Source: Owenia fusiformis (taxonomy: Eukaryota; Annelida; Polychaeta; Sabellida; Oweniidae). From it: a stretch of DNA of 64,000 bases. Below the pieces are notes generated by a model. It did not search any database. It was not told the DNA's origin and saw nothing but the letters and a program-made list of their open reading frames with translations. Below, piece by piece: positions 1-64,000 of this stretch (position 1 is its first letter; every line of letters begins with the position of its first letter). The translations under genes and the position numbers were made by a program. The stretch lies in the NCBI GenBank assembly GCA_903813345.2, contig CAIIXF020000003.1, positions 16,382,931-16,446,930 on the forward strand, written 5' to 3'.

Positions 1-161
1 AACTATCAACACTCAGCAACATGAAGATGATGTTTTACCACTATGCAACTGAGATGGCTGCTGTAGTCGAGGACCTCAAGAGTAAAGTTGACCAGATGGA
101 GACTCAAGATTCACATGAAGAGTCTGAATATTCCTTCTTTGATGATGAGATGCAAGAATGA
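1..161 (+). CDS. Array gene copy 0: small acidic coiled-coil protein (3' end only)
   Basis: This is the last 52 codons and TGA stop of the tandem small-protein gene; the 5' part lies before the window. The reading frame starts at base 3. The visible part covers the end of the coiled coil (NMKMMFYHYATEMAAVVEDL) and the acidic tail. It differs from most copies by D-to-H in the tail (DSHEESEY). The stop is followed 83 nt later by the family's stem-loop. It looks intact as far as it can be seen. Confidence 0.8.
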   Translation, partial: LSTLSNMKMMFYHYATEMAAVVEDLKSKVDQMETQDSHEESEYSFFDDEMQE

Positions 162-243
162 AGCAACAATCAACATGTATTGGAACTTCCATATTTTTGG
201 GGATGCGATGGGACCAAACTAGTTTAGCGCAACATACCAAAAC

Positions 244-259
244 GGTCCTTTTCAGGACC
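244..259 (+). terminator. Histone-type 3' stem-loop, copy 0
   Basis: The sequence AACGGTCCTTTTCAGGACC forms a perfect 6-bp stem (GGTCCT/AGGACC) with loop TTTC, followed by ACCTA. A purine-rich CAAAAGAGAA lies about 12 nt downstream, where the histone downstream element (U7 snRNA target) sits in histone genes. Confidence 0.88.
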
Positions 260-315
260 ACCTATTCTTACAAAAGAGAAGTTAAATTATGAATAACTAT
301 TTCTGCCCAACTTTC

Positions 316-600
316 TGTCTGATGTCAATGTTTATTTCAAGTGAGTGTATTAAACTGTCTGATGTCAATGTTTATTTCAAGTGAGTGTATTAAACTGTCT
401 GATCTCAATGTTTATTTCAAGTGAGTGTATTAAACTGTCTGATCTCAATGTTTATTTCAAGTGAGCGTATTAAACAGAGTAAAGTTTATAATCAGATTAT
501 GTTTTTAAACTGTCTTATGTTTTAAACTGTCTGATGTCAAAGTTTGAAATCGAAATTTGAGGTTTGCTCTCGATGTTTTAAACTGTCTGACTGTCTGATG
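316..600 (+). repeat. 40-bp tandem repeat block upstream of copy 1
   Basis: Four clear units and several decayed ones share AACTGTCTGATGTCAATG followed by TTTATTTCAAGTGAGTGTAT. Each good unit carries TGATGTCA or TGATCTCA, close to the CRE/ATF site TGACGTCA. Similar blocks precede almost every gene of the array. Confidence 0.85.
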
Positions 601-617
601 TCAGTGTTTATTTGAAG

Positions 618-649
618 TGACATCAGTTTCCTCTAGAATAGTATAAATA
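618..649 (+). promoter_or_regulatory. Core promoter of copy 1: reversed CRE-like octamer plus TATA box
   Basis: TGACATCA (618-625), the reverse complement of the upstream TGATGTCA repeats, stands 16 nt before TATAAATA (642-649). An initiator-like TCATTA begins at 671, about 30 nt after the TATA start, which would give a leader of about 55 nt. The segment is nearly identical in all copies. Confidence 0.8.
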
Positions 650-727
650 CTGTTTTGATTCTTGTTGAAGTCATTACTGATCTGACTTGCCTAACAATCA
701 CATCACAACTCTGGACAAACAAATGCA

Positions 728-1108
728 ATGGATTTATACTCTATACAAGAATCTGAAGCTTATGTAGTGTTAGAGAGAGACAACAGCCATGATTTGGAGG
801 AAACTACTGAACAACTCGACGTTGCCTATAGAAAATTCACAAGAGCATGTGAACAGCTGCTGTTGATTGATGACAAAGCCAAGATGGTAGAGTTAAGATA
901 CCAACGAGCCAAGCTACACCAGAGAGAGGCTCATCGCTACTCCCTGCGTCTACAACTATCAACACTCAGCAACATGAAGATGATGTTTTACCACTATGCA
1001 ACTGAGATGGCTGCTGTAGTCGAGGACCTCAAGAGTAAAGTTGACCAGATAGAGACTTCAGATGAAGAGTCTGAATATTTCTTCTTTGATGATGAGATGC
1101 AAGAATGA
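728..1108 (+). CDS. Array gene copy 1: small acidic coiled-coil protein, 126 aa
   Basis: I do not recognise this family. The 126-residue protein has an acidic N-terminus (MDLYSIQESEAYVVLERD), a long charged helix from about residue 27 to 107 with coiled-coil-like spacing (EQLDVAYRKF, AKMVELRYQRAKL, MAAVVEDLKSKVDQ), and an acidic tail ending SDEESEYFFFDDEMQE. There is no signal peptide, membrane segment, or histone-fold or zinc motif. Copies differ by few amino acids with many silent changes, which suggests purifying selection. The start is the first ATG after the TATA box and sits in a CAATGG context. The gene is intronless. This copy lacks the QD pair before the tail, so it is two residues shorter than its sisters. 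The promoter and histone-type 3' end suggest S-phase or embryonic expression (inference); the acidic tail would fit a chaperone-like role, but nothing proves it. Confidence 0.85.
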   Translation: MDLYSIQESEAYVVLERDNSHDLEETTEQLDVAYRKFTRACEQLLLIDDKAKMVELRYQRAKLHQREAHRYSLRLQLSTLSNMKMMFYHYATEMAAVVEDLKSKVDQIETSDEESEYFFFDDEMQE

Positions 1109-1190
1109 AGCAACAATCAACATGTACTGGAACTTCCATATTTTTTGGGATGCGATGGGACCAAAATAGTTTACCGCAACATACCAAAAC

Positions 1191-1206
1191 GGTCCTTTTC
1201 AGGACC
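1191..1206 (+). terminator. Histone-type 3' stem-loop, copy 1
   Basis: GGTCCT-TTTC-AGGACC with flanking AAAAC and ACTTA, 82 nt after the stop codon. The purine-rich ACAAAAGAGAAATT follows at about 1217-1230. Confidence 0.88.
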
Positions 1207-1229
1207 ACTTATTCTTACAAAAGAGAAAT

Positions 1230-1885
1230 TAGGTTATGAATAACTATTTCTGCCCAACTTTGGTTCGGTTGAATGAATTAATAGTTTCATTTACGATATC
1301 AGTAGGATTGTTGCTTGACAAAAATGAATACAAGTCTCTAGTCTAGTTTTAGCATAGAAAATCAAAACGGTGAAATTAGGAATGGTCATTCCACAATGCT
1401 TTGATTTTTTCATACGTTGCAAAATATTTTCTACCATGTCACTTAAAAGATACAAAATCACTGAAAGAACATATTTTCATTGAAACATTTTTCAAGGGAC
1501 AAGTTGGCAAAGCATCAATTTCAATCTCTAGAGTCAAGTTGTCACCTTGACAACCATATAATGAATGACCTTGGATGCAATGATTGGTTACTACTAGTAT
1601 ATAATGCACTGCAGTTATATGAAATACTATGTTTGGATTGGCTGTTATCGGACACAGCTTGCCTGGCTATGTGTGAATCATTTTTAACAAATAGGTCAAG
1701 TTGCAGATTGATCAAATTGAAGCAGTAGGTTTAATTATACAAATATCATGAATAAATATAACCTAAATAAGATGATAGGATAATTGAATATGATCATCAG
1801 AAATATCATAGTCCATTGTTAAAACATTGCATTACAAAGTTATAAAATCAATGTTTGGAACCAGTCTGATGTTTACTCTTGATGT
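1230..1885 (+). other. Spacer after copy 1 (no supported gene)
   Basis: This spacer is conserved with those at 4852-5510, 2870-3740, 6500-7380, 12410-12990 and 14120-14640. An 82-codon open frame at 1480-1728 and a 91-codon one at 5100-5375 are broken by stops in the sister spacers (for example TTGGATTAG at about 3520), so I treat them as chance frames. Confidence 0.6.
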
Positions 1886-1904
1886 TTTAACTCCTATGTC
1901 AAAG

Positions 1905-2240
1905 TTTGAAGTGAGTGTAATAAACTGTATGATGTAAATGGTTATTTGAAGCGAGTGTAATAAACTGTCTGATGTTACTGTTTATTCAAAGTGAGTGTAT
2001 TAAACTGTCTGATGTCAATGTTTCTTTGAAGTGAGTGTATTAAACTGTCTGATGTCAATGTTTCTGTAAAGTGAGTGTATTAATCTGTCTGATGTCAATG
2101 TTTATTTCAAGTATGCGTATTAAACAGAGTAATGTCTAACTTTATAATCAATCAGATTATGTTTTAAACTGTCTGATGTCAAAGTTTGAAATCAATGTTT
2201 GAGGTTTGCTCTTGATGTTTTAAAAGGTCTGATGTCAGTG
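1905..2240 (+). repeat. 40-bp CRE-like repeat block upstream of copy 2
   Basis: About six units of the 40-bp repeat (AACTGTCTGATGTCAATG core) followed by decayed units. The block ends just before the promoter segment. Confidence 0.85.
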
Positions 2241-2251
2241 TTTATTTGAAG

Positions 2252-2283
2252 TGACATCAGTTTCCTCTAGAATAGTATAAATA
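2252..2283 (+). promoter_or_regulatory. Core promoter of copy 2
   Basis: TGACATCA at 2252-2259 and TATAAATA at 2276-2283, with the same spacing as copy 1. The ATG follows 82 nt after the TATA start. Confidence 0.8.
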
Positions 2284-2357
2284 CTGCTTTGATTCTTGTT
2301 GAAGTCATTACTGATCTGACCTGCCTAGCAATCACATCACAACTCTCAACAAATATA

Positions 2358-2744
2358 ATGGATTCCTACTCTCTGCAAGAATCTGAAGCTTATGTAGTGT
2401 TAGAGAGAGACTACAGCCATGATTTGGAGGAACCTACTGAACAACTTGATGTTGCCTACAGAAAATTCACAAGAGCATGTGACCAGCTGCTACTGATTGA
2501 TGACAGAGCCAAAATGGTGGAGTTGCGCTACCAGCGAGCCAAGCTACAGCAGAGAGAGGCTCAACGCTACTCCTTACGTCTACAGTTATCAACACTCAGC
2601 AACATGAAGATGATGTTTTTCCACTATGCAACAGAGATGGCTGCTGTAGTTGAGGACCTCAAGAGTAAAGTTGACCAGATGGAGACTCAAGATTCAGATG
2701 AAGAGTCTGAATATTCCTTCTTTGATGATGAGATGCAAGAATGA
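2358..2744 (+). CDS. Array gene copy 2 (subtype B), 128 aa
   Basis: Same family as 728-1108, subtype B: SYSLQES, DLEEPTEQ, ACDQ, DDRAKM, KLQQREAQRYS, MMFFHY, tail DSDEESEYSFFDDEMQE. An upstream in-frame extension reaches back to a TTG at 2289. That TTG lies within about 6 nt of the TATA box and so upstream of any plausible transcript start, so the ATG at 2358 is chosen. The protein is identical to that of the copy at 5995-6381, which shows recent duplication or gene conversion. Confidence 0.87.
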   Translation: MDSYSLQESEAYVVLERDYSHDLEEPTEQLDVAYRKFTRACDQLLLIDDRAKMVELRYQRAKLQQREAQRYSLRLQLSTLSNMKMMFFHYATEMAAVVEDLKSKVDQMETQDSDEESEYSFFDDEMQE

Positions 2745-2826
2745 AGCAACAATCAACATGTATTGGAACTTCCATGTTTTTTGGGATGCGATGGGACCAA
2801 AATAGTTTAGCGCAACATACCAAAAC

Positions 2827-2842
2827 GGTCCTTTTCAGGACC
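2827..2842 (+). terminator. Histone-type 3' stem-loop, copy 2
   Basis: Perfect GGTCCT-TTTC-AGGACC followed by ACCTA, 82 nt after the stop. The purine-rich CAAAAGAGAAATT follows. Confidence 0.88.
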
Positions 2843-2869
2843 ACCTATTTTTTCAAAAGAGAAATTAAA

Positions 2870-3740
2870 TTATGAATAACTATTTCTGCCCAACTTTGAT
2901 TCGGTTGAATGAATTAATAATTTCATTTACAACATCAGTAGGATTGTTGTTTGACAAGATTGAATACAAGTCTCCAGTCTTGTTTTAGCATAGAAAATCA
3001 TTCTGCAATCATAAAATTGTCAGTTCCATTCTTTATTATAGAGTTCTCTAAGATCTCAATACTATTATGATAAGGTCACATCTGAAAATACATCCATTGT
3101 AAAGTTCAAAGTTATCTTCAACAACAATATTTGATGATTCATTGTATACTTAATGATTTAAACCCTGGACTCAGTGCAATGTGGAATGATCATTCCTTTA
3201 AGGTCTTGCTTTGCAAAATTTGCATGAGATGCGCAGCATCAAGTGTCAATTTTAGGAAACAATGCCTGAAAGGAATGGTCATTCCACAATGAATTGAGAC
3301 TTGGGCTTTATTTCTTTTCATACATTGCAAAATATTTTCTACCTTGTCACTTAAAAAATACAAAATCACTAAAAGAACGTATTTTGATAGAAACCTTTTG
3401 CGAGGGTAAAGTTGGCAAAGCATCAATTTCAACCTCTAGAGTCAAGTTATCACCTTAACAACCAAATAAGCAATGATTGGTTATATAATGCACTGCAGTT
3501 ATATGAAATACTGTGTTTGGATTAGCAGTTATCAGACACAGCTTGCCTAGCTATATGTGAATTATTTTTAACAAATAGGTCAAGTTGCAGATTGATCAAA
3601 TTGAAGGAGTGGGTTGAATTATACAAATATCATGGATAAATATAACCTACCTAAGATGATAGGATAACTAAATATGATCATCAGAAATATTTTAGTTCAT
3701 TATTAAAACATTGGATGAGTAACATTGCAAGCCCAATATC
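2870..3740 (+). other. Long spacer between copies 2 and 3
   Basis: This is the longer of the two spacer types. It contains an extra stretch of about 340 bp (3000-3340) absent from the short spacer, and two copies of a GGAATGATCATTCC-like palindromic motif (3184-3197; GGAATGGTCATTCC at 3271-3284). No gene is supported. It is duplicated at 6507-7378. Confidence 0.6.
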
Positions 3741-3754
3741 AAAGTTTGAAGAGA

Positions 3755-4200
3755 GTGTGGTAAACTGTCTGATGTTACTGTTTATTTGAAGTGAGTGTAT
3801 CAAACTGTCTGATGTCAATGTTTATTTGAAGTGAGTGTATTAAACTGTCTGATGTCAATGTTTATTTCAAGTGAGCATATTAAACTGTCTGATGTCAATG
3901 TATATTTCAAGTGAGTGTATTAAACTGTATGATGTCAATGTTTATTTGAAGTGAGTGTATTAAACTGTCTGACATCAATGTTTATTTCAAGTGAGCGCAT
4001 TAAACTGTCTGATGTCAATGTTTAGTTGAAGTGAGTGTATTAAACTGTCTGATGTCAATGTTTTTTTTGAAGTCAGTGTATTAAACAGTGTAATGTCTAT
4101 AAGTTTATAATCAGATTATATTTTAAACTGTCTTATGTTTTAAACTGTCGTCTGATGTCAAAGTTTGAAATCAATGTTTGAGGTTTGCTCTTGATGTTTT
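3755..4200 (+). repeat. 40-bp CRE-like repeat block upstream of copy 3
   Basis: The best-preserved block: about eight consecutive 40-bp units from 3755 to 4075, most carrying TGATGTCA, then decayed units. The period is exactly 40 (for example TTTATTTGAA at 3781 and 3821). Confidence 0.88.
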
Positions 4201-4230
4201 AAACTGTCTGATGTCAGTGTTTATTTGAAG

Positions 4231-4262
4231 TGACATCAGTTTCCTCTAGAAGAGTATAAATA
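4231..4262 (+). promoter_or_regulatory. Core promoter of copy 3
   Basis: TGACATCA at 4231-4238 and TATAAATA at 4255-4262. The surrounding segment matches the other copies. Confidence 0.8.
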
Positions 4263-4340
4263 CTGTTTTGATTCTTGTTGAAGTCATTACTGATCTGACT
4301 TGCCTAGCAATCACATTAGAGCTCTAAACAAACAAATACA

Positions 4341-4727
4341 ATGGATTCCTACTCTATGCAAGAATCTGAAGCTTATGTAGTGTTAGAGAGAGACTATAGC
4401 AATGATTATGAAGAAACTACTGAACAACTGGACGTTGCCTACAGAAAATTTACAAGAGCATGTGAACAGCTGCTACTGATTGATGACAGAGCCAAGATGG
4501 TGGAGTTACGCTACCAGCGAGCCAAGCTAAACCAGAAAGAGGCTCATCGCTACTCCCTGCGTCTACAACTATCAACACTCAGCAACATGAAGATGATGTT
4601 TTACCACTATGCAACTGAGATGGCTGCTGTAGTCGAGGACCTCAAGAGTAAAGTTGACCAGATGGAGACTCAAGATTCAGATGAAGAGTCTGAATATTTC
4701 TTCTTTGATGATGAGATGCAAGAATGA
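4341..4727 (+). CDS. Array gene copy 3 (subtype A), 128 aa
   Basis: Subtype A member: SYSMQES, DYSNDYEETTEQ, ACEQ, DDRAKM, KLNQKEAHRYS, MMFYHY, tail DSDEESEYFFFDDEMQE. The frame is intact from the CAATGG start to TGA. The flanks (4730-5510) are nearly identical to those of the copy at 728, so the two descend from one duplicated unit. Confidence 0.87.
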   Translation: MDSYSMQESEAYVVLERDYSNDYEETTEQLDVAYRKFTRACEQLLLIDDRAKMVELRYQRAKLNQKEAHRYSLRLQLSTLSNMKMMFYHYATEMAAVVEDLKSKVDQMETQDSDEESEYFFFDDEMQE

Positions 4728-4809
4728 AGCAACAATCAACATGTACTGGAACTTCCATATTTTTTGGGATGCGATGGGACCAAAATAGTTTACCGCAACA
4801 TACCAAAAC

Positions 4810-4825
4810 GGTCCTTTTCAGGACC
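4810..4825 (+). terminator. Histone-type 3' stem-loop, copy 3
   Basis: Perfect GGTCCT-TTTC-AGGACC followed by ACTTA, with ACAAAAGAGAAATT downstream. Confidence 0.88.
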
Positions 4826-5524
4826 ACTTATTCTTACAAAAGAGAAATTAGGTTATGAATAACTATTTCTGCCCAACTTTGGTTCGGTTGAATGAATTAA
4901 TAGTTTCATTTACGATATCAGTAGGATTGTTGCTTGACAAAAATGAATACAAGTCTCTAGTCTAGTTTTAGCATAGAAAATCAAAACGGTGAAATTAGGA
5001 ATGGTCATTCCACAATGCTTTGATTTTTTTCATACGTTGCAAAATATTTTCTACCATGTCACTTAAAAGATACAAAATCACTGAAAGAACATATTTTCAT
5101 TGAAACATTTTTTAAGGGACAAGTTGGCAAAGCATCAATTTCAATCTCTAGAGTCAAGTTGTCACCTTGACAACCATATAATGAATGACCTTGGATGCAA
5201 TGATTGGTTACTACTAGTATATAATGCACTGCAGTTATATGAAATACTATGTTTGGATTGGCTGTTATCGGACACAGCTTGCCTGGCTATGTGTGAATCG
5301 TTTTTAACAAATAGGTCTAGTTGCAGATTGATCAAATTGAAGGAGTGGGTTGAATTATACAAATATCATGGATAAATATAACCTAAATAAGATGATAGGA
5401 TAATTGAATATGATCATCAGAAATATCATAGTCCATTGTTAAAACATTGCATTACAAAGTTATAAAATCAATGTTTGGAACCAGTCTGATGTTTACTCTT
5501 GATGTTTTAACTCCAATGTCAAAG

Positions 5525-5865
5525 TTTGAAGTGAGTGTAATAAACTGTATGATGTAAATGTTTATTTCAAGCGAGTGTAATAAACTGTCTGATGTTACTG
5601 TTTATTCAAAGTGAGTGTATTAAACTGTCTGATGTCAATGTTTCTTTGAAGTGAGTGTATTAAACTGTCTGATGTCAATGTTTCTGTAAAGTGAGTGTAT
5701 TAATCTGTCTGATGTCAATGTTTATTTCAAGTATGCGTATTAAACAGAGTAATGTCTAACTTTATAATCAATCAGAGTATGTTTTAAACTGTCTAATGTT
5801 TTAAACTGTCTGATGTCAAAGTTTGAAATCAATGTTTGAGGTTTGCTCTTGATGTTTTAAAAAGT
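5525..5865 (+). repeat. 40-bp CRE-like repeat block upstream of copy 4
   Basis: Units of the 40-bp repeat, nearly identical in sequence to the block at 1905-2240. Confidence 0.85.
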
Positions 5866-5888
5866 CTGATGTCAGTGTTTATTTGAAG

Positions 5889-5920
5889 TGACATCAGTTT
5901 CCTCTAGAATAGTATAAATA
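5889..5920 (+). promoter_or_regulatory. Core promoter of copy 4
   Basis: TGACATCA at 5889-5896 and TATAAATA at 5913-5920. Confidence 0.8.
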
Positions 5921-5994
5921 CTGCTTTGATTCTTGTTGAAGTCATTACTGATCTGACCTGCCTAGCAATCACATCACAACTCTCAACAAATATA

Positions 5995-6381
5995 ATGGAT
6001 TCCTACTCTCTGCAAGAATCTGAAGCTTATGTAGTGTTAGAGAGAGACTACAGCCATGATTTGGAGGAACCTACTGAACAACTTGATGTTGCCTACAGAA
6101 AATTCACAAGAGCATGTGACCAGCTGCTACTGATTGATGACAGAGCCAAAATGGTGGAGTTGCGCTACCAGCGAGCCAAGCTACAGCAGAGAGAGGCTCA
6201 ACGCTACTCCTTACGTCTACAGTTATCAACACTCAGCAACATGAAGATGATGTTTTTCCACTATGCAACAGAGATGGCTGCTGTAGTTGAGGACCTCAAG
6301 AGTAAAGTTGACCAGATGGAGACTCAAGATTCAGATGAAGAGTCTGAATATTCCTTCTTTGATGATGAGATGCAAGAATGA
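5995..6381 (+). CDS. Array gene copy 4 (subtype B), 128 aa
   Basis: The protein is identical to copy 2 (2358-2744), and the surrounding spacers are almost identical too, with a distance of 3637 bp between the two ATGs. The upstream in-frame extension to 5926 starts with TTG and is not used in this call, for the same reason as in copy 2. Confidence 0.87.
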   Translation: MDSYSLQESEAYVVLERDYSHDLEEPTEQLDVAYRKFTRACDQLLLIDDRAKMVELRYQRAKLQQREAQRYSLRLQLSTLSNMKMMFFHYATEMAAVVEDLKSKVDQMETQDSDEESEYSFFDDEMQE

Positions 6382-6463
6382 AGCAACAATCAACATGTAT
6401 TGGAACTTCCATGTTTTTTGGGATGCGATGGGACCAAAATAGTTTAGCGCAACATACCAAAAC

Positions 6464-6479
6464 GGTCCTTTTCAGGACC
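6464..6479 (+). terminator. Histone-type 3' stem-loop, copy 4
   Basis: Perfect GGTCCT-TTTC-AGGACC followed by ACCTA, 82 nt after the stop. Confidence 0.88.
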
Positions 6480-7389
6480 ACCTATTTTTTCAAAAGAGAA
6501 ATTAAATTATGAATAACTATTTCTGCCCAACTTTGATTCGGTTGAATGAATTAATAATTTCATTTACAACATCAGTAGGATTGTTGTTTGACAAGATTGA
6601 ATACAAGTCTCCAGTCTTGTTTTAGCATAGAAAATCATTCTGCAATCATTAAATTGTCAGTTCCATTCTTTATTATAGAGTTCTCTAAGATCTCAATACT
6701 ATTATGATAAGGTCACATCTGAAAATACATCCATTGTAAAGTTCAAAGTTATCTTCAACAACAATATTTGATGATTCATTGTATACTTAATGATTTAAAC
6801 CCTGGACTCAGTGCAATGTGGAATGATCATTCCTTTAAGGTCTTGCTTTGCAAAATTTGCATGAGATGCGCAGCATCAAGTGTCAATTTTAGGAAACAAT
6901 GCCTGAAAGGAATGGTCATTCCACAATGAATTGAGACTTGGGCTTTATTTCTTTTCATACATTGCAAAATATTTTCTACCTTGTCACTTAAAAAATATAC
7001 AAAATCACTAAAAGAACGTATTTTGATAGAAACTTTTTGCGAGGGTAAAGTTGGCAAAGCATCAATTTCAACCTCTAGAGTCAAGTTATCACCTTAACAA
7101 CCAAATAAGCAGTGATTGGTTATATAATGCACTGCAGTTATATGAAATACTGTGTTTGGATTAGCAGTTATCAGACACAGCTTGCCTAGCTATATGTGAA
7201 TTATTTTTAACAAATAGGTCAAGTTGCAGATTGATCAAATTGAAGGAGTGGGTTGAATTATACAAATATCATGGATAAATATAACCTACCTAAGATGATA
7301 GGATAACTAAATATGATCATCAGAAATATTTTAGTTCATTATTAAAACATTGGATGAGTAACATTGCAAGTCCAATATCAAAGTTTGAA

Positions 7390-7850
7390 GAGAGTGTGGT
7401 AAACTGTCTGATGTTACTGTTTATTTGAAGTGAGTGTATCAAACTGTCTGATGTCAATGTTTATTTGAAGTGAGTATATTAAACTGTCTGATGTCAATGT
7501 TTATTTCAAGTGAGCATATTAAACTGTCTGATGTCAATGTATATTTCAAGTGAGTGTATTAAACTGTATGATGTCAATGTTTATTTGAAGTGAGTGTATT
7601 AAACTGTCTGATGTCAATGCTTATTTCAAGTGAGCGCATTAAACTGTCTGATGTCAATGTTTAGTTGAAGTGAGTGTATTAAACTGTCTGATGTCAATGT
7701 TTTTTTGAAGTCAGTGTATTAAACAGTGTAATGTCTATAAGTTTATAATCAGATTATATTTTAAACTGTCTTATGTTTTAAACTGTCGTCTGATGTCAAA
7801 GTTTGAAATCAATGTTTGAGGTTTGCTCTTGATGTTTTAAACTGTCTGAT
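7390..7850 (+). repeat. 40-bp CRE-like repeat block upstream of copy 5
   Basis: About eight units of the 40-bp repeat, nearly identical to the block at 3755-4200. Confidence 0.85.
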
Positions 7851-7868
7851 GTCAGTGTTTATTTGAAG

Positions 7869-7900
7869 TGACATCAGTTTCCTCTAGAATAGTATAAATA
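7869..7900 (+). promoter_or_regulatory. Core promoter of copy 5
   Basis: TGACATCA at 7869-7876 and TATAAATA at 7893-7900. The promoter is intact although the gene is damaged. Confidence 0.75.
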
Positions 7901-7977
7901 CTGTTTTGATTCTTGTTGAAGTCATTACTGAACTGACTTGCCTAGCATCACATCAGAGCTCTAAACAAACAAATACA

Positions 7978-8331
7978 ATGGATTCCTACTCTATTCAAGA
8001 ATCTGAAGCTTATGTAGTGTTAGAGAGAGACTATAGCCATGATTTGGAAGAAACTACTGAACAACTGGACGTTGCCTACAGAAAATTTACAAGAGCATGT
8101 GAACAGCTGCTGCTGATTGATGATAGAGCCAAGATGGTGGAGTTACCATACCAGCGAGCCAAACTAAACCAGAGAGAGGCTCATCGCTACTCCCTGCGTC
8201 TACAGTTATCAACACTCAGCAACATGAAGATGATGTTTTACCACTATGCAACAGAGATGGCTGCTGTAGTCGAGGACCTCAAGAGTAAAGTTGACCAGAT
8301 TGAGACTCAAGATTCAAGATTCAGAGTCTGA
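7978..8331 (+). pseudogene. Array gene copy 5: decaying subtype A copy, 117 codons
   Basis: The frame matches the family up to ...VDQIETQDS. There a small local duplication (AAGATTCAAGATTC) shifts it by one base, replacing the conserved acidic tail with RFRV and a stop. Other damage agrees with decay: R to P in VELPYQRAKL, which would break the helix, and a changed 3' stem-loop (GGTCCTTTACAGGACT, one wobble pair, loop TTAC). A truncated but translated protein remains possible. Confidence 0.7.
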
Positions 8332-8447
8332 ATATTCCTTCTTTGATGGTGAGATGTAAGAATGAAGCAAAAATCAACATGTATTGGAACTTCCATATTT
8401 TTGGGGATGCGATGGGACCCAAATGGCTTAGCGCAACATACCAAAAC

Positions 8448-8463
8448 GGTCCTTTACAGGACT
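8448..8463 (+). terminator. Altered histone-type stem-loop, copy 5
   Basis: GGTCCT-TTAC-AGGACT: the terminal pair is now G-T and the loop is TTAC instead of TTTC. This is one of the most diverged stem-loops of the set and it follows the damaged ORF. Confidence 0.7.
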
Positions 8464-8639
8464 ACCTATTCTTACAAAAGAGAAGTTAAATTATGAATAA
8501 CTATTTCTGCCCAACTTTGGTTCGGTTGAAAGAATTAATAATTTCATTTACGAAACAGTGGGATTGTTGCTTGACAAAAATAAATACAAGTCTCAAGTCA
8601 TGTTGTTTTTTGTGTCAAGTTGGCAAAGCATCAATTTCA

Positions 8640-8705
8640 ATCTCTTAATAAAGAGAAGTTAAATTATGAATAAACTATTTCTGCAAAACTTTGGTTGTAT
8701 CCTGA
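8640..8705 (+). repeat. Detached copy of the array 3' flank
   Basis: AAAGAGAAGTTAAATTATGA and the following bases repeat the segment just downstream of the stem-loops. They best match the flank of copy 8 (15720-15765). This marks the end of the first gene block. Confidence 0.6.
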
Positions 8706-9440
8706 AAATATAGGTTTTTCTCAACAATCCTTCCATAGACCTTCATATTTAAGATTTAGGATACTTCAGGATTTTATCAACGTCAACGCGGCAGCCTGAC
8801 GTATTTGCAACAAACGATTATATCTCTTAAGCAGCCTATACATTTTAGTTTTACTCGCATATTTGTATTTATATTTATGTACATTTACTATACACACTAA
8901 TTTAGAATTGCACCATAGGGCAACACCACCTTTCTTCAATTTACAAAAATTGTATATTTCTTTTACTAGCTTACAAGATATTGAAAGCATCTCATACTTT
9001 CATACAGTACTGCAGTACCGACCTTGGGGAAGGTACGATGATACGCTATGTCTTCCTTTTAATTTTTATAGAAAACGCAGATCAATAATGTCATTTTTTA
9101 TTAATCTTAAGAGTGTTAGGTAACAGGTCTATCTAGGCCTACGGCGTGCGTCTACGCGGTAGCTAGGCGTCGTCGTCAGTACAAAAAACAACAACAAAAC
9201 AATGAATGTTTGTAAAATATAGTCATTTTTTATAATTGCGTTACAATTAGGTGCTAGGCCAATCTTGGTTGGCGGCGTGCGTCTACGCGGTAGCTAGGCG
9301 TTGTCGTCAGTCCAAACAACAGCAATATTGTTTGTTTGTTTGTAAATAGTGATTATTTTCAATTTAACATTTACATAATTTGTATACATGTATCTCCTTT
9401 ATATAAAGGGCAATAAATATATACATACATACATACATCA
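8706..9440 (+). mobile_element. Possible LINE-type 3' end with (ATAC)n tail
   Basis: The stretch ends CAATAAATATATACATACAT and further ATAC units, a common tail of non-LTR retrotransposons. Short open frames occur on both strands (8863-9123 plus, 8766-8990 minus), but neither gives a convincing reverse-transcriptase motif. Inside is a 39-bp direct repeat (GGCGTGCGTCTACGCGGTAG...) at 9142-9180 and 9273-9311. The family is not identified. Confidence 0.3.
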
Positions 9441-10590
9441 CAAGTGGGTGCAAAATTTCACAATTTAGACCTTATTTGGTCAAATATGCCTATTTTTCAT
9501 AATTTCTCTCATTTTCAAATAGGTGCAAATGGATTCTCAGGTTGGCGCATGCCTATTATTAAAACCGCAAGCGGGTGCAATGCCCACTTGTTTTAATGCA
9601 GGAAGGATCATTGTTGTCTGACATTTTTGTTTGAAATCATATTTGCTGTTTAGAATCCTGGTATGACACTGACTTTTGATGTTTTAAACTGTCTGATGTC
9701 AACGTTTGAAATCATTGTTTGATGATTTGATCCCAATGTTTTAAACTATCTGATGTCACAATCTGAAACCATATTAAAGATATGCTATACAGATATGTAG
9801 GTCAGTATTACATAATCGTGAAATGAATAAGTCTGAATATATCATTGGTCAGAAAACACTAAAACCTGCTTGAAACTGTAAAAGTTTATACACTCTATTC
9901 CACACTGTATAGAAATAAAATAACTTACACTATAAGTAACTGTGAGCCAATCATTGCATAGAAAAAACTTTATGCACTGTTTATAAGATTCACTGAGACA
10001 AGTGGGTCAATACTTGGTGTACTTTATGTGCTCTCACACAATTACCTTCCCTTGCATAAAGTTGCTGTACAGTTATATGTAACTGAATATTGTATATTCA
10101 TCACAAACAACCTTAGCAAAATGATGGTTCGACGAAATGGACGGTTCGCTAAAACCAATAAACCAGGCAATTCAGGCCAATTTGGAAAGAAACTAGATAG
10201 CGTGATAGCGAATGAGGATAGTAAGTGAAATATATTTTGCAAAGGTCAGCTTGTAAACTACTGGGTAACCCTAAATGATGAGAAATATGTACAAAATATT
10301 TTTTGCATGATTTATTCATATCCCAATGATTTAACTCCTTCACTGCATCTAATAAGGTATATAGATACTAATTACGGGACATTTAGGAATTAAGTGACTA
10401 GACCAAAGCAAGCATGTTTGAGATTTTAATGATTTTAAATAAATTACCAAAATTATTTGCTTTTAGACATTCAATCAGTTTTATTTGTCCAACAAACCAT
10501 ATTCACAGTCCGTCCATCCATCCTTCAACTAGACAACAGCAACACCAAGTGTAGCAAATCCCATCGAACAGCCATGGCTGGCATTTTTTT
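9441..10590. other. Gap between the two gene blocks, mostly unexplained
   Basis: It contains a remnant of the array's CRE-like repeat (TGATGTTTTAAACTGTCTGA at about 9677) and an open frame starting at 10121 (MMVRRNGRFAKTNKPGNSGQ...). That frame runs into a consensus donor GTAAGT at 10221. A TTTTAG acceptor at 10461-10466 would continue it in phase to a stop at 10681. It could be a small two-exon gene or part of a transposon; I do not recognise it. Confidence 0.3.
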
Positions 10591-10611
10591 AAAAACAAAG
10601 TATACAGCAAA

Positions 10612-10995
10612 AATGGCAGCCATTTTTCAAAATGGCCACCTTCTACCAAAAGTGTCATTAGACAGTGTGCCACGCTTATAGTATTCACGCATCAAATATG
10701 AACAAAATCGCTCTACTACTTTTCGAGTTATAGTAAAATACGTTAAAATGACGGCCATTTTTCAAAATGGCTGCCTTCTATCAAAAGTGTCATTAGACAA
10801 TGTGCCATGCTTATAGTATTCACATACCAAATATGAACAAAATCGCTCCACTACTTTTCGTGTTATAGTAAAATACGTTAAAATGGCCGCCTTCTACCAG
10901 AAGAGTCATTAGACAGTGTGCCATGCTTATAGTATTCATATACCAAATATGAACAAAATCTTTCGACTACTTTTCGAGTTACAGCAAAAATCGTA
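10612..10995 (+). repeat. Three tandem units of about 130 bp
   Basis: Units begin near 10612, 10750 and 10882. They share AGTGTCATTAGACARTGTGC, CATGCTTATAGTATTCA and ACTACTTTTCGAGTTATAG, with the third unit shorter. ATGGCNGCC-like motifs recur between them. Confidence 0.75.
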
Positions 10996-10999
10996 AAAT

Positions 11000-11635
11000 A
11001 ACGAGTAAAGGCCGCCATAGTTCAATTCTTTGAAGCAAATGATTCTAAAAGTACAACATATTTTTGAAAAAATATCATTCTGTTCAGTGAAATTGTAAAA
11101 AATATTTTGCAATGTGTGAAATTGAATTAAAGCACATGATTCAATGAATAGTGGATGCTTCAATTCACTTATGTCTTCTAGTCTAGGCTTTGAATTCGGA
11201 CTACCACCCTCGTTCATAGTCTAGAATCAGGACATATGTTAAATTTAATCATCTACAATGCATTGAGTCATTGGCTTAAATCCTATAATATAATATGCCT
11301 ATCAATATAATATGTAATTATTTAAGTATCATCTCAATGCTTTAATTTTAATAGAATTATTTTAATATTTTACTAACTGTATAATATGTAGTTTGCATTA
11401 CTGTTGATAAATAAATAAATGATTGCACTGTTCAGTAAAGAAATATAGCAATTGTATTATTTAAACTGACTATACACTATAGAAATGATTTTCATTGAAA
11501 AAAAATTCTACGTGGTGAAAAGTTGCATATTGAGTAGTTAGTTAATGTTATGGTGTTAACAATTCAAAACAAAAAGGAATAAAGAAAAAATGCCACAGAG
11601 AAGTCTCAATAGAGTCTCTTTAACTGTCTAGAATA
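11000..11635. other. AT-rich intergenic stretch
   Basis: I see no gene or clear repeat here. The array sequence resumes at about 11640 with TTTTAAACAGTCTGATGTCA. Confidence 0.4.
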
Positions 11636-11788
11636 TGGTATTTCATGTTTTAAACAGTCTGATGTCATTGTTTCTTTGAAGTGACACCAGTTTCCTTGAA
11701 AATGGTATAAATAAATAAATATTGGCTGATCTCAATGTTTATTTCAAGTGAGCGTATTAAACTGTCTGATGACAGTGTTTCCTTGAAG

Positions 11789-11820
11789 TGACATCAGTTT
11801 CCTCTAGAATAGTATAAATA
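11789..11820 (+). promoter_or_regulatory. Core promoter of copy 6
   Basis: TGACATCA at 11789-11796 and TATAAATA at 11813-11820. This copy has only about 150 bp of upstream CRE-like repeats (11640-11788), far fewer than its sisters, and a duplicated partial promoter fragment (AATGGTATAAATAAATAAAT) at about 11700. Confidence 0.8.
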
Positions 11821-11898
11821 CTGTTTTGATTCTTGTTGAAGTCATTACTGATCTGACTTGCCTAGCAATCACATCACAACTCTAAACAAACAAATGCA

Positions 11899-12285
11899 AT
11901 GGATTCATACTCTATGCAAGAATCTGAAGCTTATGTAGTGTTAGAGAGAGACAACAGCCATGATTTGGAGGGAACTACTGAACAACTCGACGTTGCCAAT
12001 AGAAAATTCACAAGAGCATGTGAACAGCTGCTGTTGATTGATGACAAAGCCAAGATGGTAGAGTTAAGATACCAACGAGCCAAGCTACACCAGAGAGAGG
12101 CTCATCGCTACTCCCTGCGTCTACAACTATCAACACTCAGCAACACGAAGATGATGTTTTACCACTATGCAACTGAGATGGCTGCTGTAGTCGAGGACCT
12201 CAAGAGTAAAGTTGACCAGATGGAGACTCGAGATTCAGATGAAGAGTCTGAATATTCCTTCTTTGATGATGAGATGCATGAATGA
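11899..12285 (+). CDS. Array gene copy 6 (subtype A), 128 aa
   Basis: Subtype A: SYSMQES, DNSHDLEGTTEQ, VANRKF, ACEQ, DDKAKM, KLHQREAHRYS, with SNTKMMFYHY (M to T at a usually invariant site), METRDSDEE and an end of DDEMHE. It has more private substitutions than the other intact copies but an open frame throughout. Confidence 0.83.
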   Translation: MDSYSMQESEAYVVLERDNSHDLEGTTEQLDVANRKFTRACEQLLLIDDKAKMVELRYQRAKLHQREAHRYSLRLQLSTLSNTKMMFYHYATEMAAVVEDLKSKVDQMETRDSDEESEYSFFDDEMHE

Positions 12286-12367
12286 AGCAACAATCAACAT
12301 GTATTGGAACTTCCATATTTTTGGGGATGTGATGGAACCAAAATAGTGTAGCGCAACATACCAAAAC

Positions 12368-12383
12368 GGTCTTTTTCAGGACC
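12368..12383 (+). terminator. Histone-type 3' stem-loop, copy 6
   Basis: GGTCTT-TTTC-AGGACC: one C-to-T change leaves a G-T wobble, so the 6-bp stem survives. ACCTA follows. Confidence 0.82.
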
Positions 12384-13004
12384 ACCTATTCTTACAAAAG
12401 AGAAATTAAACTATGAATAACTATTTCTGCCAAACTTTGGTTCGGTTGAATGAATTAATAATTCATTTACGACATCAGTAGGATTGTTGCTTGACAAAAA
12501 TAAATACTAGTCTCCAGTCTTGTTGTTATTTTGCAAGGGTCAAGCTGGCAAAGCATCAATTTCAATCTCTAAAGTCAAGTTGTCACCTTGACAACCACAT
12601 AAGGAATAACCTTGAATGCAATGATTGATTATATAATGCCCTGCAGTTATATGAAATACTGTGTTTGGATTGACTGTTATCAGACACAGCTTGCCTAGCT
12701 ATAAGTGAATCATTTTTAACAAATAGGTCAAGTTGCAGATTGATCAAATTGAAGGAGTAGGTTGAATTATACCAATATCATGGATAAATACAACCTTACT
12801 AAGATGAAAGGATAATTGAATATGATCATCAGAAATAGTATAGTCCATTATTAAAACAATACATGAGTAACATTGTAATATTTGCTGTTGAGTGCCTTGT
12901 TGGTCTTACTTACTTTTGACAAAGTTTTAAAATCAATCTTTGGAATCAGTCTGATGTTTAATCTTGATGTTTTAAGTCAAATGTCAAAGTTCGAAGTGAG
13001 TGTA

Positions 13005-13370
13005 ATAAACTGACGGATGTCAATGTTTATTTGAAGTGAGTGTAATAAACTGTCTGATGTTACTGTTTATTTGAAGTGAGTGTATTAAACTGTGTGATGT
13101 CAATGTTTCTTTGAAGTGATTGTATTAAACTGTCTGTTGTCAATGTTTGTTGTTTGAAGTGAGTGTATTAAACTGTCTGTTGTCAATGTTTGTTGTTTGA
13201 AGTGAGTGTATTGAACTGTCTGATGACAATGTGTTTCATGTTTTTAACTGTCTGGTGTCAATGTTTGTTTGAAGTGCGTGTATTAAACTGTCTGATGACA
13301 ATTTGTTTCATGTGTTAAGTTTTGAAATCTTGAGTCAATGTTTGTTTGAAGGGAGTGTATTAAACAGTGT
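13005..13370 (+). repeat. CRE-like repeat block upstream of copy 7 (variant units)
   Basis: The units are more diverse here: some have TGTTGTCA or TGATGACA in place of TGATGTCA and a GTTGTTTGAAG insertion. Unit length varies between 40 and 44 bp. Confidence 0.75.
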
Positions 13371-13508
13371 AATGTCTAAGTTTATAATCAATCAGATTAT
13401 GTTTTAAACTGTCTTATGTTTTAAACTGTCTGATGTCAAAGTTTGAAATCAATGTTTGAGGTTTGCTCTTGATGTTTTAAAAAGTCTGATGTCAGTGTTT
13501 ATTTGAAG

Positions 13509-13540
13509 TGACATCAGTTTCCTCTAGAATAGTATAAATA
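13509..13540 (+). promoter_or_regulatory. Core promoter of copy 7
   Basis: TGACATCA at 13509-13516 and TATAAATA at 13533-13540. Confidence 0.8.
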
Positions 13541-13614
13541 CTGCTTTGATTCTTGTTGAAGTCATTACTGATCTGACCTGCCTAGCAATCACATCACAAC
13601 TCTCAACAAATATA

Positions 13615-14001
13615 ATGGATTCCTACTCTCTGCAAGAATCTGAAGGTTATGTAGTGTTAGAGAGAGACTACAGCCATGATTTGGAGGAACCTACTGAACA
13701 ACTTGATGTTGCCTACAGAAAATTCACAAGAGCATGTGACCAGCTGCTACTGATTGATGACAGAGCCAAAATGGTGGAGTTGCGCTACCAGCGAGCCAAG
13801 CTACACCAGAGAGAGGCTCAACGCTACTCCTTACGTCTACAGTTATCAACACTCAGCAACATGAAGATGATGTTTTACCACTATGCAACTGAGATGGCTG
13901 CTGTAGTTGAGGACCTCAAGAGTAAAGTTGACCAGATGGAGACTCAAGATTCAGATGAAGAGTCTGAATATTCCTTCTTTGATGATGAGATGCAAGAATG
14001 A
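13615..14001 (+). CDS. Array gene copy 7 (subtype B), 128 aa
   Basis: Subtype B: SYSLQESEGY (A to G), DLEEPTEQ, ACDQ, DDRAKM, KLHQREAQRYS, MMFYHY, complete acidic tail. The same upstream TTG-initiated extension (to 13546) exists and is not used in this call. The spacer downstream (14150-14640) is the short type. Confidence 0.86.
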   Translation: MDSYSLQESEGYVVLERDYSHDLEEPTEQLDVAYRKFTRACDQLLLIDDRAKMVELRYQRAKLHQREAQRYSLRLQLSTLSNMKMMFYHYATEMAAVVEDLKSKVDQMETQDSDEESEYSFFDDEMQE

Positions 14002-14083
14002 AGCAACAATCAACATGTATTGGAACTTCCATATTTTTGGGGATGCGATGGGTCCAAAATAGCTTAGCGCAACATACCGAAAC

Positions 14084-14099
14084 GGTCCTTCTCAGGACC
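14084..14099 (+). terminator. Histone-type 3' stem-loop, copy 7
   Basis: GGTCCT-TCTC-AGGACC: the stem is intact and the loop is TCTC rather than TTTC. ACCTA and CAAAAGAGAAGTT follow. Confidence 0.82.
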
Positions 14100-14649
14100 A
14101 CCTATTCTTACAAAAGAGAAGTTAAATTATGAATAACTATTCCTGCCCAACTTAAAAAATAAATACAAGTCTCCAGTCTTGTTGTTTTTTTGCAAGGGTC
14201 GAGTTGGCAATGCATCAAGTTCAATCTCCAGAGTCAAGTTGTCACCTTAACAACCACATAAGGAATGACCTTGAATGCAATGATTGATTATATAATGCCC
14301 TGCAGTTATATGAAATACTGTGTTTGGATTGACTGTTATCAGACACAGCTTGCCTAGCTATAAGTGAATCATTTTTAACAAATAGGTCAAGTTGCAGATT
14401 GATCAAATTGAAGGAGTAGGTATATCATGGATAAATACAACCTTACTAAGATGATAGGATAATTGAATATGATCATCAGAAATATTATAGTCCATTATTA
14501 AAACAATACATGAGTAACATTGTAATATTTGCTGTTGAGTGCCTTGTTGGTCTTACTTACTTTTGACAAAGTTTTAAAATCAATATCTTTGGAATCAGTC
14601 TGATGTTTACTCTTGATGTTTTAAGTCAAAGTTCGAAGTGAGTGTAATA

Positions 14650-15075
14650 AACTGTCGGATGTCAATGTTTATTTGAAGTGAGTGTATTAAACTGTCTGAT
14701 GTCAATGTTTATTTGAAGTGAGTGTAATAAACTGTCTGATGTTTATTTGAAGTGAATGTATTAAACTGTCTGATGTCAATGTTTATTTGAAGTGAGGGTA
14801 ATAAACTGTCTGATCTCAATGTTTATTTCAAGTGAGCGTATTAAACTGTCTGTTGTCAATGTTTATTTGAAGTGAATGTATTAAACTGTCTGATCTCAAT
14901 GTTTATTTCAAGTAACATATTAAACTGTCTAATGTCAATGTTTATTTGAAGTCAGTGTATTAAACAGTGTAATGTCTAAGTTTATAATCACATTATGTTT
15001 TAAACTGTCTTATGTTTTAAACTGTGTGATGTCAAAGTTTGAAATCATTGTTTGAGGTTTGCTCTTGATGTTTTA
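14650..15075 (+). repeat. 40-bp CRE-like repeat block upstream of copy 8
   Basis: About eight units with TGATGTCA, TGATCTCA or TGTTGTCA, some shortened. The block ends at the promoter segment. Confidence 0.83.
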
Positions 15076-15098
15076 AACTGTCTGATGTTTATTTGAAG

Positions 15099-15130
15099 TG
15101 ACATCAGTTTCCTCTAGAATAGTATAAATA
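15099..15130 (+). promoter_or_regulatory. Core promoter of copy 8
   Basis: TGACATCA at 15099-15106 and TATAAATA at 15123-15130. Confidence 0.8.
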
Positions 15131-15208
15131 CTGTTTTGATTCTTGTTGAAGTCATTACTGATCTGACTTGCCTAGCAATCACATCACAACTCTAAACAAA
15201 CAAATGCA

Positions 15209-15595
15209 ATGGATTCATACTCTATGCAAGAATCTGAAGCGTATGTAGTGTTAGAGAGAGACAACAGCCATGATTTGGAGGGAACTACTGAACAACTCGA
15301 CGTTGCCTTTAGAAAATTCACAAGAGCATGTGACCAGCTGCTGTTGATTGATGACAAAGCCAAGATGGTAGAATTAAGATACCAACGAGCCAAGCTACAC
15401 AAGAGAGAGGCACATCGCTACTCCCTGCGTCTACAACTATCAACACTCAGCAACATGAAGATGATGTTTTACCACTATGCAACTGAGATGGCTGCTGTAG
15501 TCGAGGACCTCAAGAGTAAAGTTGACCAGATGGAGACTCAAGATTCAGATGAAGAGTCTGAATATTCCTTCTTTGATGATGAGATGAAGCAATGA
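15209..15595 (+). CDS. Array gene copy 8 (subtype A), 128 aa
   Basis: Last copy of the array. Subtype A: SYSMQES, DNSHDLEGTTEQ, VAFRKF, ACDQ, DDKAKM, KLHKREAHRYS. The end is DDEMKQ instead of DDEMQE because a short GAAGAAT-type duplication sits at the stop (15585-15610). Otherwise complete. Confidence 0.85.
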   Translation: MDSYSMQESEAYVVLERDNSHDLEGTTEQLDVAFRKFTRACDQLLLIDDKAKMVELRYQRAKLHKREAHRYSLRLQLSTLSNMKMMFYHYATEMAAVVEDLKSKVDQMETQDSDEESEYSFFDDEMKQ

Positions 15596-15691
15596 AGAAT
15601 GAAGAATGAAGCAACAATCAACATGTATTGGAACTTCCATATTTTTGGGGATGCGATGGGACCAAAATGGTTTAGCGCAACATACCAAAAC

Positions 15692-15707
15692 GGTCCTTTT
15701 AAGGACC
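15692..15707 (+). terminator. Histone-type 3' stem-loop, copy 8
   Basis: GGTCCT-TTTA-AGGACC: the stem is intact, the loop ends in A, and ACATA follows in place of ACCTA. Confidence 0.8.
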
Positions 15708-15779
15708 ACATATTCTTACAAAAGAGAAGTTAAATTATGAATAAACTATTTCTGCACAACTTTGGTTATATCTTTAAGA

Positions 15780-17390
15780 TTTGATAAACATGATGAAATA
15801 ACCTTTTCAGCCCTCTGAAAATGTGACTGAAAAATAGCTAAGAGTAGGTGCTCAGGAAAGGTCACCGAACAGAATCTTTAGACTTTTTCAGAAAATGTGC
15901 CTAATTTATTTTTCTAAATGATACAATTTTAAAAAATTTGATATCAATCTATTTGAAATCAATCTATTTTCCTTTTTACTACAGCCATTATAGTTTCAGA
16001 CAATTTTTTAAATTACAAATATTGTATCATTTTGCACAGTAAGAACACTTGTATGACTTCAGTTATTTCATCATGTTTATGGTCATTCTGACCATTTCCA
16101 TTGTGTTACCAGTCATGTAAATGATATGTGGAACTAGTTACTGACTGGAGGTCCAAACAGAACTCTGTTATCTTGGTCAAAATGTTTTCAAAATCCACCA
16201 TGGTTCTGTCATTTTTTGTTTTGTCATTTCCTGTTAACTTCCATGGCACCTTAATTAATGGTTAATTTCCCGCATTGGTGGAAGTTAAACCTAGTCGTAG
16301 GCCACAACATAAGAAATACATTTGGATGGTTAGAAAGGCATAGATATGGGTGGTGGCTCTGGGAGGTGACACAAAGTCATGACATCGAAGTAGAATTATG
16401 CTATCATGTATCCATATTAATATATAATGGGACTTACGGGAACCATCAGTGAATAGATAACTATTCACTGATCTGTTCCCATATATAACCATAGCACTAA
16501 ACCACTGATCCTAAATGCAAGGTGGCCATTGAACTTAAAGTGGACACATTTGGTATCACTATGGTTTTGGTGAAAAAAAAAAAAAAAAAAAAGAAAGACA
16601 TAGAATTAGAATTAAGACACTGATAATACCAACAAGTTGATTATGAAAGTATTCAATTAAGTCATCATTGTTTCATTATTTAGGGTACAGTTAATATTTC
16701 TATGAGATTCAGTTTTTTAGGCAATTGATCTAGTAGCAGTTGTGTAGCAGATTGGTGATTTAGTAAGTATCTGCAATGGGCGATGAGGGGGAACCCGTAC
16801 ACAGAACAAACATCCCATAATGTGGGTGATGTCATATTCGTTTACCATCATCGACCAAAGAATTCAATTCAATTGATTCATAAGAATTAACATAATGCAG
16901 GTTCGATAAGATGATATCTCATTCATTAAAGAATCTTCACTCTATAAGAAATAATAGGTTGTGCAGCTGATGATTTGAGCTTTTTTTTTTTTTTATTCTT
17001 TTTTTTATATATAAACTTTTGAAAAGGGGAGAATGAAAGCTTCAAAATCTGAATGTAGTATTTCTGGGTCTTATTTTGTACATTGTCAGGTCATTGTATG
17101 TTGACAATATACTATAAAATATGTTAGTTACTAGGTATTTCTAAGGTTAGTGTTAGCTGTTAGGTACGACCAAGATGAAACTAGGGATTGGTTAGTGTGG
17201 GTACACCGACCCTTGTGACTTCCCCAAAGAGCCACCCATGACCGCCATCACTTGTTTCATCTACCTGGGAATATGATATTTCAATAGACATCACATCCTT
17301 GTTAGACTGGCCGATTTACAGGGACTACATGTTATAGAGAAACACTGTTTCTCCTTAGCCTCCCTCTGGCTAAATCTACACTACCGAAAG
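15780..17390. other. Intergenic region, no gene seen
   Basis: AT-rich sequence with homopolymer runs at 16573-16591 (A) and 16981-16994 (T). Open frames here are short and unconvincing. It contains one arm of an inverted repeat (see 16446-16520). Confidence 0.4.
16446..16520 (-). repeat. Inverted repeat partner of 18745-18812
   Basis: On the minus strand this reads GCATTTAGGATCAGTGGTTT... through to GATCAGTGAATA, about 56 bp nearly identical to 18745-18810 on the plus strand. Next to it is a perfect hairpin ATCAGTGAATAG/CTATTCACTGAT (16445-16472). The two arms could be the ends of a 2.3-kb DNA transposon relic or two separate copies of a short repeat. Confidence 0.5.
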
Positions 17391-17399
17391 TCAGCCGAC

Positions 17400-17545
17400 C
17401 TTCCTCCAATTTCTAATCAGGTCTACCGACCTTTATCTACTCTCTAATCAGGTCCACCGACCTTCATCTACTCTCTAATCAGGTCTAACGACCTTTCTCT
17501 GGTCTCTAGTCAGGTCTGCCGACCTTTCCCTAGTCTCTAATCATG
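17400..17545 (+). repeat. 31-bp tandem repeat with AGGTC/GACCT inverted half-sites
   Basis: About five units of TCTAATCAGGTCTACCGACC followed by TTTATCTACTC. Each contains AGGTC-4 nt-GACCT, a short inverted repeat like spaced nuclear-receptor half-sites; this may be coincidence. Confidence 0.7.
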
Positions 17546-17559
17546 CGACCTCTTAGCTT

Positions 17560-18050
17560 AATCTTTAAATCACACCTGTCGAATGTTAATCTACTCCCTA
17601 AACAAGTCAATCAGTTTTTACTCTTATTACTCTTTAAGTGTGACTGACAGATATGACTGATAAATCAACTTAGTTTACTCTCTGACAGATTATGGAATAG
17701 CAAAATTATTTTTGGAGGTATTCTATAAGATAACTATCTTTTGTCAAAATCTTCTATAATGTTAATCATCAGCACATGTTTTGGACTAGTAACTTGATAC
17801 AAGTGTTATCCCTTTGTCAAAACCATTTTCTATAGCCTTGTTACATAATACCTGCGCTTTGTTCATTTTTGTTTTGTTTTTGTTTTTTAATTTTTTTAGA
17901 TGTAACATATATTAAAGTAACTCTCTATCATTTCATCTAAAAATTAAAACCCTTGGAAATACTAAATATGGTTTAAGTGCCTTATATAAAAATTTATTTT
18001 AGAAATATTGTGGATCAAAATGAAAAAATAAATAAATAAAGAATAAAAAC
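17560..18050. other. Intergenic, no gene seen
   Basis: AT-rich sequence without recognisable coding or repeat structure apart from AAATAAATAAATAAA just before the tRNA-like relic. Confidence 0.35.
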
Positions 18051-18056
18051 ATATTC

Positions 18057-18118
18057 CACCCTTGGGATTCGAACCCAGATCTCTTGGATCTAACCACTAC
18101 ACCACAGTGCCAGAGCTT
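18057..18118 (-). other. tRNA-like relic (SINE head or decayed tRNA)
   Basis: The minus strand has an A-box-like TGGTGTAGTGGTTAGA and a perfect B box GGTTCGAATCC. Only 29 nt lie between the A-box start and the B-box start, against about 41 in a tRNA, so the anticodon arm is partly missing. It is not a functional tRNA gene; a tRNA-derived SINE fragment is likely. Confidence 0.55.
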
Positions 18119-18744
18119 TCTGAAAGTAGAAATTCTTCATTTATATAATTATGGACGAAAAAAGTCTTATTTACATGCTTAAATTTCTTAAAAATGATCA
18201 GCATTACTACTAATAATAACATTTTGCATGTCTGAGTAAGTATTTTGATCTACATTTAGGATAAATGTTGTTTTATTCAGTTTTCATTTTGGGTATGACT
18301 TCCTGTCAAAACAGTGTTAAAAATGCAGGGCTCAACAAAAATTTTCAATTAGAAAATGATATATATCCTTTGATCAGCTGTTTTTGGCACCTGAACTCAT
18401 CCTACTAGAAAGGTAAGAGCATTTTCTTGAGACATATGGCTCGAAATCTCAAATTTCTCCTTCTAAGTCTTAGAAAGACACTTTAACCAGATTATAAGTG
18501 GTGGTCCCTAGGAGGTACTGTCATCCAATATTTCTAAACTACCTATTTTTCTCCAAATAACAAAGGTAACTTACCAAAACATGGTGTCTTCTTATTATTA
18601 CGCGTTAAATCCATGTACAACAAATTATTTGTAAAGAATACTCCCTGAATAAACATAATAGTCTAGTGTTGATTTCAATTTTCTCGTTCTATTCTTGCAA
18701 GGGTATGAACTCCACATGTCAAGTTATGTGGGTGCACAGTGCAC

Positions 18745-18812
18745 TGCATTTAGGATAACTGAGGATCAGTGGTTTAGTGCTATGGTTATATATGGGAACA
18801 GATCAGTGAATA
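18745..18812 (+). repeat. Inverted repeat partner of 16446-16520
   Basis: GCATTTAGGATAACTGAGGA... carries a 7-bp duplication (AACTGAG) relative to its partner. It continues through GATCAGTGAATA. Confidence 0.5.
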
Positions 18813-18814
18813 CT

Positions 18815-19465
18815 GGTCACTGTGAGGCCCATAGTAGGTTGGCAAGTCTCCCCGGCCAAAAGCTAGTACTAAGAGCATTGTGCCATAGGCCTTAGGCATC
18901 TACTGAATCCATCAACAGAACATTCTGACAGGCATAGTTTCTGCTCTATCTGAACAGAATTTGGAAATTCAGAATTGAATTTGAAAAATGAAAAAATGTG
19001 GAATTTCATATTGAAAAAAAACACTCAAGAGTCGATTCTGCTGAAACCTGTCATATTGTACGCCTAAAACATATTTCCAAACTATCAGTAAGTATTCATG
19101 AAACTGAAATTATCATTTTGATTGAGAAATGAAGAAAGATTAACGAGGTAAATCATAAAACTTACCTGATTTCTTTTCTCAAAAATAAGCCATATCAGCA
19201 CGAAAATTAGATTACATCTAGCCCAGCGCCATCTTTCAATAAAAATGGCGGTCAATCATGGTACAGCATTGTGTTTTTAGAATTGTGTCTTCCTTTTGAT
19301 CTTATGATATTCCACATTATTGAGATTATCAGGGCTTGTATGATTTTGAATTTCCTGGGTTTTCTTCAAACTGTGTTTGGTCATTGGTGAATCTGATTGT
19401 TCAAGAATTCTGCTTCCTGTAATTGATGATTGTTCTATTTAAACATTAGTTAACCAGGTTTGCCG
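18815..19465. other. Intergenic, no gene seen
   Basis: AT-rich, with no supported gene or repeat. It leads into the 27-bp minisatellite. Confidence 0.35.
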
Positions 19466-19469
19466 CCTT

Positions 19470-20400
19470 TGGTTGTCTCAGAATTAAGTTTGCCATTTGT
19501 TGTCCAAGAATAAGTTTGCCCCTGGTTGTCCGAGAATAAGTTTGCCCCTGGTTGTCCCAGAATCAAGTTTACTTCTGGTTGTCCCAAAATAAGTTTGTCC
19601 CGGGTTGTCCCAGAATTAAGTTTGCCCCTGGTTGTCCCAGAATCAAGTTTGCCTTTCATTGTCCCAGAATCAAGTTTGCCCCTGGTTGTCTCAGAATCAA
19701 CTTTTCTCCTTGTTGTCCGAGAATCAAGTTTGCCCCTGGTTGTCCCAGAATAAAGTTTGCCCCTAGTTGTCCCTGAATTAAGTTTGCCTTACATCGTCCC
19801 AAAATCAAGTTTGTCCCTGATTGTCTCAGAATCAAGTTTTCTCCTGGTTGTCCCAGAATCAAGTTTGCTTTACATTGTCCCAGAATCAAGTTTGCCCCTG
19901 GTTGTCCCAAAATAAGTTTGTCTCAGAATCAACTTTTCTCCTGGTTGTCCCAGAATCAAGTTTGCCCCTGGTTGTCCTAGAATAAGTTTGCCCCTGGTTG
20001 TCCCAGAATAAAGTTTGTCCCTGGTTGTCCCAGAATCAAGTTTGCTTTACATTGTCCCAGAATCAAGTTTGCCCCTGGTTGTCCCAAAATAAGTTTGTCT
20101 CAGAATCAACTTTTCTCCTGGTTGTCCCAGAATCAAGTTTGCCCCTGGTTGTCCTAGAATAAGTTTGCCCCTGGTTGTCCCAGAATAAAGTTTGTCCCTG
20201 GTTGTCCCAGAATCAAGTTTGCCCCTGGTTGTCCCAGAATAAGTTTTCCCCTGGTTGTTCCAGAATAAAGTTTGCCCCTGGTTGTCCCAGAATCAAATTT
20301 GCTTCAGGTTGTCCCAAAATAAGTTTGCCCCTGGTTTTCCCAGAATAAGTTTGCCCCTGGTTGTCCCAGAATCAAGTTTGCCCCTGGTTGTCCCAAAATT
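19470..20400 (+). repeat. 27-bp minisatellite, about 33 units
   Basis: The unit is GTTGTCCCAGAATCAAGTTT followed by GCCCCTG. Because 27 is divisible by 3, long open frames (PGCPRIKFA-like repeats) run in several phases on both strands, and I do not consider them genes. A higher-order duplication of 177 bp is visible: the TTTGCTTTACATTGTCCCAG segment at 19864 recurs at 20041. Confidence 0.9.
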
Positions 20401-21585
20401 TGCCTCTTTCTTGAATAATATTGATTGGTTTGCCTGGTGTTATTCACAAGGAAATAATGGTTGGGATTCTGACGAGGGAAGGATTGTATATTGGGTTTAT
20501 CCTGAGGGATGATATGACAACCTGAAGGCTGCATCTGATATACAATCCCTTCTTCAGGATAACCTTTCACACCATGATCACTTTGATATTCAGAAAAAAA
20601 CATATTAGGCCTATATTGGTATTAAATAAAAATACATATCTTTCCTACATTATAATAAAAAGAAATAATTAAGATATATACATGGTATATACCTGTATAG
20701 GAAATACTATATTTAAGTTAAGTTATTTTAATCAAAATGTCATTTACACCTAATATCATAGCGATCATGGTATAAATTGATACACTGGCCTTATCAAATA
20801 TAACACAACAAAACAGATCAATTATAGCAAACTACATTTTATATTGTATTGTTTATTTCTTATGTTTAGATAATATCTTACTATGACATTATTTATCTAT
20901 TTATTTGTAAGCTACACTTTTTGCATCGTTTAAAATATAATAGCATATTACTAAAAATACAATGTTCTAACTAAATCAGACATATTGAAAATGTTTCAAC
21001 TTTTTTTTTTTTTATAAAAGGCATAGTATTTTAATATACAAACACAAGTTATACAAATGAATTAAATGAACAGATCAATTAGAGCAAACTACATTCTGTG
21101 CTGTTTATGCCTTATGTTAACGACACAGAAGGAAATTTTATGCTAAGAGCTGAATATGAACTAAAACACATTGAAAAATGTCTGAGTTGTTTTTATAAAA
21201 TCAGTAGAAGCATTATGATATAAATTGACATAATATACACTCTCTCAAATATCAAATATCAGAAAATCAAATATATTAGAAAAGAGTTTGACATTTTTAA
21301 CTATTTTTAGCACCAGTTTCAGTATGTTAAAGGCTGGTTGAATGAGATGTCTGCCCAGTGCAAATGGCACCAGTATGAAGTTGCATGTAAAATATCTACC
21401 CTTCTTTTTGAGAAACTAAATAAAATGTTTATAAAAATATACTATAATGATACAAAATTCTGGTCAAAATGAGTATATATACAATGCTACCCTCTTATAT
21501 AATCATCTACAGCTCCCTGTAAGTTTCACTCGATATGTTCATATAATTACATCATATGTGATTTTTGTTTTGGAACCAATATGCA
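20401..21585. other. AT-rich intergenic region with a duplicated 95-bp block
   Basis: The segment at about 21290-21385 (GAGTTTGACATTTTTAACTA...) is repeated at about 21731-21830. No gene seen. Confidence 0.5.
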
Positions 21586-21589
21586 TGGA

Positions 21590-22960
21590 ACATGGAATTC
21601 TTCATTTGAGCATCCATATTGAAAATACTAGATAGATATTGAGTGTGACACTCCCTCTAATAAAATATAGTTCTTCACAAATATGTAAATCCAACATGGA
21701 ATTCTTCATTTTAGAACCCAAATGATGAAAAGAGTTTGACATTTTTAACAATTTTTAGCACCAGTTTCAGTATGTTAAAGGCTGGTTGAATGAGATGTCT
21801 GCCCAGTGCAAATGGCACCAGTATGAAGTAATACTAGTCAGAAATTGAATGGGGCACACCCTCTAACAAAATATAGTTCTTCACAAATATATAAATTCAG
21901 CATGGAATTCTTCATTTTAGCACCCATTTGATGACAGAAACTGAGTGTGACACTCCTTCAAATACAATATAGTTTTTCACAATTATGTAAATCCAACATG
22001 GAATTCTTCATTTTAGCACCCATATGATGTTATACAAAATATTAGACAGAAACTGAGTGTGACACTCCTTCAAATACAATATAGTTTTTCACAAATATGT
22101 AAATCCAACATGAAATTCTTCATTTTAGCACCCATATAATGTTATACAAAATATTAGACTGAAACTGAGTATGACACTCCTTCAAATACAATATAGTTTA
22201 TCACAAATATGTAAATCCAACAAGGAATTCTTCATTTTAGCACCCATATGATGTAATACAAAATACTAGACAGTATCAAGTGTGGCACACCCTCAAATAA
22301 AATATATAGTTCTTCACAAATATGTAAATTCAGCATGGAATTCTTCATTTTACCACACATATGATGTTATACAAAATACAAGACAGAAACTGAGTGTGAC
22401 ACTCCTTCGAATACAATATACAAATATAGTGTTTCACAAATATGTAAATCCAACATGGAATTCTTCATTTTAGCACCTATATGATGTAATACAAAATAAT
22501 AGACAGAAATCGAGTATGACACTCCCTCTAATAAAATATAGTTCTTCACAAATATGTAAATCCAACATGGAATTCTTCATTTTAGCACCTATATGATGTA
22601 ATACAAAATACTACAGTATCAAGTGTGGCACACCCTCAAATAAAATATATAGTTCTTCACAAATATGTAAATTCAGCGTGGAATTCTTCATTTTACCACA
22701 CATATGATGTTATACAAAATACTAGACAGAAATCGAGTGTGGCACACCCAGTAATAAACTATAGTCCTTCACAAATATATAAATTCAGCATGGAATTCTT
22801 CATTTTAGCACCTATATGATGTAATACAAAATACTAGACAAAAACCGAGTGTGACACACCCTCTCACAAATATGTAAATTCAGCATGGAATTCTTCATTT
22901 TAGCACCCATATGATGTAATACAAAATACTGAAATTGAGTATGACACTCCCTCTAATATA
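21590..22960 (+). repeat. Tandem repeat of about 112 bp, about 12 units
   Basis: Units share GGAATTCTTCATTTTAGCAC, ATATGATGTAATACAAAATA and a GAGTGTGACACTCC palindrome. Unit starts lie near 21592, 21700, 21904, 22000, 22110, 22224, 22337, 22457, 22568, 22679, 22791 and 22887. Confidence 0.85.
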
Positions 22961-22984
22961 TATGTGATTTTGACCTCTTGTTAA

Positions 22985-23310
22985 CTAGATACATTATTTA
23001 AGAACACTTACAAAAGAATGGTAAGTTTCTTTATCTTTGTTTTTCAACTTTCTCAAGTGAAATAGTAAAGTGTCTTTTCAAAGTACATGTAGTATTTGAA
23101 GAACACCAAAAGATACATGCATAAAGCTTACATATGAATTATTCACTGTAGCATGCTTTGGTATGTTCTTTTTACTTGTTTTTATTTCTTTTCATGTGAA
23201 TTCTTTGCAGTGATATATGCTCACATTATATAGAACTACCTTTGTACATTATAATAGCCCTTATATGCTTCATCATGGTGTAAATCAGCTCAATACCTTT
23301 GCAACTACCC
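22985..23310. other. Probable 3' UTR of the zinc-finger gene, with poly(A) signal
   Basis: Minus-strand AATAAA lies at 23181-23186, 125 nt past the stop codon of the large ORF. It is the nearest good polyadenylation hexamer I see. Confidence 0.45.
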
Positions 23311-26300
23311 TTAAACTGTAAATGACTTTGCTGCCTGTGGCTTTTCATGCCGCTTCTCATGTACAACACACGTATCTTTCCGCTTAAAGCATCTGTCACA
23401 AATAGAACACTTGAACGGCCTTACTCTAATGTGAATATTTTCATGTCTTTGACAAAGAGGTTTTGATCTAAACAACTTTGCACAGTAAGAACACTTATAT
23501 AATTTCTTCTTTGTGTGAATAATTTCATGTCTTAAGCAATTATTCCTTAGCCTAAACAATTTACCACATATGGAACATGCAAATGACTTCACCCCTGTAT
23601 GAATCGATTCATGTCTTTTAAGCTCAAATTTGCGTCGAAACAACTTTGCACAGTGAGAACACTTGTGTGGTTTCACATCTGTGTGAATCAGTTCATGTCT
23701 TTTGCAATGACCCTTTTGTCCAAACAATTTTGCACAGTAAGAACACTTGTATGACTTCACCTTTGTGTGGATCTTCTTATGTGATATATGCTCACTTTTG
23801 CTTATGAACCTTTTCGTATCATAAGGCCCTTTATTTGCTTTCCTCATGGTGTGAACCAGTTCATGAACTTTGCAACGACTTTTAAACTGAAATGATTTTG
23901 CACAAAATTTGCATTGCCAAACAGATTTCCCCAGTTTGGAAGAAGTTCTGCCCATGCAATTAATCTCATGCAGTTTACGAGATCTGTCAAACTTGAATCC
24001 AGCCTTGCATTGGCCACATCGAAAGTCAGTTTTTTTACTATGGACTTTTTCATGACTTATGCAATCATATTTTATTCTGAATGTCTGAGTACAACTTTTA
24101 CACTTATGAGGCTTTTCCCCAGTATGAAGTCTCTCATGCAGTTTTTTATCATGCTTATATTTAAATGCTTTTTGACAGTAAGAACATTTTTCTAAAGAAG
24201 TATCACCAACACAATATCTCTTATGGTGTTTTCGACTTTTAAACGGAAATGATTTTGAACAAAATTTGCATCGCCAAACAGATTTTTCCTGGCTGGGAGG
24301 AGTTCTACCTGTGCAATTAATCTCATGCTGTCTTCGCGATCTTTCATATTTGAAAGTGGTCTTGCATTGACCACACTGAAAATAAGTTTTTAGGGCAAAA
24401 GTTCTGCTCATGCAATCTTGCTCGTGCTGTTTACGAGATTTGTCAAACTTGAATCCAGCCTTGCATTTGCCACATTGAAAATCAGTTTTTTTACTATGGA
24501 CTTTTTCGTGGCTTATGCAATCATATTTTATTCTGAATGTCTGAGTACAACTTCTACATTTATGAGGTTTTTCCCCTGTATGAAGTCTTTCATGAACTAT
24601 TTTTTCACGGTTATATTTAAATGATTGTTGACAGTACGAACAGGGAAAACATCCCTTCTTATTTGTTTTATCAACATGTGTTACTTCTTGTTCATTGTCA
24701 GCACTGTCTGATCCAGAAAAGCTCAATGTAAGATCCTCTAGGACAGGGAAAAATTCACCTGCATCATTAACAGGGTTTGGATTTGCAGTTTTAGAGACAT
24801 CTTTAGTTGTTTCCAACTCAATTTTATTTGTGCCTTGCTTATCAAAATCTGTTATCTTAGCTTCATTTGTAGCCAGTCCACTTTCATGTGTATCACTATC
24901 TGTCGCCAAATCATTTTCATTTGAAACTGAAACTGGTTTGACATGAGCAACCACCTCTTTCCAAAATGACCCGAAGTGTAACTTTGTATGCCTTTGAAGG
25001 TTTGTTCTTCGCGCTGTTGTGTAACTACAGAACTCACAACCAAAGTTCATGACTTTCTTATGCCGTTCCATGTGATTGGTAAGAGCTGCTTCTTTAGTTG
25101 TACTAAATGGGCAAAGTGCACATATTTTGGTTGTCTCTTCAGATGGCAGAATGATATGGCTAGTGATATTACAGATAGGTTCATTAATTGGTTTTGACTG
25201 TGTTGTAATGTGGTGTTTTGACATATGGTTCTGGAGTCTTGCTGCAATCGAGTTACTGTAAGAACAGATGCTACAACTGTAGGCTTTCTTAGCATGATGA
25301 CACTTTGTGTGGTATTTATAATTTGAGGATACATTTGTTGAATATTCACACGCAGTACACTTGTATTGCCCCCTCACAGAGAACGAGCTGCTTAGTCTCC
25401 TATTTCTGCATCCTTGATGCCATTTAAGATGTCTCACCAATGATTTCTTGTTCGAAGTACTATATGTGCATTGTGTACATGAGTGTTGACTCTTTACTTT
25501 GTGGTGTATGAGATGGCGTTTCATGAAACCTGTGCATTTTGTTTCAAATGGGCATACTGGACAGCTTATTAAACTTTGATTTTCTCCTTCAGATTCATAA
25601 TCCAATGAGCACTCAGTTATATCTAGTGATTCAGTGTTGGACTGAGCATTTTTATTATCTATGACAGCAACATTGCTTACTTTGTTACATACACTTCCAA
25701 CGACTGCACTGTTGTTCAATCTTTTATGTGAATGCATGTGTGCTCCCATATGTGACTTTCCCATTCTTCCATTGATATCATCAACTCCTGAAGATGTAAC
25801 ACTAGCAGTGCAAGTAGTGTCTACTGGTGGCTGTAACAATAAATTCACCAAATGCGGATTTGCAAATATGTCCCCATTAGGTTCACTTGCTTTGACTGGA
25901 ACTCCCTCAAGATTAGGCTGTTTAACCTTTTTTGAAGTATCATGCAATAATTCTGTTTTGTCTGCAACAGGTTTGGTTGCATTCATTGAAACTCTCGCAA
26001 CTCTTGACCCTTCATCCTCTTTTGAAGTCTCGAGCAATAATTCTGATATGTCTGCATCAGGTTTTGTTGCACTCAATGAAACTCTTTCATCATTAAACCC
26101 TTCATCCTCTTTTGAAGTCTCATGTAATAATTCTGATATGTCTGCATCAGGTTTTGTTGCACTCAATGAAACTCTTTCATCATTAAACCCTTCATCCTCT
26201 TTTGAAGTCTCATGTAATAATTCTGATATGTCTGCATCAGGTTTTGTTGCACTCAATGACACTCTTTCATCATTAGACCCTTCATCCTCTTTTGATGTCT

Positions 26301-29300
26301 CAGGAAATAATTCTGCTATTATCTTCACATCAGGTTTGGTAGCATTCATTGAAACTCTTTCATCATTAGACCCTTCATCCTCTTTTGATGTCTCAGGCAA
26401 TAATTCTGTTATGTCCGCATCAGAATCAGTTGTTTTAGTTGAGACTCTCTCAAAACTAGACCCTTCACCCTCTTTTGAAGTCTCAGGCAGTAATTCTGTT
26501 AACATACTGGCATCTGTTTTTCCGAAACTCTGTTTACATTTAGTTTCTGTATTACTGTGGTACTTTTGATGATTTTCTACCACACGAGGGGTATCACTAG
26601 AATATACACATAACCTACATTTAAACTTTTTATCATGAGTGTGACATTTCTTGTGTTTTGCCATCCTATACGTGGAAGCTGTCTCGAAATCACATAATGT
26701 GCAATATAATGTACATTCCCTCGAATCTTTAGGTATGTCATTTTTATTAAATTCCTCTATCTGTTTGATTTGATCATTATCAGTTATAATTTTGTCTTCA
26801 GCAACTTCTAAATCAATGCTGAGATAAGTTTCATTCACAGATATCATATTTGCGGACACATCGATTTCTTGTTTTCTTGTCAGATCGTCTCCAAGTACAT
26901 CATTCCTATTCTGCATGGTCATTCCATTAGAACTGCAATCCACAGTTGAAGTTTCAGAAATATTTCCAGATAAATCTGCTATAAAGCCACTATTATGTAT
27001 TTGGCCATAGTCTTTTTGCACATCATCATCACAACTGTGTTCACATGCTTTATCATCAACTAGCTCTTCAGGCTCGTGACTTTCTTGATGAATATCTTCA
27101 ACATAATGATCTGAAGATTCATGTTGCTTAACTTTTAGTTCATTCAGTGATGCAAAAGAACACTTTGAGCAACTGAATTGTCCTAATTGCTTGTGGCATC
27201 CAATGTGTCTATTGAACCTTCTGATATGTTTGTCTTGATAATTGCAATATGGACAATTTCTGATCTTGTTAGTTGATTCTTCTAAGGATGACAAAGAAGT
27301 ATCACTTTCCCTGAAGCAATTTTTCTTAGATTTGTATGTGCTCCTCTCAGATATCAATTCCGGATGTAATATCTTCTCATGATTATGATACAGATTTGAA
27401 TTTGAATCAAGAGAAAAGGAACATTTTCTGCATTTATACCGCCTTCGTTGTACATGGTATTTTTTATGAGAGTTGAAAAGTTTTTCTCTTTTTGTTGAAT
27501 ATGGACACATGGAACAATTATATCTATACATTTTCTTTGGAGTCTCTGAAGGCACTTGAACTGAATTAATATGTAAACTAACACATGTAGTATTTTTATC
27601 TCTGCATTCCATTTTGATATCCTTGTCATCAAGTGAATCAAAACCATTCTGATCTTCATTCCACTCAGCAGAGGTAATTTTATTCACACCTTTTACAACT
27701 GGTTTAACCTTTTCATTTTCACTGATTGACTTAGCTTTAGACAAAACAGTACAACTTTTTGGTTTGCTATCGCTTACATCAGATGGCATTACAGATGATT
27801 TAGTTGAGAATATTCTGTTATCATCAGAGGTATTGTTCTTGTTGCCATGAAAACAATTAATGTGAATGTTGATCTTTAGTTGGCTGTTGCTGGAAAAACT
27901 ACAATTCTTGCAAGTGAACTTTCGTTTTACTGAATGATACCCTGAGTGTTGCATAAGTTTTCCACTTGTATTGGTTTTGAAATTACATTCAGAGCATTGG
28001 TAAAGAGTCTCCCCTTCCTTTTCCTGAGTTGAAATATGTGATTCTGGATGGCTGGTGTTTACAATAACAGCATTGATTCCCTCACCAGATTTAGCCTTTG
28101 ACTCCTGAACATCATGTTTAAAAATCTGCTCGTATGTTTCATTAGGCATCTCCTCATTCCCCTTTTTAATCATGCCCGTTTGTTTTGTGTTCAAGTTGCT
28201 ATTTGGGCGATGTGATCGTGCCATGTGAACACTTATCATCCACTGTGTACTTGAGGTGAAACTACATCTTGAACAGTTGAAAGTCTTGCCACTGTTGTGA
28301 AGTACAGTATGCAGCATTAATTTCTGAGTTGTATTGGTAGTATAGTTACACTTAGGACATTGCAAGGCATTTACATTTGCAATGTCTGCAGTATCATCTT
28401 TCATTACATGAACATTACAATCTATTTGTTTTTTCTGCACATTTTCTTTGATCTTTTCAAAGATATTGGCTGAATTGTGCTTGTCACTTGTCACTTCATT
28501 GGTTTGAACTTTGTTTAGTGAGGTGACGTTTTCTAACTTTTTCTTGTCAATATTTTTGGCACCCTCATGGTGCCACTTTTTCATATGTATTTCAAGTATC
28601 TTAGGCCAGTTGCTTGAATATGTGCAAATCTTGCACCTGAATGTAGACTTGATCGTATGGCATCGCTTATGAGACTTCATACTGCTTGGAATTTTACATG
28701 TAAAGTTACATTCTGTACATCTGAATAGAACTCTCTTTGTGGCAGGCATCATCTTATGCTTTCCCCCTTTCAATTCTTTCAACTTGATATCATGATATCT
28801 CTTAATATGTGTTCTAATATGGCCTTTCACATTACTTGAATATGTACAATATTCACATTTGAATTTGGACTTGATGGTATGGCATTTCTTATGGCATTTC
28901 CATATTTGTGGATTTGTGCTTGAAAAATGACACTCTGCACATTTAAACACATGAACATTTTGCAATGATTTTGTATTATGATATCTCTTTATATGTGTTC
29001 TAACATGGCCTTTCACATTACTTGAATATGTGCAATATTCACATTGGAATTGTGACTTGATGGTATGGCAATTTTTATGATGGTTCCATGTTTGTGGGGT
29101 TGTGCTTGAAAAGTTACACTCTTCACATTTAAACACATGAACATTTTGCAATGTTTTTGTATTATGATATCTCTTTACATGTGTTTTAACATGGCCTTTC
29201 ACATTACTTGAATATGTACAATATTCACATTTGAATTTAGACTTGATGGTATGGCATTTCTTATGGCATTTCCATATTTGTTGATTAGTGCTTGAAAAGC

Positions 29301-32300
29301 TACACTCTTCACATTTAAATACATCAACATTTTGAACTCTTTTTGTGTCAGTTCTTGGGTCAAGTTCATTTCTTTTCACATTTTTTATACTGAAATGGTG
29401 GTGGTGGTCCTTCATATGTCTTTTAACATGGTGTTGACTATTACTAGAAAATGTACATTGATTGCAGTTAACCTTTGCCTTAACAATGTGACACATTTCA
29501 TGTAATTTTAGATTCTGTAGATATTTACTGTTATAGCCACACTCTTTACACGTGAATACCTTTTTAGGGATGTCTTTCCTGTATCCATCTGTTATTGGCT
29601 CAACTTTTTCTCTTCTATTTTTCTTTCCATTCAAACTTGTGTGACTGTTATTGTGATATTTCTTGACATGTTTTGTAACATGCTGCACAAGTTTACTGGA
29701 AAATGTGCAATGCTTACATTGGAATTTTAATTTCATTTTATGGCATTTCAGACGATCTGTCAAATGCGACTTATCAACAATGCTCAATCCTTTGGCCATT
29801 GTTCTTTTAAGTTTTGTATTGATTGCATTAGAATCACTTTTATGTACCCTCCGCTCATGCAGACCTAAGACCCACTGTTTCTTGCATGAGTAGGTGCACA
29901 TATTACAACTAAACTTAGACGTGTTTACATGATGTGTCAGATGTTCCTTCAAATGTTCCTTATTTATTGTCATAAATGAGCAATGAGTACATTTGAAGTA
30001 TTTGTCATTGCTGGGTTTTGTAATTGTTTTCTTTGCTTTTAACTTGACAGATTTCTCTAAAGGTGTGCATCCAAATTCAGTAAATTGACCTCGAGTTTCA
30101 TAAAATTTTGGAATGTCGCTGTTACTTTTGTTTTTAGTCAACTGATCTTGAGTTTCAGGTAACTTTGGTTCATCACTGTTAAATGTTTCTGCTTGGGCAG
30201 TAATTGGTTCAATTGGGATTGCTTGAGAAGAAATATCATCTTGATGTTCAGTATTGATTTCATTCTGTCCAAAAGTTTTGAGTGCAGTAAACTGCTGACT
30301 GTTGAAGAGTTCCAATGGAATTGAGCATGAATAAATCTCTCGATTTTTGTCTGTGTCTGTGCTTTTGTTTTCACTGATGCATGGCATCTCTTGTATTTCA
30401 AGAAGTGGTGCTGTTTTACTCATTGAATTATTCACATTCAATAATTTGTTCATTTCAAGGACAGGTGGGGCGCCTGTAGCATTTGATATGTTGCGAACAC
30501 TGAACTCTTCATCATTTTCACACTCATCATCACCTTGAATATTAGTATGTCTTTTACCAAGTCCATCTGTGCTTGTTTCATGGCTGTCTTTTTGAATGGT
30601 TTTATTCTGACTCTGATCGCTTACGTTGTTCTGGATTGATACATATGCCTTATCCTCAACACTTTCAGGTAGCTCTGTTGTTGGGAAATCATGACAATCA
30701 CTAATGTCATCATTTTCCACGTCTTGCATTTTTGTGATTTTCTGCTCTTGTTCTGCACCATCATTTTGTATTTTCATTATCTGAACATCAGTTTTCCCAA
30801 TAATCTCATCAATATTAGCCTCTACATTTATATCATATTCTTTTGTTTTCTTCAGATCGCATGGATTACTGTCAATTGTATCATTATAGTTTCTATTGCA
30901 GGATGCATTCCCGGATTTGAGAGATGTTCTATCAATGGGTTCTATTATTGAGTGTTTTTCATGGAGGTCGTCATTCACAGACATATGAGTGGTGATTTTA
31001 ATAGGATTGAATTGTACAGTTTCACTCTGAGGCAAATCCATTTGGATCTCTTGGTGGATACTGACTTTTGGAACCTTATGTAGTGAACATTTTTCAGGTG
31101 TACTTGTGCACAAACATTTTGAGATTTGTGTATTGGTGATATGAGTATCCTCATTGCACTGGTTGCTTTCTTCTAATGAGTTAAATATATCTTCAGCTGT
31201 GGTTACAGATCTAACATCAACTATCATAGATGAAGTATCATCCATTGTTCCACAATTATCATTTTTACTCATTCTTGGTTCATCTCCTTTCTCCTTGATT
31301 TCACCTTCATCAAAATCAGCAGGCTTTACAGCATTCTTCTTTTCCCCTTTTCTATCAATTAATGTGTTTTCATCTCCTTGTATCTCCTCTATATCAAATG
31401 CCTCATTGTTGTTTTCAACCAAACCTTTTTCAGACTCATTATTTTCATTTGTTGTTTGTTGAACATCTTTAAGTTTCTGCAGATTGCTCATGTTTACTTT
31501 CTTGAAATCATTTGAGTTCAATGTCTGCAGGTCTTTATTGTTATTCTCAGTTGTCTGCACATCTTTGTTGTTGTTCACAGATGCCTGAAGATCTGTGTTG
31601 TTGTCCCTGGATAACTGCAGATCTCCCTTGTTATTAACAGATATATATGTGTTATTATCCTCCGATGTCTGCAGATCTAGGACATTATTCATTGATGTCT
31701 GTATATCTTTACTGCTATCATTGGAAGTCTGCATATCTTTATTGTTATTCACAGATGTATGTAGGGCTGTGCATTTTGTCTGCAGATCTGGGTTGTTATT
31801 CATCGATGTCTCACAATCTGTACTGCTATCCTTGGAAGTCTCTACATCTTTATTGTTATTTATAGATGTTTGTGTTTCTCTGTTACAACTCATGGATGCC
31901 TGAAGATATTTATCACTATCCCTGGTTGATTCCTTGTTATTATGACTTGGTAGTATCTGCCTATGTTTACAAAGCTTGTCATTGATGTCATATTTGGAAT
32001 CTGCTTCAGGTTTATGCACTTGAGCTGCTGAGAAACACAATAAAGGAACTGCAGGTTCAATGGTCACCTTTTGGGCTATTGGTTTAACTCCATTTCCCAT
32101 AGCCAATTTGAGCTCCTTCCCATGATTCTCATATGATTTCTTTATTTCATCTCCTCCAGTCTTTTTGTCATAGCATGAGCTTGCTTTTGCAGTTATAGGT
32201 TTTGTAATATCAATATTCAATTCATTACTACTAGATTCAGATATTATTGACTTGGAAGTTTCCAAATTATCTTTGTGAGAAGGCTTGGTTTTCCACTGTT

Positions 32301-33219
32301 CAAACATGTGAAATGTAGAGGATTTAGTTCTATGTTGGCTGTGGATTATTTTATCTGATATAACCTGTGTATTGTTCCGAATATCCCCTTCAATGTTTGT
32401 AGAGATATGTCTAATGTTTTGGATATAAGGAGTTTCGGTATTCAATGTTTCAGATCTTGAACTCCTTTGTTCATTGATGGCTTCAGAAACTTGATCTATT
32501 GCTCTCAGTGTAGAAGTTGATGGTTCATCTCTATAAAGTTTGGTCATTATACCTTTTTCCTTTTTCTCTTCAATAGGCATAAAGCCTTCTAAGTCAGTTT
32601 CACAAGATAGGAATTCCTTGTCAACTGGCTGAATGATATCATTTACCAGTTGGAGTTCTTTTTCTTCTAAGTGATCATTACTACCTATAGTCTCTGTAAC
32701 CTCTCCAACATGTTGTCTGTCGTCTTCATCTTGCTCTACATTTTGACCCGTTGACTGACCATTACTCATGTTGGGCTGTTCTCTATCTACAAGTAGCTGT
32801 TTAATCTTTTCTATTGGCTCTTCATTTACTTCTTTTGGCAGTTTATTGTCTCCTTTAGACACCGTATCATCTATTCTTGGCTGTTCTGCATCTTCTCTAG
32901 ACTGTTCATTTCTTTCATTTGGCTGAGTATTACCAGCATGATCACCATTTAAAGGTTGTTCTTTCTTTTCTGTTGAAAATACGTTTTCTATTATTGGCTT
33001 CTTTCTTTGCTGTTCATCAACTTCTTTTAAATCAATATCATTAACCTGTTCACCCGTATCAACCGCTTGCACATTTTCTTCTAATAAATCTAAAGTATCA
33101 ACCTGATTCTTTGTAATAATGGATTCGATTGTATTATTGGACTGACTTGAACATGCATTGTTCATATAAAACTGTTCACCTTGCTTGATGGCAGTGGATT
33201 GATTAGAATAAGAACACAT
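23311..33219 (-). CDS. Giant C2H2 zinc-finger protein, 3302 aa, single ORF
   Basis: The ORF is uninterrupted. Residues 1 to about 1075 are acidic and low in complexity with N/K/D-rich repeats near 440-580. From about 1078 to 2180, roughly 23 fingers occur mostly as closely linked pairs (CxxCxFxS type, as in VFKCEECSFSSTNQQIWKCH joined by TIKSKF to the next finger). A spacer with 30-residue acidic repeats (ETSKEDEGSNDERVS) covers about 2240-2440. More fingers follow, ending in a C-terminal block (about 2856-3296) with TGEKP linkers; I count about 43 in all. Several C-terminal fingers end in Cys instead of the last His (KQHEQDC, RQHEINC, HHKRYC), and one (KRFISKSEHISHKKIH) has lost its cysteines. 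This is probably a nuclear DNA-binding regulator; the paired fingers resemble the REST-like class, but I assign no orthology. A TTTTAG just before the ATG could be a splice acceptor, so 5' exons may exist. Confidence 0.88.
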   Translation of the reverse strand: MCSYSNQSTAIKQGEQFYMNNACSSQSNNTIESIITKNQVDTLDLLEENVQAVDTGEQVNDIDLKEVDEQQRKKPIIENVFSTEKKEQPLNGDHAGNTQPNERNEQSREDAEQPRIDDTVSKGDNKLPKEVNEEPIEKIKQLLVDREQPNMSNGQSTGQNVEQDEDDRQHVGEVTETIGSNDHLEEKELQLVNDIIQPVDKEFLSCETDLEGFMPIEEKKEKGIMTKLYRDEPSTSTLRAIDQVSEAINEQRSSRSETLNTETPYIQNIRHISTNIEGDIRNNTQVISDKIIHSQHRTKSSTFHMFEQWKTKPSHKDNLETSKSIISESSSNELNIDITKPITAKASSCYDKKTGGDEIKKSYENHGKELKLAMGNGVKPIAQKVTIEPAVPLLCFSAAQVHKPEADSKYDINDKLCKHRQILPSHNNKESTRDSDKYLQASMSCNRETQTSINNNKDVETSKDSSTDCETSMNNNPDLQTKCTALHTSVNNNKDMQTSNDSSKDIQTSMNNVLDLQTSEDNNTYISVNNKGDLQLSRDNNTDLQASVNNNKDVQTTENNNKDLQTLNSNDFKKVNMSNLQKLKDVQQTTNENNESEKGLVENNNEAFDIEEIQGDENTLIDRKGEKKNAVKPADFDEGEIKEKGDEPRMSKNDNCGTMDDTSSMIVDVRSVTTAEDIFNSLEESNQCNEDTHITNTQISKCLCTSTPEKCSLHKVPKVSIHQEIQMDLPQSETVQFNPIKITTHMSVNDDLHEKHSIIEPIDRTSLKSGNASCNRNYNDTIDSNPCDLKKTKEYDINVEANIDEIIGKTDVQIMKIQNDGAEQEQKITKMQDVENDDISDCHDFPTTELPESVEDKAYVSIQNNVSDQSQNKTIQKDSHETSTDGLGKRHTNIQGDDECENDEEFSVRNISNATGAPPVLEMNKLLNVNNSMSKTAPLLEIQEMPCISENKSTDTDKNREIYSCSIPLELFNSQQFTALKTFGQNEINTEHQDDISSQAIPIEPITAQAETFNSDEPKLPETQDQLTKNKSNSDIPKFYETRGQFTEFGCTPLEKSVKLKAKKTITKPSNDKYFKCTHCSFMTINKEHLKEHLTHHVNTSKFSCNMCTYSCKKQWVLGLHERRVHKSDSNAINTKLKRTMAKGLSIVDKSHLTDRLKCHKMKLKFQCKHCTFSSKLVQHVTKHVKKYHNNSHTSLNGKKNRREKVEPITDGYRKDIPKKVFTCKECGYNSKYLQNLKLHEMCHIVKAKVNCNQCTFSSNSQHHVKRHMKDHHHHFSIKNVKRNELDPRTDTKRVQNVDVFKCEECSFSSTNQQIWKCHKKCHTIKSKFKCEYCTYSSNVKGHVKTHVKRYHNTKTLQNVHVFKCEECNFSSTTPQTWNHHKNCHTIKSQFQCEYCTYSSNVKGHVRTHIKRYHNTKSLQNVHVFKCAECHFSSTNPQIWKCHKKCHTIKSKFKCEYCTYSSNVKGHIRTHIKRYHDIKLKELKGGKHKMMPATKRVLFRCTECNFTCKIPSSMKSHKRCHTIKSTFRCKICTYSSNWPKILEIHMKKWHHEGAKNIDKKKLENVTSLNKVQTNEVTSDKHNSANIFEKIKENVQKKQIDCNVHVMKDDTADIANVNALQCPKCNYTTNTTQKLMLHTVLHNSGKTFNCSRCSFTSSTQWMISVHMARSHRPNSNLNTKQTGMIKKGNEEMPNETYEQIFKHDVQESKAKSGEGINAVIVNTSHPESHISTQEKEGETLYQCSECNFKTNTSGKLMQHSGYHSVKRKFTCKNCSFSSNSQLKINIHINCFHGNKNNTSDDNRIFSTKSSVMPSDVSDSKPKSCTVLSKAKSISENEKVKPVVKGVNKITSAEWNEDQNGFDSLDDKDIKMECRDKNTTCVSLHINSVQVPSETPKKMYRYNCSMCPYSTKREKLFNSHKKYHVQRRRYKCRKCSFSLDSNSNLYHNHEKILHPELISERSTYKSKKNCFRESDTSLSSLEESTNKIRNCPYCNYQDKHIRRFNRHIGCHKQLGQFSCSKCSFASLNELKVKQHESSDHYVEDIHQESHEPEELVDDKACEHSCDDDVQKDYGQIHNSGFIADLSGNISETSTVDCSSNGMTMQNRNDVLGDDLTRKQEIDVSANMISVNETYLSIDLEVAEDKIITDNDQIKQIEEFNKNDIPKDSRECTLYCTLCDFETASTYRMAKHKKCHTHDKKFKCRLCVYSSDTPRVVENHQKYHSNTETKCKQSFGKTDASMLTELLPETSKEGEGSSFERVSTKTTDSDADITELLPETSKEDEGSNDERVSMNATKPDVKIIAELFPETSKEDEGSNDERVSLSATKPDADISELLHETSKEDEGFNDERVSLSATKPDADISELLHETSKEDEGFNDERVSLSATKPDADISELLLETSKEDEGSRVARVSMNATKPVADKTELLHDTSKKVKQPNLEGVPVKASEPNGDIFANPHLVNLLLQPPVDTTCTASVTSSGVDDINGRMGKSHMGAHMHSHKRLNNSAVVGSVCNKVSNVAVIDNKNAQSNTESLDITECSLDYESEGENQSLISCPVCPFETKCTGFMKRHLIHHKVKSQHSCTQCTYSTSNKKSLVRHLKWHQGCRNRRLSSSFSVRGQYKCTACEYSTNVSSNYKYHTKCHHAKKAYSCSICSYSNSIAARLQNHMSKHHITTQSKPINEPICNITSHIILPSEETTKICALCPFSTTKEAALTNHMERHKKVMNFGCEFCSYTTARRTNLQRHTKLHFGSFWKEVVAHVKPVSVSNENDLATDSDTHESGLATNEAKITDFDKQGTNKIELETTKDVSKTANPNPVNDAGEFFPVLEDLTLSFSGSDSADNEQEVTHVDKTNKKGCFPCSYCQQSFKYNREKIVHERLHTGEKPHKCRSCTQTFRIKYDCISHEKVHSKKTDFQCGKCKAGFKFDKSRKQHEQDCMSRTFALKTYFQCGQCKTTFKYERSRRQHEINCTGRTPPSQEKSVWRCKFCSKSFPFKSRKHHKRYCVGDTSLEKCSYCQKAFKYKHDKKLHERLHTGEKPHKCKSCTQTFRIKYDCISHEKVHSKKTDFRCGQCKAGFKFDRSRKLHEINCMGRTSSKLGKSVWQCKFCAKSFQFKSRCKVHELVHTMRKANKGPYDTKRFISKSEHISHKKIHTKVKSYKCSYCAKLFGQKGHCKRHELIHTDVKPHKCSHCAKLFRRKFELKRHESIHTGVKSFACSICGKLFRLRNNCLRHEIIHTKKKLYKCSYCAKLFRSKPLCQRHENIHIRVRPFKCSICDRCFKRKDTCVVHEKRHEKPQAAKSFTV
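23325..24650 (-). repeat. Duplicated finger block within the zinc-finger gene (C-terminal)
   Basis: Fingers beginning CSYCQQSFKYNREK and CSYCQKAFKYKHDK each start a similar run (TGEKPHKC, CTQTFRIKYDCISHEKVH, then KTDF[QR]CG[KQ]CKAGFKF, then VW[RQ]CKFC). This shows an internal duplication of about 4-5 fingers before the terminal CAKLF-type fingers. Confidence 0.8.
25930..26495 (-). repeat. In-frame 90-bp coding repeat
   Basis: The period is exactly 90 bp (TTCATCCTCT at 26101 and 26191). It encodes 30-residue units containing ETSKEDEG, ERVSLSATKP and DADISELL. About seven units are present and the middle ones are almost identical, so unit number may vary between individuals. Confidence 0.9.
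28780..29345 (-). repeat. Tandem finger-pair triplication in the zinc-finger gene
   Basis: Three near-identical units of about 186 bp, each encoding a finger pair (HVFKCEEC...CHTIKS then CEYCTYSSNVKGHV), point to recent expansion of one finger-pair module. Confidence 0.85.
31500..31905 (-). repeat. In-frame short coding repeats (NNNKDLQTS type)
   Basis: Imperfect units of about 13-17 codons encode variants of DLQTSVNNNKDVQTS. The region is low in complexity and probably disordered. Confidence 0.75.
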
Positions 33220-33339
33220 TCTAAAATTTCTAGATTAATTGCTATTATGTTTATACATATTTTCATAACCTATGTGACTAACATTCATGTCTCAACCATC
33301 TGACTTTTGACTTATAATAGAGAATGACCTTTGATATCA

Positions 33340-33745
33340 AATACGAGTTTTTGATTAAAGCATTGGGTCCAATTGATCTTCTCTAGTTGATTTAATTCTT
33401 TAAAGATGTATTGTCAATGTAATTATGGAACCTCTTCATTGATACCAGTACTTGATTAAAGCATTGGCCTCATTTGATCTACTCTATTTGATTCAATTCT
33501 TTAAAGATGTATTGTCAATGTAATTATGGTACCTCTTCATCAATACCAGCACTTGATTAAAGCATTGGCCTCATTTGATCTACTCTATATGATTTGTTTC
33601 TATTTGAGGTGCATCGTTAATGTTATTATGGTACCTGCTCATTGATACCAGTACTTGATTAAAGCATTGGCCTCAATTTATCTACTCTATGTGATTTATT
33701 TCTATTTAAGGATATAATTGTCATTGCTATTATGGTACCTCCTCA
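33340..33745 (+). repeat. Four tandem units of about 100 bp upstream of the zinc-finger ORF
   Basis: Units share CTTGATTAAAGCATTGGCCT, TTGATCTACTCTA and ATTATGGTACCTCTTCATTG. They lie 120-530 bp upstream of the ORF, in its probable 5' region. Confidence 0.8.
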
Positions 33746-33759
33746 TTGATTGGTTAGAT

Positions 33760-34735
33760 GTCGTTATCTGCTAAATCACTATATCATAAGTGTCCCAATG
33801 TGGCTGTAGTTATCTTCAGGAATATAATTGTCATTATCACTTTGGTTGTCTTTGTCTGTGTTATTAGTGTTATTAGTTAATGAGATTCCACATCTATTGT
33901 TGCATGGAGGGCACCCACTGTCTCGTGTTGATTAGGTGATCTGAAAGTAAAATTAGAAAACAGGTAATAACATCCTGCTCTAGACAGCCATTTTGAATTT
34001 TCTGAGACACATCAGAAAACAATGCCATAATTGTTATTCTAATATTCCTTCAATTTTAGTATAACCTAGCAATACTTTGATGAGAAAGCCTGAATCGAAT
34101 AAGCGATACAATATTTGCAATCTACTCTAAATTGCCTTTCATTTGAGTATAATTAGCTATATTTCAGAAAGATCTCAAAATTAGCGAAAGTTCGTGTTTT
34201 CCCTCAGAGTGAAAACACGCAATACATGTGAAAGATAGATGTTGTGATTGTGAATATACTTACAAAATTTCAAACAATAATATTTATTGCTTTGGTTTGT
34301 AATGAAAATCTTAATATTTTTGGGAAAAACTACCGCTATTTCTAAAGTGGTGGCCATATCTTGACGAATGGACGGATGGATGGAGTGACGGACAGATGGA
34401 TGGAGGGCTTCACTATATCCCTACTGAACTTTGTTCATTGGGAAAAATAGCCATAAAATCATGACTATTGAGAATAGACCAATGAAACTTGGTAGAATGT
34501 AAGAAGATTGAACAATGTTTAATTATAAATATGACCCTTTAGATCCAGTATAAAACATTGTTCAGCTAACAACTTCACAAAATCTGGAGCGAAAAGTCAC
34601 CAACCTAGTACTGTCTAATTCGTAAAAATGTGTATTTTTCTCACATATTTCCAATAATTTTGCCTGTTTTTTCACTTGTTTTGTCTGTTTCCAGATTTTT
34701 TGGAAATCCCTATGTATGTTATTACTCCCTTACTG
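33760..34735. other. Upstream region of the zinc-finger gene, no exon identified
   Basis: It contains a (GGATGGA)-like short repeat at about 34368-34405. No further coding sequence recognised. Confidence 0.35.
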
Positions 34736-34737
34736 CT

Positions 34738-35803
34738 TCCTGGTCAACTCAACCCCAAGTCAACTCAACCCAAGTCAACTCAACCCTTAGTCAAGTCGAC
34801 CCCAAGTCAAGTCGACCCTTAGTCAAGTCGACCCCAAGTCATCTCGACCCTTAGTCAACTCGACCCCAAGTCATCTCAACCCTTGGTCAACTCAACCCTT
34901 AGTCAAGTCGACCCAAATGATTTTACTTGTTTTAAGTAGATTAAAATACAATATAATCCAATTGTTTGTGCAGTTTGATTTGAAATCAAACTTCAAAGAA
35001 AAAAACATTTCTGTCACCTATAGATCAAAACGAAGATTTAAACTGGATCATAAAATCCCAATCTGATTGTTTATGACACCTGACATATGAGTAAGATAAT
35101 GGAAAATAGAAAAACATAAATCCCATTGTTTGTCCAGTCTTGTTTTAAAATCTTACTTCAAAAAAAATAAACATTTCTATCGTCTGTAGATCAGAAGGAA
35201 GATTTGAACCGGATCATATTGTTTATTGTTTATTATTATTATCAAAATATAAAATCATTCAATACAAAGTAATGGATGGATGTTGGCACAATGCACATGT
35301 TGCATAAGTTACCTGTTGTCAAAAATACTGTTGCAACAATTTCGGTATAACAGAAAAGTGTATAGATAATTTTTTTTATTTCAGAGAGATTAAACAAGCT
35401 CAAATATGAAGGGGTGAAATATATGTTTAGCATCGTGAATAGTCCTATTAAGATTAAGATTAATCAAATATTATTTTGTTATTTATAAAAATTATAAATG
35501 CGTTAAGCACAAACTTCAATAGGTGATAATTTTATTTTGGAAAATTAGCATTTTAGTCCCTCATTCTTTCAAAATTCATCAATATCATACCATGAAAATA
35601 GTATATCTATTTGTTTTTTATGGTGGGGTCGAGTTGACTAAGGGTTGAGATGACCAAGGGTTGAGATGACTTGGGGTCGAGTTGACTAAGGGTCGAGATG
35701 ACTTGGGGTCGACTTGACTAAGGGTCGACATGACTTGGGGTCGACTTGACTAAGGGTTGAGTTGACTTGGGTTGAGTTGACTTGGGGTTGAGTTGACCAG
35801 TTA
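34738..35803. repeat. Inverted pair of a 16-bp minisatellite (fold-back-like element)
   Basis: The left array (34740-34915) repeats AGTCAACTCAACCCC and AGTCAAGTCGACCCC units; the right array (35626-35800) is its reverse complement. The outer ends mirror each other (CTGGTCAACTCAACCCC and GGGGTTGAGTTGACCAG). The interior of about 0.7 kb holds a 100-bp direct duplication (34952-35051 and 35117-35217). No clear target duplication seen. Confidence 0.65.
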
Positions 35804-35804
35804 C

Positions 35805-36215
35805 CTCCCTTACTTACCTTGATGGAGTCGATCTCAAATGGATGATAAAAGCATTTATGGCCACTATTCATCTTTATAAACTGGGTGCAAATTGGATTCC
35901 AAGAGACCAATCAGTATCATTGTGGCAACGTTTAAATTTCCAGCTCTGGTGCTGATATGGCAGGCTACAATTTAAAAATAAAAATTCAAAATTATACAAC
36001 ATTCAACACTTATTTTTGTAATTACTTATTCAAGATATGTAGAGCAATACAAATAAGACTTGCAAGTGTTGGAGAGAAGACAACAACTAAATGGTAACTT
36101 TATGACCATCAGATGACGTAATATTAGCTGAACCTTCAAGACTGCTAAATGGCTCCTTGACTACAAGATTACTACTTGACTGCAACTTGATGACATATTC
36201 AGAATAATATGGTAC
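35805..36215. other. Intergenic, no gene seen
   Basis: No supported coding or repeat feature between the inverted minisatellite and the next MITE. Confidence 0.35.
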
Positions 36216-36220
36216 TACTG

Positions 36221-36442
36221 TACTTCTACTTAATTTGGCGGTTGTTTGAATTTGGCGCCAAATTGTTAAAGTCTGCCAAATTAAGTAGCCGCCAGTACTT
36301 CAGTAGCCCCAGTACTTCAGTATGTTCAGTACCATGTAAATTAGTACATTGTAACATTGCTAGTCTGCCAAATGGTAGCTGCCAAATGTTCGAAACAGCA
36401 AATCCGCCAATTTAACGAAGTAGCACCAAATTAAGTATAAGC
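36221..36442. mobile_element. MITE-like element, about 222 bp
   Basis: Terminal inverted repeats TACTTCTACTTAATTTGG and CCAAATTAAGTATAAG, with further CCGCCAAATT/AATTTGGCGG motifs inside. There is no coding capacity. Confidence 0.5.
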
Positions 36443-36716
36443 ACAATATTCCTTAACCACACTATTCCCCCTCAATATCATTTGAACATGTTCCCCAGTT
36501 AAACAAGAAAGACATCACAGCCTCTGTAAATGTACTAAATCACAACATATGATAGAAGTTGATTTTCTATCCACCTAATACAAATTCTATCTATTAGTCT
36601 CAAGTGAGTCAAAACCAAACAATTTTAGTTGCAGCAAATGTTTTTCAACTGTTCCACATTTTAAACTTGGTCAAGAAGTGTATTCAATTCAATGGGGAAA
36701 TCACTGGTTTATGATT

Positions 36717-37154
36717 ACTGTATTCTCTCTAATGAACGCACAGTTCCAATGAGTGCACATGCAACTTTTGTGATGAAAATGGTCTCAAGAAAACATGAAG
36801 TTTAATGCATTAGTTTAAATTATTTACATAACAAGATTTCGATTGATGATCATATTCAATGGAGAGAAAGAAATGCAGGAGCTGTACTGTAGAGTATGTA
36901 TACCTAAGTTTTTTTTTTAATAATAGATATTCTTTATTTCTTAAAATCATAAATAAATTTACATTGTTGTTCACGGCGTAATCGCCCAGAAAGGGCATTT
37001 CTACTGCCGCTTTGGCAGTAAACCTAAGTGATAACAACTAAATTATACGAGACCTTTTATCTCATTTTTTGGGTTTGTGCACATAATAGAATTTCTTGAT
37101 ATCTTACCCCTTATTTGGGAAGCGCACTGTGCGCTCATTAGAGAGAATATGGTA
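36717..37154. mobile_element. MITE-like element, about 438 bp, with a nested insertion
   Basis: Ends TACTGTATTCTCTCTAATGA and (reverse complement) TACCATATTCTCTCTAATGA, each followed by RCGCACAG. TGAT flanks both sides and may be the target duplication. A LINE 3' fragment is nested inside (36910-37021). Confidence 0.6.
36910..37021 (-). mobile_element. 5'-truncated LINE 3' end, 112 bp, with 8-bp target duplication
   Basis: The segment is flanked by direct repeats ACCTAAGT (36902-36909 and 37022-37029). On the minus strand it ends AATAAAGAATATCTATTATT and poly(A), the form of a truncated retrotransposed insertion. Confidence 0.65.
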
Positions 37155-38540
37155 TGATTGTCTTACCTGTATTTCAAACATGATTCCCTCTCTCTTTGTT
37201 TATTTATCAGTTGTCCTGCTCCCCTAGAGTTCTAGCCTTCCTCAATAGTTTTTGAATCTGGAATGAAGTTAACAATTAACAGACATCAACATTTCAGAGA
37301 CACTGCATCTTTAAAAGCTTGGGATGATGACTTTTTCTGGAATTTGGAATAGACTTTTCAGATACAGTATTATGTTTTTTCTCCTCAAATATGGCACTCA
37401 GATATGCTGGGATCTAAGAAGATCTAGAGATGTACCCCCCCCCTTGGGTGGGCTAAAAAATCAAAAAATTAAGGCCCCAATTAGAGGGCATTTGTGGGCA
37501 TTACTGGGCCTTTTAAGGCCCTATTTCTTAATTTTAGGCCAAATTATTTAGAAATTGGCCTTAAATTTTGGGCTAATTTTTAGTTGTAGGGGCCCATGTT
37601 GAATCTTGTGCAGGCTGTGGAGTCTGTCATAATACATTGTAATATTGTCTTGTTTCATATAATAAACTGTATAATGCCAAAAAATCAAAAGTCTCGGTTT
37701 GGATAACAGTCTACTGGGCTAATACATTTTTTATGAAAAATATAGAAATAACATCAAAATTAAATTATGAATACTCAAAAGAGGACATTTAAATCTACAA
37801 TATGTAAAAATATCAAAATTGTCCAAAGCAGGCGTAACGTGCAGTAGACTAGTGAACTTCATTCTCCAAACTGAGACTAGTCCTTTAGAGTTGTATTATG
37901 CAATTGTGAAGTGATTCTATATCATGAGACGTACACTGCAAATAGAAAGTCATTGATTATAACTTGACTATGGAACAATGTCTACACTTGGGAGTTGGGA
38001 ATTGGGATGCAATGTCTATTTAGTCTCGACAAGTCAATTAGCTTCTATAGTCATATTAGGGCTGAGACATCTGTTTTATTTGTCTCTGATTAGGGATAAA
38101 TTTCTGACTCTGAAATCTGGTAACATGTCAATCACCCAGGTACCAAGTTACCCGGCCACCCAGTTTTTATGAGAAAGCCCGAGGGGTTCAATGTATATAT
38201 CCTTGGCATGGATCTTTTGTTCACGTGGGGTACCTTTTTGATATTTGGGATGGCAATGGACACACATTTTAGGATCTGGCATGAGAATGCCCCCCATATT
38301 ATGACTTTTAAGGTAATACAATGGTTGGATTTTTCCACTTTCTGGTATGAGAATGGTCATGGAAAATATGTTACCTCGCATTTTTGGTATGGCATTGGTT
38401 TAGTTGTTACATATATCCATAATTCTTGAGGTTTCCAATCATTTTCCTCACAGATCTGCCTTCTCCTCTGGGCTTTCTTCTTTGGTATATCTAGACATTT
38501 TGGATGGCGCTGGTCTTACATTTGGAGGTTTGGTATGGCA
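37155..38540. other. Intergenic, no gene seen
   Basis: It contains a local run of GGGCC/TTAAGGCC-type degenerate repeats (37430-37600). Open frames are short and without known motifs. Confidence 0.35.
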
Positions 38541-38550
38541 TTGGTCTTAT

Positions 38551-38577
38551 CATGGGCTCTATCAGGGGTAGAGCCCA
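38551..38577. mobile_element. 27-bp palindromic micro-insert with 9-bp target duplication (locus 1)
   Basis: Arms CATGGGCTCTA and TAGAGCCCA(TG) enclose TCAGGGG. The direct repeat TGGTCTTAT flanks it on both sides (38542-38550 and 38578-38586). A matching insert with a different duplication lies at 56960-56986. Confidence 0.55.
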
Positions 38578-38944
38578 TGGTCTTATATTTGGATATTTGG
38601 TATGGCTTTTAGGCATTATTCTGGTTGGTATGGAAACACATTGAAATTTGACAGACAGACTAGTATGGGAACATATTGATTTCTGAGGGGTCAGCCTAAG
38701 ACCCCCGGCGAATTTTGTATACAGTGACCCCCAGGGAGAAGGTAAATATAGACACTGACGAGTACATGCATATAAATTTTGTGTGCTATTGAATTGAAAG
38801 TCTACTCCTGAATTCCTACGGTTGTGCCAGAAAAATAGCACTCAACAAAATAAAACAATATTGCAATGTTCCACATGACAAACTCCTGCACAAGATTAGG
38901 TCACTGACCTACATAAACATTACCACGGATGGAAAATTCACATG

Positions 38945-39165
38945 CTATCTATTGCAAGACTTACGCCTGCCACAACCGTCGCCATGTTATTCAGTGTTTT
39001 TTAAGTTCCGCAAGGATCCTGCCATGACCGTGGTAGTGTTATCGCGTAAGCCTGGTATAACCGTGACAGCCTGGTATAACCGTGACAATGCTGTAATATA
39101 TTGCAACGCCTGTCATGACCGTGGAAGTGTTATCGTGGAAGCCTGGCGCGGCCTTTATGTTTAAC
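38945..39165 (+). repeat. Left inverted end of the putative 11-kb structure
   Basis: Contains ACCGTGACAATGCTGTAATA and CATGACCGTGG-type units in plus orientation. It matches 49860-50057 in reverse complement and 63560-63780 directly. Confidence 0.7.
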
Positions 39166-39584
39166 TTAGGACTTCTTTATTGTGGTTAATTAAGCGAATG
39201 TTTATTATCCTCTTTTAAATATTTTTTTTTTATTTTAGGTCTCTGTCTAAATTGTTTGTTATCGTGGTACGAAGAACTTATTCTCTATAGACTGTTAGTC
39301 TCAGCTATAGATGATGAATAATTTTAAAATATGTGGGAAATAATGTGAATATTAATGTTAGTGGTAAGTTTGATTTTGACATGATTAAGGTAATTAAACA
39401 CCATGATCATAGTATTAAACTAATTAATTGTATCATTATAATGACGATCACTTAAAATTGTTAAGGATATCCCTGACATTAATGTCATACATATTTACAG
39501 TACTTAATGCCCTAGTACTAGTGATTGCAATACATTAAACTTTCATAGTAGGACTAAGCCTAAATTTCTACATACCACCCTCAT

Positions 39585-39800
39585 ACCTGGACTTGCAATA
39601 CTATATTACATTATCACGGTCATACCAGGCTTTGCAATACTATATTACATTGTCACGGTCATGCCAGGCCTTGCAACACTATACTCGGTGTCACGGTCAT
39701 ACCAGGCCTTGCAGAACTATATTACATTGTCACGGTCATGCCAGGCCTTGCAGTACTATATTACATTGTCACGGTCATGCCAGGCCTTGCAGTACTATAC
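39585..39800 (-). repeat. 40-bp array, left inner (reverse orientation)
   Basis: About five units of TTACATTGTCACGGTCATGC followed by CAGGCCTTGCAATACTATA. The array is interrupted at a TA by the MITE at 39798-40407 and resumes at 40408. Confidence 0.85.
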
Positions 39801-40407
39801 AGGGTGTCAAATAAGTCCCGTCCCCCCTCTACAGCCAAAACCAAGATATTTGGTACCAAGTGTGATATATCATTGGAAAGCTCTACCAAAGTTACGTTGA
39901 TTGGCATATATCTGACACATGTCAATCAATCTCAGAAATGTTTACATTGTTTCAATTGAGGTGACCATATGCCTAGAAACATGGCAATTTGGCGTATTTG
40001 GCACGATTTTAAGAATCGTGTATAAGAAAGGTCACGGGACCAAAATATGTTTATGGCGATGGATTTAACCTATTTCTGGATAGGGTTACATGTAGATGTG
40101 TAGAAAATAGAGGTGCAAGGAAAGTGGTGAATACCTTTTTGTAACAAGTGGAATATGAAAGAGATTAACTTTTTGATGTATTTCTGAGGTCACATCCTTG
40201 TCATTTTGACGCAATAAAGCTAATTAAAGGAGGGCACGTTAATATTAAAATACATCATAAAAATATAGGTAAATTTCATCCAAAATACTTGAGAGTTGGT
40301 GAGTTAACATAACTTTGGATGATCTTTCCAATGGTATATCACATTAGGTACCTTCTGTTAAGGTTTTAGCTGTAGCAGGGGGGACGGGACTTATTTGACA
40401 CCCTGTA
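39798..40407. mobile_element. TA-flanked MITE, 610 bp, inserted in the 40-bp array
   Basis: Terminal inverted repeats of about 90 bp begin TACAGGGTGTCAAATAAGTC at both ends and continue through CCCGTCCCCCC and TACAGC. The array sequence ACTA/TTACATT is split at a TA dinucleotide, consistent with TA target duplication and a Tc1/mariner-type source. Confidence 0.8.
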
Positions 40408-40459
40408 TTACATTCTGACGGTCATGCCAGGCTTTGCAATACACATTATCACGGTTATA

Positions 40460-40865
40460 GCAGTCCTAATCATAAATTTCTACATTACTACGCTTATACC
40501 AGAGGGGGAGAAACACCAGGGTTCAAAGATGACATACGCTTATAATGTAAATCTGTATTGAGATGACACGGTCGCTGATTGGTCAAAAGTCGACAAACAA
40601 ATGACGTCATCAATGGCGGTTTCAAAATTTTCGAAATACGCTTCGAATAATATTATGTTCATTTCTGGCGTGTTAACCAATATCATAGCTTCTCATTTCA
40701 CATCAAGATAAAGAAAGGTGTACGGAATATGCCTATATCAATTATAACATCCCATCGAAGTGTAATATTTGATAACTAGCCGATGAAAATTCGAACGAAC
40801 GAAGGTGGTAAGCAAGAGAGGAAATTATGTCTGTCATCTTGAAACTCTGGGGCTTTCCCTCCTCT
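40460..40865. other. Unique stretch inside the putative 11-kb structure
   Basis: No gene or repeat recognised between the end of the first 40-bp array and the second. Confidence 0.3.
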
Positions 40866-40869
40866 TGCT

Positions 40870-41045
40870 TATACCAGGTCTTGCAATACTATATTACATT
40901 ACCACGGTCATGCCAGGCCTTGCAATACTATATTACATTGTCACGGTCATGCCAGTCGTTGCAATCTTTATGTCAACATTACCACGGCCATGTCATTCCT
41001 CATTGCAATACATCATCAAGGTCATTTCATGCCTCATTGCAATGT
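40870..41045 (-). repeat. 40-bp array, second left inner block
   Basis: About four units of the same TTACATTGTCACGGTCATGC family, decaying toward 41040. Confidence 0.75.
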
Positions 41046-41072
41046 ATCATCACTGATTGAGTTTAACCCTAC

Positions 41073-41873
41073 TATCACACCAAACTAGTTTTCACTACGT
41101 TCTCGAAAACGGGCTTCAACTGTGTAGGCTACGAGCGGACTGGACGTAGACCGTTTTGGGTCTATTTACAAACGCCATCGCCGGAACGTACTTGAATGGG
41201 TAGGTCCTCTAGAACTTAGAACATGCTCAAAATGTTCTCGTGATCCATACGTTCTACAATTTGAACGCAGTGACAACGTACTAACGACGAGCTGGACGTA
41301 CTACGAACGGAACCGTCGTACATCAATCCTACTAGGGACGTTTTAACAACGAGTTGAACTGTCTGAGGACGGATTGAGAACGAGGTTAAACTAATTGCAA
41401 ACGGGTTTAAATTGATTAAGAACGTATTTAAGACTGCTTATGAACGAGTAAGCAAAAATATCTATGATATCACACCAAACAAGTTGCCTTCTTCAAAACT
41501 GGTTTTAAACTGTGTGCGAACGGAATGAACGTAACTGCAACTTTCTAAGATCTATTTACGAACTTCATGAACGTTCTCAGACGGGAAGGTGATTTTAGAA
41601 TTTTGAATCGATTCAAAATCCGATGGCGACCATACCGTTCTGTAATCAGGTCATGATGACCTTCTAGACTAAGTGACGCGTTATACGACGTTGCACACCG
41701 ATGTGGTGTGACCTGAACGAATTGCGAATGAGATGGACGTATTGAAGACTGTTTATGAACGAAGTAGCTAATTATTTTAGACATATTTCCCGATCACAGC
41801 CAGATTGAGCCCGTTTTACGACGTCTTCGTAGGACTGGCAAGAACGGGCCTGAAGAACTAGTTTGGTGTGATA
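41073..41873. mobile_element. MITE-like element(s) with TATCACACCAAACTAGTT ends
   Basis: The left end TATCACACCAAACTAGTT (41073-41090) and the right end AACTAGTTTGGTGTGATA (41856-41873) are perfect inverted repeats. A further left-type end (TATCACACCAAACAAGTT) at 41468 suggests one element inserted beside or into another. The interior is rich in GAACG/ACGTTC motifs. Confidence 0.7.
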
Positions 41874-41879
41874 TTACAT

Positions 41880-43320
41880 TTATCTGGGAAATATCAAATG
41901 GTGAACGCCATGAATTTACAGAGTTTACTGCATTTAAAGATTACTGGGTTTTAAGTCTACAGATTTTATGTACATTTTTATAGGGTTATGTTATAATCAG
42001 AGTAGAGTGCGCCATAGTTTGAGTGAGATTAAGCTTAAACATGTTAAAGCATGAGATAAGCATTAATTACTTGTACTATAACTGGGATTTATAATATGAT
42101 GTTTTCAAATAATATATTGTTTGTGTAATTGCAGGATACAGTTCCACCGGGACATATGTACAAGTCACAGTTGTAATAAACGACATCATCAACAACAAAT
42201 AAACGCGTTGTAAGCAGAATCCCCACGACGTTTTTTCTCACAAACGTGTATCAGTATCATATGTTTTAGAAAATGTACATGGTTGCGAAAAAATACCCCA
42301 GAAGACAACAGAATCGTCGATTTAATTCCTCACTTAAGTTACATAAACGGTTTGGGTTAAAAGTGCAGATCTTAACTGTTCGACGTTCCGACATTTTGTC
42401 ACCGAAACGAACCAGCGTAATCGAGTGGATCACCAGTGTATTATTTCCTTGAATTATTATGTATATTGTTACTCGAGTCTCTAGCCAATACTTGGCTAGA
42501 GGGGATTCATCTGGAATACTGTGAACTCTATTTGAAAAAAGCTGCCGGGGTGTCATAAATTTATTGAATATTTTAAAAATCGCCAGATAAATAAATCATT
42601 AATCAAACCGGACCCAGCTCAAATCCTTGATGAGATATGACATGATTTCATCAGGATTTCGTCTAAAATTAAAACAAAATGGCTCCAAGAAAAATGGCGA
42701 TGTTCGAAAACTGGACGAAATGTCGTTACGTCTGACATTAGTAACTGGCTGTAAATTCTAAGTTAGCGATCCAGAAGATGTGAACTAATACACTGATCAC
42801 TTTGTGTGTGTTTTGGAATTTTTGGTGAGGTAATAAGACCAAAACTCGCAATTCAAATTGTGATGTGGAAAAATGGCGGACATATGATTTCAAATTTTAT
42901 GATTACGACATTACCAGTTGTTCATGCAGGAATATATCTGTACTGGAAGGCCACGATACAGTGGCCTTAGAAGAAGGTAAGTATATTGTATATGCTATTA
43001 TGGTACTATGGTATGAAAATAATTATTGCATTAACACTTGTTTATGTGTTAAGGAAGGTGAATAGACAAAACAATTAACATAACCTAAATTAGATTTTAT
43101 TCAAATTAATAATAATTCATACATGTACTATGCTAAAAAGCTTAAAATTTAAATATACTGTTTAACATATAATGAATAAATATTAAAGTGCAATATAGTA
43201 GTTTCATTTTGTTTTCTACATTTACAGTTGTATCGTCGGTTATATGATGTACCAACTAACTATAATTACAATGACTGTGCAAATAGGGTATTCACCCGTT
43301 CAAAGACAAAATACTTGTAA
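41880..43320. other. No gene supported; candidate splice-like signals only
   Basis: An open frame at 42865-42980 runs into GTAAGTAT and TTGCAG precedes 42135, but neither neighbouring sequence gives a recognisable protein. Confidence 0.3.
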
Positions 43321-43329
43321 AAAAGTTAT

Positions 43330-43640
43330 AGTTATATAAATATGGATTGCATGCAACATAAAACTAAAATGAACTGTGATATATGTAATATTTGATACAT
43401 ATGATAAATATTTTTTAATTCTATTGATGTGAATAGCTCTGAATACTTGTGTACCTGTGTGTCTAAGTTCTTCATAAGAATTGCACTGTAGAAGAAAGTG
43501 TATCTCGTCCTCAACAGTGTGATTGTCACAGTGACATCGACGATCCTGGAGTGGGGTATTGCGATAACGTCCAGTTTCAACCTTCAATGGGAGTGCTCCG
43601 CCTCTACGTTGGCTGCTTTGTGTTCGCTCCTTGACATGTT
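43330..43640 (-). mobile_element. LINE ORF2 C-terminal fragment
   Basis: The minus-strand frame contains LKVETGRYRNTPLQDRRCH and HTVEDEIHFLLQCNSYEELR, the cysteine-containing C-terminal segment seen in many non-LTR retrotransposon ORF2 proteins. It is a short relic without the reverse-transcriptase core. Confidence 0.65.
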
Positions 43641-43868
43641 AATACAAGTATAATGGGCGGATTCTACAGAGTGTGTTTTAAACAGTCTATACAGTATGCT
43701 CGTAATTTGTTGCAATTTGGGCTATTTCTATCGTCCCAAAGACTGTTGTACCATTCGACGTGACCTGCCCGTATACACATTAAATTGATCATAAAGCTGC
43801 TGAGCTGGGCGATGTATTAATTCGGGTATGGATCCCTGGTACTTCAATATCGAAATACTGACACCAGT

Positions 43869-44219
43869 ATGGATCCTTTAACCAATATAAAATACGAATT
43901 ACATATATTGAATTCCAACCAATGTCGCAAACTGAATACGTACAAAATATTTAAAAGCAATTTCAGGTTCGAACCATATTTAGATTCAATTTCAAATGGG
44001 CATTTACGACGAAGTCTAACAAAGTTTCGTATCAGTAACCACAAATTAAAAATAGAAACGGGTAGAAACGAACGCCCAAAATTAAAAATCGATGAAAGAA
44101 TTTGCGAGGTGTGCAATTTAATAGAAAACGAAAAACATATAATGCTTTCATGTAAAAAATATACTATATATAAAAAGCAAATGCTCGATAAACTTAAATC
44201 GAGAGATTCGGGCCCGTAA
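43869..44219 (+). mobile_element. LINE ORF2 C-terminal fragment (opposite orientation)
   Basis: The 116-codon frame includes KFRISNHKLKIETGRNERP and ERICEVCNLIENEKHIMLSC, homologous in pattern to the fragment at 43330-43640 but on the other strand and clearly diverged, so these are two insertions of related elements. Confidence 0.65.
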
Positions 44220-44499
44220 GACACTTTTCTCCAAGGGGATGCGGTTTTTAATAAAGAGAAAATAAAATTGTCATTTTTTCCACGTAAATCAAATCGCGTT
44301 AGTCAGAGGGGGAGGGGGCAGTTACTCTCCATATTAAGGCCACTCAGTCTATTTTGTAGTATTTTATTGTTTTCGTATTGTTTTAAGACTAAATATTGTA
44401 TGGGCAATTTGGAGAAACATTGGAATAGGGAGGATGTGCTAAAAGGCAATAGAATCAATTTCAAAAAATTCTGATTTTTTTAATCATTTTCCTCTTAGA

Positions 44500-46200
44500 T
44501 GAGCGAGTGGGCAGCACATGAAAATTTTACTAATTCAAGATGCTGTCTGGTTAATTCAGAGCAATTTAATGTGTTTGAGTAAATGAATGCTTTAGTTTTT
44601 GGGATGCAGTGTCAGGATTATTTATGATTTCATTATGCCACTTGGTGATTTCTGGGCACTTTTAAAGTGTTTAAAATCAACAAATGGAACTTCCAAACAT
44701 TCCCAATTGTTTTGTGGGAGTGCGAGGAGTGCCCCCCCCCTTAGAAAATTTTACACTTCCGAGATGCTATTTGGTGCTTTCTGGGCACTTGTATGAGTCA
44801 ATAAAAAATGTGTTTCAATTTTTTGGAGGGGGGGGGGGGTGTCAAAGAGGATAAAAGGGTGAGGTGGGGTGGGGATGCCAGAGGGGGAGCAAGGGGTTTT
44901 CCCTCAGAAACATTGACCATTTCAAGGTGCTATTTGATGATGTCTGGGCACTTTAAAAGTGACTCTGACATAATACATGAAATTCATATTTTTTCAATTG
45001 TTTTGTGGGGGATGTGATAGGTGACCAACTCTCCTTGAAAATTTTACAATTTTAAGATGATATTCGGTGCTTTCTGGGCACTTTTAAAGTGTATGAGTGA
45101 ACAAAAAAATGAACATTGAACAACAATCACAATTGTTTCAAATTTTGGGGGTGTCACAGGGAAGGGTACCAAAGGGGAGGTAGGGTTGGGGTTCCAGAGG
45201 GGGGAGGAAGTGGTTGTCCCCCATATCTGTCCCCAGAAACATTGACCATATAGAGGTGCTATTTGATGAAGTCTGGGCACCTAAAATGTGTCTGAGACAA
45301 TACATGAAATAAATTTAGAATTTTTGTCAATTGTTTTGTGGGGGATGTGAGGGTTGGCCTACTTCCTTAGAAAATTTTAAAATTTAAGATGCTATTTGGT
45401 GCTTTCTGGGCATTTTTAAAGTGCATGCATGAGTCAATAAAAAAGATTAATTCATATTTTTTCTATTTTGGGGAGGGGGTGTCCAAGGGGGCGGGGTGTC
45501 CGAAGGGGGTGTCCAAGGGGGGGGGGGTGTCCGAGGGGGAGGTGGGGTGAGGATGCCAGAGGGGGAGCAAGTGTTAGTCCCCCACGGCCAAGAAACATTG
45601 ACTATATCAAGGAGCTATTTGAAGATGTCTGGGCACTTTAAAAGTGTCTGAGATAATACATAAAATAAATTCAGAACTTTTCAATTGTTTTGTGGGAGGG
45701 TGTGAAGGGTGGCCCACTCCCCCTAGAACATTTTACAATTTTAAGATGCTATTTGGTGTTTTCTGGACACTTTCAAAGTGTATGAGTCAACAAAAAAAGA
45801 GACGAAAAAATCAATTTTTTTTTTTTGGGGGGGGCGGGCGTCCAAGGGGGGGGGGGGGTGCGTCCAAGGGGGGGGGGTGCCCGAGGGGGAAGTGGGGTAT
45901 GGATGCCAGAGGGGGAGCAAGTGTTAGTCCCCCAGAAACATTGACTATATCAAGGAGCTATTTGATGATGTCTGGGCACTTTAAAAGTGTCTGAGACAAT
46001 ACATAAAATAAATTTAGAACGTTTCAATTGTTTTGTGGGGGGGGGTGTGAAGGATGCCCCACTCTCTATAGAAAATTTTACAATTTTAAGATGCTATTTG
46101 GTGCTTTCTGGGCACTTTCAAAGTGTATGAGTCAATGTAAAAAAATTTCCCCAAAAAAATTTTTTTGGGTGTCAGAGGGAGGTGCGGTCGCACCCATCGC
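44500..46200 (+). repeat. G-rich tandem repeat, about five units of 340-360 bp
   Basis: Units share GATGTCTGGGCACTTTAAAA, AATTGTTTTGTGGG, AGATGCTATTTGGTGCTTTC and GATGCCAGAGGGGGAGCAAG. Each holds a G-run cluster (up to 12 consecutive G, for example 45847-45858) with quadruplex potential. Frames through it are artefacts. Confidence 0.85.
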
Positions 46201-46884
46201 ACCCCCCCCCCCATCTGACGGCAATGAGATTGAAATTGTAGCAGAATTTATTCATAAATGTAATATAACATAGAAGGGTGTGATATATGACATAAACAAT
46301 GGACGCGTATCACAATCACCATTAATGTGCTCATCCATGATACATATTGATTTGTTCATCTATTTACTTATTTATTTATTATTAAGTATTAATTGTGTGT
46401 GTTGTTATATATACTGTTTTCTGTTGTATTGATATATTGTAAAATTAGTGTTTACTTTGTGTACACTTAATCCTTTATGGGTATGCATGTGTAATAAAGT
46501 TCATAAATCTAAATCTACATACATTATGACGTTTGCAATAATACATAAAATGACAGGGGTTGTGTATAAAATGCACGGGGTGTCGAATTTTGGCTTGCAA
46601 CAGAAGATACCTCAAGAAAAGCCGGAGATTGCCGAAGATTTTCTTTGCACATGAAGTTGGCCGAGGGTACCACGAATGTGAAGAGGACGTCTCTAATTGG
46701 TCAAAAAGAGAGGCTCGGCATTCTCCGTTAGATTGAATCGGCATAATTCGGTTGTATGGTTTACCTTCGGTTGTATGGCTTACCTTCGGCTGCATGGCCC
46801 AACCTCGATTGAATTCTAAAGATGCTGTTACAAAATGCATGACCCAAGATTCTTAAGCTTTTACTCCTTTTAGTAGTAATAAGG

Positions 46885-47422
46885 TACAGGGTGCCCTAAC
46901 AAAAAGAACCCTCCAAAAATGATATAATTTCTTCAATTCATATGTAATCAGCTTCTTTTTTCATGTACAGAAAGTACAATCTATGGATGATAATTGTTAC
47001 ATCTCAAGCCGAAGTTCTGAGATTGCGTGGGGACACCATCTTCAGATAAAGAACCCCCTCCGCCAGATTTTTACTTTTAGGGACCAAGTGTATGAGACAA
47101 ATATCAAAACCATAGCTGACAAATAAGATCTGGCCCATATTCCAAGAGGAATGTGAAAGGGTAATCAACAACTTTGCCTTACTTAAATTCAAGTTTGCAT
47201 GCAAATTAATGGACGCGGAATGGACGTCATTGGGAACATGTACGCTCATAAAATTTTAACCACTTGATCATCGGAAATTGCCCTACATGTAGGCTGAGAC
47301 TAGCATAGATGTAGGTGCTTTCGAATTTTTTCTACTTTTAATGCGCAAAAGGAAAATCCTATATGTCAATAGACGAATAAGTAATTATGCACGGTGGGTG
47401 TCATTTTTGGTGTAACCCTGTA
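46885..47422. mobile_element. TA-flanked MITE-like element, about 538 bp
   Basis: The left end TACAGGGTGCCCTAAC and the right end (reverse complement) TACAGGGTTACACC share a short terminal inverted repeat like that of the 39798-40407 element, then diverge. Confidence 0.4.
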
Positions 47423-47429
47423 TTTTTTT

Positions 47430-49200
47430 AATCAAGTAAGTTAAATCATTTTTATCAGCACTTATTGAACGTGTACATATGCCTCATATTCCAGGGGCAT
47501 AGGAAGGTGTAAATTCAACACTACGCAAAAAAATCCCGCCAAAAATATGAAACAATTGTGTCAAATCTTCTTTATCAAAACGCCTATTTTATTGTCATTT
47601 TATGGCAATAGAGATTTTAAGCTTGCAATGTTTTCACAACCTAAATGTGAACGGAAATAATTAAGCGATGTATTTGTATGGGCGATTGGTCATACGTATA
47701 GGTTGGCGTTTCGATTTTATATGCAAGCTTAATATCCCTGAAACCCTTTTTAATGTGCTTAAAATGTTCGAATGATTTTCATCATTTAAAATCACCATGG
47801 AAAGCCGATCTTTTAAATCTCGACACAAATCATTCTCACTTTTCTTATGTCTCGAACGATAAAGACGATCGATTTCCAAATAACAATGAGAGATTTTTAA
47901 TCATTTTCGAATAATTGAATTGAGATATATATTATTGTCTGATTCCATCGTGTATAGTACCGTGCAATACGACACGAACAGATGAAAGAATCTAGCTTGA
48001 TTTAAAGAAACGCATTCGTGATCAATGATACAATTAATCCTAATGTCTACAACCAGTTTTTATAACACTAGTTCGCAAGACCAAATAAACCTCCCACCAC
48101 AAAGGTCAAATCGAGGTCAGCGTGACTTGGGGGGTGCCAAAAATGTTATATTTCATGAAAACAATAATCTATTATCTTTCAAATGAAATAAAAATCTAGG
48201 TAATAGCTTTTCTACAACTGAAATCAATGGAACGCGTAATTAGATAATTAACATTTTCAAGTTATTTTTGTCTTTAACATTCATATTTCAAGAAGTACTA
48301 CCAATAACAATAGGTGATTTAGTAAGAAAATAGATAATCGCTGACTTAACTATAATTTCTGTCTATGATTTTGCCTAGCAAAGGAATATAAATCGATATA
48401 GTGAAATTGAAAAATTGGGGGTAGGGGAGAATAAAAAATATACATCTAATTTAAAGAGGTTCATCATTATAATTAAACGATACCACAGTTTGCATAAGCA
48501 TTACGGAACATGCGCAAAAAATTGCAAAGGTATTCATCAAGTAGTTTTTGAAAAAAAAACTGTTTTTCTCTCGTGAAGAGAACGAGAATCACGAATATTT
48601 GGCGAAATTTTATTTTAGTTTTAAAATCCATAAGATAGTCAGTCAATAGCCTAGTGACTCGATTTTCATGAAATAAAGCATGTTGGTAAGAGAATTCAAT
48701 CTGTTAATTGATTATTTGCCAAACAGAGCAATAATGATTACTTTGCATTTTCTACAGTATTAGAATTGTAGAAACAAGGTATTAACTTTCAATATTTTAT
48801 TTTTCAAAAAGTGTCATTTATCTGTGGCCAAGGTTAGAAAAATAACAGAGGCACAAAAACATGCAAAAGAGTACTATTAAAAAATCGAGCATTTCATATG
48901 GTATCTACAAACATTTCTTTAGGCTAGTGTGCTCGAGATAACTTTTGCACAATACAATAAGAAAATATGAATAAAGAACATAGGTAAATTAATAAGCCTT
49001 TTTATTCTCACTTTTCAACACTACGCACTGGCGTTTTGGCGTACATTGTTCCTACGCCACTATAAAACATGAAAATCATTCGATATTGCATTGTTTAGAG
49101 TTGACCGGTGCACAAATATGTTGCATAATTAATGATAATGTGTGACGTCACCTTTCAACGTACCTCGAAATTTTAAGGACTAATTATTATTTATTCGCTA
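47430..49200. other. AT-rich stretch, no gene seen
   Basis: A 72-codon minus-strand frame at 47661-47879 (MEIDRLYRSRHKKSEND...) is the only protein-like one; I cannot place it. Confidence 0.35.
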
Positions 49201-49214
49201 AGTAAGATTATTAA

Positions 49215-49590
49215 ACTGTTAAAGCCTTATATGACCGTGACAATGCTTGCAAAGACTGTCATGACCGTGACAATGCTATATTATATTGCAAGGCCTGTCA
49301 TGACCGCGGTAATGTTAAAGCCCCGTATGACCGTGACAATGGTTGCAAGGCCTGCCATGACCGTGGTAATGTTAAGGCCTGATACGACCGTGACAATGCT
49401 TGTAAAGCCTACCATGACCGTGACAATGCTATATTATATTGCCGTATATATAGCTAGTATGACCGTCATAATGATTGAAAGGCCTGTCATGACCGTGAGA
49501 ATGTTAAAGCCTGTCATGACCGTGGTAAGGTTAAAGCCTGATATGACCGTGACAATAGTTGCAGGGCCTCTCATGACCGTGGTTGTATTT
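49215..49590 (+). repeat. 40-bp array, right inner block
   Basis: About ten units of ATGACCGTGACAATGCT / AAGGCCTGTCATGACCGTGG, the reverse complement of the left inner arrays. The 123-codon frame through it is a repeat artefact. Confidence 0.85.
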
Positions 49591-49859
49591 AAAGTAGCAT
49601 GAGAACACCGTAATGACAATTTTTCTTCGTGTTTAACTACCTTAATATGTAATTAAAGACTACTAAAATGTGTATTAATTTCACAACGAAACCCTAATTT
49701 TTAACTCATAAATAATTTGCGTACAAATATATCTCTACTATCATTCAAGGAGGTTCGATTCGAAAGCACATACTTTCTATAATGATCAATTAATAAGCCT
49801 TTATCCATAAAAAATACTAACAGTAACGGGTGAAACATGAAGGTCATCAATGTCATATA

Positions 49860-50057
49860 AAGGTTACGTCTGCGCCAGGCTTGCACGATTATACTACCAC
49901 GGTCATGACCGGCATTGCAATATAATACAGCATTGTCGCGGTTATACCAGGCTTTCACGATAACATTACCACGGTCATGGCAGGATCCTTGCGCTACTTA
50001 AAAAACACTAAATAACATGGTGACGGTTACGCCAGGCGTTAGTCTTGCAACAGATAG
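49860..50057 (-). repeat. Right inverted end of the putative 11-kb structure
   Basis: Reverse-complement match to 38945-39165, ending AGTCTTGCAACAGATAG. Confidence 0.7.
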
Positions 50058-50059
50058 GG

Positions 50060-53000
50060 TCTCGGAAAATTTCCTGCAATCAGGTCTGTCTCTATTTTTC
50101 TTCTGAGCTTTTGTGACCTCTTGATCCTTGACATCAAGTAATTCTTTGTTGAGTAACTGATACTTCTACCCCACTTATACAAACGATCTAGCCTGCAAAA
50201 TGCAGTTTTTAATCAATCATGTTTGTTTACATTATAAACCCTGAACCGGAACCTGCATTTTTCTGCACAAGACACGGATTTTTTGATTTTTCAAGCTAAA
50301 TTGGGATCGAAGTAACATTTGGTCTAGCCTGAATAAACACTTAAGCGTCAGCTTCGAATCTCTGCAATTCAAGCAATAGATAGACAGTGGACGTGCACTT
50401 ACCCTTCAATATTGTCGAACGCAGCAAAGTGTCTCTTCTTATTTCTGACATGCTTCCGCTTTAATGATCTTGACCTTTGACCTATATAGGCCCTAATGGC
50501 CAGAATGGCGCGAAGTTTGATATTCACGAAATTTGAGTGTACGAAAATGAACTCCTCTGGGGCTCTGACAACCGACCGTTCGGTGATTTCCATAAGTAGG
50601 CTAGTCTGAAAACAGGGATTGAGGGAAATGTGTTTAGCTTAGATACTATTTAAGGTAGGGGTAGGTACGAAAAATTTCGAACGGAATGCGTGACATATAC
50701 GTAATTCGCGTGAAAAGTCCGAACGAAATGCGTACATTTTTTTCCGGCGTTCGTATTTTTGCTGTGTAGACGATCTTTTTTAGAAATTTTTCTGCAGAAA
50801 TATTTTTGCTTGACAATTACCAGGTAAAATGCGTATTTGCGTGACATTTTCTGTCACGCAAAAATAACTGGCGTGACTTCAAATTCTTCAGCAAATGCGT
50901 GACAAATACGCAAATTGCGGGACAGTTGACAGGCCTGCCACTAGTCCAAAAAAACATTATCTTTGAACACCACAAGAATGGAAATATTGAACATATTGAT
51001 TGTCTCGCCAGGTTAAGAGGAAGAATATGTTTTAATATCGTACCATTGGTTTCCGAGTATGAGAAGTAACATTTTGAAATGCACCAGTTTTTCTGAACAA
51101 TTTTCATACATGGATGAGTTCATTTCTTGCTTATTAAGAACCAATTTTCTTAATTTTTTCAACAAAAAACACCGTCACAGGAGGATAAATGCAATTATAT
51201 TAGTGTGAATTATCACTTATTAAAAGACCTCTAAAAGTTAGTTCTAAATGACTCACGATATTTCGAACAAAAAATCTTTCAAAAGCCAGAAACCCGCTTT
51301 TTGAAATTAAAAAAAATACTAGGCCTAGTACATGTACATATCATGCTTTGATAACATTGGATGTGACTAAGCCAAGGTGGTTTAATCTTTATATGGGGGC
51401 TTTAAAACAAAAGGCGTTCAAAACAAGGGCATACATGCGCGCGTCCCATTAGACACGATATTCCTCAATCTTTAAAACATCCATTTACTATCATTTTAAT
51501 TTTAAATCACAATCCTTGTGTCAACGAGACAATCTAAAAATATTTGCCAATCAAGAAAAAATTACTTTTTGTTTTTGTCCTTTCACTTCATATTGCGAAT
51601 AGGCCTAGTAGCCTAATTCTGGCCGACCAAAACCACTAAACTGTCATTTTATCCATATATAGCGCACAAATTCCTTTGAATTTGGCAGTCGGTGATGGTG
51701 GAAAACTCAATGGGAAATTGGGAAAAATATTGACTTCCTTGCAAAAAAACTATAAATAAAATATAATATCATAATGACTTCCCAAGGATGTTCTTGTGTG
51801 TTACTCACTTCGAGAGCCATGTTCGATTTTGAAACTTTTATATCAAAATCTACATAGCTTTCGCAGAAAGTAACTTGTGTGGGTCATAATGGTATATATG
51901 CCATGATATGGAACACTAAACATTGGATTTTAAAAGAAATGTCATAAAAGAAATAATTGATACAGGGGGTGAAAACGCGTAGAGTATTTGAGTTCGAAAA
52001 CCAGGTGCACTCATGTAGTTTTATTTGGTACTCCGTAAACGTTTTGTAGCTGTGTTTCTACACTTGCCAATACGCGTAACACGTTCCAATTACTTTGAGG
52101 AAACATTCCATTATTATTAATTGACAGTCACTCATCTAGTTTTTCTAAAATGCGGGGTTACCTAAAGAAAATTTTTAATTATCGAACAAAAATTCCTTGG
52201 TACATTTATGAAAAACTAGAGCTTTGGGTGTCAAGTTGTGACAATTGCATGTTTCCCCGATGTTTTGGGAATGTGATGGGGCTATTGACGAGGAAGTGTT
52301 AAAAATACTTTCACAGAGAACAGGCCTTCCTAATTTTTGAAAAAGATGGCGATTTTTGTCGTATTCCCGTGTACTCCCCAAAAAGACGCGTTTCCATCCC
52401 CTGTAATGGAACAAATCTTGTTCTTGAGTTCAGTACTTTATTTGTGCTGTGTTACTGTCCTTTATCTGATTTTTTCCATGGAGAATTGATGATTTTTATA
52501 TTATGTAGATATTTTAAAACGCAGTACTTTGCCAATAAAACGTATTTCATGGCCTTTTTCTCCTTGGAAAATTGATGACTTTTATAGGTAGCCATTTACG
52601 GTACTTTCGTGGACTTTTCCATGTACATGTAGTTATGATGAATTTAAAAGGAAACATTTCCATAGTACTTTCTCTCTTTTACACTTTATTGGACTCATAA
52701 CTTTATTCCATGAAAAGTTAACTTGTTTTTAGGTAGGTATTTTGAAAATACAGTTGTTTGCCAAAAAACGCTAGTTTGCTCCTTGGAACTTTTATCATTG
52801 CTTGCTTGCTTTTGAGTAAATCAGAAAAACAAACACATCCAAATAGCAATCACAAGGGTCTGAAAGTACAATCGAAACGAAATGGCAGATAATTAGACGT
52901 GCGTCAAAATCGACAGTGTTATTGATTACTTTGGCATATATTGTGTATTTTCTTATAGTTTACCCTTGAATAATAGCTATGTTTAAATATTTTGTATAAA

Positions 53001-54365
53001 ATGTATAGATATGTGTTAGTAATCACTTAAACTTGGTATGTCATCCCATAAAATGTATACATTTCTCAGCAAAAAGTTTGTGTTTTTGCTTGAGTTTGTG
53101 TTTGTTTTGCTTGTACCCTTGCATAATTTGGATTTTGCCAGGACGCAAAAAGTGTCTAGCTACTTCTTATGGCTAATTGATTGTTTTTATACGTATGCAT
53201 TTCCAAAACACGTTTGGCTCATTAAACTTTATTTTCCAAGTAAAGACAAGGTTTAAGTTACAGCACGTTTTGACTGACAGTCCCAATATCTTGACACTAT
53301 AGATGCCTACTCCGCTGAAATGTTAACAATGTAAAATGTCTTGCAAAGTAATAGAGGGGGAGGGTTGACTTACTCCCCATGGAATGGTGTCCCAGTGTTA
53401 TTTCTCTGTAGTAATAAATTATACTATTCATTAGTTTCAGCTCATTATGGTTATCCAAATGCTAAATATAAACTATACAACACCTTTGGTGTGTTAATAT
53501 TAATCATTAATGGTGGTATGATAAAAAGAAGTAACGAACAATATAAAAAATATAGTTAATAATATCATTATTTCCAAAAGTACTATATAAAAGCACATTA
53601 AAAATACACAACATTCTCAAAGAAGTAAATCTGACGAACCTCTTTTTTAAGGCCTATAATACAGTATATTTCAATTAAAAATTGAATTCTCATAAGAAAA
53701 TTCAAGTTCAATAACTGGCTTCATACTATTCAGACACATCTAGTTATAAAGGCACATTCTTGATCAAACCAAATGAGTAGAAATACAATGTACAATGTAC
53801 TTCTCACCAGTACACCAGCTGTTTTACATATATTATAATAAATATACTAGATATGTACATTATGTACATTAACACAAGTTTCTTCCATTCAAGTACAGTA
53901 AAACCTGTAAGAATACTTAAATACTTATTAAAAGTACAGTATATGGGCCATGTTTCCGAAAAATGGCAAGATTTATAATTTATAGTAATACAAAAAGTAT
54001 TTGAAAGACTTGAATTATAATTCTTGACTATCAAGAAAACCTCTCTCAGAGTAGCATATCAAATCAAAAAAAAGTAAATGAGATTTTCCATCCTCAATAT
54101 ACATGTCATGATATAGGGAGAAAATCAATAAACTCAAGGACTGTGTTACACTTGCTAACTGTATATTGAATGCTCTTACTATGCTAGAATATTTTTACTC
54201 CCTATATCTTGACACTGTTAATCCTCATAGAGCCATTAGTCCACTAAAGCTGATACTTCAATACTAGCAGCTGACAGTCAGCGTCATAGTAAATGTCTAT
54301 GAAGGTTGAGATTTATATGATGCAGCAATGTGCACTATCCAGTTATCTTATACAATTCAGCTATA
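50060..54365. other. Long intergenic region, no gene supported
   Basis: A 64-codon minus-strand frame starting at 50593 meets a consensus donor (GTAAGTGCAC) at 50402, but no second exon was found. Degenerate units of about 100 bp (TTTTCCATGGAGAATTGATG, CTCCTTGGAAAATTGATGAC) occur at 52470-52800. A perfect 11-bp hairpin TTTGCGTGACA/TGTCACGCAAA lies at 50836-50862. Confidence 0.35.
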
Positions 54366-54369
54366 TACA

Positions 54370-54625
54370 GATATATGCACATTTAGTAGAGTGCACATGC
54401 AGCTTTATGCACAATGCAGCTATGTGCACAATGTAGCCATATGCACAATTCAGCTATATGCACAATGCAGCTATGTGCACAATGTAGCCATATGCACAAT
54501 GCAGCTTTATGCACAATGCAGCCATATGCACAATGCAGCTATATGCACAATGCAGCTATGTGCACAATGTAGCCATATGCACAATGCAGCTTTATGCACA
54601 ATGCAGCTTTTGCAAAATACAGCCA
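54370..54625 (+). repeat. 15-bp minisatellite (TATGCACAATGCAGC)
   Basis: About sixteen units, alternating CAGCTAT, TAGCCAT and CAGCTTT variants. The 115-codon frame through it (YAQCS repeats) is a by-product of the 15-bp period. Confidence 0.9.
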
Positions 54626-54699
54626 GACAAAGAAACAATGTCTGTGAATTCCAGTTCAAAGTGCAAACTGTGTAAGGCCATTCAAAGTTAATAATTTGT

Positions 54700-55030
54700 T
54701 AAATGTCCCATTGAGGGGCCAAACTTTTAAGAAGGTGGGGATGAAAAAACAAGTAGATTTAAAAACAAACCTTGAGCGTATCTATATGGATTTGATATTA
54801 TACCATAACAATTGCAAAGTATGTGAATGATTTGAGTTCAAAATTTGAGTTTCAAAATGTGGAGACTCCTCTTTATATGAATATGATCTTAGGTCACAAT
54901 TAGTTTCAATTGTCATTTGGATTTGCTACAAATCCATCCTTGTTTTTCCTGAAAGCCTCAGTATTCACTAAATGTCATTTAATTTGTTACAATACAAGTA
55001 AAATATTGTTTGATTACTGAAAGAAAGTTT
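54700..55030. other. Intergenic, no gene seen
   Basis: No supported feature in this stretch. Confidence 0.3.
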
Positions 55031-55034
55031 TAGA

Positions 55035-55526
55035 CTTAAAGGCCCACTTTGCGTATTTTCAATGTTTTTTTTTGCGAAACAAAGACTTTTATTTGAATTT
55101 TAAAGAATGTCCAATGTATTGATAAGAACCTTATCTTTCATTTGACACCAACAACTGTTCAAACGGACCACAACAAAGCTTACAATAATTAATAAAAAAA
55201 TATTTCAGGTCTGTCAAGCTTTATATATCAAGTTTTTATCAATGTCATTGAAAGATGGTGAAGTTGTTTGTATTACATGATATTCATTTTTATAGAAGGG
55301 TCGCCATCTTTTAAAGCAAAAGTAACTTAAAACATGTACTTTGTTTAGCATGTGCACACACTACTAATAATCTCTGCACTTTTTTCTATGTGACCTATTT
55401 TTTTCTTGATTCAATATTAGAGCAAGTCAAACTTTGTTTCATATTAGAGCAAGTGTGAGAGTAACATGTTTCAATGATTATTTTTTTTATTTTTTCTTCG
55501 AAATTAAGTATAGTGGGGCTTTAAGT
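55035..55526. mobile_element. MITE-like element, about 492 bp, downstream of GALNS
   Basis: The ends ACTTAAAGGCCCACTTTGCG and (reverse complement) ACTTAAAGCCCCACTATAC form imperfect terminal inverted repeats. It lies just past the GALNS stop, so a GALNS 3' UTR may read into it; minus-strand AATAAA occurs at 55486-55491. Confidence 0.55.
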
Positions 55527-55655
55527 AGAAGGTGACATTAAACATATATTTAACTTTGAATGGCCTATCTTGCAGAAAAAGTAGTTGGTTAATATATGTA
55601 TGCATAAGGCAACACCTTGCACATTTTGCAGCAGGAACACATCAATTATTTCTTA

Positions 55656-62857
<7,202 letters not shown>

Positions 62858-63555
62858 CTATATATAAGAAAAGATGAATACATTTTGGCTTAAGGTGAAT
62901 CCAAAAGGAGACATTTTTGAAAAATTGCTGCAACAGGCCACATTACTTTTACTCCCTTTTACAATGGTTTTCTTCGTCAATCAAATCTAAAATATAAGAT
63001 TTAGGCAATAAATGCAACTGCCATTTACATTTCCAGATTTAGTGAACACTCACAAATGTAAGCAAATAACAGTTTTGTTTTGTATGTAGACCATGAAGCA
63101 TAAGAACAATATCCAGGACAAGAGCAACAAAGTGTCATTACGAATTATTTCCTGGTACGTTCTGGAAGTAATGCTACATAAATCACCCAACACGTGAAAT
63201 TTGATTTGTGGTTTGTTGGTTGTACATATCGTAGTTTGGTGATTCTTCTATAATTTGGTCACAATGAGTATATCATACAGCAGACAACTCTCCTAACATT
63301 TCTGAAATAACCACATTAAAAGTCTCTGGCTCCTCCTGCCCTTTCCTCTATTTTAGAAGAAGGTAAACTCTTAATTCCATTCTAAACTCAGAAACTCATC
63401 CGCAAATAAGTATAAAATATTCTTCAATGTTGTAATTATTTCATTCATTATCAGACATGGTTGACTGACACATCAACAAACTACATTTTCATAGCACTAT
63501 AATTTATTCACAAGTATCAATGTCTTCATAATTTGCAGAAGTCATGACACCAGCA
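62858..63555. other. GALNS intron 1 (partial), no exon 1 found
   Basis: No sequence encoding a signal peptide or the LLLMDD-type metal-binding start of GALNS is visible on the minus strand. Confidence 0.5.
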
Positions 63556-63559
63556 TATG

Positions 63560-63880
63560 CTATCTATTGCAAGACTTATGCCTGACACAACTGTCACCAT
63601 GTTATTAAGTGTTTTTAAGTTTCGCAGGGACCCCGCCATAACCGTGGTATTGGTATTGTGAAAGCCTGGTATAACCGTGACAATGCTATATTACATTACA
63701 AGGCCTGTCATGACCGTGGTAATGTTAAAGCCTGATATGACCGTGACAATGCTATATTATATTGCAAGGCCTGTCATGACCGTGGTAATGTTAAAGCCTT
63801 ATATGGCTGTGGCTATGGTTGTAAGGCCTGTCATAACCGTGGTAATGTTAAAACCTGATATGACCGTGACAATGTTCACA
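63560..63880 (+). repeat. Third copy of the 11-kb structure's end plus its 40-bp array
   Basis: CTATCTATTGCAAGACTTAT... matches 38945 onward, followed by about five ATGACCGTGGTAATGTTAAAG / ATGACCGTGACAATGCT units. The rest may lie beyond the window. The 93-codon frame here is a repeat artefact. Confidence 0.7.
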
Positions 63881-64000
63881 TTCTTGAATGAGAATAGAAT
63901 TATAGTTTGTGGAAATGAATCAAGAGTTAAAGTAGTAGTACATGTACTAGAAGTCTAGATTTACATATTTAAGGTAGATAAACCATGAAATTTTTCATTA

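Follow-up and report, generated by a model that had tools for sequence, protein, structure and literature searches.

At least nine small genes with uninterrupted ORFs stand in a tandem row, all on the + strand, within positions 1–15,800 of the 64-kb stretch of DNA analysed here (the window). Eight copies (c2–c9) are complete. The first, c1, is cut by the window edge, and sequence inspection and blastn located only the 3′ part of its coding sequence (1..161, stop codon at 159–161). An ORF of 128 aa was found in six copies: c3 (2358..2744), c4 (4341..4727), c5 (5995..6381), c7 (11899..12285), c8 (13615..14001) and c9 (15209..15595). The ORF of c2 (728..1108) encodes 126 aa and that of c6 (7978..8331) encodes 117 aa, the latter with a frameshifted, shortened C-terminus. 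The first-pass annotation had counted nine visible copies; nine gene ends are indeed present, with the reservation that c1 is truncated and the C-terminus of c6 is out of frame.

TATAAA lies 82–86 nt upstream of the ATG in all eight complete copies (at 642, 2276, 4255, 5913, 7893, 11813, 13533 and 15123 for c2–c9), and a TCATT initiator-like site follows 31 nt past the TATA, giving a predicted mRNA length of 539–559 nt. These ORFs contain no intron, and the description of the genes as intronless, TATA-driven and tandemly repeated was borne out. Minisatellites with a unit of ~40 bp, detected by blastn and by matches to a 33-nt core, were found upstream of each complete gene in the stretch 312..14954 on the + strand. 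This stretch contains 49 matches to the core (≤5 mismatches), with no further match on the + strand elsewhere in the window. The minisatellite unit is related to a proximal promoter element.

Every one of the nine copies ends in a histone-type stem-loop with a 6-bp stem and a 4-nt loop, on the + strand. When compared with the Rfam Histone3 family (RF00032; gathering score 34 bits, E-values computed over 64 kb and 4227 families), all nine 3′ ends matched at E 0.047 or better, and seven passed the gathering score (35.0–39.0 bits, E 6.2e-8 to 1.9e-6). The c1 stem-loop, GGTCCT-TTTC-AGGACC (244..259), scored 37.9 bits; further along the array are those of c2 (1191..1206, 36.8 bits), c3 (2827..2842, 39.0 bits, E 6.2e-8), c4 (4810..4825, 36.8 bits) and c5 (6464..6479, 39.0 bits). 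Variant loops were present in c8 (14084..14099, TCTC, 35.0 bits) and c9 (15692..15707, TTTA, 37.3 bits). The two stem-loops below the gathering score were those of c6 (8448..8463, loop TTAC, one end pair G-T, 23.3 bits, E 0.047) and c7 (12368..12383, one C-G pair changed to T-G, 31.2 bits, E 5.1e-5). These are the only two stem substitutions among the copies, and both produce G-T pairs. In the eight of nine alignments shown, two stem pairs differ from the Rfam consensus on both sides with pairing kept. The proposed form GGTCCT-TTTC-AGGACC, or one near to it, is thus seen at all nine ends, with stem or loop variants in c6, c7, c8 and c9. The distance from stop codon to stem, counted by eye for c1 and computed for c2–c9, was 82 nt in seven of nine copies, close to the ~83 nt that had been given for all of them; it was 96 nt in c9 and 116 nt in c6, where the frameshift ends the ORF early.

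Searching the window with a degenerate stem-loop motif (≤2 mismatches) returned 11 matches against 2.23 expected, a number reached in 0 of 100 shuffles. The 11 comprise the nine gene copies, the opposite-strand reading of the site at 15692 and a palindrome at 37506 that had no Rfam match. Because the nine copies are of common ancestry, they represent one strong observation repeated rather than nine independent ones.

A purine-rich element had also been noted after the stem, and this was confirmed: CAAAAGAGAA is identical in all nine copies and always begins 11 nt past the stem (271–280, 1218–1227, 2854–2863, 4837–4846, 6491–6500, 8475–8484, 12395–12404, 14111–14120 and 15719–15728 for c1–c9). 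None of its 10 positions varies among the nine copies, compared with three variable sites in the preceding 11-nt spacer and four in the following 10 nt. The element contains AAAGAG, which PMC7026596 describes as the purine core of the histone downstream element (HDE), CUCUUU being present in the 5′ end of U7. CAAAAGAGAA is therefore a candidate U7-pairing, purine-rich downstream element.

The product is not a histone. None of the eight complete copies matched a histone family in Pfam (E up to 1), in agreement with the earlier reading of the ORFs, and a histone product was rejected. The sole family matched by all eight copies at this threshold was tubulin-binding cofactor A (TBCA, PF02970), and the match was weak: the best E among the eight copies was 1.6e-4, and the three copies with values shown gave 3.1e-4 (c9), 7.4e-4 (c3) and 1.8e-3. 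In the three copies with scores shown, 19.0–21.5 bits fell below the PF02970 gathering score of 30.3 bits. A profile of four TBCA sequences gave the copies 17.3–22.4 bits and shuffled sequences at most 12.9 bits; when a second profile was built from these four sequences, the best non-TBCA PDB chain reached 15.6 bits. The similarity thus appears to go beyond composition, shuffles and most natural decoys. It is concentrated in the C-terminal half, where Y-x-L-x-x-Q, MM and DL are shared. Ten invariant residues were taken from four TBCAs in the PDB (1h7c, 1qsd, 3mxz and 4cqi). In the aligned C-terminal half, which holds five of them, the array protein keeps Q, D and L, lacks P and has V in place of the last L; the five N-terminal ones fall outside the local alignment. 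This distant resemblance is newly recognised here and was absent from the first-pass annotation; it suggests that the protein is probably a diverged relative of TBCA.

Several results call for caution about this kinship. A single-sequence search with human TBCA alone picked up an Spc42 coiled coil (18.9 bits, E 0.016), showing that coiled coils can reach such scores. When the PDB was searched with a profile of the copies, a bS21 chain (E 9e-4) came ahead of TBCA (0.023), and a search with one copy alone gave 0.01 and 0.21, respectively. No S21 family was matched in Pfam (E up to 1) and bS21 was set aside as a chance match, which is a warning for the TBCA match too. The hhalign probability to TBCA was 45%, and 3% if the alignment was forced to be global. 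AlphaFold, with almost no alignment as input, predicted one long helix over residues 24–127, and a second run also gave a single helix. This is not the three-helix bundle of TBCA, but with such shallow input the structural results speak neither for nor against the relationship. TBCA kinship is a lead and not a proof.

It is quite possible, though somewhat less likely than not, that the mRNA format has been read correctly and the protein is unrelated to TBCA; it would then be a rapidly evolving acidic protein, either coiled-coil or associated with chromatin, that is produced together with histones. The continuous predicted helix, the lack of a PDB match for the second AlphaFold model (the only one submitted to Foldseek), the charge distribution of c3 (pI 4.5 overall, 8.8 in the helical core), the TBCA score under the Pfam cut-off and the 15.6–18.9 bits attained by coiled-coil decoys are all consistent with this view. 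It accounts less readily for TBCA being the only family matched by all copies, and for TBCA-profile scores that exceed those of all shuffles and of the best non-TBCA PDB chain.

In the 500 nt downstream of each of the eight complete copies, taken together, AATAAA occurred six times (5.3 expected from the window rate) and ATTAAA six times (5.7 expected), so that poly(A) hexamers are at background frequency. No conserved polyadenylation signal was found, since no hexamer position was common to more than three of the eight copies, and c2 and c4 have neither hexamer within 500 nt. These counts argue against a captured histone 3′ end that is only partly functional, with transcripts mostly polyadenylated downstream or with both kinds of end made. 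Such a situation may have a precedent in the bdelloid genes H2Abd and H2Abd1, for which PMC2642717 describes a stem-loop together with a putative poly(A) signal, and individual hexamers do lie past the stem here (AATAAA 33–116 nt past the stem in c6, c7, c8 and c9; ATTAAA 22 nt past it in c3, c5 and c7). On balance, we consider a partly functional end unlikely.

Sequence divergence among the copies bears on whether the genes are still in use. The pooled pN/pS of the ORF was 0.19 (28 pairs), and four pairs tested gave one-sided Fisher p-values from 0.003 to 3e-8; the ORF is under purifying selection. Within groups pN/pS was higher and rested on few changes (0.42–0.76 in four pairs); it was undefined in two pairs, one of which, c2–c7, shows replacements only. 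Mean pairwise divergence among c2–c9 was 0.062 in the CDS, 0.055 in the 3′UTR, 0.081 in the stem-loop region and 0.100 in the purine-element segment. The values were higher outside these regions, at 0.213 and 0.400 farther downstream and 0.272 in the upstream spacer. Between groups, divergence was 0.02–0.14 in the interval that starts 14 nt ahead of the stem and runs to +75, then 0.21–0.78 from +76 onward. Inter-copy conservation therefore extends beyond the purine element and falls ~75 nt past the stem start, and the conserved block coincides with the predicted transcript and its processing signals. The stem-loop region is slightly more variable than the CDS (0.081 versus 0.062), and the effects of selection on the stem-loop cannot be told apart from those of recent duplication or conversion.

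An alternative view is that the array consists of largely untranscribed, recently amplified gene relics, in which the stem-loop persists only through recent duplication and conversion. The alignments indicate that large segments of the array are recent duplications (315–4962 matches 3925–8599 at 96.6%, and blastn found no differences between c3 and c5 over a 631-nt query), and the frameshifted c6 is possibly decaying. The pooled pN/pS, the full-length ORF kept in seven of eight complete copies and the position of the conserved block nevertheless make relics an unlikely explanation. A chance hairpin, for which nothing speaks beyond the AT-rich context, is refuted: one site alone reaches an E of 6e-8, and the hairpin position is fixed across the nine copies. 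Its probability is negligible.

We also looked for related features elsewhere. In a Pfam scan (E up to 0.001) of 94 ORFs from a list of 113 window ORFs of ≥62 aa, a list that excluded the array stretches and a zinc-finger ORF, the only matches were Sulfatase_C, Sulfatase and Phosphodiest, and no histone family was found among these 94. No relatives were confirmed among 54 pattern stretches in viral contigs or 101 in prokaryote genome contigs, and c9, the one copy scanned, had no match in PHROGs, so a phage protein family was rejected. The combined stem-loop and purine pattern occurred in one viral contig (L001, phage-like by eye); it had no Rfam match (E up to 0.5) and was attributed to chance. 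No viral contig matched a stricter version of the stem-loop pattern.

Taken together, canonical stem-loop, flanks, purine element, TATA, intronless ORF and tandem array are all in place, as the first-pass annotation had proposed, and the histone-gene format is complete as far as sequence can reveal it. We consider it likely that this is a tandem protein-coding family of an animal genome using the complete format of replication-dependent histone mRNAs for a non-histone product. In such a model, RNA polymerase II would start at the initiator ~31 nt past the TATA and produce an intronless pre-mRNA; SLBP would bind the stem-loop and the U7 snRNP would pair with CAAAAGAGAA; and cleavage a few nt past the stem would yield an mRNA of ~540–560 nt without poly(A). 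The tandem copies and this 3′ end could together allow a fast, large burst of expression in S phase, oocytes or the germline. The product would be a small acidic, largely helical protein, probably a diverged TBCA relative that may bind tubulin or another partner. Tentatively, the array could thus be a genuine SLBP/U7 client encoding a TBCA-derived tubulin chaperone, co-regulated with histones in the germ line or during cleavage; if so, building blocks of chromatin and spindle would be supplied by one replication-linked programme.

Among the open-licence papers listed by literature searches, no title or opening of an abstract describes a non-histone gene in this histone-type format. If RNA data bear the model out, the mRNA ending typical of histones is used by another class of gene as well. 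Such a client in nature would show that RNA signals set the specificity of the machinery and that it can be co-opted during evolution. It would also make it possible to ask, independently of histones, what purpose this 3′ end serves, namely bulk, rapid and cell-cycle-limited supply.

Three known systems invite comparison. With TBCA (PF02970; 1h7c, 1qsd, 3mxz, 4cqi), the array protein shares C-terminal motifs, a similar length of helical region and a weak profile score above decoys, whereas it lies below the Pfam cut-off, lacks the invariant proline, is predicted to form one helix and has a long acidic tail. The bdelloid rotifer H2A variants are likewise unusual genes with a stem-loop, but they still encode histones, and PMC2642717 reports that they have introns as well as a putative poly(A) signal. 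A third parallel is with animal replication-dependent histone genes, which share the RF00032 stem-loop and its flanks, the AAAGAG purine element, the TATA, the intronless ORF and the tandem copies; the array differs from them in its non-histone product and in the ~40-bp repeat arrays upstream of its genes.

Between position 1 and ~15,770 a single gene is present head to tail in nine copies; eight are complete (c2-c9) and the first (c1) is truncated at the window edge. In every complete copy, TATAAA lies 82-86 nt upstream of the ATG and is accompanied by a TCATT initiator-like site whose A is 31 nt past the T that opens the TATA box. The ORF is uninterrupted and encodes 128 aa, except in c2 (126 aa) and the frameshifted c6 (117 aa), confirming the first-pass annotation of tandem, intronless, TATA-bearing genes. 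That annotation also placed a stem-loop ~83 nt past the stop; the spacing is typically 82 nt, but 96 nt in c9 and 116 nt in c6. The element CAAAAGAGAA is positioned 11 nt 3′ of the hairpin. Assuming a cut 5 nt 3′ of the stem, the predicted mRNA is 539-559 nt long. Three of the eight leaders (c2, c7 and c9; e.g. 723-725) contain an additional out-of-frame ATG beginning 5 nt upstream of the main ATG. In c6 (7978-8364), which also has the weakest stem-loop, a small insertion causes the frameshift and eliminates the acidic tail at the C-terminus. A lone 44-nt piece of the gene's 3′ flank (8650-8693, 91% identity), perhaps a remnant of another copy, adjoins the ~3 kb, devoid of gene copies, that separates c6 from c7, where a 4-kb bin has a CpG ratio of 0.62 versus ~0.3 in neighbouring bins.

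When the window was scanned against 4227 Rfam families with cmscan, the Histone3 stem-loop (RF00032) was found at all nine sites, with model positions 1-46 covered by every match. Seven scored above the gathering score (35.0-39.0 bits), while c7 (31.2 bits) and c6 (23.3 bits) fell under it; no other family reached its own gathering score in the window. Two stem pairs are swapped on both sides relative to the Rfam consensus. Among the copies, stem variants are restricted to c6 and c7, where G-T retains the pairing, and loop variants to c6, c8 and c9. RNA folding gave the same 6-bp hairpin in all eight segments tested (z -1.6 to -4.1); c5, identical there to c3, was left out. The purine element is invariant across the nine copies; three sites vary in the preceding 11-nt spacer and four in the ten bases that follow. 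The element includes AAAGAG, which according to PMC7026596 forms the purine core in the HDE of mouse H2a and is the partner of CUCUUU at the U7 5′ end, with CPSF73 cutting between stem-loop and HDE. Both the histone-type stem-loop and the purine-rich element noted at first pass were upheld. In the 500 nt 3′ of the stem (eight copies), AATAAA and ATTAAA each occurred six times, the window background rate. ATTAAA at +22 was common to c3, c5 and c7 and AATAAA at +116 to c6 and c7, and no hexamer position was common to more than three copies.

Synonymous distance sorts the copies into three groups (c2/c7/c9, c3/c5/c8 and c4/c6). Pooled pN/pS was 0.19 over the 28 pairs of c2-c9, with a synonymous excess in all four tested pairs (one-sided Fisher p 0.003 to 3e-8); between close pairs, changes were scarce and the ratios less decisive (0.42-0.76 in four of these pairs, undefined in two others). 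Averaged over pairs, divergence was 0.055-0.10 across the region that starts with the proximal promoter and includes the purine element, 0.21 and then 0.40 past it, and 0.27 in the upstream spacer. In 15-nt bins, between-group divergence stayed at 0.02-0.14 from 14 nt 5′ of the stem as far as +75 and was 0.21-0.78 after that; on the promoter side, it was 0-0.02 in the 30 nt before TATA and 0.06-0.94 farther up. This profile indicates that the conserved block roughly coincides with the predicted transcript and the signals for its processing. Two points count against a functional reading: recent duplication and conversion contribute to conservation among copies (c3 equals c5 over 631 nt, and 315-4962 aligns to 3925-8599 at 96.6%), and the stem-loop itself is no more conserved than the CDS.

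Arrays of a ~40-bp repeat precede each complete gene (312-14954; 49 core matches, 3-9 per gene), and the core occurs nowhere else on the window's + strand. The proximal promoter element is one of the repeat matches in seven of eight copies, the c9 element bearing a deletion, and the c3 element aligned to the repeat with a score of 63 (maximum 31 in 500 shuffles). The arrays read like duplicated promoter-element enhancers.

Elsewhere, an open frame of 3307 codons on the - strand (23311-33234) runs nearly 10 kb without a stop and contains, by eye, many C2H2-zinc-finger-like repeats. Two tandem arrays of a 16-bp unit (34743-34914 and 35626-35797), ~0.7 kb apart, appear by eye to be mutually inverted copies. 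An exon-like - strand ORF (57261-57497) resembles an arylsulfatase C-terminal region (Pfam Sulfatase_C, E 9.5e-6, below cut-off), and further sulfatase matches occurred among the scanned ORFs. A long hairpin (60778-60887) weakly resembles mir-36 (27.4 bits versus a cut-off of 48; E 0.099).

No histone family matched the protein, in agreement with its earlier description as a non-histone product. The only Pfam family matched by all eight complete copies was tubulin-binding cofactor A (TBCA, PF02970; best E 1.6e-4), at 19.0-21.5 bits in the three copies with scores shown, below the cut-off of 30.3. Ten heptad-preserving shuffles gave no TBCA match (best E for any Pfam family, 0.004). A profile of four PDB TBCAs scored the copies at 17.3-22.4 bits, versus maxima of 12.9 for heptad shuffles (4997 reported of 5000), 11.7 for 5000 full shuffles, 12.8 for 347 further ORF pieces from the window and 2.4 for reversed copies. 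With a separately built profile from the same four sequences, the best non-TBCA chain among 177,635 PDB sequences was a keratin (15.6 bits). The match lies in the C-terminal half (YSLRLQ...KMM...VEDLKS against YDIKKQ...RMM...DL). Alignment with hhalign gave P 2e-4 but a probability of 45%, or 3% when forced global. Against this reading, an Spc42 coiled coil reached 18.9 bits from human TBCA alone. A PDB search with the copies' profile ranked bS21 (E 9e-4) ahead of TBCA (0.023), as did one copy, and the proline of the TBCA MMIP motif is missing. AlphaFold predicted a single helix from eight near-identical sequences (pLDDT 80, pTM 0.41) and from c9 residues 25-115 alone (pLDDT 95, pTM 0.53); Foldseek found no match to the latter model. 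We put the chance that the protein descends from TBCA at a little over one half.

In the established pathway, SLBP and the U7 snRNP direct cleavage of transcripts of the histone type, and the stem-loop remains as the 3′ end. Our analysis establishes the elements of the array genes, their order, spacing and conservation, and their coding constraint. Their transcripts would be cleaved in the same way, which may serve a burst of product in S-phase, oocyte or germline, and the product might act in tubulin folding. According to PMC2781718, no direct regulation of non-histone genes had ever been ascribed to SLBP. The proposal that this format is new for a non-histone family is provisional: the searches, which covered open-access literature, listed no report of such a gene. 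Compared with TBCA, the copies have similarity above decoys, with reservation, and do not reach the Pfam cut-off or match all the invariant residues. Their mRNAs are candidate members of the replication-dependent class, and by the sequence tests applied the array genes look like replication-dependent histone genes.
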